Below, in pieces: positions 1 to 64,000 of a DNA stretch of 64,000 nucleotides. Under the pieces are notes generated by a model. It saw only the letters and a list, made by a program, of their open reading frames with translations. It made no database searches and was not told the DNA's origin. How positions within the stretch are numbered: position 1 is the stretch's first letter; the number at the start of each line of letters is the position of its first letter. The translations under genes were made by a program, and so were the position numbers. The DNA is from Chloranthus sessilifolius (taxonomy: Eukaryota; Streptophyta; Magnoliopsida; Chloranthales; Chloranthaceae). The DNA lies in contig CM037593.1 of assembly GCA_021018995.1 (NCBI GenBank), forward strand, positions 11,870,088 through 11,934,087, given 5' to 3'.

Positions 1-879
1 ATAACGAAGTTCAAATTTTTTTTTATTTTTATAAAATCATGGATAGAAACAGTCTCTCTCAGAATAGAAGAGGTATATATAGCTCTAAAACTCACTGGGT
101 ATATAATATTTTTGAAACTATCGTCTAAATATTGCAGTTTAAATTAATTTATAGTTTCAAACATTCATTCTTTGATACGGTTCTCAAAAGAGACTAAACA
201 TAAATTGTGTTGTTCTATCGTTATGATTATTGAACTTTCACTATGATGGATCATAGAAATTTCAGATTTCAAAAATTTTCTTTCATATTCACATGTGATG
301 GTTAAACTACTATAAAAAAAATTCTGCTCAATTTTTTTTATTTTATACTATACTAATATATACTATACTACTGTATATCCCCCCCCCCCCCTCCAAACTT
401 AAAATTGACAATGCCCTCATTGGCACAAAAACAGGGGGTATGGAAAAATAATACCTAAAAATTAATATTATCTCTTATTTCTTACTAGTTGTGAAAAAAA
501 AACTTCGTAAGAAATATTTCCCCAAACTTGAGAGGAAAACACAATGATTTTATATCTCAAAGACAATATAAAAAAAAATGGTAGTGGTTAGTAACAAAAT
601 AAAAGTTGCTATAATTTGTTGATATAGGACCGATTGGAAAAAAAAATCTTACGAATATCCTCCCCAAACTTGAGAGGAAAAATCATTCAGTTTAATCACA
701 AATTAGAAGCTATAAAAGTTAGTAAAAAAAAAAAAGTTAGTAACATGAAAAGGAAAGAAAAAAATTTCTATATATTACTGAATATTTACAGAGAAAAGAA
801 CTAAAACCTAATTACATCGAAGATAATAATCCTAGAAAAAATCTAGACTCATACTAAACTATACTAAATTAGAATAGAC
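1..879. other. AT-rich retroelement interior, no gene
   Basis: I see no coding sequence. The stretch holds a run of 13 C (379-391) and two copies of a 20-bp word beginning CCCCAAACTTGAG (520-539 and 662-681). Its position next to a tRNA-Asp primer site at 1,873-1,889 that points leftwards suggests it is the interior of a minus-strand LTR retrotransposon whose distal part lies outside the window. Confidence 0.4.
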
Positions 880-1470
880 TAGACACCGGCATCAACGTCC
901 GAGAGAAAGGTTCTTCGATAAAGATCGGTCCTCAGCAAAAATGTTGTCGCCCATAACCTAAAATAGGGACACCACTCAGAAGTAAGTGTGTCCAATAGAA
1001 AAGGGAAACGAAAGGTTTTAAGAAAATTTAGGAGATGGCGGTGGGGGATGGGGTGAACGAGGTGGTTGATGGGCGGAAGAAGAGGAAGAAGTGGACGATG
1101 GGGGAAGAGGTGTGCAAAGTTGTGAAGAGGTGGAAATGGAAACTGGTTCCATTTTCTTATTTTTCTTTTTCTTTCTTTTATTCTTTTTCTTTTCTTCCTT
1201 AGCCAAAATCTTATGTACTTCCTCATACTCGTCCCATAGGAATTGCAGAGGATCTGATTCTGGTAGTGGTGGTGGGTCATCTCATACTAGAAAAAACTTT
1301 ATTGGATTATAGTTAATTTTATCGTCTGTCATGGATAAGGATTGGATGGTAGGGACGATAGGGAATGATTTTACTAAGGACGAGCTATTCTTGTATTTAA
1401 AGTGTTGGGGTGGCGAAATACGAACTGTCATATAAAATTTTATATTCTCCCTGGATTTAATTGCCATTAT
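880..1470 (-). pseudogene. Degenerate Lys-rich/Pro-Ser-rich ORF in retroelement interior
   Basis: On the minus strand two open stretches follow one another in different frames. The first runs from a Met codon near 1,467 and ends near 1,285. The second shows a Glu/Lys-rich run (about 1,180-1,205) followed by a Ser/Pro-rich tail ending near 1,020. I do not recognise the protein. It lies downstream of the tRNA-Asp primer site of a minus-strand LTR element, where a gag or an extra ORF would be expected, so a decayed retrotransposon ORF is the simplest reading. Low-complexity composition could also give open frames by chance. Confidence 0.3.
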
Positions 1471-1872
1471 GATTTTACAGAGAGTTGATTGGCAATAAGT
1501 TGTAGGCTAGGGTAAATACGAAACGTCGTATAATTCATTATGGTTAATGATATCGTCGAGGACACCTTGATAAACAATAATTTCTTTTACTACGCGACAG
1601 AATGTTTATCCAGTATATGCTTCACACATGAATTTGAGTGTGGTTTCTATAGTGGCACTACCTTTTTTTTTTTTTTATAAGAAGAACAGGGAGAGAAATA
1701 AATCTGAGCCTCTAAATTTCATAGCCGACAGAAGTTGAAAACTTTCGGTTCGTTGCTCTGAATAAACCTGCAAAAAGATTTAAGTGATCAAAGAAATTTA
1801 AAAATAAAAATAAAATTAAAAAGAGAAAGATAAATATTTGTTTTCTTAGATTAATAAAAATAATAAAAATTA
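1471..1872. other. Untranslated leader of minus-strand LTR element
   Basis: No coding sequence seen. The stretch lies between the primer site (1,873-1,889) and the degenerate ORF, so it would be the 5' leader of the minus-strand element. It contains an A/T-rich homopolymer patch at about 1,660-1,680. Confidence 0.35.
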
Positions 1873-1889
1873 TCTCCGACAACGGCGCT
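1873..1889 (-). other. Primer binding site, tRNA-Asp type
   Basis: The reverse complement reads AGCGCCGTTGTCGGAGA, close to the complement of the 3' end of plant tRNA-Asp (TGGCGCCGTTGCCGGGGA). This primer site is typical of Ty3/gypsy elements of the Tat/Athila group. It lies just downstream, on the minus strand, of the LTR at 1,897-3,482 and fixes that element's orientation. Confidence 0.65.
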
Positions 1890-1896
1890 AAAAACT

Positions 1897-3482
1897 TGAC
1901 CGGCTTACTATGTGTGTATCTAATTAAGTCTTAACCTATTGTAAGCATACAATAAAAATTTTAGAGCTAGTATAGAATCGTTCTCACGAAGATAGTTATT
2001 ACTTATATTAATCTATTTTTCAAAAAACTTATACTTATCTTTAATGATTCCTAAACTACTGGAGAAATTTGAATAAAGAATTTTCTAAACTAAAATGTAT
2101 AAAAATAAATTCTAATCCTCCAACTTCAGATTATGGTCGTCAATCACAATCCTATGCTATTGGATATTTATGAAATTAAACAGTACCGTTACATCATATA
2201 TCAATTCTTCTAGTATTGGGTGTCAATCAACACTAAAATCCTATCAATATAGATTTAATCTAATCAACAATCAATCAGAAATTTGGTCGTCAATCAAACT
2301 CTAGAAAATTGAAGAATGAAAAATAAAAATCATTAGACTAATATGCAAATTCTAACCTGAGTCGTCAATTCAAATCAAAACTTAGAGATGTTTACAAAGC
2401 AGTAAATAAAAGAAAATAAAAATTTAAACTAATATATCCTTCACCCCTCAGCTGGAGTCGTCAATTCCTTTTGAGAAACTACAGATATCTATACTAATCT
2501 TCAGCACCTAATAGCAGTCGTCAATTGCTCTTGAGAGACCTCTGATATCTAATCTACTCTAACTATTTTACACTATTGATCGGAAGAAAACCCATCCTCG
2601 AGCGTCAATTGAGTCTGAATTTCTTTGATGATTATTCCTATTCCGGGCTCTCTTATTTATAGATCATAAGGAGTCAGTTTACAAAATTTCTACATCTAAT
2701 AGAATAAATTACTAAACTAAAAGATTCATAATATAACTCTACTTCTAATTTTATCTTTCATGTACTTCAGTGGTTGAGTGGTTGATATACTTCCTGAACT
2801 TTCTTTATACTTTAGCAGTAGAGTCCTTCAAAGTCTTCTTCATCAATTTCCTTGGATCCGTGATTCATCAGACTTCTAATTCAAGAGATCTTCTAATACT
2901 GGTTCACGGCGGTATCCTATGCACGTGATCAGCAGCAGTGAGCTAAGCCTTTTGTAAAATTGCTAATAACAATTCTATGTTCTTTCTTCTTCAGTAGAAA
3001 ATCATAAATTTCAACTTTCTGCTTTCAATATGGTTCATAGAAAGAAAATCGTAAAAGATGATTCTTCAGTTATTTATCTTTTTCTGTAAAATCGCAAATG
3101 ACGATTTTATACTTCTTCATACTGCTCACTCTTATGAGTTGGATAGACTTGGTGGACGATTCCCTGGAAAATCATAATTACTTTTCTTCCTTGAACGACT
3201 TCTTCTGTAGAATCATAAATTACGATTATTTGGCTTTCATAGTCTCTCACTCTGGAAAATCGTAAATAACGATTTTTCATTCTTTTCAGTAGGTAGAGCT
3301 TTTGTCTTTCATTCTATTGTCATTATTACTATTTTTTGAGTTACTTTGGATGAATATTAACACTTTGACTCTATTTTACTGTTTTTTCTTAATATCTGCA
3401 TATCAACAACTTATTAGTAGCAAACTATGGCCTAGAATCACTAAGTTAAGGGTGATAAAATGATAAATTATGTGACTGGTCA
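1897..3482 (-). mobile_element. LTR of a Tat/Athila-like gypsy element (minus strand)
   Basis: Read on the minus strand the segment begins TGACC and ends GGTCA, a short terminal inversion, and is followed by the tRNA-Asp primer site. It is the inverted homologue of the LTR at 4,803-6,178. Two internal motif arrays stand out. In the U3-like part (about 2,950-3,280) short imperfect palindromes of the form AAAATCGTAAAT-ACGATTTT recur about seven times. In the other half (about 2,138-2,620) the word GTCGTCAATT recurs about seven times, 60-90 bp apart. No ORF is credible here. The partner 3' LTR would be left of the window. Boundaries are read by eye. Confidence 0.6.
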
Positions 3483-3793
3483 AAACTCCCACTCTTTTGT
3501 TGCTTCAACAAAGGTTTCCTCGAGGAATCGTGAAACTGCTCCAGCAGTATCGAAGCCAATAATAAGGGTTAGCACATCTTTAGTCATTATACCGAAGAGA
3601 AGAGATTTCAACAGTTGTCTTCGAAACAAACTTATCAGTGACGTCTGCTAATTTGTGAGTCATTGGGATTGAGATGATCGTCAAGTCTGAGCATTGAGAT
3701 CAGAGGATCAGCCTGCTCTTTTCAGACAAGATAGTTTTTCTGGGTGAGCTTGACAGATTATGGCCACAAAATGTGCCATTGTGGCGATGCTCA
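3483..3793. other. Retroelement-derived spacer
   Basis: No gene seen. A short open stretch at 3,460-3,651 starts inside the neighbouring LTR and has no recognisable motif. The stretch separates the Tat-like LTR from an LTR-like repeat of another family. Confidence 0.3.
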
Positions 3794-4244
3794 TGTTGAG
3801 CAAATATAATTAATCAAAGGCAATTAATTTCAGTCATAAACAAAGAAGGATAATCTTAAGGTTAGAACATACCTTTATGATGAGGATGATTCGTTAAAGA
3901 ATTCCGATAAACGACTCGCTTAGATGGCTTGAGGACAAAACTACCTCGCTTCTATCTCTCTCTATACGATGGACACAATAACATTGAGCAGCAATGATCT
4001 GGGGATGTTGTCCTCTTTTATATCATGCTCTTGAATCCTAACCCATTAAGAATTCAAGAGAGAGGCGTATTACTAGGAAATAGGGATTGACTTACTACAA
4101 ACCAATCATGCCAAAGCTGACTCCTAAAGTTGTGTGGAGTAAGATCCCGTTACAAACGAAAATTCTTAAAGCCTTTTGTCAATCAAGTTTTGAGTAAATA
4201 AGAAAAGAGTTAAAGTTAGTGTGCGGGTCAAAAATACCCAAAAA
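3794..4244 (-). mobile_element. LTR-like repeat, same family as 10,204-10,510
   Basis: It starts TGTTGAGCAAATAT and runs to a tail GGTCAAAAATACCCAA. Long blocks match the repeat at 10,204-10,510, including a stretch starting CAAAGAAGGATAATC and one with CTCGCTTCTATCTCTC. The 10.2-kb copy has a primer site beside it on the minus strand, so this copy is probably a solo or partial LTR in the same orientation. The right edge is degraded and I see no target duplication. Confidence 0.5.
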
Positions 4245-4802
4245 TTTCTCACTTGAACCACACATTAACTAGAATATAAAATAAAATAAAATAGAAAACA
4301 ATGAAAACAACATGATTAAATTAGTTCAAAAACGGATGGCCATTCTTTAAATTTTTGTAAAAACATTGACTTTCAAGACTTCGAGTAACAAACATTCTTC
4401 CAAGTTCAGTAAAAACCTTAATGTCAGATCATGAATGCCTCACACTATGACAGGTCTATGCTCAAGACACTAATATCATTAATAAACTTGAGAGCTTACC
4501 GTGGTTTTAGTGACACCCAAAAATATATACTTTAATACAACCTCTTGTATATATCTTCCCATTCGTCCTGCTTCATACCTTAATATATGTTGTCCTGATA
4601 TATTACGGCATGCGCCATATGAAAATCATTACCTACCTAGCTATCAGGACAAAAGCTACATAGACTATGGTGCCTAATCACGATAACTCAAGCGACCTTA
4701 TTTGAACACTTATGTTGAACGATAATCATGGGATCAAATAAAGATGAATCAAAGTAATATAACAAGTAAGGCACACAAGTAAGTATATTGTGAGATAATG
4801 CC
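4245..4802. other. Copia-derived non-coding sequence
   Basis: No coding sequence seen. The end (about 4,780-4,802) resembles the sequence resumed at 6,179, as expected if the solo LTR at 4,803-6,178 was inserted into it. With 6,179-6,300 it makes two imperfect copies of a roughly 50-bp unit containing CCCACTCAAACAGAGT. Confidence 0.4.
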
Positions 4803-6178
4803 TGATCAGTCATATAATTTATCATTTTATCACCCTTAATTTAGTGATGCTAGACCCCAATTTGCTACTAATGAGATGCTAATGTGTAGATATTTAAAAA
4901 GGATAGCAGAAAAATATTAAAGTGTTAATTTTTATCAAAATGAACTTAAAAAGCAATAAGAATCACGATCGCATGAAAATACGACTAATCGTATTTTAAG
5001 AACCAATGGTAAGAGAAATCGTAACCTCGAAGGAGCGACATTGAAGAACAAAAGAAGGAATCGTAAATTACAATCCTATAAAAAGAACGCTCAAGACTAG
5101 TTTAGCACGATCGTTCAAAGAGCAAGAATTGTACTGAATGAAGAGATACGATCGTACTTACGATTATATACATTAAAGCTCGCTGCTACTACTGATCACA
5201 AGAAGATTGTACCACCATGCACATAATTAAAAAATCACTTGAATTAGAAGTTTGGCAATTTATGGATCTAAGAAGATTGGTGAAAGAACCCTGAAGATCT
5301 TTGCTATTAAAATTAAGGAGAAAAGTCTTGCACCCATCTATCATCTAAAGCAAGGAAGATTAGGATTATAAGTTTTATTATTTTTGGAATCTTTTGTTCT
5401 CAGTAATTTTCTTTTATTAGAATTTGAATAATGTAGACCGACCCCTTATGAGCTATAAATAAGAGGGCTTAACATAGAGAAAAACTTATCGAAGGAATTC
5501 TCAGCATCAATTGACGACTGAGGTTGGGTTTCCTGAAGATCACCTTAGTTTAGTTTAGTTTAGATATTCAAAGTTTCTCGAGATCAATTGACGACTGCAA
5601 CTGAGAAACTGGAAGATTAGAATAGATATTCGTAGTTTCTCAGAAGTAATTGACGACTGCAACTGGGAGATGAAAGATATATTTTATTGTTTTCTAGTTT
5701 AGATTTATGTTTATTGCATTTTCCTACTTTGTAAACATCTAAAAGTTTTTGATTTTAATTGATGACTAAAGTCTTGAATTTGGAAATTAGTGTAGCGAAT
5801 TTTCTTTTCCATCTTTAATTTTCTAGTGTTTGATTGACGCCCAAATTTTTGGAAGATTGTTGATTAGTAAAACTCTATGTTGAAGAAGTTTAGTTTTTTA
5901 TTAACACCCAATTTCTAGAGGTCTGAGATATAGTGTAACGGTATTTTGATTTTGTAAACATCCGAGAATTGAAGGATTGTGAATGACAACCATAATCTGG
6001 AAGTATGAGGATTTAGATTTATTTTTTTGCATTTTAGTTTTAAAATTTATTCTTTAAAGGTAAATAAAAGGTTTCTAAATTTTACAACCTTCCTCGTGGG
6101 ATCGACCTTATACTAGTGCTACAAGTTTCGTTATGCGCTTGCAATAGATTAATACTGAGTACATTCATAGAGCTACCA
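4803..6178 (+). mobile_element. Solo LTR of Tat/Athila-like element
   Basis: This is the + strand counterpart of the minus-strand LTR at 1,897-3,482. It starts TGATCAGTCA, ends CTACCA, and is flanked by ATGCC (4,798-4,802) and ACGCC (6,179-6,183), a 5-bp duplication with one mismatch. No primer site follows, so this is a solo LTR left by recombination. It carries the same internal arrays: ATCGTA/TACGAT palindromes at about 4,970-5,180 and repeated TTGACGACTG words at about 5,510-5,830. Confidence 0.65.
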
Positions 6179-6387
6179 ACGCCCACTCAAACAGAGTCCT
6201 CAAACGATACATTGTGAGACAACTCCCACTCAAACAGAGTCTTCAAAGGACTAGTATTCCCAATCTGGTCACACATGTTTTGAACACTTTTAATATATTT
6301 CGTAGCAGCATCATTATGTCAATAGACAATCATTGGTCACTTCGATTTTATTGAATATTTTGATCATTAGTGAATTTGATTTTGTCC
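6179..6387 (-). mobile_element. Interrupted copia sequence right of the solo LTR
   Basis: Continuation of the sequence left of 4,803. It contains the second copy of a roughly 50-bp unit with CCCACTCAAACAGAGT and runs into copia pol remnants. No intact ORF. Confidence 0.35.
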
Positions 6388-6650
6388 TTAATTTCTGACT
6401 CCCATTGATTGTATCATCTTCAAGAAAGTTAATATAAATAGTCTTAACGTTTGTAAGGAGTTTTGAGAATGTTTGAAATTATGGTAGGTCCAAAAATTTT
6501 GTTGTTTGATTATTTTTCCTTCCACACATTCGACACGGGTATTAAAATCATTGAAATCTTTCTTTGGAAGAATATCATTTATGATTATTGATTTTAGATC
6601 TATCCTAAAGATATGACCCAATCGTCTATGCTGAGAGCATGAAAAGTTCT
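6388..6650 (-). pseudogene. Copia pol remnant, GAG-pre-integrase region
   Basis: On the minus strand the translation includes HRRLGHIFRIDL, then a stretch reading ILPKKDFNDFNTRVECVEGK. This matches the gag-pre-integrase domain of Ty1/copia polyproteins, which normally reads H.RLGHIS and C..C.GK. The first Cys of the usual C-x2-C pair is Arg here. It lies in order downstream of the gag at 7,333-7,848 on the same strand, with frameshifts and lost sequence between. A decayed, non-functional element. Confidence 0.65.
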
Positions 6651-7332
6651 TCAGCCAAAATAGATATACTTAGACCTATAAAAAATAGAAGTCACGCACA
6701 AGTAGAAGGGACAAACAAATTGTCAAGTAGTAATTAAAATAAACTATTTCCTAGAGAACCATATCCAACAGTAACAGAATTTAAAATAAAAGTTAAACTA
6801 TCGCCTAAAAGAGTAAAAATATAAACAACTCTAATCAGTCTAACATTAGTAATGAAACTTCATATAAAGGATAAAATATAAAATAAAAGAAAAAAGTCCA
6901 CAATCAATAGAATTTGTCGAGAATTTAAGAACTAAAATAAAAGTTCATATTACTGTAACCTTCAATTCCTCATTGCCAAAGAATAGCTTTTCGTCCAACC
7001 TGGGGCTCCTCCAGTTGATTAGCACCTCCTTGCTGCTTTTTTTTCATAATATTTTTCTATAAGTAGCAATCTTTCATGATATGGCCTTTCTTTTTGTAGA
7101 AATGACAACTATCATCATCTTCAATCTTTACAATATTTAGCTTGGAATCTTCATTTATTCTTTTATCATTGTAGTAGTTCTGCTTTTGACCCTTCTTTTT
7201 GAAAGTTTTCTAGAGAGTTAGTTTATAGGTAGAATTATCAGAATGATTGTAGCCAAAATTAGCAAACTTGATTTTGTTTCCTTGAAGTCTCTCTTTTTTC
7301 ATCATACACATTGAAATCAATTGATTCAAATC
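6651..7332 (-). pseudogene. Copia gag C-terminal region with degenerate zinc knuckle
   Basis: The minus strand at about 7,065-7,108 translates to CHFYKKKGHIMKDC, a retroviral-type CCHC zinc knuckle in which the second Cys is Tyr. Lys-rich sequence around it fits the nucleocapsid end of a copia gag. The frame to the upstream gag ORF is broken. The rest of the stretch is decayed polyprotein without clear motifs. Confidence 0.55.
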
Positions 7333-7848
7333 TCATTTGTCTTTCTGAGCGTTGCAATTCACTTTCAAAGTATCAAATTGCGTAGGAAGGAAAACAACAA
7401 GTAAATGCACTACGACATCTTCTTCGATGTTAATTCTTTGTTCTTTGAGCTTCATATCCAACATGAATATTTTAAGAATAAATTTCCGCACACTCTCATT
7501 ACCATCATATCGTATGTTGGCAAATTGTACCAAATAATCGTACTGTAGGGATTTTACTGTTCCAACGAACTGGTCCTGGATGATCTTTAATAATTCTTTG
7601 ACAGTTTCTGTAGTTTTAATACCGCTCCTAAAGGGTTCAGTAATAGAAGCATGTATGATCATCATTGTCATACGATTTGCCTTGTCCCATCGAGTGCATT
7701 GAATCTTTTGAGTTTCAGTGGCGTTGGACGGTAGGGTTGGCTTATTCTCCGTGAGAACAAAGTCATAGTCCATATATCCAAGGGTCAAATCAAGACCCAT
7801 CCACCAGGTGTTATAATTTGTGCCATTAAATTTTTCAATACTCGCCAT
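7333..7848 (-). CDS. Ty1/copia gag polyprotein fragment
   Basis: An open frame of 171 codons starts MASIEKFNGTNYNTWW, the classic start of plant copia gag proteins (DUF4219/UBN2 family). A KLxGxNYxxW core is followed by helical capsid sequence with FRSGIKTTETVKELL and LQYDYLVQFANIRYDG. Gag packages the element's RNA into virus-like particles. The frame stops before the zinc knuckle, which is found out of frame at about 7,065-7,108. Pol is represented only by the remnant at 6,388-6,650. The element is therefore dead in this copy, although the gag start itself is well preserved. No splice sites are needed. Confidence 0.75.
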   Translation of the reverse strand: MASIEKFNGTNYNTWWMGLDLTLGYMDYDFVLTENKPTLPSNATETQKIQCTRWDKANRMTMMIIHASITEPFRSGIKTTETVKELLKIIQDQFVGTVKSLQYDYLVQFANIRYDGNESVRKFILKIFMLDMKLKEQRINIEEDVVVHLLVVFLPTQFDTLKVNCNAQKDK

Positions 7849-8600
7849 TTGTTGGTATAAGACTGATCCGTCTATAACTGATATGAAAATAAATAACTAT
7901 CAGCACATTGTTCGATTAGAACTTTATATAATAAAATTCATACTCGAGTCAAGGTTGAATTAATCAAAGTGTAAACAAACATATGCAAATGAACATTCAC
8001 TCTGAGGGACAAGACTTTAGTCATTATCTCAGCATCACCTTGGGGCAGAAGCTTTGATTTATCGTAAGTCTCCTTAAGTTGTATTTAGGAACACACATAG
8101 ACCTAGTCAAATATGTTTTTGGTTTGATCGAAACTATCCATCAGTTTAGGTCAGAAGTGTTACTCTTCTCTCACCTAGACACACATTACTATTCTACTCA
8201 TTCTATCTATATGAAGATCTAAATCAGCTTTGGTCAGAAATAGTAGTTCACACAGAGGAATGCACATATAATCTTAATAAAATTGAATATCAAAATTTAA
8301 GGATAACGTGTCCTCCATATGTCGGTCACCTTTGGGCAGACTATAATCTTACTTTAGCTATGCATCCCGAAACTATTACTTTACCGTTCTACCTAAACCC
8401 GTTTATAGATAAAACTTAAGCTCCTAGGCATTTTATCATATCAATAGTTCAAAGTTCGTTTATTAGAGAATCTTAACATACTAATTTTGATTAAATTTAA
8501 TTTAATGAGTAAAGTTCATAAGAATAGACATTATATGTGCTCGGTTTATATATAAAAGGTTCATTAACAAGAAAAATGGACATGATATAACTATAAACAT
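7849..8600 (-). mobile_element. Copia 5' leader/LTR remnant
   Basis: AT-rich and without credible ORFs. It lies immediately upstream, on the minus strand, of the copia gag start and so should hold the element's leader and 5' LTR. I could not fix the LTR ends or a primer site with confidence. Confidence 0.35.
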
Positions 8601-8889
8601 TGACATGATGGTGCAAGAGCAACAAGTTGAAAAGGTTCAACAATTCCTTTATAACATGAGGAAAAGATGTATAATTGCATAAAATAGATTGAATGAACTT
8701 TGACTGGAATTATTATGTAGTGATTCCAATTTCATGTCTTTGATACACCTTATTTATTTATATGTGCCTAATATTGTTTCCACCGCATGTTTTAAATTTT
8801 CAAACGTTGTAATTAAGACGCTCTTAGTCCCTTATAATATTTTTATAGTTCATGATATGCGATGGTACAACCTGAACTCAGCGAAATTT
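8601..8889. other. Intergenic, nothing recognised
   Basis: AT-rich sequence. One short open stretch (8,734-8,919) has no recognisable motif. Confidence 0.3.
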
Positions 8890-9195
8890 GGATTCGCCCA
8901 ATTTTTTGTAATTCACTAAACGGAAGCCAAGCCAAGCCGAATAAGAATCGAACTCGGGCAAGTGTCCGAACCCGAACTGCTTAGCTTGAATTTTTTTTTT
9001 TTTTAAATGCCCTTTAAAAAGTTATAAGCCCAGCCCGAATAGCTAATAGGGTCGGGTTCAAGCTATGGATTTCATAAACGGGCTTAGCTTGGCCCGGCCC
9101 GATTAGCTAAATGGGCCGGGCCCAAATTTTTTTTATTTTTTTAAACTGGCCAAATGAAAATCCAGCCCGAACCCAGCCCGGCCCGTTGATATCCC
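8890..9195. repeat. Oligonucleotide-word island (GCCCGA/GGCCCG)
   Basis: Degenerate copies of GCCCGAA, GGCCCGG and GCTTAGC-like words recur at irregular spacing. The stretch is interrupted by a T-run (8,992-9,004) and ends in GTTGATATCCCT. The words are not in fixed-period tandem. Similar islands with other words occur at eight more places in this window. Confidence 0.6.
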
Positions 9196-9595
9196 TAATA
9201 CAACCTAAGATCTTACAATAAGAGGTTGTGAGATTTTCGGTCACTATATATCAAGTCCAAAATGGTCCCAGACAGTTCAAACAATGAGTCCAACAACATA
9301 TAGCTCTCGACGAGTAGACCAAAAACGATAGGTCATATGTGAAAATTAGAATTTTATATCTCTAGATATCGTGTTCCAAAGATTGAGCCCGAATTAGATT
9401 CAATTCGGTGGTGAATGCAGATTCACAGTATTAAATTGACTTTTGCAGTTGGCAAAAAAAGATCATAAATCAGGCTGAAAATAAGCTTGCCTGCAACTTA
9501 GTTGGAACACTATTAATAGATTTTGATGGGCTTGGACAGGTCCAGATCAGATTCTCATGGCCCAAATAGATTTTATTTATTTATTTATTTTAGTT
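9196..9595. other. Intergenic, nothing recognised
   Basis: No coding or structured repeat seen, apart from an ATTT run at about 9,570-9,590. Confidence 0.3.
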
Positions 9596-9720
9596 GGGAA
9601 GCACTAGCTTTGGTGCTTCAGCTCCACATGCGATAAATACCCACAAGAAGCATTAAGTCGGGAAGCACTAGCTTTGGTGCTTCAGCTCCACATGGGATAA
9701 ATAATCACCAGAAGCATTGA
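9596..9720. repeat. Two tandem copies of a 64-bp hairpin-bearing unit
   Basis: GGGAAGCACTAGCTTTGGTG begins at 9,596 and again at 9,660. Each copy can fold, AGCACTAGC/TTGGTGCTT. A related inverted copy lies near 39,085-39,115, so this belongs to a dispersed repeat. Confidence 0.7.
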
Positions 9721-10203
9721 CTTTAGTGATTCTCTCTATACACTGTAGAAAATTTTAAAACGTTCAGTCCTTTTTATGATGGATCTGGAGCTCCAGGTTA
9801 AATGGTCGGACCGGGTCATGGATCACGGCCGGCTGGCCGTGTAACCGCCGACGGTGACCTGAATTAGTCCGACGGTGCCGGCGAGACGAGTAGACCGGTG
9901 AAGGCCCGGCCGCCAGCCGTCAAGCAGAAGAGGTGGACCGGCGATGGTGAGGTACAAAAAACCCTCACTATCATCTTCGATCTCTGCTGCTGCAATTTTT
10001 GTTTATTTATTATTATTATTATTATTATTTTCATACATATGACCTTTGTGGCCAGCCAGTTTCCTAGCAGAGTTTTACCAACCATCCGCCAATGTAGTCG
10101 GCGAACGCACGACGTCGGCAAAACAACCGGCAGGCAATAATTTTTTTATTTTTTTATTATTGATTGAAAAGAAATTAGCCTTAACTATAGGGCTGATACC
10201 AAT
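9721..10203 (-). mobile_element. GC-rich retroelement leader with primer site
   Basis: The stretch is unusually GC-rich for the window (9,780-10,130), with CCGGC-type words and a TTA/ATT microsatellite near 10,005-10,030. The last bases before the LTR, GGGCTGATACCAAT (10,190-10,203), are the reverse complement of ATTGGTATCAGCCC, a Met-tRNA-type primer site. This fits the leader of a minus-strand element whose 5' LTR is 10,204-10,510. Open frames on both strands (9,864-10,140) are probably compositional. Confidence 0.5.
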
Positions 10204-10510
10204 TGTTGAACAAATATAATGAATCAAAGGCAATCAATTTTAATCCTAAACAAAGAAGGATAATCTATAGTTAGAACATACATTTATCATGAGGATGATT
10301 CCTTGCGGACAAAACTGCCTCGCTTCTATCTCTCTCTATACGATGGCACGATAAAAGAGGGGATGTGGTCCTTTTTTATATCATGCCCTTCAATCCTAAG
10401 CCAAGGAGTCAAGGGAGAGGGGTATCACTAGAAAATCATGCCCTTGAATGCTAACGAATCAAGGATTCAAGGGAAGTTAAAGTTAGTGTGTGGGTCACAA
10501 ATACCCAACA
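10204..10510 (-). mobile_element. LTR with adjacent primer site (minus strand)
   Basis: It starts TGTTGAAC and ends ACCCAACA, so it has TG...CA ends with a TGTTG/CAACA inversion. The primer site at 10,190-10,203 adjoins its left end, making it the 5' LTR of a minus-strand element. It is a shortened relative of the repeat at 3,794-4,244. Confidence 0.6.
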
Positions 10511-11196
10511 GCTAAAGTCCGAGGTAGAAGATGATGCCATTGGAGACAGATCAACAAAGAAGAACAAAAAAAGAGCCACTGAGACGTGGTGGCTCTGATA
10601 CTATAAAACCTTTAGGATCTCTGTTGATGAGTTCTCACAACCATGGTTTTGCTGGTTGTGGAGTGTGTATATAAAAATTGAAAGGTACAAGATAAAAGGG
10701 AATGGTTACAACAGAAACTCCATGTCCCTTTACAACTGGCGTATTTAGAATTTTGGAATATCAGAATGAGTCAATTGTTACAACCGATCACATTGACTCC
10801 TTTTATTCAGGTGACTTTCTGTTGGTGGCTCCTGAGATTGACTGTGGTTATTGGACTGTGGTAAATCTTGGTTAATAAGAACCATCCTATCGGTGCACTT
10901 TAATATTGACCCTTTAAAAATATAAGTAACCCTCCATTTCAAGGCGCATAGATCTGTGCACTTTAATAGAGCTGCTGCTTTTACCAAAAAAATTTTGAGC
11001 AGCTTCACAAATGTCTTTACTAATTAACGGCGCATTAGTTGCAGAGAAACCATCTTGGCTATGGGAGCACTTTCTTCTTTTAAATTGAAATCTGTAGATT
11101 TTATCTCATCATCTGTAGGGATGATATCAATGAGGGAGATTCTGTTACTAGGTAAAATCGGGATGCCAATAGGGAAGAGCAGATCATTTGGTATAG
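10511..11196. other. Intergenic, possible second retroelement edge
   Basis: No gene seen. GGCTCTGATACTATA at 10,591-10,605 resembles a reversed Met-tRNA primer site, so another minus-strand LTR may start near 10,605, but I could not find its other end. Confidence 0.25.
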
Positions 11197-12270
11197 GTGT
11201 GGCAGAACTTTGATAGATATGTAGGAAAGGCTGGACTTAACCAACCATCATATCAATATAAATTTTTATCTGTTAAGATCCTTGATTCAGTTAGAACTGA
11301 AGATATGGTACTATTAGTCCTTCGGATATTATTCTGTATTTTTATCATGCTATTTTTACCATTCATTTCTAAATTTTTTCAAATTTCTTTCGTTGTTGGT
11401 TGGATACTAAAGTTGGTAGGATAGCCGAAGTCGAGCAGCTCAAGGAACTAGTACATAGTTATGACCCTCATATCTGGAACACCATGGCAGAAACGCTTCA
11501 AGGAAGATCAAGTGCAATAGGAAAAAAAAATCTACTTTTTTTTTCTCTGTGAATTTTTCTTATTAGCACATATGCCTTGATAACCTTTATAGGTTGATAT
11601 TGCAGGGGCTGGGGTTGGAGGTGACAGGAATTTTAAAATTTTAAGCCCACCAATCATGTCGAATTCTTACTGCGATATGTGAGTTTAAAAACTCTATAAA
11701 CTTATGGGCTTAATATTGCAGGTGCTGGGGCTGCAGGTGGCAGGAAATTTTAAATTTTAAACCCATCAATCAAGTCAAAATCTTATTGCTATATGTGAGT
11801 TTAAAAACTCTATAAACTTATCAATTTTGTCTAAACTGATTGCTACATATTTGGTCCCCTAAAATTCGTGCGAGGCAGCATATGAGATAATTGTTGGTCA
11901 TTTGAGGTAAAGTTTGCTTAGATGAACTTTAAAAATTAAAAAATGGAGTCCTAATTATTTGATTCGATGCAGGTTCTTGAATCTTGACACTGTAAGAGAT
12001 GAAGAGTTTTCTTTACACCAGGTTATACACAAGTAGTTCAATTGCTTGGGTGTAAGAAGCGTACTTTTTCGTTGTTTTTTGGGTTTACTATGATTATGTT
12101 TTAGATCTATGGTTGCATCCTGTTAGATTTATAAATGTGCAGATATAAGCTTTAAAAGAAGACTGTTGTAGCTAGAATGATAAAACTCAACGGTCACCTA
12201 CGGAGCAGTTTGTACAACAGTTTGCCAAGTACTATTCACCAGGTTCCATCACATTCAAGCTCATCTATTA
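11197..12270 (+). pseudogene. Unrecognised coding-like exons (possible captured gene)
   Basis: Several open patches look like exons rather than noise. At 11,412-11,521 the + strand reads VGRIAEVEQLKELVHSYDP, then HIWNTMAETLQGRS. Near 12,190-12,260 another patch reads RSPTEQFVQQFAKYYSPG. A third near 11,990-12,050 includes FTPGYTQ. A patch at 11,209-11,320 includes SYQYKFLSVKILDSVRTED. I do not recognise the family or families. They share the orientation of the captured fragments further right, so they may be further captured exons. The tandem duplication at 11,594-11,823 lies in what would be an intron. Confidence 0.35.
11594..11823. repeat. Two tandem copies of a ~117-bp unit
   Basis: Sequence beginning near TTGCAGGGGCTGGGG is repeated from about 11,711 with TTGCAGGTGCTGGGG. 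Both copies end with a shared block starting GTGAGTTTAAAAACTC. Confidence 0.75.
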
Positions 12271-12627
12271 TGGATTATTGTTTGTGTTTGTTGATATATT
12301 ATAGATCATATTTTAAAACCTTTTTTTCATATATAATAAATTTTGGGTTTGTCAAGCTAAGATCTATTACAAGAGTTCTTTGATTTGGAGCAGATTTTGA
12401 TATACGTAGGAAATTTTAGGTGCGGTAAGCTTAGGTGGTTTAGTTGAGCATGCATGAGGTGTAAATGTTGGCCGAAATTTCGAGGTCATAAATCACTGGT
12501 TTGAAATCAGGTAGACCTGACTTGTTAGAAGAAAAAAAATATTAAAAAAATCATATTTTTCTCTTTTATTTTTGTTGCTTCCTGCAGACATTAGGCACCA
12601 GTTATCTATGAATCTAACAATAATATT

Positions 12628-12700
12628 CACTATGTGAAAATGAAGAAGAAACAACGCTCATGACCTAAAAGAACCACGGTGTTCGGCCGTGGTAGATAAA
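12628..12700 (+). mobile_element. Possible CACTA 5' terminus with subterminal palindrome
   Basis: CACTATGTGAAAATG at 12,628 has the form of a CACTA-superfamily end. Forty bases on lies the palindrome ACCACGG-TGTTCGG-CCGTGGT (12,673-12,693). Such inverted subterminal repeats are typical of CACTA elements. Related palindromes recur at 23,813-24,120, beyond the cluster of gene fragments. No matching 3' end (CATAGTG) was found, so this call is tentative. Confidence 0.4.
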
Positions 12701-13862
12701 TCGATGGTTACAACAGCCCAAAACAGGGGTTTTATAAATGCAACGACCCAGGTTTTGTAGGTAAGCAACCTGAGACCTTGTAACTCTTCAAAATAATTGG
12801 GCGCCCAAATACCCTCCTCATTCTTCACCTTATGAAACCCTACCTCTCCTCTTCTTTAAGTGAGACGAAACAGAACCTTACCTCTCCATCTCCTCTTCAT
12901 CTCTACCATTACGACAACGCTACCTCTCCTCTTCATCTCTAATTCTCTACCATTACGACAACGCTACCTCTCCTCTTCTTCAATTAGGGATACAGTTTTG
13001 TTTGAGATGAATTGATTCATTTAAACCCCAGAATAAGGGTTTTGGACTGAATATGTTGAAGATTTAGGGTTTGGTTTTTATTTGGACCCTGATTTCTCAC
13101 GAAATTTGCTAAAATATGATTTTTAGGCGGTCAATTGGTAGGGAATTGTGTTTGATGAGGATGGAGGTATTATTGAATGTTTTTAGTTAAATTTTGGTTG
13201 TTTTTCGTGAAAATTTTGATGATCAGGTCTTGGGCGTTTTCGGCCACTTTGATTCGGTCAGTGTGAACCCAACTTTTGTTAAAGAAGGTTTTTGATAATT
13301 AGGTTTCACTTGGGTGTTTGACATTCTTTTAAAAAAAAGGGAATTTTGTGTTTCAGATGTGTGAGAGTGGATGTGCCTTAATCGTTTAATTTTAGTTGTT
13401 TATCCATAGTCGGAATAAGAAAAATTTGTTGAGGATTTGATTTTTCTTACTCATTAGAAAATTTATTTTTTCCTATTTTAATGTTAGTATTGAAGTATTG
13501 GTTTTGGCCTTTTTGTTTGGTCTTCCTGATCAACGAAAGTAATGGGGGTGTTTCGTTGGTTCACTTTTGTTGTTTTGAGGAGTAATTTGTCATCAAAGGT
13601 TAGGAGCTCGAAAACACATGAAATGTTTAAGCTGAATGCTAAATTTGTGTAGAAGAACTTGTTGATGATCTGGGGTTACTGACTAAGTGAAATTGAAATC
13701 ATTTTCATTTGGTGTATTGTGGACTATAATTTCCGTAGTAAATTTTTGAATGCTTTAGTTGATTGATTTGAATCATGAGTTCTTATTTGGATCAATGATG
13801 TTTTATTTTTGTTTTATCCGCTGCCTTTTCAGTTTATCGTTTTGCCCTTTCAAGAGGAAGCT
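12701..13862 (+). other. 5'-UTR/intron-like sequence ahead of MYB3R fragment
   Basis: No coding sequence seen. At 12,830-12,985 CT-rich sequence repeats the block TACCATTACGACAACGCTAC (about 12,904 and 12,950), which looks like a plant 5' UTR. T-rich, intron-like sequence follows up to the LTR retrotransposon at 13,863. It is probably the captured 5' UTR and first intron of the MYB3R parent gene. Confidence 0.35.
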
Positions 13863-16807
13863 TGATGCGAGCTTTAGATCTGCCTGTTTGAATCGTGGTC
13901 AGATAAAGATGAGACGTCAAAAGAGAAAGTGGACCCACGAATGAGTTTTTAAAAAAGGCACGTTAAAGACCTGTGTGCACATTAATTTAGGCAATATTTT
14001 ATCTATATTTAGTTTCCTTTCTTATTAGGATTCTTTTAATAAGTGACTTGTTTTAGGACTAGTTTCCTTATTTGAATTTTTACGGGTCAGACACATATAT
14101 GTGATATGTGACTATTAATCCTGTCACTTTCTGCACAACTATCGGAAAAGTGGTCATAAGTCTACCAATATATATCGGAATTGTGTGATTCTTGTCTTGT
14201 TGGAAAGCTACTTCGATAAGCTTTCAAATAAGACCAATTTCACATCAATTGGATCTTGTTTGACCCTTCAAAAGTGGTCGCATAATAAAAAAATGGATTA
14301 ATGGTAAAATTAATTGTGACCGTTAGATTAGAAAGTTTTAATGATTGATTAGGAGTTTTATTTTAAGTAGTATTCCTAGGCTTTTTTCTTTACAAATACA
14401 CATTGTTTTAAGACTTTATTTTATTGTTTTAGAAGAATTAGAATATTTCTTTTATTTAAACTAGGAATTAGAGTTATATTACGATTTCTAGTTTTATGCA
14501 TTGGTTAGTTTATTTAAAGGCTTGTAAACAACTTTATTATTAATGTTTTGATTAATGAAAATTGCGTATGCAAAATTGAGAGTTCTAAACTTTCGTGAGG
14601 GTGTGATTCTCTTAAACAGAAAGCGATTCTTCAATTCCCGTTTGCGGTTTGGTGTGAGACCAACTTTCTTCCTTGGAGCGATTCCTTGGATCTTCTTCTA
14701 TCCCTATTTTCCCTTTTATTTTATTTGTTTTAATTGAAAAGCGAGAACCTTAACCCCTATCTTGCGGGATTTATGCTATTTTAGAGTTAGCGTACGATTT
14801 TTTTTCGCATCAAATTGGTATCAAAGCCCAGTTCAACACTTGACACGTGTAGTCCATCATGAGTAAAGAACAGCTTATCGAAGCCTTACACGAGTTGAAT
14901 GGATTCATGATGGCTAGAATGTGATAGTTTGTCGATTGGAGAAATCTCCTTGATTTGTATAAGACGATTGGTAAGATTAGACAAGCATGGGAGGCAATGA
15001 AAACTAGATCGCAGAGTCCGAGGTATTTGAATTTAACACCTTAATATTGGCCAACTTTATATGATCGAGCGTTTATTCTTAAGATTAGGCGTGAGTTAAC
15101 AAATACACATTGGATAGCGGAGGCATTAAACAAGGGTCTCGTTAAAAAATTTCTTGAGAATTTTCTTCTCAAACTACAAGAGGAATCATATCGGTGAGAC
15201 ATGAAGATTTGAGATTTAAGCTTTCAAATCCCGTGTCCGTTAACCCAACCACATCACCAACCGTCCGTTATAATCCCATAACAATTTCTCATCCCAAAAT
15301 CGTTGTGAAACCTACACCCGTTACGGAATTCATTAACGGTGTAAACTCTATGCCAGTTGCAGCCCCCGTAATAAATTACAACTCAAAGCCTATTCAAGAA
15401 ATCAAGCCTGTCACCGTCGTTACCCTAGTCAACCTCATCTCACCTAAAATTGTTATCGATCTTCTACCTGAACCCGTGATAGCCCCAAAATTAATCGAAG
15501 AGTTGGTACTGGTTGATGAGAACGCTCTTCCGGTCAATATATATACTATTCCCAACACCATTGAAGAGCCTGAGACCATTGAAGAGCAAGTTGCCGCAAT
15601 CAGTTCTCTCGAGCCCGAGATCGTCAAAGCACAATTATTCGAAATGAAGACTATCGCACCCACGACCCACAGGTCCCAAGATCGTGTTGGTTGCATGTTG
15701 ACGTCCATTCCTGTTGGTAAATCGAATATCAAACAGATCGAGCCGAAGTGTAATCCTGTTTACTTGTTCAAGCCACTTCTGATCGATTCCCTATATATTG
15801 TCTGTGGCCGCGGCCGTGAAGATCCATGCTAACCAAAGTTCGAGGTCGAACCTTTTCAAAGTAGAGGGGATTGATGCGAAATTTAGATCCGCCTGTTTGA
15901 ATCGTGGTCTGATAAAGAGGAGACGTCAAAAGAGAAAGTTGACCCATGAATGAGTTTTTAAAAAAGGCCCATTAAAGACCCGTGTGCACATTAATTTAGG
16001 CAATATTTTATCTAGATTTAGTTTCATTTCTTATTAGGATTCTTTTAATAAGTGACTTATTTTAGGACTAGTTTCCTTATTTGAATTATTTAGGGGTCAG
16101 ACATATATGTGATATGTGACTATTAATCCCGTCACTTTCTACTCAACCATCGGAAAAGTGGTCATAAGCCTATCAATATATATCAGAATTGTGTGATTCT
16201 TGTATTGTTGGAAAGCTACTTCGATAAGCTTTCAGACAAGACCAATTTCACATCAATTGGACATCGTTTGATCATTCAAAAGTGGTCGCATAATAAAAAA
16301 AAAAGATTAATGGTGAAATTAATTGTGACCGTTAGATTAGAAAGTTTTAATGATTGATTAGGAGTTTTATTTTAAGTAGTATTCCTAGGCTTTTTTTCTT
16401 TATAAATACACATTGTTTAGGACTTTATTTTATTGGTTTAGAAGAATTAGGATATTTCTTTTATTTAAACTAGGAATTAGAGTTATATTAGGATTTCTAG
16501 TTTTATGCATTGGCTAACTTATTTAAAGGCTTGTAAACAACTTTATTATTAATGTTTTGGTTAATGAAAATTGCGTATGCAAAATTGAGAGTTCTAAACT
16601 TTCGTGAGGGTGTGATTCTCTCAAACGGAGAGCGATTTTTCGATTCATGCTTGCGGTTTGGTGTGAGGCCAACTTTCTTCCTTGGATCTTCTTCTATCCT
16701 TATTTTTTCTTTTATTTTTTTTGTTTTAATTGAAAAGCGAGAACCCTAACCCCTATCTTACGGGATTTACGCTATTTTAGGGTTAGTGTACGATTTTTCC
16801 CGCATCA
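13863..16807 (+). mobile_element. Complete non-autonomous LTR retrotransposon
   Basis: Two LTRs (13,863-14,812 and 15,872-16,807) start TGATGCGA and end CGCATCA. The element is flanked by a perfect 5-bp duplication AAGCT (13,858-13,862 and 16,808-16,812). A Met-tRNA-type primer site TGGTATCAAAGCCC lies at 14,816-14,829 and a purine tract at 15,861-15,871. The interior is only about 1.06 kb and has no reverse transcriptase, integrase or protease motif, so movement would need another element's enzymes. The LTRs differ by scattered substitutions, so the insertion is not very recent. It landed about 110 bp upstream of the MYB3R start codon, so that fragment was already present. Confidence 0.9.
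15194..15832 (+). CDS. 212-residue Pro/Val/Ile-rich ORF inside the LTR element
   Basis: This is the longest frame of the element's interior. The first half is rich in Pro, Val, Ile and Thr, with repeated patterns such as VKPTPV and KIVIDLLPEPV, and then Glu-rich (IEEPETIEEQV). I recognise no gag, zinc knuckle or enzyme motif. Short coding-like pieces lie upstream: a small frame starting MSKEQLIEALHELNG at 14,860, and another patch at about 15,050-15,185 in a different frame. The original protein was probably longer and is now broken. It may be a highly diverged gag of a non-autonomous family, or captured host sequence. Confidence 0.45.
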   Translation: MRHEDLRFKLSNPVSVNPTTSPTVRYNPITISHPKIVVKPTPVTEFINGVNSMPVAAPVINYNSKPIQEIKPVTVVTLVNLISPKIVIDLLPEPVIAPKLIEELVLVDENALPVNIYTIPNTIEEPETIEEQVAAISSLEPEIVKAQLFEMKTIAPTTHRSQDRVGCMLTSIPVGKSNIKQIEPKCNPVYLFKPLLIDSLYIVCGRGREDPC

Positions 16808-16921
16808 AAGCTTTTCTAGCTCTCTAGTGTGGTTTGACAATGTTTTGGGAAACTTTCTTTGGAAAGAGTAACTAGCAAAGCGCGATTGTGATATGTGGCT
16901 TTATTTTCCGGTTGAGGAACA

Positions 16922-18553
16922 ATGACAAGTGACAATATAAGGAACAGTAGGAGAGGAGGTGAACTGAATGTCATTGCTCTTCCCGAAGGGAGTAGTGATG
17001 ATGGCTTGCGGAAAATGCGGTCGGCACATGGGTAAATTACTAAATAGCTTTTTTTTATCATAACTGTGTTTCCTTTGTTTCAATTTCTTTCAGTTTCAAG
17101 TATGTTGATATTTAATATTCTTGTATGAATTCGCTTATGGTATTTCTATGGTTGTGTAGTTGTTGACACTGAGACTATCGGTATGTATTTACATGTGTTT
17201 AGGCTTGTTCTTGTCGGCACCACAGGAGTTTTCTTTAGTTGGTATAATTTTATAGGGTTGATGGGTCCTTAGAAGCCTATCATTAAGCCACGTGGTAAAA
17301 GTGTTTGAGCAATCAAAGACATCAAAGTGGGAGCTCATATTTTTATTTAAGTGAGCCCAAAAGCCTCAATGCACTTCAATATCGACCTTTGTTCATATCT
17401 TTTAATGGTCCATATTATAAAATACTTTTTAATTGTAGTACAGAGGATGGCCATCCACTTGGAGTAGTTGGATTGACCTAAGATGTTTGCCAAGTGGCGC
17501 TACCTGAATTAATACTGGCTTGTAAGAAGGTTCATCTTAGAAGTCTTCTAATGGGGGTTGGTCCCAATTTTATATGGTGGAGGACCACTTTTGCATGTTT
17601 AGATTTGCATGGGGGAAAGATCTATATGTTCTTTCAATTTAGACACTGTGATATTTACTCACTAATTGGCCTAAAACTCAGCATATATGTTTGGTGTTAC
17701 TCACCGTTTCTTTATTTTTTCCTCCCTTTATTTTATTTTTTTTTGTTAGGATGATTAAACTTGCTGCACTTTTTTTGTTTGTTGAGTGATGTACATAGTA
17801 CATTAATCCCTATGTTTTTGGAGGAGGACATGTGGCCCTACATGCCGTTCAGCAAAGGGGCATTGGGCACCAGATGAGGTAGAGTTCATTTATGGCGGAC
17901 TGTGCTTTGTTCATGTAATTTGGGGGATCAAATACTGTCAACTTACCATATTTTGTTTGGAAAATCTTCCCACTTTCCCTTTTAGTTTTACATTGAATTG
18001 GCAAGGTTTCAACTGGAAACAAAGGGAAGTTTTGTTTTATCAATTGATACTGATATAAGTTCATACTCTTTTCCCATACTTAAGATGATGTTTTCCAGGT
18101 TGGATTTGCTTCTCTTGAGCTTATCTCATCTTGTTCTCTATGCCATTAAAATGATTAAAGCTATCACAAATATAGGAACTCTAATCCATATTTTATCTTT
18201 CTTTAGGAAAGAAAGTGTGATTCTTTTCAAGCTTATAAGATTGAAATGATAACAAGAAAAAAAGGACTTATCTCCACACTCTTTCTTTCTTCATGAGCAA
18301 CTAGAAATTAGTGCCCTTTAATCGAAGTCACTTACGCTGGACTGTTTTTGCAAGTCCGCTTAAACTATTCACTAATATGTTTTCTTTACTTTAGATTTTT
18401 TTCATTTTATGCTTCACTTTACTTATACCATGGACATGTTTTTTCCTTTTTTTATATATGTTGGTAAGATGGATATCTTTGATGCATTCGTGCAGGATAA
18501 ACTACTGTGCAGAGCTGTTCAACAGTATAAAGGGAAAAATTGGAAAAGGATAG
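16922..18553 (+). pseudogene. MYB3R: MYB3R (three-repeat MYB) gene fragment, three exons
   Basis: MYB3R proteins are three-repeat MYB transcription factors that control G2/M genes. Three exons are readable. Exon 1 (16,922-17,031) starts MTSDNIRNSRRGGELN and continues ALPEGSSDDGLRKMRSAHG. Exon 2 (17,827-17,878) reads CGPTCRSAKGHWAPDE. Exon 3 (18,496-18,553) reads DKLLCRAVQQYKGKNWKRI. Together they give the N-terminus and the first half of MYB repeat 1 (W..DED...KAV..Y.GKNWK.I). Exons 2 and 3 have AG acceptors and GT donors. The rest of repeat 1, repeats 2-3 and the C-terminus are absent. Introns are kept, so this is a DNA-level copy. An LTR retrotransposon lies just upstream. Confidence 0.75.
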
Positions 18554-19497
18554 GTATTCTTCATGGTGCTAGCATGTTTTATTTTAACTCCCGTATTTTT
18601 GAAATTGCAATTAGTTTCTAGGCAATTTTTTCCCCCTTGTTTTCATTATTACCCTATTTTAAATATTATTAGTATTTAGTCCGCCAATTTTCATATTTTT
18701 CCATTATTCTACCTATGTTATAGTCCTAAGAATCATTTTTTGGTTTCTCACCATTTCTCGACCCATACATTGAAACTTAAGTTGCTTTGTTGCAGATTCT
18801 TCTTGTTTCTAGTCTTCTTACATCATTGCAGCCTTCAAATATGATATGCTAATCAAGCATCACTGTTATTATTATTATTAATATTTCTGGAGACCGTGGA
18901 GAACATTTTACCATATGTGGGATTGACATCCGTTTTTTTATACTAAAAATTTCTACCAAAATCTTACGAGCACACTGTTCTATTTTTTATTTGTAGTATT
19001 GCTTACAGCTGATGAACTTTCATGTTATGGACTTTTGTAAGTCCTGAAAAAAAGATGAACCAAGAATTTTTTGTGTTTTGATTTTTATCATAAGTGAGAT
19101 TCGATAACCTATCATTCCTTAGTTGTAGGAATCTTCCACTTATGGTTCTGCTCCTGCTCTCTAATATGTCACTCCTGTTCCTGTTTCCAGGCCTCAAATT
19201 GTTCATAGCATTAATTATCAACCACCACTACAGCATTACTATTATCACCTCTAGATGCCTGACACTCATCGAACTTTGTGGTTGTGTGTAATTCTTTGCC
19301 ATTTTTTACCCTAAAGATTGCAAATATTTCATACACTAGTACATATGAATTTATTTCTTTGTTAATATTTACTCAAGAGGTCGGACCTTTGTGCGATGGA
19401 AAGTGCTATCCACCCAAAGCGAGGGGTCTCCAAAATTGGGGGTTAAGGCTGCCTACCATCTACCTCTCCCAGATTCCGTTTTGCATTGGGTACAGCC
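18554..19497 (+). other. Intron-like sequence, one coding-like patch
   Basis: Mostly T-rich, intron-like DNA. Around 19,125-19,252 a patch reads VTPVPVSRPQIVHSINYQPP, then HYYYHL, between stops. It looks like protein-coding sequence, but I cannot name the family. Confidence 0.3.
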
Positions 19498-19986
19498 TGG
19501 TAGAATAGTCCCACATTGCTTGTGGGCTTGGAGGTCTTGAGCTATATATAATCTGGGCACTCCTCACCTTACAAGCCTGTTTTGTGGCCCATGGGATTCT
19601 ACATTGTATCAAAGCAGGTAACCACAGGGATGTAGAGAGACACGTTACACGTGAGGGGACGTGAACGATAGTCCCATTTTGCCTGGGTCAATGGCCTTGG
19701 ACTATATATAAACTTGGGGCAAACGTCACCTTACAAGCCGGTTTTATGAGGTTGAGTTAGGCCCATGAAATTCTACATGGTATCAGAGTAGGTATTTCTC
19801 CACTCCACGTCAATTCAATTGTCCACATGATTTGGCTCGGCTCAATCCTGCCAACACGTGTGGGGGCATGTTAGAATAGTCGCACATTGCTTGTGGGCTT
19901 GGAGGTCTTGAACTATATATAATCTGGGCATTCCTCACCTTACAAGCCGGTTTTGTGAGGTTGAGTTAGGCCCATAAGATTCTACA
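19498..19986 (+). mobile_element. TRIM element with three tandem LTR-like units
   Basis: Three related units of 105-120 bp share GTGGGCTTGGAGGTC-like, ACTATATATAA and CACCTTACAAGCC blocks and end TTCTACA: 19,498-19,603, about 19,663-19,777 and 19,869-19,986. The first two are followed by Met-tRNA primer sites, TTGTATCAAAGCAGG (19,604-19,618) and TGGTATCAGAGTAGG (19,778-19,792). A purine tract GTGGGGGCA precedes the third. This is the structure of a terminal-repeat retrotransposon in miniature, with an extra LTR from unequal recombination. It has no coding capacity. No clear target duplication. Confidence 0.8.
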
Positions 19987-21156
19987 CGACCTTTATTATT
20001 ATTTACCGAAAATATTTGTTTATATAAAATTCAACAGTATTTTATACAAGCACTCCACTTTCTAAAATTTTGTGAGTTTTTGCTTCCATGCTTCTACACT
20101 TTGAGTCCGCTCCCACCCTCGTGTCACTCAACTGAGGTCCTCCTTTGGGAGTTCAAAGTTCTCGCTCAAATGTTTGAACTGGAAACAAGGACTTTTTTTT
20201 TTTCATCAATGAAACACGAACTTTTACTAGAGGATCATTTTTATCAGTAAGATGTAATCTACATTTTATGCTCTAAACCTAGTAATGAATAGATAAATAC
20301 TAAATCAAGGATATATATGCACCAATTGTAGAGGTTCTCATACAAGAATATGTGTTTTACAATGTCGTTTTGGCTAGAATGGTAGATATGTTAACATACA
20401 CAAGTTCATGTCAGTCAGACTGTCAGTGTCAGGGTATACATTTGATCACAATGTTTTTTGGATTTTATTTATTTTTAGTTTTCTTTTTATGTAGAATATT
20501 TCAAAATTAGATTTCATATGCTCTTCTGCAAGGATTTAATATTGCAAAGGATTAGTATTCAAGATGCACAAATTTCACGGTATCAATGTTTTGTTATTGA
20601 TATTTTTTTGTATGTGCATTTAGTCACTTTTCTTCATTCTTTTCGTTTTTTGTTTACTAAATTTGAACTGCACACAGTTTCTGGATGCTTTATCTAGAAC
20701 TTTTCTGCTTGATTTTTTGGATCATGATTCCAGAAAAGATAATTAAATTCTAATACGGAGGGCTAATGTTGCAAGATTCTTAGAATGGTTTTATTTGTTT
20801 AATGTTATAAAATTGTAGAATCTGTTTTGTGAATATTCTAAATGTGTTTGAGTTAATCTTCTTGTTCAATTGGAAGGTTTTTGTGTGAGATCCACAAGGT
20901 TAGGGGTATGGTTTCATTCTCAGGTTACCTTAAGAAAACAAAATATTGTAAATCCGTTTTGGAACCTTTTTGTAAGCATTTCAAGGTTTTCTTTTCCAGG
21001 ACATGATTTCCTCTTTCTCCTGGATTTGCTTGTTGCTTCCAAGTTCCCCTTATTGGCTTGTGATCTATGTAGGTTGGAGACTATGGCCTTGTTTGGCAAT
21101 GTTTTCCATGTTCACGTTTTTTCTAAGCATCAGCTCTGTGTGGAGCTACAAACCAG
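19987..21156. other. Intron-like sequence, nothing recognised
   Basis: T-rich non-coding DNA. An open patch at 20,870-21,163 runs into the phosphatase exon, but its first part shows no known motif. Confidence 0.35.
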
Positions 21157-21392
21157 GGTGTAATTGAAAATTTTCTCACTCTTGAAGATAATGCATCGTG
21201 TGGAAAAACAACATACGTTCACTGTAAACCTGGACGAGGACGGAATAGAACCATTGTTCTTTGTTACCTGGTCTGTGACACAAGAAACCTTTTATACAAA
21301 TACTGTTAAGAATCAATAAAATCCTGCTTGTGAATAAGCTTTCTTGTTACAGGTGCGACATTAAGAGGTTGACTCCTAAAGAAGCATAAAGG
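21157..21392 (+). pseudogene. PTPMT1-like dual-specificity phosphatase fragment
   Basis: The exon at 21,157-21,270 translates to ...DNASCGKTTYVHCKPGRGRN, then RTIVLCYL. It carries the HCx5R phosphatase signature (HCKPGRGR) with the following Asn-Arg-Thr where plant PTPMT1/DSP8-type enzymes usually have Ser-Thr-Thr. These enzymes dephosphorylate phosphatidylglycerophosphate or related lipids. A second exon begins after an AG at 21,351-21,352 and reads CDIKRLTPKEA, then meets TAA where a Tyr codon is expected (21,387-21,389). N-terminal exons and the C-terminus are missing. It lies in the same orientation as the MYB3R and TPI pieces. Confidence 0.75.
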
Positions 21393-22605
21393 TTAATGCT
21401 CTTAAAATTTTTTAGAAATTCTCCGTAACCAAAACCTCGGTTCCATATTACGCCATGCATAGTTATGCATATGGACGTATATGGGTACGTGCCTACCTAC
21501 GTCGGATGATTCATCTAATTAGACTTAATGAATCACACCCAGCCGATTCTTTTAACTTAGATACATCTTTTTATGGATCCACATCAAATTAAACGTCATT
21601 TGGGCTTTGAATTGGCAATTAAAGTTCAAATCATTTTCCTGTGTTAGATACTACCATTGACCCCATTGTTAGACACCACCAATTAATCTTAGACCATCTT
21701 CCTGGTGTTTGGAAATGTAGGCTTTAGAAAGAAAGGAAAAGTGTAGACTTGTTTGAGGAATTTAGCAATGCACAAACAGAGCATCTAGTTCAATGGGTAG
21801 CTTTGCTCAATCCTGATCTCCATAGCTAATTCAGTTGGGATGGGAATTTTTCTTTTGTGTAGAAACAGGAAACTTACAATGAAATGAAATAAAATAGAAT
21901 AAAAGTATAAGCAGAAATTGAATGGACCTCCTCAACTTGTTACATGGAACACCAAACAATTGATTTATGGGTCATATTTTTCAGTTTAAATCTAATGTCT
22001 TTATCACTGTTAGAAAGTCATCCTTCCATCTTTGACCTACCTTAGTTCCAGCCTTGTCTTTTTCTGTAAGATCTTACCGTAAAATTTAATTTGTTTAAAA
22101 AAAAAATTCAAGCGGGATTGAACCGACAACCTCAGGACCAAACAATTGATTTATGGGTCAAATTGATCGGATTAACTTTGATGTCTGTATCGCTGTTAAA
22201 AGTCTGACTCTACCATTTATTGAAAGTCTCTTACCATTCACAAGCGACATTGAAGTCAAGTTACCTTGATAACCTTTGTCTTATCAGGTAGTTTTGGCAT
22301 GCCTATTAATGGGATTGCAGATCCCGTGAAAACTGTTTTAAAGTCAAAAGAGTGGAATTTCTATCTTGTTTCGATGAAACTTTTTTTCGTTTTTTTATCC
22401 AAGTCAAAAGAGTGGAATTTTTATCTTGTTGAACAAAGCATTTTTCTTCTTTTTATTTGTATATACTTTAGAGCAATTATGGTGTAATTATCTTGACACA
22501 TTTCTAAGAAATGTGGAATAGTTTCTTTTTGAATTTTGGTTTATTATCCATTAAATGTTGCAAATTTCTTTTGCATATTTGCTTGTGTAATTTCTTGTTC
22601 TACAG
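21393..22605. other. Non-coding spacer with a short tandem duplication
   Basis: No gene recognised. A 60-bp tandem duplication carries the block AAGTCAAAAGAGTGGAATTT at 22,341 and 22,401. An open patch just before it (22,280-22,330, reading GSFGMPINGIADPVK) may be a further small exon that I cannot identify. Confidence 0.35.
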
Positions 22606-22748
22606 TTATGTGCAGTTTGTTGGAGATAAAGTTGCATATGCTCTTTCTCAAGGCTTGAAGGTGGTTGCCTGTGTTGGAGAGACCCTTGAGCAGAGAGAAT
22701 CAGGTCTACTATGAAGGTAGTTGCTGCACAAACAAAAGCAATTGCAAG
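22606..22748 (+). pseudogene. TPI: Triosephosphate isomerase exon fragment
   Basis: After an AG acceptor the frame reads [20 protein letters not shown], then [13 protein letters not shown]. This is the plant TPI segment containing the catalytic Glu region (CxGETLxxRExG). A single-base deletion near 22,706 shifts the frame, after which the next frame gives [12 protein letters not shown], the expected continuation. TPI interconverts dihydroxyacetone phosphate and glyceraldehyde 3-phosphate in glycolysis and the Calvin cycle. Only one exon is present, so this is a captured non-functional fragment. The next coding pieces belong to other genes. Confidence 0.85.
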
Positions 22749-22851
22749 TAGTTCCTTTCCTCTCCTAAAGCTAGTTAATGATTCATAGACTGTTTACCCT
22801 GATGCTTGAAGTCATAAATTCATTTGTTGGGTTGGAAGGTCTGTACTTCAG

Positions 22852-23076
22852 GTACGGGACAGCTGAAGCCACTCGTTGGTTTCTACATCGTGAGATGGGA
22901 ACCTTTTTTGGATATTTTCGTCATTGTTAACTTGTTATGTTCCTCCCTTTTTTTATCAGAACTACTCTTTTGTTTTTGTAGTGAGCCTAATTTGTTTATA
23001 GTGATATAGGTTGAGGTTAGTTGGGCATCCCCTTGGAGGGGCTGCAGCTTCGTTACTTGCAATAATGCTTTGGAAA
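22852..23076 (+). pseudogene. Class-3 lipase fragment (two exons)
   Basis: Exon A (22,852-22,903) reads YGTAEATRWFLHREMGT. Exon B (23,010-23,076) reads [20 protein letters not shown]. These are consecutive parts of a plant class-3 lipase (alpha/beta hydrolase, DAG-lipase-like). The nucleophile elbow GHSLGG has Ser changed to Pro, so the catalytic serine is lost. Exon A lacks a normal GT donor at the expected place. Exon B runs without an intron into RPS23 sequence at 23,077. Confidence 0.8.
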
Positions 23077-23603
<527 letters not shown>

Positions 23604-23812
23604 AATTCTCTGTTATTGGTATTATTGACAATCCGAGTCATGCTTGAATAAGGCGTTGTTAAATGTGTTTGTAAGATGTTGAATATATTAATATAATATC
23701 TTTGCATATTTTAATGAGATGGTGTTGAATGTATTAATACGATGTTGTAGATTAATTTTATTTTTAACATATTATTTTTCCATTTAGTTGCGTTTTAAAA
23801 TATAAAATAAAA

Positions 23813-24125
23813 AACAACGGTCCATAATCGTTGTTCAGAAATTATATAAATGGATTATCACTAACTGAAACCGTTATTTAATGAGAAAATTTTTACAACC
23901 AAAACAACAGTTCATAATTGTTGTTTTTTGGAGTAAATTAACAACGGTTCATTGGTGTTGTTTTCATATACCTCTGATTAAGGTCGTGATTTTTAAAGAA
24001 AAATAATAACAATTTTTTCGTTAGGAATAACGGCTAAAAGCCGTTGTTTTATGGCAATGGACATGGACCACTGTTTATCTGGTAAATAAACAACGATTTT
24101 GAGCCGTGGTTTATGAAAATCACTG
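23813..24125. repeat. Cluster of AACAACGG/CCGTTGTT palindromes (CACTA subterminal type)
   Basis: Units such as AACGG-TCCATAAT-CGTTGTT (about 23,815), AACAG-TTCATAATTG-TTGTT (about 23,903), AACAACGG-TTCATTGG-TGTTGTT (about 23,940) and ACGG-CTAAAAG-CCGT (about 24,030) follow one another. GAGCCGTGGTTT lies near 24,100. Arrays like this form the subterminal regions of CACTA elements. They flank the right side of the first gene-fragment cluster, as the CCACGG...CCGTGG palindrome at 12,673 flanks its left. I did not find a terminal ...TAGTG. Confidence 0.5.
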
Positions 24126-24448
24126 CGCTATAAACACCGGTTTAGATCATTTCAGTTTTCTCTCTTTAGGCTTGAGAAATTTTTTTTCCCTTTTTCTTTT
24201 TTATCTTTGTTGCTCCAACTAAGCATCTCGCTCGACCGTTTTGATCTGTTGTAATTATTGCTCCTAACAGTAAAATTATAGCATTTATACCGACCAAAAA
24301 GGTTGCTCTAAGGCAAAAGTACTATTAAATACGTCTTATGACAAAATTTAAATGATACAAATCATATGCTTGATCGATTTTTATTTTTTTTTGAAGGAGT
24401 TGATGTATACAATGCCTGTATAAATCAAGGTTGAGAAATCGACTATGG
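24126..24448. other. Intergenic, nothing recognised
   Basis: T-rich, non-coding, no clear repeat structure. Confidence 0.3.
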
Positions 24449-24653
24449 CTGTGTTTGCAATTGGTCTTTAGAGGCAAAGAGCAGCTCTATGCTCTGGTGC
24501 AAAACACTTTAGTCTGGGACTGTGTTTGGTTGTAAGTGCTCTTAGGTCTTTTAGAGAGTGAAAGAGCTGAATTTGGGTCTTTTTAAAAGAGCAATTTAAA
24601 CCTGCTTTTTAAGTGTGCTCCTCTTTGCCTCCAAAGACCAATCCCAAACACAG
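24449..24653. mobile_element. MITE with CTGTGTTTG...CAAACACAG ends
   Basis: The ends are long imperfect inverted repeats: CTGTGTTTGCAATTGGTC with AGAGGCAAAGAG on the left, and CTCTTTGCCTCCAAAGACC with AATCCCAAACACAG on the right. ACTAT abuts the right end and lies two bases outside the left end. A relative is found at 45,113-45,309. No coding capacity. The end sequence is compatible with hAT or PIF/Harbinger MITEs, and I cannot decide which. Confidence 0.7.
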
Positions 24654-24734
24654 ACTATATAACCATTCCTACAAAAATCATTAAGGTATGACCTGACCTT
24701 ACAAATGAGCAATGATCACCAAAGTGGTAGTTCA

Positions 24735-25097
24735 TGTTAGATATTATAAGATTTAGGCTCCAATCACACGATCAAATATATATCTCTATAAGAATATGCG
24801 TACTCAGGTCGCCATGCCAATGATCTCCGTCAGAGAATCCGAGTCTATGTTACCTCTCATCTTCTCCAAATTTAGCCTCTAGATGAGAATATGCTAGGTT
24901 AAGAAAAAGAGAGGGCAATGGTCTCTATTAAATAGCCACATCACTTTCCTAACCTATTAAGGAAAGAGAGTGGAAACATCACTTCTATTAGGAAACTACT
25001 TGTTTTCTATCGCTTCGAGATACGTGTGGTCAAAAGCTCAACCCAGTTTTATAGAAACTCAAAGATAAGTTAAGGTGTTGACCACAAATATCCAACA
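24735..25097 (-). mobile_element. Solo LTR (copia-like), minus strand
   Basis: The segment starts TGTTAGATATT and ends AATATCCAACA, giving an 11-bp near-inverted terminus. Read on the minus strand the start TGTTGGATATTTGTGGTC is typical of plant copia LTRs. No primer site follows and the flanks do not match, so it is a degraded solo LTR. Confidence 0.6.
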
Positions 25098-25574
25098 GAT
25101 TATACATTAAAGTAGAGTCCAAACTCACATTCATTGGCGGATATAAACAATTTGATCTATGCACTTCAGTATGAATGGGTGTTTAAAATGGAGCGTGGAA
25201 GGGTTTCGATCCTTTTATAGGCATGATTTTGGAATGAGATGATGTGCAAATGATAGATTGCAAGTTGGACAATTTGATTTGATTAAAGATAGTGCATCAT
25301 ATATGTGAGGTCCATCTGAATGAGATGACTCCCTAATCGTTTCAGCATCATGGTATAAGCGGTCATGAGAGTTACTCCGAAACAAAAATGGTTAATAGGA
25401 GCTCACCATTTATGAGGAAGTAACAATTTTAACCATTGCAAACTTTTTTATCTATCCAGCTGTCCAAATGACTAAAGATCATATGCACCTTGATCATCTT
25501 AAAACACTTGCCTATCAGATGATCCATTTAGTTGAATACAAATCACTCTTCCTAACCATTTCTCAAGGGTCCGT
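25098..25574. other. Intergenic, nothing recognised
   Basis: Mixed-composition DNA without ORFs of note. Confidence 0.3.
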
Positions 25575-25765
25575 TGGATCGTGCAAAAATCTACTCAACC
25601 CGACCTGATATTTTATATACAAAATTAAGGAATGAGTATGATATGGTTGGGTCAATTTCTCAGCTTGGTTCGATTGGGGCATGTACCCTTGGCACATCAA
25701 GTTTGGTCGGGTTTGGATGAACAACCAAATTTTTGGCCCGGTCAAACCCAACCCCATCTGACTCA
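25575..25765. repeat. Oligonucleotide-word island (GGTCGGGTTT/CAACCCGACC)
   Basis: CAACCCGACC, GGTTGGGTC, GGTCGGGTTTGG, GGCCCGGTC and CAAACCCAACCCC words recur irregularly. The minus-strand open stretch here (25,563-25,793) is a by-product. Confidence 0.5.
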
Positions 25766-25914
25766 TGGATAGAGCTATGGCCGTCCCAGCCAATCACCAA
25801 ACTCTTTAAAAAAAATAAAAATAGCAAATAATCGTGAATTTGTATTCTTGTGAATTAATACCAAATTATTAGCAATATTTTTAAAAATATCGTGCGTTTT
25901 TAAAAAGGGGTAAT

Positions 25915-26115
25915 GGTTCTTAACCGACATTTAAACGGCGAAATGGTGTTTAAATGATGTAATACCATTAAATTAGATTTTGTTATCTTACACCTTTGAA
26001 GAGTGGTTATTATGCTATGTGGTGGACATTTGTGATCAATCTAAATTTTTTAAGTGGCAATCTACCATTGAACTTGCCGATTGGCAAACTTTAACATCAA
26101 TCATTAAAACTAAAC
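25915..26115. repeat. Dispersed foldback-family copy
   Basis: GGTGTTTAAATGATGTAATACC and the following TTATCTTACACC, GATCAATCTAAAT and ACTTTAACATCAATCATTAAA blocks match parts of the inverted repeat at 43,135-43,640. It is a diverged single-arm copy. Confidence 0.45.
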
Positions 26116-26404
26116 ATTAGATAAGATTTGATAATAGGGTAACAAAAATGATACTTTTTACTTTTTTGCTACCAATAAGTATTTATCGTTGTAATATAGT
26201 TTTTATATGATACGTTAACATATGATTTTGTATATTTTAATTATTTGTTATTATATTTTATAATCTCGAAATTTTTTCTAAAATCTTTCCCAAATCTTTC
26301 ACACTCCTCCGATGATTGTCAAATCCAAACTTCATTACTCAGCATCCCATAGATCTCAAACAATTAGTCCAAAAAGCTATATTTTTTGGTGTCGACAGCA
26401 AGCA

Positions 26405-26750
26405 TTACGTGTTCCCTACCCGTCCGAAAAACCAAAACCGATTCAAAACTGAACTGAACTGAACCAAACCAATATCGCTTCAGTTTCAGTTTTGGGTGGT
26501 ACAAATTTAAAACCAATTAGCAAGCATTATAAAACAAAAACAAATTGGAAAACATAAAAATATAAAAATGAGGCTTAACCGAATCTCTATTTTCCGGTTT
26601 GGATTTGGGAAATTGAAAAAAGAAAAGAAAAAAAGAAAGAACATAAGTCGAACGATTTGTTTCAATTTTTTGGTTCGGGCTAAACCGAACTAAAAACTAA
26701 AATTTCTGATTTCGGTTGGATCGGTAAAGCGATCAACATCCCTAATTGTA
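26405..26750. repeat. Oligonucleotide-word island (AACCGAA/GGTTCGG)
   Basis: Words such as CCGATTCAAAACTG, AACTGAACTGAACC, TTCCGGTTTGG, GGTTCGGGC and AACCGAAC recur irregularly. The end reads GATCAACATCCCTAA, like the ends of other islands. Confidence 0.5.
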
Positions 26751-27129
26751 GCCTATAAGGGGATCACCCCAAAGGTCATGATAACCTCCCAAACACCAAA
26801 CCATCTAATCCGTGTACTTTTGTTTATTAAATCTGGATTATTCTCTAGTCGACCATTGGGAGGCTTTCTTAGGATTATAGCACACCTGATCAGAGGATAG
26901 AGAGCTTTCAACGCTACGTTTTTATTTGTCTAATTGGCATGGGGCGGTAGGCCACATTGAGCCACACCTATCGCCAACAAGACTTTTTCATTTTATAACC
27001 ACCACTTGCCCTCGTATTCTCTTTTGTCCCACTGGTTTTTACTTTATGCATCCCTTTAGTCAAATGATTAAAGCATTAAAGCTTAAGAAACCAGCTCCTG
27101 CTTTTCGAGGGTCCACCAATGCAAAAAAA
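26751..27129. other. Intergenic, nothing recognised
   Basis: An open stretch starting at 26,926 has no family signature. Confidence 0.3.
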
Positions 27130-27765
27130 ACTCCATTAGTGGCTTTCTTCAATTGTTCAAATATACATTTTTTTAATAAAAACTCCATTAGTGGCCTTCT
27201 TCAATTGTTCAAATATAAATTTTTTTAATTTTTTATTAAAAAGATTCGGTTAAGACAAATTACAGAAAATTATAAACTAGTGGATATATTTTGATAGCTT
27301 GTTTGGCACGACGTGATTGTCTGTAGTGAGTAATTTCTTCATTTTCCTTATAAAAATTATATGTAACAGATAAGCATTGGGTTTTCTAGTGTTTTTAATT
27401 TTTTATTAAAAAGATTGGGTGAAGACAAATTGAAAAAATTTATAAGCAAGAGGACAAATTTTGATAGACAATTTTTGAGATAGCTTATTTGGCACGACGT
27501 GACTGGCTGTAGTAAGTAATTTCTTCAAGTTTCTTATAAAAATTATATATAATAGATAAGCATTGGATTTTCCCGTTTTTTCAATTTTTTATTAAAAATA
27601 TTCGCTGAAGACAAATTATGAAAAATTATAAACAAATAGACAGATTTTGATAGACAATTTTTCAGATAGCTTATTTGGCACGACGTGACTGGCTGTAGTG
27701 CTTGGGCCCCACTGTGTGTGCACCTAGTCACGTCACGCCACATAAGCTGCCTAAAAAATTGTTTA
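27130..27765. repeat. Tandem ~175-185-bp repeat ending in a long hairpin
   Basis: Three imperfect copies start near 27,221, 27,393 and 27,579. Each carries TTTTTTATTAAAAA, GAAGACAAATT, a TTTTGATAG block and TTGGCACGACGTGA. A smaller duplication of ACTCCATTAGTGGC lies at about 27,130 and 27,181. The last copy ends in a palindrome: AGCTTATTTGGCACGACGTG (about 27,668-27,687) is inverted at about 27,728-27,750 as CACGTCACGCCACATAAGCT, around a loop containing GGGCCCC. Confidence 0.7.
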
Positions 27766-28529
27766 TAACAAGTTGTCTGTTGCATATCATTGTTCAAAAA
27801 AATTACCTATGGGGATGGGGCTTACTGCCTTGAATCAGACAATGCAAAATCATTTTTTGACTCAGTAGTACTCATAACTGATCTTTTCGCACTTAATTGA
27901 TAGCCATATGTTGATTCCACAAAACACACATGCTTAGAACTGACCTAAGAACACCTTCACATTGTTGGCTAATGATGAAATTATTTATTTGGGATGTGTC
28001 ATTTAGAATCAATTTGTAGCCATATGATAGGTGCATCATGTTATAAAGATCATTTACTTGGAAGATTAGGACTTAAAAAAAGAAAAATTTGCACTTTCGG
28101 CCTTATAAGTTTGCATATTTACAAAAACGACTATAGTTTCAATCTTTGCAATATAGGCTAGCTCCAAGCCAAGCCAAGCCATTTCTGCATCAGCACCGAC
28201 CTCTGAAATGTCTAAAAAACTCTTAACTTTTAAAATCCTTTATATATTTAAACTTTATTTCACTTTTCACTATTTACTTTTAACTTTAACTTCTATTAAA
28301 ATCGAAGAGCGGCAAGAAAGCGACGACAAAGCGGAAATATAATGACAGATAATTTTCAAGTATTTTTTTAAACTTTTTATCAAATTTACTAATCCGCTAT
28401 CTTTCCCACACAGTCCGCTATCTTGACGATAACATGTCGTTATCTTAAGAGCAGATTGATTTTATTATATATTTTTTTGTTACTTAATTGTTCTTATGTT
28501 ATTTGCAGTTCCTATTAATTGATTTTTAG
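27766..28529. other. Intergenic; left part of MULE-related region
   Basis: No gene seen. At 28,390-28,460 the words CCGCTATCTT and GTTATCTTAAGAGCAGATTG match the GATAGCGG motif clusters found at 29,830-29,945 and 30,955-31,015 inside the MULE-like element. Confidence 0.35.
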
Positions 28530-29300
28530 ATGTCGAAGTCTCTAAAGCCCTTTGGAAAGTGTACAGGAGTTAGTGTTAGAAAATTTTACATGCATTACAA
28601 TGAAGAGATGAAGATGATATTAGATGAATCAATTTTCTGGGTTCAAAATAACGTATTCAAGGTGAAGAATACCAAAGTAGTGCTGCAAGAGTCCGATATA
28701 TTGTTGATATTAGGTCTTAACATGTTGACGAAACCTGAGTCTGAGCATGTGGTTGTGCCAAAGCAAGAAACCATTCAATACAAATTCTTTCGGGGGCAGC
28801 GGACTAAAAAGGCTCGTATTGAGAAATAGTGGATAGTGCCCAGCTCTCCAATGATGAAATTTTGAAACTACCGTTGTTATTTCTTGTATGCTCTTTCTTA
28901 CTTTCGAACACATACCAGGAAGTGGATAATGAACACTTGAACTTAGTCGATAACCACGAAAAGTTCAACGAGTTTTCGTGGGGCTGATATTTTACAAAAA
29001 TTTAGTGGAGTGCATATCAAAGGTGATAGTCAGAATGGAAGGGCAAAAATATTGGCAAATGAGCAATATGACATCTACGGGTGCACTATCGCACTATAGA
29101 TTTGGACATTAGAGCACTTTCCAGGAGTTGACCCTATTCATACTCAGCTGAAAAATTCATTTTCGAAGCTGATGAAATGGGAAGCCCTGAAATTCAGTCA
29201 GACTCCAAATTATTTTAGAGAAAAAATTCTTAACTCTCTAGTCATCGTAGTTCTCGATGTTGAGAAATACGAATTACAATATCGATCAATTCGAATCTTC
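28530..29300 (+). pseudogene. Plant-mobile-domain/DUF1985-like transposon protein
   Basis: The open frame at 28,530-28,829 starts MSKSLKPFGKCTGVSVRKF and contains QESDILLILGLN, the pattern of plant-mobile-domain and DUF1985 proteins (EDVxLILGL). After the stop, coding continues in another frame with LPLLFLVCSFLLSNTYQEVD, then FNEFSWG. Further shifted frames give YGCTIAL and TLEHFPGVDP, matching the W.YE..P region of this family. These domains occur in MULE-type elements together with Ulp1-like proteases. Frameshifts make it non-functional. The transposase arm lies on the opposite strand at 31.4-32.8 kb. Confidence 0.55.
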
Positions 29301-29539
29301 TTCAGACAAAGAGGGATGGAAAGGGAATGAGAAAGAGAATACTCGATCCAAAAAAGAGCCCAGAAGCCTCGCAATGGTGATAATGACGATGATGACAGTG
29401 ACGATAATGACGAGTACGTGGTTGCTATACATCAACAACCAGAATCAAAGGGTAAGCAACCGAAAAGTAGGCAGTAGCCAACCAGGGAACAACCGACTAG
29501 ATAATCCCAACTTATTAATGAAGTAATCAAACTGAGGAA

Positions 29540-29822
29540 AGAGTGCACATATCTTCGAATGGCGGTTAAAGAGATGAAGGGCGATTTTAAGTGCGCCTTT
29601 ACGGTTCTAAAAGGACAAGCTATAACTATTGAACAACTCGGTAGAGACAAGAAGACCCTACAAGAGCAAATAGGGTCTCTAGAAGATCAGGTACCCTACT
29701 TAACAAAAGAAAATGTAGCAATAAGGAAGGACCTTGATGCTGTCAAGGCTTATTTGTCAAAGGTACTTATCCTAACTTTAACACATCTTAATTTTTTTAT
29801 TTTTAAGACAGCAGATCACTAG
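29540..29822 (+). pseudogene. Coiled-coil segment of the MULE-borne ORF
   Basis: The frame starting at 29,559 reads MAVKEMKGDFKCAFTVLKGQ and then a heptad-rich stretch including LGRDKKTLQEQIGSLEDQV. This is a short coiled coil of the kind found between the N-terminal domain and the Ulp1-like protease in these transposon proteins. It ends at a GT after LSK. Upstream, 29,257-29,526 is Glu/Lys-rich and in another frame. Confidence 0.4.
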
Positions 29823-29829
29823 CTTAAAA

Positions 29830-29945
29830 TAGGGATTCACTTTGGTAAAATAGCGGATCGCTAGATACCGATCCGCTATCTTAAGCTACGATCCACTAGC
29901 TTAAATTAGCGATCTGCTAGCTTAAGATAGCGATCCGCCAGCTGA
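29830..29945. repeat. GATAGCGGATC/GATCCGCTATC motif cluster
   Basis: Five copies of a roughly 24-bp unit with alternating orientation occur here: TAGCGGATCGCTAG, GATCCGCTATCTTAAG, GATCCACTAGCTTAA, GCGATCTGCTAGCTTAAG and ATAGCGATCCGCC. Related units occur at 28,390-28,460 and 30,955-31,015. Confidence 0.6.
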
Positions 29946-30009
29946 AGGTGTTGAATTCACTTTTTATTTAGCCCTTAAATTTTAATTTCATTTTTTGTAC
30001 TAATGTAGG

Positions 30010-30423
30010 ATGATATTCTTTCTTTGGTTCTCTTTGATGCCTTTGTTGCCCCCAATCCCTTGCCTCTCAACCCTCTGTCTCTCAACCTTCTGTCCCTCAA
30101 CCCTCTGCACCACAACCTTCAGCCCCCCAAACCCCCACCTCTCAACCCCCGCCTTCAACCTTCGCCTCAACCTCTGCATCCGGACACGCACTCAACCCCC
30201 TGCCTCCCAACCATCGATTGAGGGCTTTGACCTAGTGGTCGATGCTCCACTTACCCAACCTTCTCACAAGTCGCAGTCGGCAACATTGAAATCCTTACTA
30301 ATAAAACTCTCTACATCTAAGAGTAAGGCCGACGGACAAGGGAAGGGCACGAGATATGACTTGCGAGCACGGAATAAGAGAAAGACACCGACCAATAAAG
30401 CTTGTATAAAACGACCAAAGTAG
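30010..30423 (+). pseudogene. Pro/Gln/Ser-repeat linker of MULE-borne ORF
   Basis: One frame of 30,060-30,190 reads repeated SQPSV/PQPSAPQ units, a low-complexity linker. The frame that stays open longest ends with a basic tail (KGTRYDLRARNKRKTPTNK). The two parts are in different frames, so at least one frameshift separates them. The linker leads into the Ulp1-like region at 30,468. Confidence 0.4.
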
Positions 30424-30467
30424 TCGTCGTGAAAGAGGTTGAGCCACAGTCCATGGAGCATTAATTC

Positions 30468-30930
30468 ATGGTCAGTATGCGGAACCAGCTTGCGGACGAT
30501 GATTCTGCGATCGTCAATATTATCTCAGGTATTGACGTCACCGTTAGGAATTTAAGGGTCCTCCACAGACGGACGTGGCTTGACAATGAAGTTATGAACG
30601 TGTACTTCAAGATCCTTGAGAGTAAGAACGACTCTATGTTTTTTGAAAAGGCGGACAAGAGCTAGTTCGCATATACCGCAACCCTGGTATCATTTTTTTA
30701 TTTATTATTCTCTTTTTTATTTATCTGTGTTTATTTATTTATTTCATTCATGATTTATTCTAATGACCAATTTCAGACCTTGATTATAGTGGACTACTCA
30801 AAATTTAAAAAATTTGTCTATGATAAAAATCTAGGACCACTTAACGAGTTAGATAGGTGGCAGGCCAACTGTGACCAATGGTAGGTTCGTCACTATTGCA
30901 AGCCGCTTGAGGCCTAACTCAGGAGTATGA
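30468..30930 (+). pseudogene. Ulp1-like (C48) protease N-terminal remnant
   Basis: The frame at 30,468-30,665 includes LHRRTWLDNEVMNVYFKILE, which resembles the start of C48/Ulp1 SUMO-protease domains (WLxDxVINxYxxLL). After an intron-like stretch with AG at about 30,774-30,775, the frame reads TLIIVDYSKFKKFVYDKNLG, then PLNELDRWQ. The catalytic His, Asp and Cys segments are not found. This is a truncated transposon-borne protease with no expected activity. Confidence 0.5.
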
Positions 30931-30954
30931 CACGCAGTATTGACGCGATATTTT

Positions 30955-31015
30955 AAGATATCGGTTCACTATTGTAAGATAGCGGTCTGGTATGGTAAGA
31001 TAGCGGACAACTATC
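30955..31015. repeat. GATAGCGG motif cluster, second copy
   Basis: AAGATATCGGTTCACTATTG, TAAGATAGCGGTCTGG and TAAGATAGCGGACAACTATC repeat a roughly 24-bp unit in one orientation. Confidence 0.55.
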
Positions 31016-31395
31016 TTAATTTGGATTGTCTTTTAATATTCTTAATACAAAATTACTCAACTACTGAACACTTAAAACAACAACTGTGAACCATTGCTTT
31101 TATAATTTGTAGAATAACAATCTCATATTTCCATGTTACAGATTAAGGCAGGAACCATTGGTTCCTAGATCCAAATAAAGTGCATAATAGCATGTGGAAT
31201 GATTGGATTGGAGCGATGTCGTGTTAAGAAATATGTTTCATATTCTAACAAATTTACACGAGCGGCGGTTATGCCCGTATTCGTTACAATTTTTACACCG
31301 TAGTGGTCGAATTTCATCTTTAGATCTTATCCTACTTTTCTTTAGGCGATCAGTTTGACGTATCTTGTGCGGAGGCAAAACCTCGATGTCTTCCC

Positions 31396-32820
31396 TTATA
31401 ATGGTCCATTGACGCTTATCAACGGTCGAAACAAAATATTTTTTGTAAGTTTTCTTAAATAAAGCACTGGTAAACTAATGCTCACAAAATTGGAGAATCT
31501 CTCTTTCCCTGTTCCTGTACGATAATGCAACGATTGCATGCGAACATGATAATCCAAGGATAGCCCAACGCCTGTATGTGCACATTTGTTTCTCTGGATC
31601 GACACTGTGAGTATATTTCCCCCGTTTAACTTGAAATGTATCACGACCATAGGGAACGACGTTCTTTCGACGAGCCTTTAACTGAATTTCGTATTATGTG
31701 TATTTTCGTCATCGGTGTCAACACGTGTGTCATTTTATTTCCTTCCTCTTGACGCCAAAGGTAGAATTCGACTACTTTCGTGTGAATAGTTTCTAGCAAA
31801 GTCACGATCGATTCCTCCCTTGCTATCTTCAACACACTGTTAATACTTTCAATTATATTCATTGTCAGCATATCATAATGCCTCCCTGAAAAATATGTGC
31901 GTGTCTAAAAATCGTCACCGATTTCTATAATTTATGTTGTATATTTCGTGGGGGGCTCATCTTTTATTTTTTATAAAATTTATTTAAATTTTGCCTCTAA
32001 GAATACACGGGCAGCAACCCAGAATAACAGTCGAAAGATTGTATCCTTATATGTATCAAAAAGATTTAAAGCTACGTGTCACATACAATAGCTGTGAAAG
32101 GCGTTAGGAAAAATATAATGCATGGCTTCCATCAACCCCTTATATCGGTCTACTATCAACACAAACTGTTATTCAAAGTCTCCGATTACGCGACTCCCTA
32201 ATAGTTCAAGAAACTATGTTCAATAATCTTCATTTTCTTTAGGTACAATACCGAACGCTATGAGGAATAAATGTCTATTCTCATCTATTCCCGTAGCTAT
32301 AAACAATACTCTTTTGTGTCATTCGCGCAAATGCATCCCATCTACCGCAATTATTTTTCGCAAAGTGTTATGAAAGCTCTTACTATAAGGTCCAAATGCT
32401 ACAAAGAACCTCTGAAAGACATTATCAGACAAGTGACATAATTCGGTATGTACGTTTGGATCGACCTATTGTAATTCGGCGACATAGGACGGTAATACAT
32501 TAAATTGCTCATTTCAACTACCTCGAATGTCATTTCTTTTCCTCTCAACGCCTTCCAATAACCTACTGCTACACCGTATTTTTTTTCAATAAAAAAAATT
32601 ATTGAAGCAGGACACTTGTCAAAGCCCTTTAACAACTTATCCCTCACGAAAGAAGCAATCTACGATGTCGAACACTAGCGATGTCCACTTCCGAAAGCTA
32701 GCCTTCTGCATGTATGTTTTAGGTGGAAAGTCTTTACGGCAAATGTGTCCACACCCACCGATTTTGATGCATGCATTCGCCAAACACACCCTACTTCAAC
32801 ACATCTCGCTGTAACTTGAA
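31396..32820 (-). pseudogene. MULE transposase (MuDR-type) remnant
   Basis: On the minus strand the parts of a MuDR-type transposase appear in order but in broken frames. 32,815-32,680: GCVWRMHASKSVGV...HTC, the Cys/His region of the MuDR N-terminal domain. About 32,647-32,450: KKYGVAVGYWKALRGKEM. About 32,360-32,270: IAVDGMHLREWHK and LFIATGMDE, holding the first catalytic Asp (normally VDGTHLKG). About 32,160-32,060: a degraded NAFHSYCM.H patch. 31,871-31,641: NIIESINSVLKIAREESIVT, the N.AES.N..LK..R core. A degenerate SWIM-like Cys/His region follows near 31,600. The MULE family moves DNA by cut-and-paste. This copy is dead. Confidence 0.75.
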
Positions 32821-33221
32821 AAGGACTGATTTTTATTAGTTTAACTTAAAAATTATTTGTCATGACAAACTCTTTAAGGGCTTTCTGAAAAGATTTCTTA
32901 TTTATAAAAGTCTAACCAACAGTTAATGGCCTTTTTTCATATAGTTCCTCATCGTCCGAATCATTAAAATCATAGTCTTCGTCCATCAGAAGTTGATCAA
33001 TTCCTCTATTAGTCATAGTCACAAAATCGGAGTTCGGTAATAATTCGAAAAAGTTAAATTTGAAAAAATCCGACAAAATTCGGGAAGTTCGGGGAAAAAT
33101 ATAATTATAATATATATATAATTTTATGATTTAGATATATATTTAAAATTATTTAATATACTTTTTTGAATAAAATAATAAATTACTAAATATTTAAATA
33201 TAAATGCATCATTATTAATCA
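32821..33221. other. AT-rich flank of the MULE remnant
   Basis: No gene. AT-rich with a TA run near 33,105-33,120, and a short AATTCGG word cluster at 33,015-33,095. Confidence 0.3.
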
Positions 33222-33412
33222 AGACTCTAGGATACATTAAGTTTAATGTATGCGAGTTTCACAATTGATTTAGACTCTAGGGACTTCAAGTGAATAGGAC
33301 AAAAAGAGAGAGGGAGGCGTCAGGGGAAGTTGCCTTAGACTCTAGGGACTTGCATTACTTACTGGTGAATATTACAAAAAAGAGAGTGGGAGGCACGCCA
33401 GGGGTAGTTGAA
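33222..33412. repeat. Imperfect tandem repeat around GACTCTAGGGACTT
   Basis: TTAGACTCTAGGGACTT starts units at about 33,270 and 33,335, each continuing into a purine-rich block with GAGAG...GGGAGGC...CCAGGGG-like sequence. A partial earlier unit starts at 33,222. Confidence 0.6.
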
Positions 33413-33595
33413 TTACTTACATAACGCCTACTGTAGGAGAAGATGGTCCCACATTGGTTGTTAAAGAAAAAGGGAGGAAGGCCGGTTGGTATAAAAAAAA
33501 GTGAAAGTAGAGGTTAAGTGCACATGCGTGGACGGTGTCAATTGGCGAACTTAACAATTTTGTCGAATTATTCGCAAACATCTGTGATCTAGATG

Positions 33596-33763
33596 AATTT
33601 TTCAAAAAATTGCTAATAATTCGTATTCTGTTCGTTTTTCATAAACATCGCGAATTATTTAATAATTTGGTCATTTACGAATTTTTCAAAAAATTGCTAA
33701 TAATTCATGTTTTGTTCGTTTTTCACAAAAATCACGGATTATTTAATAATTCGGCGATTTTTG
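33596..33763. repeat. Two tandem copies of an 84-bp unit
   Basis: AATTTTTCAAAAAATTGCTA starts at 33,596 and again at 33,680, each followed by TTCGTTTTTCA and GAATTATTTAATAATT-like sequence. This makes an open frame (33,535-33,852) that encodes a repeated peptide. I regard that as a consequence of the repeat and not a gene. Confidence 0.7.
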
Positions 33764-35299
33764 TGACTATGCTATTAGTATCAACATGTGAAGTTGGCGA
33801 AGGCGGTTATTCATTATTTTCAGGATCACTATCACCGTCATCGACTGAATGATTATCAAGTGCTTAGGGTTGAGTCCGTCGAGGTACGGTTGGTTTAGGT
33901 GCAGTTGTTTCGATTGCGGTTCGTAGAGGTCGGGATATTTGAGGTGCGATATGCTCTTGTGTTGTGATTTTAATGACTGTTGACTCTGAAGCTATTGGTT
34001 CGAAAGGCCATTGGTATCAACTAAGGCATCCTAAAAATGTTTTCCACTGATTCCAATCGAATGAATTGTTTATCGATTCGAAGTTAAGCTGACATGTATC
34101 ATGTATCGGATTCAGTTTAGGATAATATCATTGATCCTCATCGCCTTCTCTCATTGGAATGTCTGAAGAGAGTTTCTCCAGTGGCCTACGATATAAGCGA
34201 AATCATATATTCATATTTCTATTATTGTCGATTATCATCGGTGTAGCGATGTTTTCCTCTTTAAACCGTATTTTTTCATTTTCAATCGAATGTTCTGGTT
34301 CCGTACCATCATCATCTCATAATTTGATGTTTTCCTCACATTTTTTATGATCTTCGTTTGTTTCCTAAAACGATTGAAATACTTCGAAAGACGATAACAT
34401 TTTTATGATGGGAGTGGCTAATAATTTTTCGTTATAAATATTTATCATATCATTACTAATACGATATGTTCTGAATAAATTTATAAAATTATTGGAGCTC
34501 GACAATTAATTATTGGATAGCTACATTCAACATAAACTTTTTTTAATAGTGGTTACTAATTATATTGCAGTAGGTCCACTAGCCGTTCCCCTAATGCAAA
34601 TTAATAATTGTACAACAATTAATTATTTAATTATTGGGTAGCTGTATTGGCAATGAAAGATTCTTTTAGCATAAGTAATGAATCTATCCTTAACAATGTT
34701 GATTGGCTTGAATTAAGGTGGCAAACGTTTTAGGTTCAGCCATATCTCCAAATGGTACGGATCAGCCATCTACAACTACGTACCTGACCATCCAAATGGC
34801 TATTCATGTTTTATTTGTGCTAACTTATGGCTATAATTAACTTTTGCTTAGATACTCCAGATCATGGGTGTCCTCTCAATCCAACGGCCCATATATTCGA
34901 TACCATTTACAACAAAGTATAGACCATACCATGGCTAGTTTGCCTGCATGATTAGAATTCCACAATTTGCTATTAGCTATTTTTTAATGAATCCAATTCG
35001 ATGGGGTAGGATGAGTTTTAAAATTGTTTATTATTTACTTAAAATCGTAAGTTCAAACCAGCTCTTTATGCTTTTCAATACTTTAAGGCTCCGTTTGGGA
35101 ACGAGGATTTGTATACGTTTGATTCCACGTTTTTGTGTTTGAATTTGGATTGGACAAATCCACCGAAATTTAGAAATAATGACTTTATTGTAAAAATGTA
35201 AATTTATAAATAACACCTCCTAAGTGTTATTTGAAAATCCAAATCTTACACTAACATATAATTGGCAATGTCTAGTGAATCAAAAGTTGTTATCCAGTG
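33764..35299. other. Intergenic, nothing recognised
   Basis: No coding region or repeat family stood out. The short open stretches here lack motifs. Confidence 0.3.
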
Positions 35300-35465
35300 C
35301 TATCGTAGATACAGTTCGACTTGATTCCCAAACCGATCGGAACCGGTGGTACCCAACTCAAATTAAATCGAACTAAATCGGGTTGAATCAGTGGTAAATG
35401 GACCAGATTAAACAGGTACCAGACCAAACTAGACCCGACCCGAACTAAACCAACCCAAGCTTAAT
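35300..35465. repeat. Oligonucleotide-word island (ACCCGACCCGAACT)
   Basis: GATCGGAACCGG, AAATCGAACTAAATCGGG, GACCAGATTAAACAGG and ACCCGACCCGAACTAAACC words recur irregularly. Confidence 0.5.
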
Positions 35466-35507
35466 TAGTTACTGCAACGGCTAGAAAACTAGCCGCTAGG
35501 CTGCAAC

Positions 35508-35915
35508 GACTAATTTTTGGCTGTTGCAGTCTACTTTTGTAGAGTGCACCTTGGGTACAACTAGGAAATTGCTGGTTACACCCATTTTTGATTTTTTTAT
35601 CATTTTGTTGCAGCCCCCTTTTATAGAGTGCACCTTGGGTGCAATCAAAAAATTGCTGGTTGCACATATTTCAATGTTTTATTTTTTTGCAGTCCACTTT
35701 TATACAGTGGACCTTGGGTGCAACCAATGAATTGTTAGTTGCACCCATTTCAATTTTTTTCTTTTTTTTTTGCTTTTGCAACCAATCTTTATAGGGTGCA
35801 CCTTAGGTGCAACTAGGAAATTGATGATTGCACCCATTTTAATTTTTTCCCTTTTTATTTTTTATTTTTTGCAGTCCACCTTTATACAGTGCGCCTTTGG
35901 TGCAACCAAGAATTC
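35508..35915 (+). repeat. Minisatellite, about five ~70-110-bp units
   Basis: Units read TGCAGTCCACTTTTATAGAG, TGCACCTTGGGTGCAACTAG, GAAATTGCTGGTTGCACCCA, then a T-rich tail of variable length. Starts are near 35,530, 35,608, 35,690, 35,775 and 35,870. GGTGCAAC/GTTGCACC within each unit can pair, so every unit contains a small hairpin. Confidence 0.75.
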
Positions 35916-35919
35916 GGTT

Positions 35920-36075
35920 TTGATTCTGGAACGGTTTATGTGTTGGAGGAATTCAGTGTACCGAAATCGAAATTGATATATTTCAGTTCAGTTTCGATTT
36001 GTGGTGTACTGAACCAAGGACTAAAAAAATCGGATTCGATTCAGTTCGGTATACCGAACTTGCATCTACATAGAA
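35920..36075. repeat. Oligonucleotide-word island (GGTATACCGAA)
   Basis: TACCGAAATCGAAATTG, TTCAGTTTCGATT, TACTGAACC, ATTCAGTTCGG and TATACCGAACTTGC words recur. It directly follows the minisatellite. Confidence 0.5.
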
Positions 36076-37060
36076 TGAGGAAAACCAATGAAAAATATAA
36101 ATTCTTTTTATAAAAAAAATAGCCAAATGAAGCATCTATAAATCCTTGGGCCAAATTTTAAGGCAATGTTTAAACATTCAAACAAGAGATTTGCAATTCC
36201 AAATATTTTAAGTTCTGAATTTGAAATGCCTAAATTTGAAATCCCCAAATCCAAATCTAAATCCATGTTTCCAAATGCAGCCTAAAGGTATTCAATTGCA
36301 AGGGATTAATTCGAGAATTCACTTGTTATGCCGAATTCGATTCACTGAATTCCATTCGCGTTTCATTGGGTGAGTGAGCGAATTAAGTAACATAGGTGCC
36401 TACACCTTATTTGATTAATTATATGATGAAAAATGTCATGGTCTGAATTATGTACTCTAATATGGACCGTTGTACATATTATTTTATTGTTTAAGCCCAA
36501 ATTACCTATCACAAAAATACTATTTTAACAGTTGATATTAAAGTGTATCAAGTTTTTCCTATATGAGTGATTCTATGGGTGAGAAGTACCAGTGAAGGAC
36601 TACTAGTTGGACTGCTTGGGTAATGGGGCACTTCTCTGCTGCATATTGGAGCATGACAGGCTCCAATTTTAGTTCACATTTAATCCAAGTTATGAAAGCC
36701 CTAGCTTATATTAGGAGTCATCGTAGATTCAAAATTACTCTTAGGGATTAAAACTTTCGGATTTATGTACTTTAACATGAACGGTTGTGTATATATTTTT
36801 AATTGTTAATAACTTAATATTAAAGCGTACTAACTGGACTGTACTAATTCACGAATAAGTTATTCTTTGGCAGTGACATGTGTCAATAATAACTAACTTA
36901 ATTATCAAACTACTTGGATTGATCAAAGATATTGGCTGTTTTATCTTTTAAACGGTTTTAAATACATAATTTGTGCCTATATGTGTTTTCCACTTAAGTT
37001 TTTGCCTAAAAGAAAGAAACTTTTTTTTATTTAGGACACCTCTATTGCTTCTTGAATTAC
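36076..37060. other. Intergenic, nothing recognised
   Basis: AT-rich DNA without credible ORFs or clear repeats. Confidence 0.3.
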
Positions 37061-40000
37061 CGAGGGATCTTACACTGAAAAACTATTCTCTGCTTTGAAT
37101 CAGACGGAAGGTGTCGATTTTTATCCCAATTTTTCACACAGTAGATTTTAACACCGACAACGTACCATCAAATGGTTAATTTTTTATTTCATGTGAAATT
37201 ATTTCCAAGTGATTTAAAGAACAGGTGACACACATCGTGCTCAAATATGATTTGAAGGTCACCTACTGGGAGTATGCCAGGTGAAAAAAAAAATTAACCG
37301 TCTAATGACTCTAAAGGTACATCTATGATCTTATGATCTAAAGATGCATTGTCTAGAAGATTGGGATGACAAGCTATCTCAATTGTATGATTCAAAGCAA
37401 TCAATATTTTTCAGTGTAGGCGCCCTTGGTGACTTGGCAACTCTCTCTGCCCGCTCCCTAAATGCAGCACGGTCGGGATAGCGTTGTAGGTGGACATCTC
37501 AGCTCATCAACAAGGCATGCATATAGATTCTTTTTTCGCAACGATAGGAGATAGGTTTGCATGTACAAAACCATTGGCGATGGACATAATTTTCCATTCC
37601 ATTCTTTCACACAACAAATCTTAGGATCGTGGGTCGACAAACCGTCGGATGTTGATTCCACGTGACCCACACCTAAATAGTGACTTGAAAATCTTGTTCA
37701 GTGGTATATTGTGATCAGATTCATGTTTTTGGGAAGTATGCCACGTGCAATATAAATCTATCATGGTACACCTTTGATCTCAAGATACAATGTGTTGAAG
37801 ATTAAAAAAAAAAAGATGACGAGTTTCCTTTGTTTGATTGAAAGCAGTTAACGGCTTTTCAAGTGCAAACCTATGGCTGTGAAGAAATAATTGGTGGTTG
37901 TAAATATATCTACCCAATTTTTTTTTATATTCTCAGTCCTCGTTCGAGAGCCAGATTTCACTCATAATCTGAGTTTCAACTCAGAAAGTAGCAAGAATAT
38001 GAGACTTTCTGGGTGATTCTTGCGTTCGAGAGTTCTCCTTGGGAATTGAGAATATGAGAGAAATTTGAGTGAAAAGGACAGCTAGTTGTCCTACCAAATT
38101 GCTTGGAAAAGCTCAAAATTTGAGCTCGGATTGTAGGCGCCATTGTATACTGGAAAATTTTGTATAAATCAGATCCAAACTCAACATATGGTTAAAGAAA
38201 AAAAAAAAAATTGTAGAAAAACCCATCGGAGCAGATGCCGGTGAGTTTTTCTCAACTCACTGTTGCCGGTATATGTTTTTTGGCTCATCGGACGGCCACC
38301 GGATCGGTATTGGACGATTCTCAGTGTTAGAGACCATTGGCCGGTGTGTTGGACATGCACTTTTGGACTGCTTACTCTGTTAAGATTTAGCCCACCGTCA
38401 TCATGAGGGGCCTATCTCGTGCGTCCATGGAACTTTTGCTTATGCTGTTTCCTGCTTCTGTTTCTTTTCATAAAGTGTATATATATATATATATAATATA
38501 GCAAGTACAGGCAACCGATTTTAATCTTATATATTATATAACATATGATATTACAATTGTAAAAAAGTAAAGGAAACTGACTTCAATATTATGAATATAA
38601 TATTATTAAGAAGAGATTACCTTTAAATCCACCCATCAAATTTTTGAGTTCACCGACGCTCAAAGACATTCACTTGGTAGAATAAGATGATGGAGATCAT
38701 TTATCCTCCCAATCTTTCACACAATGGATTTTGAGATCATGGACCTATCCTCAGACGATTAGTGTTTTATTTCTCATGGCACACATCTCAGAAAAATAAC
38801 CTTAACATCACGTGCACACTCAAAATTGATTTTAACGTAACTTTTTTGGGTGTGTACCACATGAAATAATAAACCAACCATCTGATGGTACAATCATATT
38901 CTCAAGATCCATTGTGTGAAAGATTGGGACTATAAACAATCTCTATCGTCTGATTCAATATAATCAACGCATGTGTTTTAGCGTGAGTGAACTCAAAGAT
39001 TTGGTGAGTGGATTTAAAGATACTATATTATTAAAAGTAAAGGCAACAAAGCCTAAAATTTTGTTTTATTATAATGGGTGGCTAACCCATGTCAAGCTAA
39101 AGCACCAAAGTTGGTGCTTCCCTAATTGAATTGTTTTGCAAACTAGATTCATTATACCCTAATTTTTTATTATGTTTCTGTTGATTGCAAATATCAGTTT
39201 AACCCTATAAATGAGTATTAAGGGCCCATTTTAAAAGTAAATGGCAATTAAATCAGATTCGGAAAAAGATTTTGTCAAATATGTTCAACCCCATCTCGAT
39301 TGGTTGTCTGTAAATTTTGAGATAAATCCGAGTACAACACATTAATCGTTGATTCGAATACGTTTATACGGTGATAGCATAATCACAGATTGAATCGATT
39401 TTGAGAATTTTTTGAGAAGAACTTAAAAACAAAAGATTTTAATCTTTTATAGGAAAAGTTAAGAATCTAAGTAATTTAAGATCGCATATGAAAAAGTCAG
39501 AAATTTGAATCTGCCATCAATCTATTAGGAATAAGAGTGTCCAAGAATCCTCGCTTTTATAAGAAAAACAAGGAAACACCCGAACGAGGTAAATATTTGC
39601 TTTCCGATTCTCTGCTTTTGAGCTTTTCTAGGGCCCACCACTAAAAAAGAGACTTAATTTTCACAGGCATCTAAGGAAAAAAAAAAGGTGTCATCCACCA
39701 TTTAGAAATCATTGACTGCTATTAATCCGATGATAAAGAGATCGTTATTCACACAATCTTCCATACAACGCATCTCAATATGAGACCCGTACCATCAGAC
39801 CGTTAGTTTATCATTCTATGCCGCAAACATCATAAAAAATGGCCGGAGAATTATGTGGCAAAAATCACACCCGAAAGTGATTTTCAAGTCACTTTTTAAA
39901 AAATGAGCCAAGTGGAATAAAAAATTGACCGTTGGATGATACGCCCATCCCATGATCTAAAAATCCATTGACTGATTCGCATGTGTATGCTCACACAAAT

Positions 40001-40130
40001 GAGTACCTAAATTACACAAATACCACTTATGCAATTGACCGTTAAACAAGCTATATTCACTCCCACATCAATTATCACAAAATGTACTCAGTAGAATCCA
40101 TATCCAGTCTTATGTACTCTCTCACTCTCT
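37061..40130. repeat. Region with several copies of a dispersed repeat family
   Basis: At about 37,080-37,400, 37,520-37,860, 38,640-39,010 and 39,690-39,980 the same blocks return: a CATC-AGACGGTTAGTTT-type start, a TTTATTTCATGTG-like block, GACACACATC, TTTTGGGTGTGTACCACATG, and a tail ATCCATTGTGTGAAAGATTGGG. Further copies lie at 50,500-50,930 and 52,355-52,545. Start and tail are partly complementary (ACCATCAGA.. / ..TCTGATGGT), suggesting a foldback or MITE-like family. A TA-rich microsatellite lies at 38,479-38,500, and an inverted relative of the 9,596 hairpin near 39,085-39,115. No gene seen. Confidence 0.5.
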
Positions 40131-40189
40131 TCCGACACTCATTTCCCTCTGTAATTCATCGTGCCATCTCACCTACTCTTCATTGTCTA

Positions 40190-40229
40190 CTCTCTCTCTC
40201 TCTCTTTCTCTTTCTCTTTCTCTTTCTCT
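40190..40229 (+). promoter_or_regulatory. Pyrimidine-rich 5'-UTR tract of the NLR gene
   Basis: A run of TCTCTC and CTTTCT units 50-90 bp upstream of the NLR start codon is typical of plant core promoter or 5'-UTR sequence (Y-patch/CT repeat). I did not see a clear TATA box at a convincing distance. The start codon context is GGTCACCATGG (40,273-40,283), a strong plant initiation context. Confidence 0.5.
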
Positions 40230-40279
40230 GAGTTCATCCCGCGAGCTCACTTTCTCTATATTTTCTTCATTCGGTCACC

Positions 40280-43000
40280 ATGGATATCGTGACTCCTGTC
40301 ATCGACATTGTCTTTCGGTTAATTGAACCCATTGCACGGCGCATAAGAATTATCACTAAACTCGAAGAAAATGTTGGCTCACTTGTAGATTCTATGGCAG
40401 AATTGATAGAAGCAAAGAGCGATGTGAAACTAAGGGTCGATGCTGCTGAAAGACAGTTATGGAAGCGCACAAATCAAGTGAACGGGTGGCTTCAAAGAGT
40501 AGAAGCTACTCAGGGCGAAGTGACCCAAATAGAAAATGCTTTCAACCAAAGGAGAAGATGTCTTGGAGAGTGCCATCCGAATTTTTGGTCCAGCTACAAA
40601 CTCGGTAAAAGAGTGGCTAAGAAGCTTGTAGATGTGGTTGAGTTGAAGAACAAAGGTGTTTTCAGCGAAGTCGCCGAGAGACCTGCTCCTGATCCTGTGA
40701 CTGAGATGCCTAGCACATCTACTGTGGGCATGGATCTAACGATGCAGAAGGTTTTAGATCACCTTGAAGAAGATGAAGTCGGAATCATTGGCATATTTGG
40801 GATGGGGGGTGTCGGTAAGACGACCCTTCTGACAAAAATCAACAACCAGTTTCTCCAAAGAAGCCATGATTTTGATGTGGTGATTTGGGTTGTTGCATCG
40901 GAAGAACCAAATTTGGTAAATATGAGAAAGGATATTGGAAAGAAGTTGGGCTTCACTGAAGATGAAGATTTGGCAGCTGCAAACATATTCAAAGCGCTAA
41001 AGGATAAAAAGTTTTTGATAATGTTGGATGATGTTTGGGCAAGGCTGAATCTTGAGGACATGGGAATTCCTCTTCCTAATAGGCAAAACAAGTCCAAGTT
41101 ACTATTCACGACCAGATCTGAGGAAGTATGCGGACAAATGGAAGCTCGCCGGAAGGTTAAAGTAGAATGTTTGGCACGTAAGGAAGCATGGGATCTGTTT
41201 AGAGAGAAGGTAGGTGAAGAGGCACTGAATTCTCATCCGAGAATACCAAAGCTTGCCGAGGATGTTGCTGATAAGTGTGCCGGTCTACCGCTTGTACTCA
41301 TCACCACTGGCCGAGCCATGGCAACCAAGAAGACACCGCAGGAGTGGGAGTACGCAATAGAAGTTTTGGGCAGCTCATCATCACAACTTCCGGGTATGGA
41401 AGGAGTGTTATATCGTTTGAAATTTAGCTACGAAAATCTAAGCGATGATATAATGAGAGAGTGTTTCTTGTATTGTTCTCTATTTCCTGAAGATTTTAAT
41501 ATCGCTAAAGATAAACTCATAGATTATTGGATTGGGGAAGGGTTCTTCGATAACGATGAGAGTGATGACCTAGTTAAAGCTCGAAAGAGGGGGCATTTTC
41601 TCATCGGAAGACTAAAGGATGCCTGCTTATTGGAAGATGTCCGAGATGAAGCCGGCCTTATTGCAGAGACACATGTGAAGATGCACGATGTTATTCGCGA
41701 GTTGGCGCTCTGGATAGCTTCTGCGAGGAAGGATAAGTTTATTGTGAGAGCTGGTGTCCATTTGACTAAGCCACCGATGCTTGAGAAGTGGGAAGAGACG
41801 AAGAGGATATCGCTGATGGAAAATGAATTGGAAGAACTGCCTGAAACGCCTACTTGCCCCAATCTCTTAACTTTGATGCTCCAAGGCAATAGAGACTTGA
41901 GAAAGATCTCAAATAATTTTTTCAAATCCATGCCTCTTCTTAAGGTCTTAGATCTTTCACTTACTCATCTAGAAGAACTTCCTATGGGGATCAGTGAATT
42001 GGTAGAATTGCAACATCTAAATTTATCACATACAAAGATTGTAGCACTACCGGGAGAGCTAGTTAATCTGGTAAAATTGAAGTGCTTGGATTTGAGCTGG
42101 ACAAGTCGTCTTGAAACAATTCCCCCTGAGATGATCGCAAGGCTCCCAAGGTTGCAAGTCTTGAACCTATATGAAACTAAGTATAGCGAATGGAAAGTGG
42201 AAGCTAGTGCTGCTGCTGCAGGAGGGATTAATTTGTTGGCGGAATTGGAAGTATTGAAACATTTAAATGAACTTGGAATTACCATTAGAAATGTCAATTC
42301 TGATTCTCTCAACAGATTTCTTGGTTCTCAGATATTTACCAAATGCATACGATATCTACAGATAGGAACTTGCCATGGATTGACTTGTTTTCACCTGTCA
42401 ACAACTTTTGGGAATATGAAGAGACTAAATACACTTGTGATTGCAGAATGCGGTGAGTTGGAGGAGTTGATGATTGATGATGAGTTGGAAGGAGCGAATC
42501 GATTACTTCCCCAACTAGAGAGACTGTACCTCTTTCGTAATTACAAATTGAAGACTATTTTCGTAAACCGTGGATGCCTACAAAACCTTCGTACTTTACA
42601 GATTTACCAATGTAATGAGTTGAAGAACGTGACGTGGGTTCTACATCTTCATAACCTTGAAAGTATTTGGTTGTGGGATTGCGAAGGAATAGAAGAAATA
42701 ATAGGTGATGAAGTTGAAGCAGCAACACATGGCTCAATTACCTTCCCAAGAGTAAAGGATATAACTCTTGGACATTTACCAGAATTAAAGAGTATATGTA
42801 GGCATGCGATAGCCTTCCCTTCCTTACGGTCTATACGTGTGGAAGCCTGTCGGAACTTGAAGAGGCTCCCATTCAACCGCAGTAGTAATGCCAACAACAC
42901 TTTGAGAGAAATTCGTGCGAAAAAAGAATGGTGGGAGGAATTAGAGTGGGAAGATGAAAATATTAAGTTCACTTTCTTTCTCTATTTCGTGCCACGGTAA
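40280..43000 (+). CDS. RPS2-like: CC-NBS-LRR disease resistance protein, RPS2-like, intact
   Basis: Single-exon frame of 906 residues, close to the 909 of Arabidopsis RPS2. Residues 1-150 are a coiled-coil N-terminus without a TIR. The NB-ARC domain has a P-loop GMGGVGKTT at 174-182 (Lys180), FDVVIWVVAS, kinase-2 MLDDVW at 248-253, KLLFTTRS, GLPL at 335-338, the RNBS-D block CFLYCSLFPED from 395, and MHD at 468-470. About 430 residues of leucine-rich repeats follow, ending WWEELEW...YFVPR, which resembles the RPS2 C-terminus. All nucleotide-binding motifs look intact. Such proteins are intracellular immune receptors that bind ADP/ATP and trigger defence. The start has a strong context. A candidate AATAAA lies at 43,265. 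No NLR cluster is visible nearby. Orthology to RPS2 is inference. Confidence 0.93.
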   Translation: MDIVTPVIDIVFRLIEPIARRIRIITKLEENVGSLVDSMAELIEAKSDVKLRVDAAERQLWKRTNQVNGWLQRVEATQGEVTQIENAFNQRRRCLGECHPNFWSSYKLGKRVAKKLVDVVELKNKGVFSEVAERPAPDPVTEMPSTSTVGMDLTMQKVLDHLEEDEVGIIGIFGMGGVGKTTLLTKINNQFLQRSHDFDVVIWVVASEEPNLVNMRKDIGKKLGFTEDEDLAAANIFKALKDKKFLIMLDDVWARLNLEDMGIPLPNRQNKSKLLFTTRSEEVCGQMEARRKVKVECLARKEAWDLFREKVGEEALNSHPRIPKLAEDVADKCAGLPLVLITTGRAMATKKTPQEWEYAIEVLGSSSSQLPGMEGVLYRLKFSYENLSDDIMRECFLYCSLFPEDFNIAKDKLIDYWIGEGFFDNDESDDLVKARKRGHFLIGRLKDACLLEDVRDEAGLIAETHVKMHDVIRELALWIASARKDKFIVRAGVHLTKPPMLEKWEETKRISLMENELEELPETPTCPNLLTLMLQGNRDLRKISNNFFKSMPLLKVLDLSLTHLEELPMGISELVELQHLNLSHTKIVALPGELVNLVKLKCLDLSWTSRLETIPPEMIARLPRLQVLNLYETKYSEWKVEASAAAAGGINLLAELEVLKHLNELGITIRNVNSDSLNRFLGSQIFTKCIRYLQIGTCHGLTCFHLSTTFGNMKRLNTLVIAECGELEELMIDDELEGANRLLPQLERLYLFRNYKLKTIFVNRGCLQNLRTLQIYQCNELKNVTWVLHLHNLESIWLWDCEGIEEIIGDEVEAATHGSITFPRVKDITLGHLPELKSICRHAIAFPSLRSIRVEACRNLKRLPFNRSSNANNTLREIRAKKEWWEELEWEDENIKFTFFLYFVPR

Positions 43001-43134
43001 ACTAATGGAGTGGCTTTGGAAAAGCAAAAGCTCATCTCAGGTATTCTACTTCACTTAATCCTTTTTTCTTTTCCATAGCATGTTATAATGTACACAAGTG
43101 TTTCACAAGATGGATGGCCACTTGGGAAATGCCG
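43001..43134 (+). other. Probable 3' UTR start of the NLR gene
   Basis: Sequence downstream of the stop contains CTCATCTCAG followed by GTATTC, a possible donor of a 3'-UTR intron. A poly(A)-signal-like AATAAA lies at 43,265-43,270. Transcript evidence is needed to set the end. Confidence 0.3.
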
Positions 43135-43640
43135 CATGACGTGCCACATGACATAATGATAAATCATATTTTAATGGTGTTAGATAAGAAAAAGTCTAAT
43201 TTTAATGGTATAAGATCATTTAACACCAATTTTGTGTTTAAATGCAAGTCAGGAGTGAGTATAAAATAAAGACACAATTTAATATTTTTGTGTATTTACC
43301 TGTTGGGTCTATTATCTTATACTCTATGAAAGTAGAGACACAATTTAATATAAAGACTTAGATATTTTTTTGGAGGTATCCGACTCCCCTAGTCAACATT
43401 TAAACACCAAAATAATGCTAAATGATCTTATATCATTAAAATTAAACTTCTTATCTCACATCATTGAAGTGTACTGATTTATCATTATGTCATGTGATAC
43501 ACGTCTTGATCAATCTAAATTGTCCAAGTGAACATTTGTCATTGGAACACGTCTCAGCCTACCTATAAGTGGATGTTAACCATTCGATTGATTAACTTTA
43601 ATATCGGTCATTAAAGTTAAAAACAATAGTTGATATTGTA
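43135..43640. repeat. Foldback element with ~110-bp inverted arms
   Basis: The left arm (about 43,135-43,245) contains CCACATGACATAATGATAAATC and GATAAG...AATTTTAATGG. The right arm (about 43,405-43,510) has the inverse: TTATCATTATGTCATGTG and CATTAAAATTAAACTTCTTATC. A tail block with AGTGGATGTTAACCATTCGATT (43,570-43,670) recurs near 63,210. Diverged copies lie at 25,915-26,115 and 63,170-63,450. Confidence 0.65.
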
Positions 43641-44129
43641 ATCTATAGATCAGATGATTTAAACCTTCCTAAACTACAATTTTTGTCTCATGTGGAAATA
43701 ACATTAAGTTGTCGGATTATAACAATAATCATCTTGGAATCATATATTACATAAAACTTTAAAAAACTATTTCATTGTGGTTTAAATGTTTGAGACTTAT
43801 ATCAAAGAAATTTGTTATATTAATAAGAGAAATTATAATAAATCTTGTTTTTTTCAAGAATCATCTCATAAATAATTGAGGATAGCTAATTATCAAGAAT
43901 TTTTTTTTTGGATACCTCTATTCACACCCATAAAAACTCTAAAATTACTCGCCTGCCCTAGGTAGGTGGTTTTAGAATTTTGGTTGGTGCAAATAGAGGT
44001 AACTATATTTTTATGGTAAAACTTTTTCTGCATAGTTAAAAAAGTATATTTATTTATTTAAAAGATTTGAATATTAAAATTTGAGCAATTATATAATTTT
44101 GCTTGTGCATCGCATGGATTCTTTGCTAG
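43641..44129. other. Intergenic, nothing recognised
   Basis: AT-rich, no ORF of note. Confidence 0.3.
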
Positions 44130-44540
44130 TTCTTGGTTATTCGGGTCTCAATGGGCCGGGCTTGATCCTAGCTCAGGTCAGCCCAACCCACAATGGGTTG
44201 GGTATGGGCTAAGTTCGGTAAGCCTGATAAATAAATTGGCCCATTATTTTGCGGAACAATTGGCCCATTTAAGCCCGACCAAAAGCCAGCCGACATCAAT
44301 CAAATGAGTTCTTTTATATAAAAATTTCTTGTCTGGGCCACGGTGCGGCCCATGGGCTGGGTAAGAGCTAAGGTAGGTGAGCGTGAAAAATAAATTGGCT
44401 AGTCCAGCTTGGCCCGATTCATTAGCCAGCCTGGCCGATTAGTAACCGGACCAGTTATGGGCTAGCTCCAAGTGATCCGGTTATAATCGGCCCATTTAAT
44501 GCCCAGACTGAACCTGGCCCGATCATTCCTACTGAGACCC
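44130..44540. repeat. Oligonucleotide-word island (GGCCCGATT/GGGCCGGGC)
   Basis: GGGCCGGGCTTG, CAGCCCAACCC, TTGGCCCATT, AAGCCCGACC, CACGGTGCGGCCC, TTGGCCCGATTC and GGCCCGATC words recur irregularly over 400 bp. The island resembles that at 8,890-9,195. Confidence 0.55.
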
Positions 44541-44689
44541 CTGTTAATGATTATTTTTATTAATCTTGATATCAATTTGATAAATGCTTTGCAGATTTTA
44601 TTTTTGAATACCAAAGTTGTTGCAAAATATTTTTCTACAATTGCATTAGTAAATGCTGAAGTTTTGAAAACTTAATTGGTTGTGTAGAC

Positions 44690-44870
44690 ACTATGGTCCA
44701 AAATTCGGCCGAAATGTTTCGGTTTCAATCCCCACCGAAGCCGAAACGATAACTCAAAATATTGATTCCCAATGTATCGTGTTGAAAATTTTGGCCAAAA
44801 TTCAATATTTCGGTTTGAGTGGGGACCGAAACCGAAACGAAATCCGATTTTTTGAACCATGATAGACACC
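44690..44870. repeat. Oligonucleotide-word island (CCGAAACCGAAACG)
   Basis: TTCGGCCGAAATGTTTCGG, CCGAAGCCGAAACG, ATTTCGG and ACCGAAACCGAAACG recur. Both strands are open over 60 codons (44,672-44,869), a by-product of near-palindromic words. Confidence 0.5.
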
Positions 44871-45112
44871 TTATTTTTGACCTTTTGGGAACACTATATA
44901 ATAGAAATTCACATTATGATGTCCATGATTTTGTTGATAAATAACTCGATAACAGAGCCAAAATTCATCTTTTACAAATTTTGAGGTGCCTCAAAAAGCA
45001 TGTTGCGTTATGATTGTGTGCAACTCTCTGGGCACAATTGATTGCCCACAGTGACTCCCATGTGCAACCCTTGTTATAAAAAATTAAAATATGTGTTGAT
45101 TGTGTGCAACTC

Positions 45113-45309
45113 TTTGGGATTGCTCTTTGGAGGCAAAGAGTAGGTCTCTGCTATGGTGTAGAGCAGTTTAGCATGGGAGTATGTTTGGTTGTAATTGCTC
45201 TTAGCTCTTTCAGAGAGTGAAAGAGATGAATTTGGGTCTCTTTTAAAAGTTAAATTTAAACCTGCTCTTTTAAATGGGCTGCTCTTTGCCTCCAAAGAGC
45301 AATCCCAAA
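45113..45309. mobile_element. MITE, relative of the one at 24,449
   Basis: The ends TTTGGGATTGCTCTTTGGAG and CTCCAAAGAGCAATCCCAAA are inverted repeats of about 29 bp. The interior shares AGTGAAAGAG, TTTGGGTCT and TTTAAACCTGCT with the 24.4-kb copy. Non-coding. Confidence 0.75.
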
Positions 45310-45495
45310 CAAAATCTAAGCGTGTTACATAGGACTTTTTGTTTATATAGTAATTGCGTTAGTTCCTAATTTCCTCTGTAGATGATGAACTGTGACACTT
45401 TGGACCGCTTAAAAACCAAAGTCTCAGTGGTATACTTTGGACAACTTAAAAACCAGACTCTTAATTGGATTCGTCTTTGAGTGTAGGATATAGCC

Positions 45496-48400
45496 ATTTT
45501 TTTTTTAATCGGTAAAGACGTAATGTATTAAAAAAAACAGCGAGACACTGACCGAATACAATAGGGAGTCAGACCGACCAAAAAAAGATAAAAGAAAGAG
45601 CAAAAACAAGGGTGAAAAAAGAAAGGGGAGAATGCCAAAAAGAGGCAGTAATCGGACTACTCACCTGGCTCAGCTAAAGACCTAGCCCGGGTCCCAAAGG
45701 CGGACTTCCCCCCCATCCCCCTCTTTATCCAAGAGAATATAAAGTCACACGCTTTCTTCAGGACCATCCTGACAGGCAGGCGCTTCCGACCAAATTTGCG
45801 AACATTTCTTTCCAACCAGATGCACCACACCACCGCAAAAAACCCCACCCTCAAGAACGCTCCCAATTGTCCCCCGGGACCCACCCCCAACCAAGTGAGA
45901 AACTACTAAGAAATGGTTGGTGGGCAGACCCAATGCGTTGCAAAGAACTTAAGAATAACTCCCTAGACCTCATGGGCCGTCCTACAATGGAGAAACAAAT
46001 GAGATACGTTTTCTTCAGCTTGGAGGCACATTGGGCAGACATTTTGAATGTCTTTCCCTCTTCAAATCAATTGGTCCCTTGTGAGAATTTTCTCCTTAAG
46101 CAGGATCCAGGTAAAAAACTTTTCCTTAGGGGGAGCAGCTGCCTTCCACAAAACAGCCCACTCACACCTAATTAGAGGCCTAGAAGACAACATCTGGTAG
46201 TAAGACCTGGTATTGAACACTCCCTTCTTCCTCGGCATCCAAAACCTGGCATCAATATGAGCAGGATTTCTAATAGCACCATACATCATCTTCAGAAAGC
46301 GATGGCCCTCCTTGCAAAGAAACCTCCTGATGGCCACATCCCAAACTAGCCCCCCATGAGACTCCGAAAAAAAGCTTGCAACTACTCCGAGAGTCCAAAG
46401 CGATCCTGAAAATGGATGGAAACAAGTCTTTGAGCGGTGTGGTCTCCACCCACACGGATCCTCCCAGAATCGGATATGAGTGTCGTTACCCCAATTGAAC
46501 CACACCCATCGTGCGAAGAGGTTCCACGTCCCACATATTCCTTTCCACCAAGCCAATAAGTTTCTATTGATTGCTATGTTAATTCCCCAATTGCCTCTAA
46601 AATCCCTTTTTTTTTTTGCCAAAACTGACCACCACAGGCTCTCCTTCTCATTTTCCAAACCAGCCCGCCAAAACTACTTTCTGAGTAAAGCAATGTTCAC
46701 CTGTCTTAAAGAACGAATACCTAGGCCCCCACAGCTGATAGGAAGCTGACACATTTCCCAATTAATCAGATGGTATTTCTTGTCTATACCCGATCCTTCC
46801 CATAGAAAGTTTCTTTGAATTTGCTCCAACCTGTGGATCACAACCACCGGATAGTTGAACATGGACATGAAAAAGATCTACAAGCTAGCAAGGACTGATT
46901 TGACGACCCCCCATTGCTGAGAAGCTTCCTCGACCATGAAGAAAGACGCCGATCAAACCTCCAAAACAGCGGTTCCCAAGCCCTAGCTGACGGGTGGCCA
47001 ATCCCAAGAGGAAGGCCCAAATAGGAGATTGGGAGGACCTCGATCTCGGTGCCCACATTCGCAACAATAGCACTCAACAAATGTTCTTCAGCTCCTATCC
47101 CAGAGATTGTTGACTTGAGCAAGTTGATCCACTGCTCAGAAACCGCTTCATACACAGTGAGAACCTCCGTGTAAGCTCGAAACTCATCCACATCGGCCCT
47201 GCCAAAGAAAATGGTGTCATCCGTGTACTATAGATGGGTAACACGACGATCGTTAAGGCCCACCTGGATTCCGGAGATGAAACCCAACTGCCTGGCTCAA
47301 TGGATGAGGCCCTTTAAAGCTTCCCCAACCATATTGAACAAAAAAATGGAGAGAGGGTCCCCTTGCCTAATCCCCCTAGAGCTTTGAAAATATCTCGTTG
47401 GCGACTCATTGATGATGATAGAGAACCACACCGAAGAGTAGCAAGCTTGCATCCAACTCTTCCATCGGGCGCTAAATCTGAATCTGTTTAACATATACTC
47501 GAGACACCCTCAATTGACCCTGTCATGCGCTTTCTCCATGTCTATTTTCCAAAGTGCGGCAAGGGTACAACCACGATGATCGAAGTGAACGACCTCAAGC
47601 GTGACAACAACCTGATCCACCATCTTTCTACCATGCACAAAAGCCCCTTGGTTAGCCGAAATCAGCCTTCCCATTAAAGGCCTTAGTCGGTTCGCTAGCA
47701 CCTTTGATATAATCTTGTATAAACAGTTGACCAGGCTGATAGGGCGATAGTCCCGAAGGTCCTCTGCTCCCTCTTTCTTCAAAATAAGACAAACAAACAT
47801 AGAATTCAAAGCGCGACCAATGAAGCAGTTGTTGTGGAACTCATGGAAGACTTCCATCAGGTCGTTCTTGAGAGTAGCCCAAAAACTCCGATAAAATTCT
47901 ATGGTAAAACCATTGAGCCCTGGAGACTTATTTTTCCCACTGCATTTGATGGCCCGCCACACTTCCTCTTCCTGAAACGGCAGCTCTGTTGCTGCCTAGC
48001 CTCCATCTGAGATGGTCGGGAAAGGAATCCCATCTAGTTCGGGACTACTCCACCCCTCGTCAGTGTATAACTTTCTGTAGAAGTTGACGACTTGAGCTTT
48101 GATCCGATCCGGGTCCGAGAATACCTAGCCATCCACTGCAGTCTGCCCCAGGTAATTAATTTTGTCCCTCGCGTTGGCTGCGGCATGAAAAAATTTGGTA
48201 TTGTTGTCCCCCACTTTATGCTAGTAGGCCTTCAATTTTTGTTTCTAGCAAACCTCCTCTGCCAAGCATTTATCACTGAAGTCAGATTTCAATCTTGACC
48301 TCTTCTCTCTCTCCAACTCCGATAGATCTCTGGACTCTTCCAAATCATCCAACTCCCTTAACCTCTGAAGGATCCCCTCTTTGGCGACATGTATCAGCCC

Positions 48401-49287
48401 GAAAGTCTCTTTGTTTCACTCTTTGATCCACCCCTTGAGACGGTCTAGCTTGGTGATGAATCTAAAGGCAGCGGCCATGAGTGGGCAAATCTCGTTCCAC
48501 CACATCTGAACAAGGTCCCTAAATCCGCCATCGAGGAGCCACATATGTTCGAAATAGAAGCGAGTGAGACCCTTCCCACACGTCTCACAGCGCAGAAGGA
48601 TGGGGTGATGGTTTGAAACCGCGCGAGCGAGACATAGCTGGAGGGAGTCAGGACATATATCAATCCATTCTGACGTGTAGAGAAACCAGTCAATGCAATT
48701 GAGAGTGGGTGTAGCTTGTAGACTAGACCACGTGAAGCGGGCTCCCACTAAAGGGAGATCGACCAGCTCCTAATCCTAGATGAAAGCATTGAAATTTTGC
48801 ATCCCCGCTGTGTCCGGGAGCCCGGACATTCTTTCATGAGTCCATCTAACCGCATTGAAATTACCACCAAAATAGTGCGAAAAAATCCCACCGGGCCGCT
48901 ATAACGTAGCCAGCTTTAACCAAAGCTCGACACGACTTCCATCTTCCGATGGACCGTAAATACCTGAGAACGACCAAATCTTCTCGTTGTCCCTGTTTCG
49001 CAACACCACAGAGGCCGAGAAAAACCCTACCTCGTCGTCAATTTTTTCAAACAAGTGGAAATCCCAAGCAACAAGAATGCCTCCTGCGGCTCCAATGGAG
49101 TCAACCCCGATCCACTCCTAGCGCTTCCCATCGAGAACTGATGCGACCTTTTCTCTATCACAGCTGCCCCACTTTTTTTCCTACAGCGAAACTACTGCCG
49201 GCTTGGATGCCAAAATCACCTTTTTCACTCCCACTCGCTTTTTCAAGTCGTAGATCCCCCGAACATTCCAAGAGAGCACCTTCATAA
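45496..49287 (-). mobile_element. L1-type LINE, 5'-truncated, degenerate
   Basis: On the minus strand ORF2 starts at about 49,284 (MKVLSWNVRG, the start of the AP endonuclease). The endonuclease ends with SNHHPILLRCE near 48,600. Reverse transcriptase spans about 47,960-46,840: FYRSFWATLKNDL, DYRPISLVNCLYKIISKVLA, RGIRQGDPLS (47,370), YTDDT in the catalytic site (47,220), and YLGLPLG. A zf-RVT-like C-terminus includes APPKEKFFTWILLKEK (46,130) and CIWLERN (45,810). A 3' tail reading TTTACCGATT plus A-run ends near 45,496. Stops interrupt the frame many times, for example after AVVSL in the endonuclease. No ORF1 is seen beyond 49,290, so the 5' end is truncated. Confidence 0.88.
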
Positions 49288-49679
49288 GGAAGCAACAACA
49301 TGTTGCTTAATAGAAGAACAAAAACCAAATTCTTTTCGTTCTCTTTGTAGAAAGCACTTGCAAGAATGTCGAGAGTGGACCTTTAGGTAAAATTTACTTT
49401 TGGATTGCTCGATTTCTAGCATGTTGGAATTTTGGTTTAATTTTTAATTACAGATTGATTTTTAATCATTGGTTTCGTATACTATTTCACTAGCGGTTTT
49501 AACCAAGGTAACAACAAATACCTACATATACTTATGTATATGTAGTTGATAATTCATATGCTATCTACCAAACCTGCAATTTATGTCGATATGTTTAGGC
49601 ATAGATTCAATATGTGGGTTTCTTATCAGAACTAGTAAATATTAACCTCCATATACACTGGGGATATATGATTTTGAAC
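49288..49679. other. Intergenic, nothing recognised
   Basis: No coding or repeat feature identified. Confidence 0.3.
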
Positions 49680-49975
49680 TTGGATGTGTGTATAATTGTA
49701 GATGTATCGGACCACTTAAACAGCAGACAAACCAACAACTTCTTGAGGTAATTCAAATATTACTATTTACGCCTTTTTGGTTTTCCACTATCATGAAGAA
49801 AAAATTATTTTTGTATGTATTGAAATTAGTTACAATCTGGCCTATAGGATGGATTCCAAAAGGGATCAGCAGGGTAAATCTCCGATGAGCCTATGTCAGA
49901 TGTTTACAACCTACATTGATCTGAGTAACTGGGCGAACAGGGCAGGGATACCATGCATCACGGCATGAATAATTG
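49680..49975 (+). pseudogene. Two unrecognised coding-like exons
   Basis: Exon-like piece one (about 49,701-49,745) follows an AG and precedes GTAATT; it reads CIGPLKQQTNQQLLE. Piece two (about 49,849-49,968) follows AG and reads MDSKRDQQGKSPMSLCQMFT, then TYIDLSNWANRAG, ending in a stop. The amino-acid pattern looks like conserved protein. I cannot name the family. Same strand as the captured fragments nearby, and probably another one. Confidence 0.4.
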
Positions 49976-50499
49976 TGGCCTGTGGAGCAAATCTTAGAGG
50001 TGTGTTTTTTGTTTCTTTAAGTGATTATATTTATGATAGTGTGGACACTGGATAATTCATAAAGGTGGTGATGAGTTTAAATTGTATCTAAAGAGTATGG
50101 ATTCTCATGGTTTATATTGTTGTGATGTTCATACTGTTTTGTTCAATTATGATTTGACTTACCAAAGGGGCATGGGCACCCAACTATCTGGCTTCAGGTG
50201 AAGGTGTAATCATGCACAAAGCAAAGTACTATCAATTGTTAGAACTTTATTTTATGATTTTGTTCAATTGAATGATACTCTTGTCACCGTACCTATATAC
50301 GCTTCAAGACATCCTAGTTCTAACATGGCAGTGTGGACTCAACCATCTGATTTTTTCACTTGTAATATTTTTAGCCCATATTTCAGGTTCTGGAAGTTTT
50401 ATGTGTAGGGTGGGGCCTTGCTTTACAACTCAAGATTCGTCTCTCTAAACATAGGTTTCACCTTCCTATACCTTGACTGCTTTAACTGGTTCGGTAGAG
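49976..50499. other. Intergenic, nothing recognised
   Basis: Non-coding, mixed composition. Confidence 0.3.
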
Positions 50500-50930
50500 A
50501 TTGCTTTTAGTACCATTCTTTGACACGGTAGATCTTGAGATCATTATCCTACCATCACTACAAAAATAAGGTGTTTTAGTGGCACTTGCTGTTAAGGCAA
50601 TTTTTAATAGCGGCAAGACTAATAGCGGCAGTTTTTGGTAGCGACAGGACTAATAGCACCAGTTTTTTGTTAAAAAAATTGCCGCTAATAGTCTTATTTT
50701 TTGTAGTGCATCAAGTGACCAGATTTAAATCCACGCTGCACACATGCCAAAAAATTAACATGATCATGGGTACATCAAACGTGATTCTCGTATCACATTT
50801 AGGGATGCATACCATGTGGAATCAAACTAATAGCATCTGATGCTAGGACCATAATCTCAAGGTCTATTGTGGAAGGTTGGGAAGAAAATTGATCTCCATC
50901 TTATAATTCAACAGTCATAGTTTAATGAGG
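50500..50930. repeat. Dispersed-repeat copy interrupted by a CACTA MITE
   Basis: The blocks ATCTTGAGATCATTATCCTACCAT, CACACATGCC, ACCATGTGGAATCAAAC and the tail TCAAGGTCTATTGTGGAAGG match the family described at 37-40 kb. The MITE at 50,556-50,708 splits it. Confidence 0.5.
50556..50708 (+). mobile_element. CACTA-type MITE, 153 bp
   Basis: It starts CACTACAAAAATAAG and ends CTTATTTTTTGTAGTG, flanked by a perfect 3-bp duplication CAT (50,553-50,555 and 50,709-50,711). The interior is built of TAGCGGCA.../...TGCCGCTA units, the same subterminal repeats as in the CACTA 3' end at 62,540-62,814. It could move only with a transposase supplied in trans. Confidence 0.9.
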
Positions 50931-51275
50931 TAAATGATTCTTCAAAAGCTTGATATTCTTATGGTGCCTGGGACGCTTCATGCCTCATTAGTCTTTTAAA
51001 ATTCTGCACTTTATAGTATTCATCCTTTGAATAGCATTTCTTTCATATGATGTGAATGTAGCAGTTTGTTAAATCCGAACTTATTTACTATAGTCATATG
51101 CCTAATTATAGTTTAGGGTAGGAGTTTTATCTACTTTGTACCCATGGAGCTACTTCAACCGAAGTTGGAGTTATCCATGCCTCCATGCCTTGGAGTCTCT
51201 GGTGAAATGCTTACGCTAGTCCAATTGGTACTATAGATGTATTTGGTTGGGAATGATGAACTTCTACTTAGTTGT
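50931..51275. other. Intergenic, nothing recognised
   Basis: Non-coding; ends in the CACTA terminus. Confidence 0.3.
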
Positions 51276-51400
51276 CACTACAAAAAAAAAAAAACAAAGG
51301 GGGTTTTAGTGCAGCTCTCCGATGGAACTACTGGCGCCCATTTATCTAAACCACCGATAGAATAACAACATTAACCCGCTAAAGTTAAGCAAACCCATTT
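51276..51400 (+). mobile_element. CACTA 5' terminus (candidate left end of the 11.5-kb element)
   Basis: CACTACAAAAAA begins at 51,276 and is preceded by TGT (51,273-51,275). The 3' terminus at 62,814 is followed by TGT (62,815-62,817), matching a 3-bp CACTA target duplication. The first 10 bases match the inverted 3' end. A shared GTTTTAGTG word occurs near this end and near the left end of the 50,556 MITE. The AGCGGCAG subterminal repeats seen at the 3' end are not obvious here, so pairing of the two ends is a hypothesis. Confidence 0.55.
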
Positions 51401-51780
51401 ATTTCATTTTCCCTCTCTCCCGCTCTTCCCTAAATCACAAGCTCAATCCCCTCTCTCTCGCTCCATTTCCCTCACGCTCCATCTCCCTCTTCGAAACCCT
51501 AGCCTCCATCGTCCTCTTTCAAACCCTAGCAAGAGATTTAAATTACAGAATCGAAAGGAGATCTGTGTTGAAGGTTGGAGACGACGCCATTGAAGCAGAG
51601 ATCGGCGTTGAAGGTTTTCTTTTCATCAAGCTCGAGTTTTGGAGCCATCGTTTCACCATTTGGCGGATGGAAATCGAGTTTTGGAGCCCTCGCTCTATGA
51701 TCACCGCTCGCTTCGTGTTTGTCATTTGGTTTTCGATCTATATCATTGATCCGTGGAGGATTCTTCAGTTTCATAGGTAA
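51401..51780 (+). pseudogene. Captured 5'-UTR and first exon of an unrecognised gene
   Basis: CT-rich 5'-UTR-like sequence with CTCTCTCTCGCTCCATTTCC and GAAACCCTAGCC runs from the CACTA end to about 51,540. A GC-richer stretch follows, open at 51,565-51,780, then CATAG|GTAAGG, a good splice donor near 51,777. The peptide contains two similar segments (KLEFWSHRFTIWRM and EIEFWSPRSM) and no motif known to me. Plant gene leaders often look like this, so I read it as a captured first exon. Confidence 0.4.
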
Positions 51781-52227
51781 GGTCTATGAAACCCTAATTA
51801 TTTGATGTTGAATCGGTGATCTGTTGCCCTAAATCTTTCAGATCTATTCATTTCCGATTTCGTTTTGTTTTTTTTTTTTAAATATAAAGCTCGATATTTA
51901 GGTTTGTGTTCTTGATTTCATCGTTCATAGATCTACTCTGTAAACTTGTACAAATTGTCGGTATCGGCGTTCGAATCGTCCCATAGAAACTGTATCGAAT
52001 AATTTCATTGTTGATAAATCTACTGTGTATATTAGTACATTTTTTTTTTTTGGGGGTAAGTAGTACAAAATGTTGGTATAGCATTTTTTATTTTGATTAG
52101 TATTGCTGAAACAAGTTACTGACAACAGTATTAATTTTGATTTTGATCTTTGGATGATTGATTTTGATTTTGATATGTTGATTTCAAGGCTCTAAAGTTG
52201 TGTATGCACAGCTGAAAGTGTATTTTA

Positions 52228-52258
<31 letters not shown>

Positions 52259-52688
52259 CTTTCTGGTTTGATGAAATGCCTCAAAGAATTTTCTTCTATT
52301 GAATACTTTTATTTAAATTTTTTTTAAAAACATATTTTTGTTTCAAAAAGTTTCCAGTTTAGTCAATCTGATGGAGGACGAACCATCAGACTGTCAAATT
52401 TTTATTTCACATGGCACACATCCCAAAAAATGACCTTCAAATCAGATTTGGGCGTGATGAGTTTCACATGATGTTAAAGTCACTTTTTTAAGATGTGTGC
52501 ATCGTCAAATAAAAAACTGCCCTTTGAACTACTAGTAATGTAGGCCTTTTTGTTGTCGGAAGCATATGTTTAGCTCTTTTACTCAATAATACAACTTTCA
52601 AAAAAAAGAAAAAGAAATGTGTTAAAAGGTCCTAACCTCGAATTTTGAAAGAAATTTATGAATTGGTGAATCATTTGATTGTTCTAGT
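51781..52688. other. Intron-like sequence with microsatellite and dispersed repeat
   Basis: T-rich intron-like DNA. A TA dinucleotide run lies at 52,231-52,258. At 52,355-52,545 a copy of the 37-40-kb dispersed repeat is recognisable (ACCATCAGAC, ATTTCACATGGCACACATCC, AAGATGTGTGCATCGTC). No gene. Confidence 0.4.
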
Positions 52689-52800
52689 CACTACAAAGAA
52701 TATAGGTTACGTCGACGGTTGCTTGTTGGGCAGCCGTCGGCGTAGGATCAAAACATATACCCTCCTCGGGACTAAACTCACACGGTCTCTACTTCCTCTG
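52689..52800 (+). mobile_element. CACTA 5' terminus, second family
   Basis: CACTACAAAGAATATAGG begins at 52,689, preceded by AGT. It is followed by the inverted pair CGACGGTTGC...GCAGCCGTCG (52,713-52,730), a subterminal palindrome. No 3' end followed by AGT was found. Captured MED26c sequence starts within 300 bp. Confidence 0.6.
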
Positions 52801-52802
52801 AA

Positions 52803-52804
<2 letters not shown>

Positions 52805-52838
<34 letters not shown>
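52805..52838 (+). repeat. CT dinucleotide microsatellite
   Basis: About 17 CT units, probably part of the 5' UTR captured with the MED26c first exon. Confidence 0.85.
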
Positions 52839-52840
<2 letters not shown>

Positions 52841-52971
52841 CTCGGGCCCAAGCTCATGATGATTGTAGATCTGGTTGCGGATACGTAGATGATTAAAAGT
52901 TGAAAATAAATCTCATCAGATTTGGAGAGATCTAAAGCAAGGGGTTTCATTTCTTCAGTTTGCATATCTTA

Positions 52972-53480
52972 ATGGATTTAGATGATTTCCGGTCGATTTT
53001 GAGGAATTCAGACGTAGATCTATGAACTCTAATGGACATTGTGATTTCAATAGCTTCTTCCGAGTACGCAAACGAATTGAAGGTGCGAAGAGACGGGATC
53101 GTCGAACGCCTCTACACTTTTCCTGTTCCTCCTTGTAGAAATTGCAGTCTCGATGTTCCGAGGCTGAGCAGTAACGAAATCAAAGGGCAAACAAAGGTAA
53201 TCGATTGATCTCAATCCTAATTTTCTCTAAAAAAAAATTTGTTTTTTTATTTAATTTTTGTTGATTGGCTCGAATTCGATTATTATTTCAGTCCGCCGAT
53301 TCTCTGGTTAATCTGCTTCAAACTCTCGCAAACATGGACATTACATTCAAAGCTCTCAAGGTACAAAATTTTGATAAATTATTATTATTTTTAAATCTTT
53401 CACTCTCGAGTCTCAATCCTTCTTCGTATTTTTCTTTTCAATGTTAGGAAACCGATCTAGGAAGGCACATTGCCTGGTTT
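52972..53480 (+). pseudogene. MED26C: MED26c (Mediator subunit 26, TFIIS N-domain) fragment
   Basis: Exon 1 (52,972-53,196) starts MDLDDFRSILRNSDVDL, the characteristic start of plant MED26c, and continues SIASSEYANELKVRRDGIVE, then RLYTFPVPPCRNC. A TGA at 53,023-53,025 replaces the Trp codon expected after VDL. Exon 2 (53,292-53,360) reads SADSLVNLLQTLANMDITFK, then ALK. Exon 3 (from 53,448) reads ETDLGRHI and then diverges. Donors (GTAATC, GTACAA) and acceptors (TTTCAG, TGTTAG) are intact. MED26-type proteins link Mediator to elongation factors. Most of the TFIIS N-domain and the C-terminus are missing, so this is a captured non-functional fragment. Confidence 0.85.
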
Positions 53481-53637
53481 TGTTTCTCTATTTTACTTAT
53501 ATTTTTTGGAAATCTTATGTATAGATCTGTTGACTAGAATTTTTAAATGGCAGCACTTAGGTTATTATACTACTAATATTATTATTATTGGTTTTAAGGG
53601 TTTGCTAATCTTACCTAACCTAATTTTGGTGATATAG

Positions 53638-53790
53638 GGTGTAGCCCATAATCTATTTGATGAAATGCGACATAAAAATCTGAGTTTATGGAAAGCATTA
53701 TTGATGATTTACTATTTAAAGAATGCAAGGCAATTGTTTGATGAAATGCCAGAGAGAAATGTTGTTTCCATGGCTTTAAGTATTGGTCGA
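53638..53790 (+). pseudogene. PPR protein fragment
   Basis: After an AG acceptor the frame reads GVAHNLFDEMRHKNLSLWKA, then a shortened spacer and ARQLFDEMPERNVVSM. LFDEMxxxNxxSW is the hallmark of plant pentatricopeptide repeats (PLS class), which bind organellar RNA. Two repeat cores lie closer than the usual 31-35 residues, so an internal deletion is likely. Only about 45 residues remain. Confidence 0.75.
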
Positions 53791-54085
53791 TACATATCAA
53801 GTTAGGCCCCCTTCGATACGAATATACACCCGATTCTGTATGGGGACAAATATTGGGTCATATTAGACCATATCGGCCAATATGTATCAGATATGAACCT
53901 GAAAAAATTACCAAAAATGCCCTTTCACATTTTTTTTTTACTTTTTTGTATTTTTATTATTTTATAAATAAAAAAGGTGCCTAGATATCAGTCGGTTTGG
54001 CCGATACGTATCTGATATATCTGATACCTATCAACCCAGGACTTGCCCGATATGCCGAAATATATCGGACTTTAAATCCCTAGTT
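53791..54085. repeat. Oligonucleotide-word island (GATACG/CCGATA)
   Basis: GGTCGATACATATC, TTCGATACGAATA, CATATCGGCCAATATG, GGCCGATACGTATCTG, CTGATACC and CCGATATGCCGAAATATATC words recur irregularly. The end reads TTTAAATCCCTAG. Confidence 0.55.
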
Positions 54086-54544
54086 GTCTCCTTTATATTA
54101 TGTTGTTGGTAAATGGATATGCAGTGACCGATGACATTAAGCTAGAACTAGAGTTTTTTTGCCTCACATTGACGTTCAACTATTACAATTAAAAAATTGA
54201 TAGTCCTACGATAATAATGCAAGTATAGAGAATCAACTTGGTTAATCCATGAGAGATGGGAAAATTATTAAGGCAGCATTTTGCCTCATTTATGTTCTCG
54301 AATTTCCCAGCCTAAAACATTCATCCATTCTACTACAGGTATGGTGGGTAATTTTCAGATTCCCCAGCCTGAATTGGTATGGTTTTCATCCAGCCTGAAA
54401 CATTTCCCAGCCTGAATTGGTATGGTTTTCATCTATGGATTAATTTTCAGATTTTGGACCTGGAACCGAGCATGGCTAGTACACAATATAATTTTTATGT
54501 TAGGTTACTTTTATACTAGCCAGTACATTACCGGTATGTATCGT

Positions 54545-54745
54545 ACTGGTTAGGGCTGTCAACAGGTTGGGTTGGGTCGGGGCCAAAATTTTGGCTGCCC
54601 ATTAGGAAAATGGCATGTGCCCGACCCAACTGACCCGACCCGACCTTATGATATATTCGACCCGATCCGACCCGACTTGATGGTGCATTCGACCCGATCT
54701 GACAAGGTGGTTCACTCAACCCGATCCAACCCGACTCGACCACGC
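54545..54745. repeat. Oligonucleotide-word island (GACCCGACCCGA)
   Basis: It begins TTAGGGCTGTCAACAGG, then GGGTTGGGTCGGGG, CCCGACCCAACTG, CCGACCCGACC, GACCCGATCC and CAACCCGACTCGACC recur. GGTTGGGTCGGG returns at 54,787. An ATG microsatellite follows (54,812-54,830). Confidence 0.6.
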
Positions 54746-54839
54746 AAAAAATCTCCATTTTTCATGTTTTTTGTATGTAAAATATTGGTTGGGTCGGGTA
54801 TTAATGGATATATGATGATGATGATGATGATTTAATATA

Positions 54840-55323
54840 AAAACGACTAGAGAAACAGTGAACTGACACTCATAATATATGGTTCTGAGAATAAAAAAGG
54901 AAATAGCTACATGCTATTTATACTATATGCTATCTCGTCCAGCAGGGTGTACCTAAGGGCTTAACAGCTGAAATGCAGAATTAAGGCAGTCAGGTCTTGT
55001 GAAGCAAGGTGTCCTTGTGGTGTGAGCCTTGAAATTTTATATAAATTATTGTTAATTCAGAAACAAATTGATAAGAGATTGAAACAAGATAGAGATAAAT
55101 GTAAAACTAATAAAAAAGCATGTCGAAATCCTGACAAGTAACTAAAAAGTTTCATTATTGGGAGTAAATTAATCATTGAATTAATATAGATTTGTGTCTT
55201 TGAAGAAGTATCAACTACCAAGTGTGTAACTGATAAAAAATTAACATGCAACTATGGTTCCTATTCAACTGTATTGAATCTTATTCAAATGTATTATTTC
55301 CCTCATGATCGATGCTTCTGTAG
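54840..55323. other. Non-coding spacer between captured fragments
   Basis: No coding sequence recognised. AT-rich, ending in the acceptor of the HD-ZIP III exon. Confidence 0.35.
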
Positions 55324-55458
55324 CTCTGTAGTGGAGTGGATGAGAATGCTGTTGGTACCTGTGCTGAACTCGTCTTTGCTCCAATTGATGCATCTCTCGC
55401 TGATGATGCTGCATTGCTACCTTCTGGTTTCCGCATCATTCCTCTTGACCATGGGGTG
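55324..55458 (+). pseudogene. HD-ZIP III transcription factor exon
   Basis: Between a TGTAG acceptor and a GTGAGT donor the frame reads LCSGVDENAVGTCAELVFAP, then IDASLADDAALLPSGFRIIP. This is the highly conserved segment after the START domain of class III HD-ZIP proteins (REVOLUTA/ATHB8/PHB), which set organ polarity and vascular patterning. Only this one exon is present, and the flanking exons of the family are absent. It is open and conserved over 45 codons, so it is either a recent capture or merely short. The miR165/166 target site of the family lies in another exon and is not here. Confidence 0.85.
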
Positions 55459-55831
55459 GTGAGTACATTTCTAGTAACAGAAATTTAATTATTTTTTACT
55501 ATATATGCAGTTTCTGGAATTTAGGTTGTCTAGATAAGCTCTTGCGAAAGCAGTGGCACTTAAGTAACTTTTCTTTTTTCCATTAATAGTTTGTTTTTGT
55601 TAAATGCCTCACTGTTAAAATAATACAGGATGCCTTCAGTCTGAACTGCACATTGGACCTTGCTTCTTCATAGACAGGATGCCTCACTTTTAAATTATTT
55701 ATGTGATTATTTATCGGCTAGGAAGTTCTGAAGTTTTCCCTTCCCTGTTATGTTCATGATATTTTATTTTTTTGAGTTTGTTAGCTTTCTTCACGACTCA
55801 TATACAAAAATCTGTGTTCCTTTTTTTAAAG

Positions 55832-56640
55832 GTTTTATCTCAAAGAAATGCTGCCAAAGCAGCGGCAGCAGGAAAATTCAATGATGAGATTATCCCTGTA
55901 CATACAAAGGTTTGGAAGCAATAGCTTTCTTATCACATTTAATCAAATATTAATCTGAAGTTTCAGAACGAAATGAAAATTTTGAGACTCTTGCAGGTCA
56001 TTGATAAACAAAATGGAAATGAAAGATCAATCATGGTTTTGGCTGATGAAGGAATTCGGCCCAATACTTCACTTTCTGTTTTAGCTAAGCTCAAACCTTC
56101 ATTCAAAGTTGGTGGAACTAGCACTGCAGGTACAATTTCTTTCATTAAGATTTCCATGGTTTAGTAGCAAAAGTAAAGCATCAATTTGAGGTCGGCTTTG
56201 CGTGTCTTATTTCTTCATGTAATAAAACTGATCATTGGGATTTGACTGGCTTTTAGAGCCAGCTGTCAACAAGACGCCGACCCTCCTCCTTTGTCATTTG
56301 GGCTTGGACTGGAATGGTGGTGTTATAATTTTTCCATATTCAATACCCAATTGATATACTTTAAATTCAGGCAATTCGAGTCAAGTTAGTGATGTTGCTG
56401 CAGCTATAATGCTTATGAGAAAGGAAGTCGCACTTCAGAAATGCTTTCTAATACTTGAATTTTCAGGTACTTATTACAAACATTTTGATTTACCTTCTCT
56501 GGTATCTTATGATATATATAATTTTTCCAATAGTTGGAATTTTCAGAGATGTTTTTCTGCTGACGGAGTTAAGCCAACTGTCATGGGTATTGGTCCTGCA
56601 TTTGCAATCCCTGCTTGTATTATTCAGTCAACCGGAGAGT
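55832..56640 (+). pseudogene. KAT2/PED1-like: Peroxisomal 3-ketoacyl-CoA thiolase fragment (four exons)
   Basis: Four exons in order with intact splice borders. 55,832-55,909: SQRNAAKAAAAGKFNDEIIP. 55,997-56,129: VLADEGIRPNTSLSVLAKLK, then PSFKVGGTSTAG. 56,371-56,466: GNSSQVSDVAAAIMLMRKEV. From 56,547: RCFSADGVKPTVMGIGPAFA, then IPACII. The thiolase motif GNSSQVSDGAGA has GAG changed to VAA, and some substitutions look relaxed. The enzyme carries out the last step of fatty-acid beta-oxidation in peroxisomes and glyoxysomes. N-terminal catalytic-Cys and C-terminal His/Cys regions are absent. The last exon runs directly into VARICOSE sequence near 56,640. Confidence 0.85.
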
Positions 56641-57407
56641 TGATACTGCTTGTATGAACTTGTCTGATCTTCCTCCTGTGGATGTTAGTTCTGGAAACGA
56701 TGAAACTAAAATTGGGAACAATGATATTTCTATGGTGCCGAGTCCTATCCCTTTCAAACACCCAACACATGTAATAACTCCATCAGAAATATTATCTAAG
56801 GTTGTTTCTTCCTCTGAGACTACACATGTTACTCAGGGTCTGTGGAGGGGAGAAACAAAAGCTCAAGATGTGATTGTTAACACTGATTTGGAGAGTGTAG
56901 AAGTGGATATTAAAGTTGTGGGGGAGAGCAGGTCTGATCAGAATGGAGCATTTGACCCTCAGTGTGAACCAGATGTTCTTGCAGATGCGAGAGAGAAACC
57001 CTTTTTTCTCCCAAGCTTCAGAACTTACTATGGAAATGTTAAGAGAATGTCGTTTATTGTCAACCGAAACTTTTATTGTGGAGGAAACACGCCAAATTGA
57101 AGATGTTGGTATTACTGAGGCTTCGGCGCAGCCTTTACATGGTAGTGAGGAAGGTGTTTCCTCAAGGGATTTGCCTGAAAAGGGTGCTGAATCTTCTACA
57201 GTGGAAGCAGTTACACAATCGCCTTTATCGGCTGCAAGAGCAAAGAAACAAGAGGGGAAACACTCTCAATCGTCAGGCCATTCATCACCTTTTCCAAGCC
57301 CTTTCAACTCCACAGATTCTTTAAACGAACAAGGTAGCAACATGAATGGCTCTAATACAGTGGCTGTTTTTTCTCAGATTCTGAACATGCAGGAAATGTT
57401 GAACCAG
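56641..57407 (+). pseudogene. VCS: VARICOSE (EDC4-like decapping scaffold) fragment
   Basis: The frame reads CMNLSDLPPVDVSSGNDETK, then PIPFKHPTHVITPSEILSKV, the conserved HPTH-ITPSEI segment of plant VARICOSE. VKVVGESRSDQNGAFDPQCE follows. At a T-run near 57,000-57,010 a frameshift occurs, and the next frame continues FFSQASELTMEMLREC, then HSSPFPSPFNSTDSLNEQGS and SQILNMQEMLNQ, stopping at a GTGATT donor (57,408). VARICOSE scaffolds DCP1/DCP2 in mRNA decapping. The WD40 N-terminus and the C-terminus are missing. There is no intron between the thiolase piece and this one. Confidence 0.82.
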
Positions 57408-59563
57408 GTGATTCGTTTATTGTCATTTTCATATGTACATATATAATTGATGTTTGTTTATGAGATCGGTAAAAAGTTGTTATTAGAGAATCTTTATACC
57501 TTTTTGATACAAAAGAGCACTTTAGTTCATTCTCAGACATCAACAAGAAGAAAATAAACTTCTCCTGGTTTTATTATTAAACAGTAATGCATTATCTATA
57601 ATTTCTTTTAGTTCTTTATGCAATCGTGTTAATGATAAAATATATCCGTATTAGAGTACTCATCCCAACTGAAAAATGTATATGAATTGGACAATACCAT
57701 GTTCATTTTTCGCTTAAATGATTGCAAAACTAGAAAAACAATATTAAAAAGCTGTTATTGTTTGGTTAGCTGAAATTTGTGATTGTTGGGATAAACATAT
57801 TGTTAAACCATGCTAGGAGAGAAACAAATGGGCATCGCTAACTCATTAGCTACGGAAGGAACTTCAGAGAATCTATATGTATAGGGGGGAGAGTTTCATC
57901 ATTGCTATATGTTGTAGATAATTATTTTTAATTTCTTTGATAAATACTACAATCACAAAAACTTTACAAAGATGAAAAATATAAATGCATAATCATCATT
58001 TGCAGTCCCAACTTTGATAGGGAACTTAGTTGTCTCTCCCCACATAATTGTTGCATCCGATTCCTACCATTCATACATGCATGTCTCGGATTATCTCAAT
58101 ATATTCATTTGGAATTTATTTCCTCCTTAGCGTCCGCCTGAACCTTCTTTAGATCGATAAAAACCAAAGGTAATCGTTTCCACCTTTCTCCAAACTTGTC
58201 CTTCAGTTGCCTCAACAAGAAAATGACTTAAAGTTGGGGATATTTGATCGGAGGAGAGGGAAATTAAGGAAAGGAACTGAAAACAATTGGGAATTTTGGA
58301 GTTCTACAGGGGATTTCTCAATGCTAGATAGAGTTTCAAAAAGAAAAAAAGTTCAAATTTTTTTCCCCAGTGATTTGGTGAGTGTGCCAAGCAAAATTTC
58401 AGTTTTTGTTCCCCAGTGTTTCATCAAGGGGGAAATATCTGGTTTTCCATGTTAGAGAAAAAGAGTTTTATCTATAAATTCCACTTTCTTTTACCTCAAA
58501 CAAGATTATTATACTGTATTGACCTGGAAATTGTAACTAATAATTTGGTAGTGAATCATCCAAAGAACTTTTGATGTTGGATACATGGGTAACCTTTGAT
58601 GAGGGAGAGCTCTTTGAAGGTTTCTGAGAATTTGCTTATGCAGATTTGGGTTTATAAATCCATGGACTTTGAGCTTGCAGGAATCCATAGAATTCCTCTG
58701 TTTTCTGCTTTTTGCTACATGGGGTTGCTGCAGGAATCCAAAAGAAAATGGAGAAGACAAGTTGCTTTAATAAAAAAATAAAATAGATTGGTTTAATAAA
58801 CTTCACACCGCTATATTTGATTCTCTGAGAGCTTGGAAAATGAAAATCCGTGGGTATCTGTTGTATTTTTCTCTCAGAAATGAAGGATTTTTGGACTCAA
58901 CTTTCAGTGCCTTAAATCGTATCCAAACAGTGATTTAGCTCAGATTTCAAAATCCAACCCTTAGGATTCCTCTGTTTTCCCTGTATCCAAAGATACTGTT
59001 ACTTGAAAGTCTTAGATAAAGGAACCAACAGTAATAGATCATTTCAATTTTAAGATGTCTAGTACATGCTGTATTCCGTTTATTTTTGGTAGCGAAGTTG
59101 GGTATTTTTTGTTAGTCAAGAATCAGTTTATTTGATGTTTTAGTTTTGGATAACCTTTGACCTCAACAATTTCTGATGAGCACTATCTACTTTTTCCAAC
59201 TTCAAGTACACAGATACTCCGATAACTTTGTTTTCTATCTATAACTTTTTGTAGTATGCTCTCATTTGACTGATAGCTCATTTTATCAGGACCTTATTGT
59301 TGCTTTACTTGCATGTATGTACAAGTGAATAAACTCTACCCTCTCCCCCCACCCAATACACACACACATGACATGAAGTATTACAATCACCAAAACAGGA
59401 ATTTGTATATCTTGAAATGTAATAATTTTCTTCACACTAATTCCTTATGACTATGAGATTCTTCGCACCTAAATGTTGTTTAGAGAAAAGTTCCTAGTCT
59501 GATACTGTGATGATATTGGTGACTCTGATTCTAACCAGTCAATTATGACTAAATATCATGCAG
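57408..59563. other. Long non-coding spacer between VARICOSE and NPR fragments
   Basis: No family recognised in 2.1 kb. Open patches at 58,207-58,455 and 58,596-58,781 have no known motif. It may combine a captured VARICOSE intron, other captured non-coding DNA and the NPR intron 1. Confidence 0.35.
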
Positions 59564-60154
59564 CGCTGACTTCTTAACTTTGTTGAGAAGGCCCTTATGG
59601 AAGACGTGATACCAATCCTTCAAGTTGCCTTTTATTGCCAACTTAGTCAATTAATCTCCAACTGTGTTCAAAGACTAGCGCGGTCAGATCTTGACAGCAT
59701 ATCTCTAGAGAAGGAGCTCCCAATCTCAGCCGCTGATGAGATCAAATCACTCCACCTTACATCTCGGTTGGATGAACCTGAAATACCATCCATTGACCTC
59801 CTCAGTGAAAAAAGAATCAGGAGAATCCACAAGGCACTAGATTCAGATGATGTTCAACTTGTAAAATTGCTGCTGTCTGAATCTAAGATTACCTTGGATG
59901 AGGCCAATGCTCTTCACTATGCTGCTTCATATTGTGACCCTAAGATTGTGGCTGAGGTTTTGGAAATGGGATTGGCTAATATTAATCTAAAGAATGCAAG
60001 AGGATATACAGTTCTCCATGTGGCTGCTATGTGTAGGGAGCCATCAGTAATTGTGGCTCTGCTGACAAAGGGTGCAAATGCGTCAGAGGCGGCTTCTGAT
60101 GGTCAAAATGCTGTTATGATATGTAGGAGGATGACAAGGGCAAAAGGATAACTA
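59564..60154 (+). pseudogene. NPR3/NPR4-like: NPR3/NPR4-like BTB-ankyrin fragment (exon 2)
   Basis: After a CATGCAG acceptor the frame reads R, then TGA (59,567-59,569) where Arg is expected, then LLNFVEKALMEDVIPILQVA. It continues with the post-BTB region and ankyrin repeats: IRRIHKALDSDDVQLVKLLL, ALHYAASYCDPKIVAEVLEM, ARGYTVLHVAAMCREPSVIV. It ends RRMTRAKG-stop where the family continues with a PK-D-Y segment. NPR3/4 are salicylic-acid receptors acting with CUL3 and TGA factors in plant immunity. The BTB exon and the NPR1-like C-terminus are missing. A protein could start only at the internal Met (59,597), giving 184 residues. Confidence 0.88.
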
Positions 60155-61133
60155 GAGGTTTGTTTCTGCATGTTGTAGGTATACATGTAAGATCTAACGG
60201 TACTAGTTACTTGGACATGCTCAAGGTGCAACGATAAGATAGAGGTATAATATATTTATTTTTGCATTGCTTTTTTCATTCAAATCAGTTATTTTCTTAA
60301 GTTATAGGTGGAAATGATAGAGCTATAGCTGTAAAGTAATTAAAAAATGTAGCTGGAAATGATGTACTCAAATGTAGCTGGAAATGAATTATGGCTGGCA
60401 TAGTATTCTCTGTTTTTCATTTGCATGCCCTGCTAAAACTCTCAGTTTTATTATTGGAATTTCTGAACCTTGAGAGTTTTGACATATGTTTGTGGTACTG
60501 TTTACAGATGCATGGAAATTCGTTCCAGAGGAAGCTTGCAATAGAAATATAATGGCTTTGGTGATATTCCACTGTGCAGGTTTTTGGGCTATGACATTGT
60601 TGGCGTTGGGTTGATCTAGGCACAATCGGATGATTGCAGTCATTCAAATTTATCATTTTCATGGATCCTTATAAATGTCATCCTTATCTGATATAGACTA
60701 TGTAGGAGGCGTTGAATTTGTTTGATTCCATAAACTGAATCTGCATCCCTACTCATACTGTAGGGATACCATCAATAGAATTCATGATTCTTATTTTTTC
60801 TAATAAAATTTTAAAAAAGGATTTAAATGACATGGTCACTATGGTTGAAATAAATGCCTATTTTCATCCATTCTCTAGTAAATTGTAAGTTGTAAAAACC
60901 AGAGTAGATGGGTCAAATTGAAACTGAGGTTCCATGCTCACCTCAAACTGGTTTTAGCTGATCACTTCTTTAAAATCAAATAGGTTGAGAAGGAGAACTT
61001 ATAGAATAATAAAGGGGATGGATTTCATTTAAGTCTGCCGAACTTTTTCTTTTGTTTGAGATGTGAAAGATGACGATTTCAGCAAAAGTAAATTTAAACC
61101 ATCTGATCATGAGACATGTTCTTGTTACTGCAG
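60155..61133. other. Non-coding spacer
   Basis: Intron-like DNA. No recognisable exon. A short patch near 60,490-60,560 (CMEIRSRGSLQ) is open on several frames and not diagnostic. Confidence 0.35.
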
Positions 61134-61390
61134 GCGGAGAGTCCTATAAACATCTACGAGGAAGCCGAGGATCGATTCCGAGCATGGTACTTGCCTTCAC
61201 ATAATTTCACACTCATGGCCTTTTGGAGAAAATTCCTAATAGCATAGAACAAGTAATAAATGGTTCATCTTCGGGCGTGTTTGACATCCACCTAGACCAA
61301 ATTGATGACAAGTGGACATCGAAACTCGTCGGGATCAACTACGCCATCATATCTGCCAGCAGTGGCAGTGTTGATGGAACTAAGAAAAAG
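61134..61390 (+). pseudogene. TRICHOME BIREFRINGENCE-LIKE (TBL) acetyltransferase fragment
   Basis: After a TGCAG acceptor the frame reads AESPINIYEEAEDRFRAWYL, then PSHNFTLMAFWRKFLIA and a stop. One frame over it continues EQVINGSSSGVFDIHLDQID, then DKWTSKLVGINYAIISA. Together these match the YFPSHNFTL..W..FLV and FDLHLDK.D..W segments of the TBL19-26 group of plant TBL proteins, Golgi polysaccharide O-acetyltransferases. A single frameshift lies near 61,235-61,245. The GDS and DxxH catalytic segments are not included. It ends at a GT after AAGAAAAAG (61,390). Confidence 0.75.
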
Positions 61391-61943
61391 GTTGGAATGA
61401 GTTACAAATGCCAAAAATTTTGGGTTGTTTTCTTATTTTAAGAGTATCCAGAAAGCCTCAAATATTCTGAGAAGTAGTTGTCCTGAAATCCATAGAGATG
61501 AATCATGTATGCTTAAATGGGCCCTTCACATGAGGTGTCCAATATGACTTTTGGTTTGGTTTCTTGTGCATCAAATTTAAGGTTTTCATTTAAAAATGCA
61601 TATCATCCACAAATCCCTACAGTCCATGGATTTTAAAGAAAAATTCCAACTTCCTAGTCTAGTAGTCTGACAAAAAGTGCTTCTCATCCAATTTTTTCCA
61701 CCAAATCAAGATTAAGGTGAACTTAATTTTATGAATTATCCTTTATGAAAGACTGAAAGATTGACTAGATTAGGTAAGTCAATCTAAGTTCATTGCAGTC
61801 TTAAATTAGTCAGTTTTAGATTCACTTTTATATCTAAATGATAATAACATGGGGAAAAAAAGAGATGATCTACCCATGTCACTAAGATGCCACAGATTTG
61901 TCCTGTGAGAGCTGATTTCAAAATTTGGTGTGGTGGTTTGCAG
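61391..61943. other. Non-coding spacer
   Basis: Intron-like DNA; no exon recognised. Confidence 0.35.
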
Positions 61944-62054
61944 GGTGTGGCAACAAACTTTGTGCGCAACGACGACATCAGGATTCTAAGAGACATAGAG
62001 CAGTTCTATAGCACACAAATTGACGAAATGCCGATGAATGTTGCTGATCTGATA
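61944..62054 (+). pseudogene. EIF4A: eIF4A C-terminal exon
   Basis: After a TTTGCAG acceptor the frame reads [20 protein letters not shown], then [17 protein letters not shown]. This is the last exon of plant eIF4A, the DEAD-box helicase of the cap-binding complex. In eIF4A the protein ends at ADLI/ADLL. Here the stop is absent and translation runs straight on into CSI1-like sequence. All earlier helicase motifs are missing. Confidence 0.9.
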
Positions 62055-62313
62055 TACAATCTGATCTCAGAAACAGGCATTCCTCCTCTTGTTCAAATTC
62101 TAGAAGCAGGATCTGCAAAAGCCAAGGAAGATTCCACAATTATGCTTGGAAATCTCTGTACTCAGCGAAGATATGCGGGCATGTGTCGAAAACGCCGATG
62201 ATGTTCCTGCTTTATTATGGTTGCTGAAAAATGGAAGCCAAAATGGGCAAGAGTTGCAGTGAAGACATTGAACCATCAGCCAACTCACTTCTTTACTAAC
62301 TAGTGATCTGCCA
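62055..62313 (+). pseudogene. CSI1: CSI1 (cellulose synthase interactive 1) armadillo-repeat fragment
   Basis: In frame with the eIF4A exon the sequence continues [20 protein letters not shown], then [12 protein letters not shown] frameshift near 62,165 follows, and then [21 protein letters not shown] further shift and a short deletion lead to TISQLTSLLTSDLP. This matches the armadillo repeats of CSI1/POM2, which links cellulose synthase complexes to cortical microtubules. Only about 85 residues of a protein of roughly 2,000 remain. The word CCATCAGCCAACTCACTTCT is duplicated at 62,273 and 62,311. Confidence 0.85.
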
Positions 62314-62539
62314 TCAGCCAACTCACTTCTTTGCTTTCTGCTGTCCCTTTGAGTGATATATTTTTTCTTTTTGTACTGTTGTAAAAAGACGATGCTGATG
62401 TTCGAATTATAGTCGACATATTTTTCTTTTTGTACTATTGTAATTCTTACTTTTAATTCAATTGAGTTTCATATTCTCCCAATAAGTTTTCCAATCAGTT
62501 TTCCTATTTTACTTTTATCTGAACCTCTATATCCGCAAA
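62314..62539. other. Spacer between CSI1 fragment and CACTA 3' end
   Basis: Non-coding, with a repeated TATTTTTCTTTTTGTACT word (62,360 and 62,420). Confidence 0.35.
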
Positions 62540-62814
62540 GCTTCTAATGGGCATCTCCCTGTTTGTAACGGCGGTATAAATATGGTAGCGGCAGTTTTTT
62601 AGTGGTTGTCACTATTATTAGCAACTTAGCGGCATCAGTTGTAAAAACTGCCGCTAATATCCTTACCGGTGGTTGTAAAAACTATCGCTAAAACAAAGTA
62701 GCGACAGCACTAGTAGTGGCAGTTTTTACAACTGCCGGTGAGGGTATTAGAGGCAGTTTTTTTATTAATAGCGGCAGTTTTTGGCTGCCGCTAATAATCT
62801 TATATTTTGTAGTG
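62540..62814 (+). mobile_element. CACTA 3' terminus with subterminal repeats
   Basis: The segment ends CTTATATTTTGTAGTG (62,814), followed by TGT. Ahead of it are at least eight units of TAGCGGCAGTTTTT or its inverse AAAAACTGCCGCTA. The same units build the MITE at 50,556-50,708, so both belong to one CACTA family. No own 5' CACTAC end lies within 300 bp, so this is the right end of a larger element. Confidence 0.82.
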
Positions 62815-63165
62815 TGTTTTCTTTGTTCTACTGAGTGAATGCAAATATATATTATTTTAAACCTCGGGTGATGCACAAATACCTAAGAAAACAAACAAAT
62901 GGATCACACAATATTTCCTTGTAGATGTTCCATTGCTTGATTCTCTAATCTGCTTATCTCGCTAATATAAAATCAATCCATAGTCCTCTCTGTGTATAAA
63001 ATCAATCCACAACGATATATTTTATTTAATTTTTGCATTTATCCCAATGTAAAAAATCTTTGAAAAATACTATGAGAAATTCTCAAATTGATTTTGTAGG
63101 TGGGCGCTTTTAGAGATTGTGTGGGTATTAATAGAGGTAAGCTACTGGTATTATAAAATAATCCA
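62815..63165. other. Intergenic, nothing recognised
   Basis: AT-rich; no ORF or repeat of note. Confidence 0.3.
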
Positions 63166-63455
63166 TCGTTGCAACATGTCTTAGCTAAAGTATTATGCTT
63201 ATAAGTGGATGAAAATCGTCCGGTTGGTGAACTCTAATATCAGCCATCAAAATTAAGAATAATCATTGATATTAGAGTGCACAGATCAGATGATTTGAAT
63301 CTTCTAAAACATGTGATTTTTTTACCAATAGCCCTTCAATTGGTGATATATCACTTTGACGGGGCGGATTTTCAAGATCATAAGCCAATAAATGGTCTAA
63401 GATTGTTTAAACACTATTTGGTGCTTAAATGATATTTAGATAATCGGTCCTTTAA
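63166..63455. repeat. Dispersed foldback-family copy
   Basis: GCTTATAAGTGGATG, ACTCTAATATCAGCCATCAAA and AGATCAGATGATTTGAATCTTC match 43,570-43,680. The end contains TTTAAACACTATTTGGTG-like words of the same family. Confidence 0.5.
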
Positions 63456-64000
63456 TAAATCACTACATCTTTATTTTTTTTTTTGAGAGGACTACATCTA
63501 TATGTGTAGATCCTTTATTAAGCATTTTTGCTCAAGAAATTCTACAATTCAATCGGACTCTATTCTAATTTTAGCATATTTAATGTTTTTAGTAAAATCT
63601 TAAATATTAATATCCTAATTTTAATCGTTTCCTACTAAGGTTTTTCACTTGTCTAATATTTAAATAATCCTAAAGATTTTATCTTATCCTCTTGTAATCG
63701 CACGTTACTTTGAATACTTTTAAAAAGTAAGGTGGAATGGGTTATAAAAATTAGGAGCCCTTCTTCCTAATGTTGATGTTTGGTATTTTTTGATGGAAGT
63801 GAACTAAATATCATCATTATCACGTTCTCCTTGTACCAATTGAAATCCCAGGTGGAGTCAAGCTTAATATCAACAGCGCACGTAACCCTTGTTATAGATG
63901 TGGCGTAGGCCTCGTAGAATCGACGTTGTGTAATCGTTTCACATCAAACTCTAACATGCAATGTTTACTATTCTTCAGTAAGCTGGCGAGAGTGCCTCCG
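63456..64000. other. Intergenic, nothing recognised
   Basis: AT-rich, no coding sequence seen up to the window end. Confidence 0.3.

Follow-up and report, generated by a model that had tools for sequence, protein, structure and literature searches.

How did parts of nine unrelated genes come to lie head to tail on a single strand of plant DNA? The window (the whole stretch analyzed, 64 kb) contains, from 52972 to 62335, pieces of nine unrelated plant gene families, all on the + strand. Sequence comparison of each piece confirmed the nine families, the strand, and the approximate positions given in the initial annotation. When 12 proteins, chosen from 360 and representing six of the nine donors (KAT2, eIF4A-III, and TBL were left out), were compared by tblastn with the whole 64-kb window, 24 matching pieces were found, all on the + strand and all within the array; the same test on 120 shuffled versions gave 0 matching pieces. 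If the pieces were captured independently, the chance of a common orientation for nine fragments is 2 × 0.5^9 = 0.004.

Gene pieces and their condition

The first piece (52972 to 53471, + strand; tblastn with P0241, E = 1.8e-35 and 1.7e-8) derives from MED26c and includes the start codon. Its exons (52972 to 53196, 53292 to 53360, and 53448 to 53471) are separated by two GT/AG introns, and the piece is damaged by an in-frame TGA and the loss of about residues 75 to 135. It is followed on the same strand by two PPR-like units (53641 to 53793; P0265, tblastn E = 3.6e-9), whose Pfam PPR matches lie under the curated cut-off; the PPR family is too large for the donor gene to be named. Sequence comparison and tblastn (best E = 4.5e-21) identified the next piece (55261 to 55670, + strand) as HD-ZIP III of the ATHB-15 type, with a first exon ending at 55458, an intron, and a second exon at 55629 to 55670, which once joined match P0236 across GV|DASSPNRTLDLAS. 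Identity to ATHB-15 proteins is 84 to 93% in rows that cover just this piece (20 to 21% of the query). Four exons and three GT/AG introns of a peroxisomal 3-ketoacyl-CoA thiolase of the KAT2 type follow (55832 to 56605, + strand, outer limits approximate; PDB 2c7y residues 184 to 308, E = 2.5e-36). Fused directly to the thiolase exon is a VARICOSE/EDC4 piece (56606 to 57407, + strand; P0181/P0190, best tblastn E = 4.9e-49), which carries one frameshift near 57000 and ends at a donor site.

Farther to the right, an NPR3/4-type piece (59564 to 60145, + strand; PDB NPR1, E = 1.5e-42) consists of one large exon after an acceptor site; it is 90% identical over 199 residues to the NPR protein P0001 (residues 179 to 377), and its second codon is TGA. 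The TBL-type acetyltransferase piece (61134 to 61390, + strand) keeps an acceptor and a donor and carries a frameshift. This is the weakest assignment of the nine, a putative identity drawn from a Pfam PC-Esterase match to a reading in which two frames were joined (E = 7e-12; 0.025 for one frame alone). Against the PDB the TBL piece matched just an unrelated antibody chain (E = 0.58), and TBL proteins were absent from the matches listed (120 of 224) in the protein comparison. The eighth piece (61944 to 62054, + strand; E = 2.6e-15) had been labeled eIF4A and assigned to translation, which proved wrong: it is the last exon, to the C-terminal residue, of eIF4A-III, an exon-junction-complex protein (59.9 bits versus 37.4 for eIF4A-I). 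This exon continues in frame into an armadillo piece of CSI1 (CELLULOSE SYNTHASE INTERACTIVE 1; 62070 to 62335, + strand; tblastn E = 1e-14), which has a frameshift, an internal deletion, and a 25-bp repeat.

The earlier description of these pieces as exons with intact splice borders and introns, mostly broken, was borne out in part. Whole internal introns are present in three (MED26c, HD-ZIP III, and thiolase), and at least one splice border is kept in VARICOSE, NPR, TBL, and eIF4A-III; the PPR and CSI1 pieces fall outside these seven. Because introns were kept, capture would have taken place at the DNA level. MED26c, VARICOSE, NPR, TBL, and CSI1 clearly have disrupted frames or deletions, as HD-ZIP III probably does; the thiolase, PPR, and eIF4A-III pieces are incomplete but showed no such damage. 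These disabled reading frames speak against maintenance of the array as a protein-coding gene. Since most pieces nevertheless retain splice sites and clear protein matches, the locus calls for caution in gene annotation; if it is transcribed, the kept splice sites would yield chimeric, mostly untranslatable RNAs.

CACTA-type ends around the array

The array is probably part of a larger unit, 51276 to 62814, whose CACTA ends the initial annotation does not name. Six copies of CACTACAAA occur in the 64-kb window, compared to 0.62 expected. One of them (51276 to 51284, + strand, exact match; candidate left end) and its reverse complement at the right (TTTGTAGTG; 62806 to 62814, − strand, exact match), form terminal inverted CACTA repeats that face inward around the array. 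TGT stands before the left end and after the right end as a matching 3-bp target site duplication (chance of 1/64 per random pair, to be read with the three left-end candidates examined). CACTA elements usually have such a 3-bp duplication and subterminal repeats on both sides.

The right end is strong and the left end weaker. At the right, the last 29 bases share 93% identity with the corresponding end of a separate 153-bp miniature CACTA element (MITE) of the same family (50556 to 50708, + strand; target site duplication CAT). In the right subterminal region (62577 to 62805, − strand), the TAATAGCGGCAGTTTTT motif recurs in both orientations, with seven scored copies (62583 to 62784). With up to 2 mismatches, the motif AGCGGCAGTTTTT occurs 11 times in the window versus 1.38 expected; nine of these lie within the MITE and the right end, and six of the 11 between 62587 and 62782. 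At the left, the sequence shows extended similarity with the MITE's left end (P = 0.018 to 0.029) and weak resemblance to the right end at 62814 (P = 0.06 to 0.15). A gapped motif test was marginal (P = 0.05 to 0.13) and is not independent of the comparison with the MITE, because one of its four motifs is the MITE's own left end. A subterminal motif cluster is absent from the left end (score of 9.9, equalled by 23% of other windows); the right-end score of 78.4 is high by construction, the matrix having been built from right-end and MITE motif copies.

Other boundaries were considered. The left end of the MITE (50556) was rejected as that of the array, the MITE having its own CAT duplication. 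An orphan left end that is CACTA-like but belongs to another family (CACTACAAAGAATATAGG...; 52689 to 52760, + strand), for which no partner was found, was likewise rejected as the true left end, since it is preceded by AGT and not by TGT and showed no similarity to the other CACTA ends compared. A CACTA pentamer at 62610 also has TGT before it, so that a solo element of 205 bp (62610 to 62814) is conceivable there; a strong motif copy at 62583 falls outside it. Just inside the left end lies a CT-rich, 5′UTR-like stretch (51361 to 51778, + strand) with no Pfam match. A good splice donor (ATAG|GTAAGG) closes it, and it may be a leader exon of the array.

Signatures of other element types were also sought. 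A Pfam scan found a transposase domain in 0 of the 57 stop-to-stop open reading frames of at least 55 amino acids in the element, and beyond the known pieces Pfam gave just weak matches, all under the cut-off. Neither MULE-type long terminal inverted repeats nor LTR-type long direct repeats (20 of 21 direct-repeat families viewed) were found round the array. Between 49500 and 64000 there are 15 inverted pairs of at least 18 bp, one of which brackets the array (50611 to 50636 with 62643 to 62668) and corresponds to the CACTA motif common to the MITE and the right end; of inverted pairs of at least 40 bp, the window contains two, neither spanning the array.

Proposed capture by one element and its rivals

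The most probable explanation is a decayed, nonautonomous, CACTA-bounded transposon of ∼11.5 kb (51276 to 62814, TGT), Pack-CACTA-like, that carries DNA from nine unrelated host genes. Apart from one donor label, the capture from multiple donors proposed at the outset is supported in part and is the best reading: CACTA ends and a matching duplication of 3 bp frame the array, and no Helitron end was found on its + strand. The left and right ends would belong to one element, which would have moved with transposase from an autonomous relative. Gap repair can proceed with template switching, and most pieces may have been copied in while element-associated breaks were repaired and the repair polymerase switched templates. 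Template switching is suggested because the KAT2-VARICOSE and eIF4A-III-CSI1 junctions join exon to exon without a transposon end. The orphan end at 52689 could then mark one joining of two elements. A bolder version, in which a single CACTA element assembled nine same-orientation exon cassettes behind its own 5′UTR-like leader exon by serial template switching and not fusion, with orientation set by the element's transcription or replication, is unlikely.

The direct exon-to-exon fusions and the weak left end would also suit filler DNA, in which copied gene pieces served to mend one or more double-strand breaks and CACTA elements inserted nearby earlier or later; in wheat, genes are described as duplicated when breaks at CACTA insertions are repaired (PMC4290129, citing Wicker 2010). 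However, nine genic donors in one orientation are unexpected for random filler, and the matching duplication encloses the entire array, leaving this origin doubtful.

Helitron rolling-circle capture, with the CACTA ends as separate insertions or a later frame, appears improbable to a similar degree. Helitron 3′ ends consist of a hairpin plus CTRR, followed by T. Such ends numbered 0 on the + strand inside the array in a scan that is simple, so that a diverged end could escape it. The 64-kb window contained four sites on the + strand and two on the − strand, one of the latter (62710) lying in the palindromic CACTA subterminal region; eight resampled sequences gave 0 to 2 sites per strand. These results weigh against Helitron capture, although many donors per element are typical of maize Helitrons (0 to 12 fragments, with a mean of 3 in the larger group; PMC3288121).

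An assembly artefact joining unrelated sequence is very unlikely: the 64-kb window contains 0 N bases, two junctions fall inside exons, and in five or six of the nine pieces comparison with relatives reveals stops, frameshifts, or deletions, so that these are not misjoined intact genes. Derivation from one ancestral locus, as a chimeric host gene or a cluster of tandem pseudogenes, would account for the shared strand and the splice sites kept in most pieces but is scarcely credible given nine unrelated families, broken reading frames, and, for the four donors checked (NPR, ATHB-15, EDC4, and MED26c), relatives in Tasmannia lanceolata that are spread over contigs of five different sizes, which argues against a single contiguous locus for those four.

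Comparison with known gene-capturing elements

How cut-and-paste elements capture unlinked genes is an open question. With nine donors, two clean exon fusions, one orientation, and one internal end, the array offers several junctions at which the models differ; once the donors are located, fusion and template switching predict different junction sequences. If a single element did arise by serial template switching, it would rank with the largest CACTA capture arrays known and would offer a means of testing how capture works. Transposons that collect genes have been described before, and the array is notable mainly for its number of pieces. In the published passages considered, no CACTA element is credited with more than five fragments; because maize counts sit in supplementary tables outside that scope, no record is claimed for nine fragments.

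Maize Helitrons resemble the array in carrying up to 12 fragments per element (PMC3288121); unlike them, the array has terminal inverted repeats and a 3-bp duplication, and no Helitron end was found. Several gene fragments within one CACTA element have been reported before (PMC1947982, PMC8903248, PMC4290129). One such case, Tgm-Express1 of the soybean wp allele, is likewise a CACTA element composed of fragments from several unrelated host genes, with their exons, introns, and splice sites (PMC1947982). It is 5.7 kb long with five fragments, and its transcripts and insertion are proven, whereas the array described here is about 11.5 kb with nine fragments and a weak left end and is known from sequence alone. 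The Tpn1 family of Ipomoea nil also comprises nonautonomous CACTA elements whose interior was replaced by host genic sequence, with 339 copies reported and chimeric transcripts known (PMC5105172). Tpn1 elements have tandem repeats in both subterminal regions, in contrast to the array, which is without left repeats; 32 identified elements with large subterminal rearrangements were judged inactive (PMC5105172).

Pack-CACTA and other Pack-TYPE elements of Arabidopsis, maize, and rice share with the array terminal inverted repeats and target site duplications round captured coding DNA, without a transposase (PMC8903248). Capture from multiple loci has been reported for them, with the most distinct loci in maize Pack-CACTA (PMC8903248). 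A 2026 review presents a fusion model for Pack-CACTA while allowing for an undiscovered alternative (PMC13317346). Fusion predicts element ends between the pieces, unless these were later lost; the array, by comparison, has a single internal orphan end (52689) and two junctions that are plain exon fusions.

Nine gene pieces on one strand

The window is plant DNA. Pieces of nine gene families are strung along its + strand from 52972 to 62335, bearing out the nine-donor array that had been proposed from the sequence. Seven were recovered by direct comparison: an NPR piece (PDB match, E = 1.5e-42; 90% identity over 199 residues to P0001, a EukProt transcript product related to NPR; 75% identity to Tasmannia lanceolata), a KAT2 thiolase piece (E = 2.5e-36) and, by tblastn, pieces of VARICOSE/EDC4 (best E = 4.9e-49), MED26c (1.8e-35), an ATHB-15-type HD-ZIP III gene (4.5e-21), CSI1 (1e-14) and a PPR gene (3.6e-9). 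The NPR identities point to an early-branching angiosperm as the probable host. Judged by bit score, the piece labelled eIF4A is eIF4A-III (59.9 bits, versus 37.4 to eIF4A-I). The TBL piece is the least well supported of the nine. Its two frames, when joined, match Pfam PC-Esterase (7e-12; 0.025 for a single frame); its sole PDB match was an unrelated antibody chain (0.58), and no TBL proteins occurred among the 120 of 224 matches listed.

When 12 of the 360 fetched proteins, covering six of the nine donors, were compared with the whole window by tblastn, all 24 matching pieces lay inside the array and all 24 on the + strand; 120 shuffled queries gave zero matches in the window. Assuming independent captures, the chance of one shared orientation for nine pieces is 2 x 0.5^9 = 0.004.

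Several other features were observed. A 23-bp stretch at 52266-52288, left of the start given in the initial annotation, is 78-87% like the array's two PPR units (FDEMPQR-type motif) and is perhaps a further PPR relic. A CT-rich, 5'UTR-like stretch with a good splice donor at its end (51361-51778, +) lies upstream of all fragments. At 60480-60640, in the gap that separates the NPR piece from the TBL piece, an exon-like stretch follows an acceptor and is possibly a tenth fragment. Elsewhere, the window holds a direct duplication (13862-16798; spacing ~2009 bp, identity 93-97%), a degenerate tandem repeat with five copies of a 66-nt unit (35522-35932), an NB-ARC/LRR disease-resistance protein in a 922-aa uninterrupted reading frame (40232-43000) and LINE-type reverse transcriptase pieces (46062-47995, −; Pfam zf-RVT and RVT_1 matches).

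Introns and decay

The initial annotation described splice borders and introns as intact. Whole introns are present in three of the nine pieces: the thiolase exons join over three introns and align with KAT2 residues 184-308, HD-ZIP III shares its exon join (GV|DA) with Tasmannia, and MED26c, in which the start codon and two introns survive, is missing its relative's residues ~75-135. The KAT2 alignment lacks eight residues that are diverged but present in the window (CFLILEFS), a gap arising because this stretch was omitted from the thiolase query. One or two splice borders are kept in VARICOSE, NPR, TBL and eIF4A-III; the border check of the array showed none for PPR and CSI1. Given the introns kept in three pieces, the captured material, at least for intron-bearing pieces, reads as genomic DNA rather than mRNA. 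Five of the nine pieces (MED26c, VARICOSE, NPR, TBL, CSI1) clearly carry stops, frameshifts or deletions, and a break is probable in HD-ZIP III, pointing to decay of most captured copies; in thiolase, PPR and eIF4A-III no such lesion was seen, although these three are incomplete.

Probable CACTA ends bounding the array

The window holds six copies of the motif CACTACAAA where 0.62 would be expected, and two of them, at 51276 (+) and 62814 (−), bracket all nine pieces, both flanked by TGT. A complete 153-bp miniature CACTA at 50556-50708, with its own CAT duplication, belongs to the family of the array's right end: their last 29 bases are 93% identical, they have the subterminal motif TAATAGCGGCAGTTTTTGG in common, and 9 of the 11 copies of a shorter form of this motif (1.38 expected in the window) lie in these two features. 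On these grounds, the right end at 62814 is very probably a genuine CACTA end. It may instead bound a short solo element, since TGT also stands before the CACTA pentamer at 62610; such an element would leave out the strong copy of the motif at 62583, which counts against it.

We are less sure of the left end at 51276. It is similar to the left end of the miniature element (p = 0.018-0.029); its gapped motif similarity is marginal (p = 0.05-0.13) and not independent of that comparison, and it resembles the right end weakly (p = 0.06-0.15). It showed no subterminal motif cluster, 23% of windows scoring as high with a matrix derived from the miniature element and the right end, whose own high scores arise by construction. 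At 52689 there is an orphan end from a different CACTA family, for which no partner was found. The miniature element, 0.6 kb upstream in the same orientation and family as the array element, is compatible in position with the local insertion described in PMC8903248.

A single ancestral locus is unlikely for NPR, ATHB-15, EDC4 and MED26c, because their Tasmannia relatives are spread over different contigs (64.5, 34.1, 71.6, 50.8 and 58.4 Mb), although ATHB-15 and one NPR copy are both listed at the 64.5-Mb contig and may share one chromosome; this placement covers those four of the nine donors. As for other element types, a scan of the window found no + strand Helitron 3' end inside the array, the only Helitron-like − strand site in the element sits within the palindrome of the right subterminal region, the array is not enclosed by long inverted repeats (the sole bracketing pair, of 26 bp, corresponds to the CACTA motif), and none of 57 ORFs of at least 55 aa matched a Pfam transposase domain.

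Junctions and comparison with known elements

The thiolase exon passes directly into VARICOSE at ~56605 with nothing between, and the last residue of eIF4A-III continues in frame into CSI1 at ~62055-62070. In the Pack-CACTA fusion model, neighbouring insertions are joined via deletion or mutation of internal TIRs (PMC8903248), and element-end remnants would therefore be expected between pieces, unless lost. Inside the element, there is no exact CACTACAAA apart from 52689, and motif scores there reach at most 11.8, versus 13.7-27.4 in the right end. Because no element-end remnants were recognised at array junctions other than 52689, the junctions favour template switching during repair as the process that would have gathered the pieces, with one possible element fusion at 52689. 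We term the element Pack-CACTA-like rather than treat it as a proven Pack-CACTA, since left subterminal repeats, a feature of intact CACTA elements, were sought and absent.

Gene-fragment capture by such elements is already established. Soybean Tgm-Express1, a 5.7-kb CACTA, carries five unrelated fragments, and splicing of their exons yields many chimeric RNAs (PMC1947982); on wheat chromosome 3B, 140 capture events by CACTA elements are described (PMC4290129); Ipomoea Tpn1 elements contain host genic DNA, and 32 of those identified show large subterminal rearrangements (PMC5105172); and maize Helitrons hold 0-12 fragments each (PMC3288121). Setting aside the maize maximum, a CACTA-bounded unit that combines nine donors, all on the same strand, holds more than any individual CACTA element described in the passages compared.
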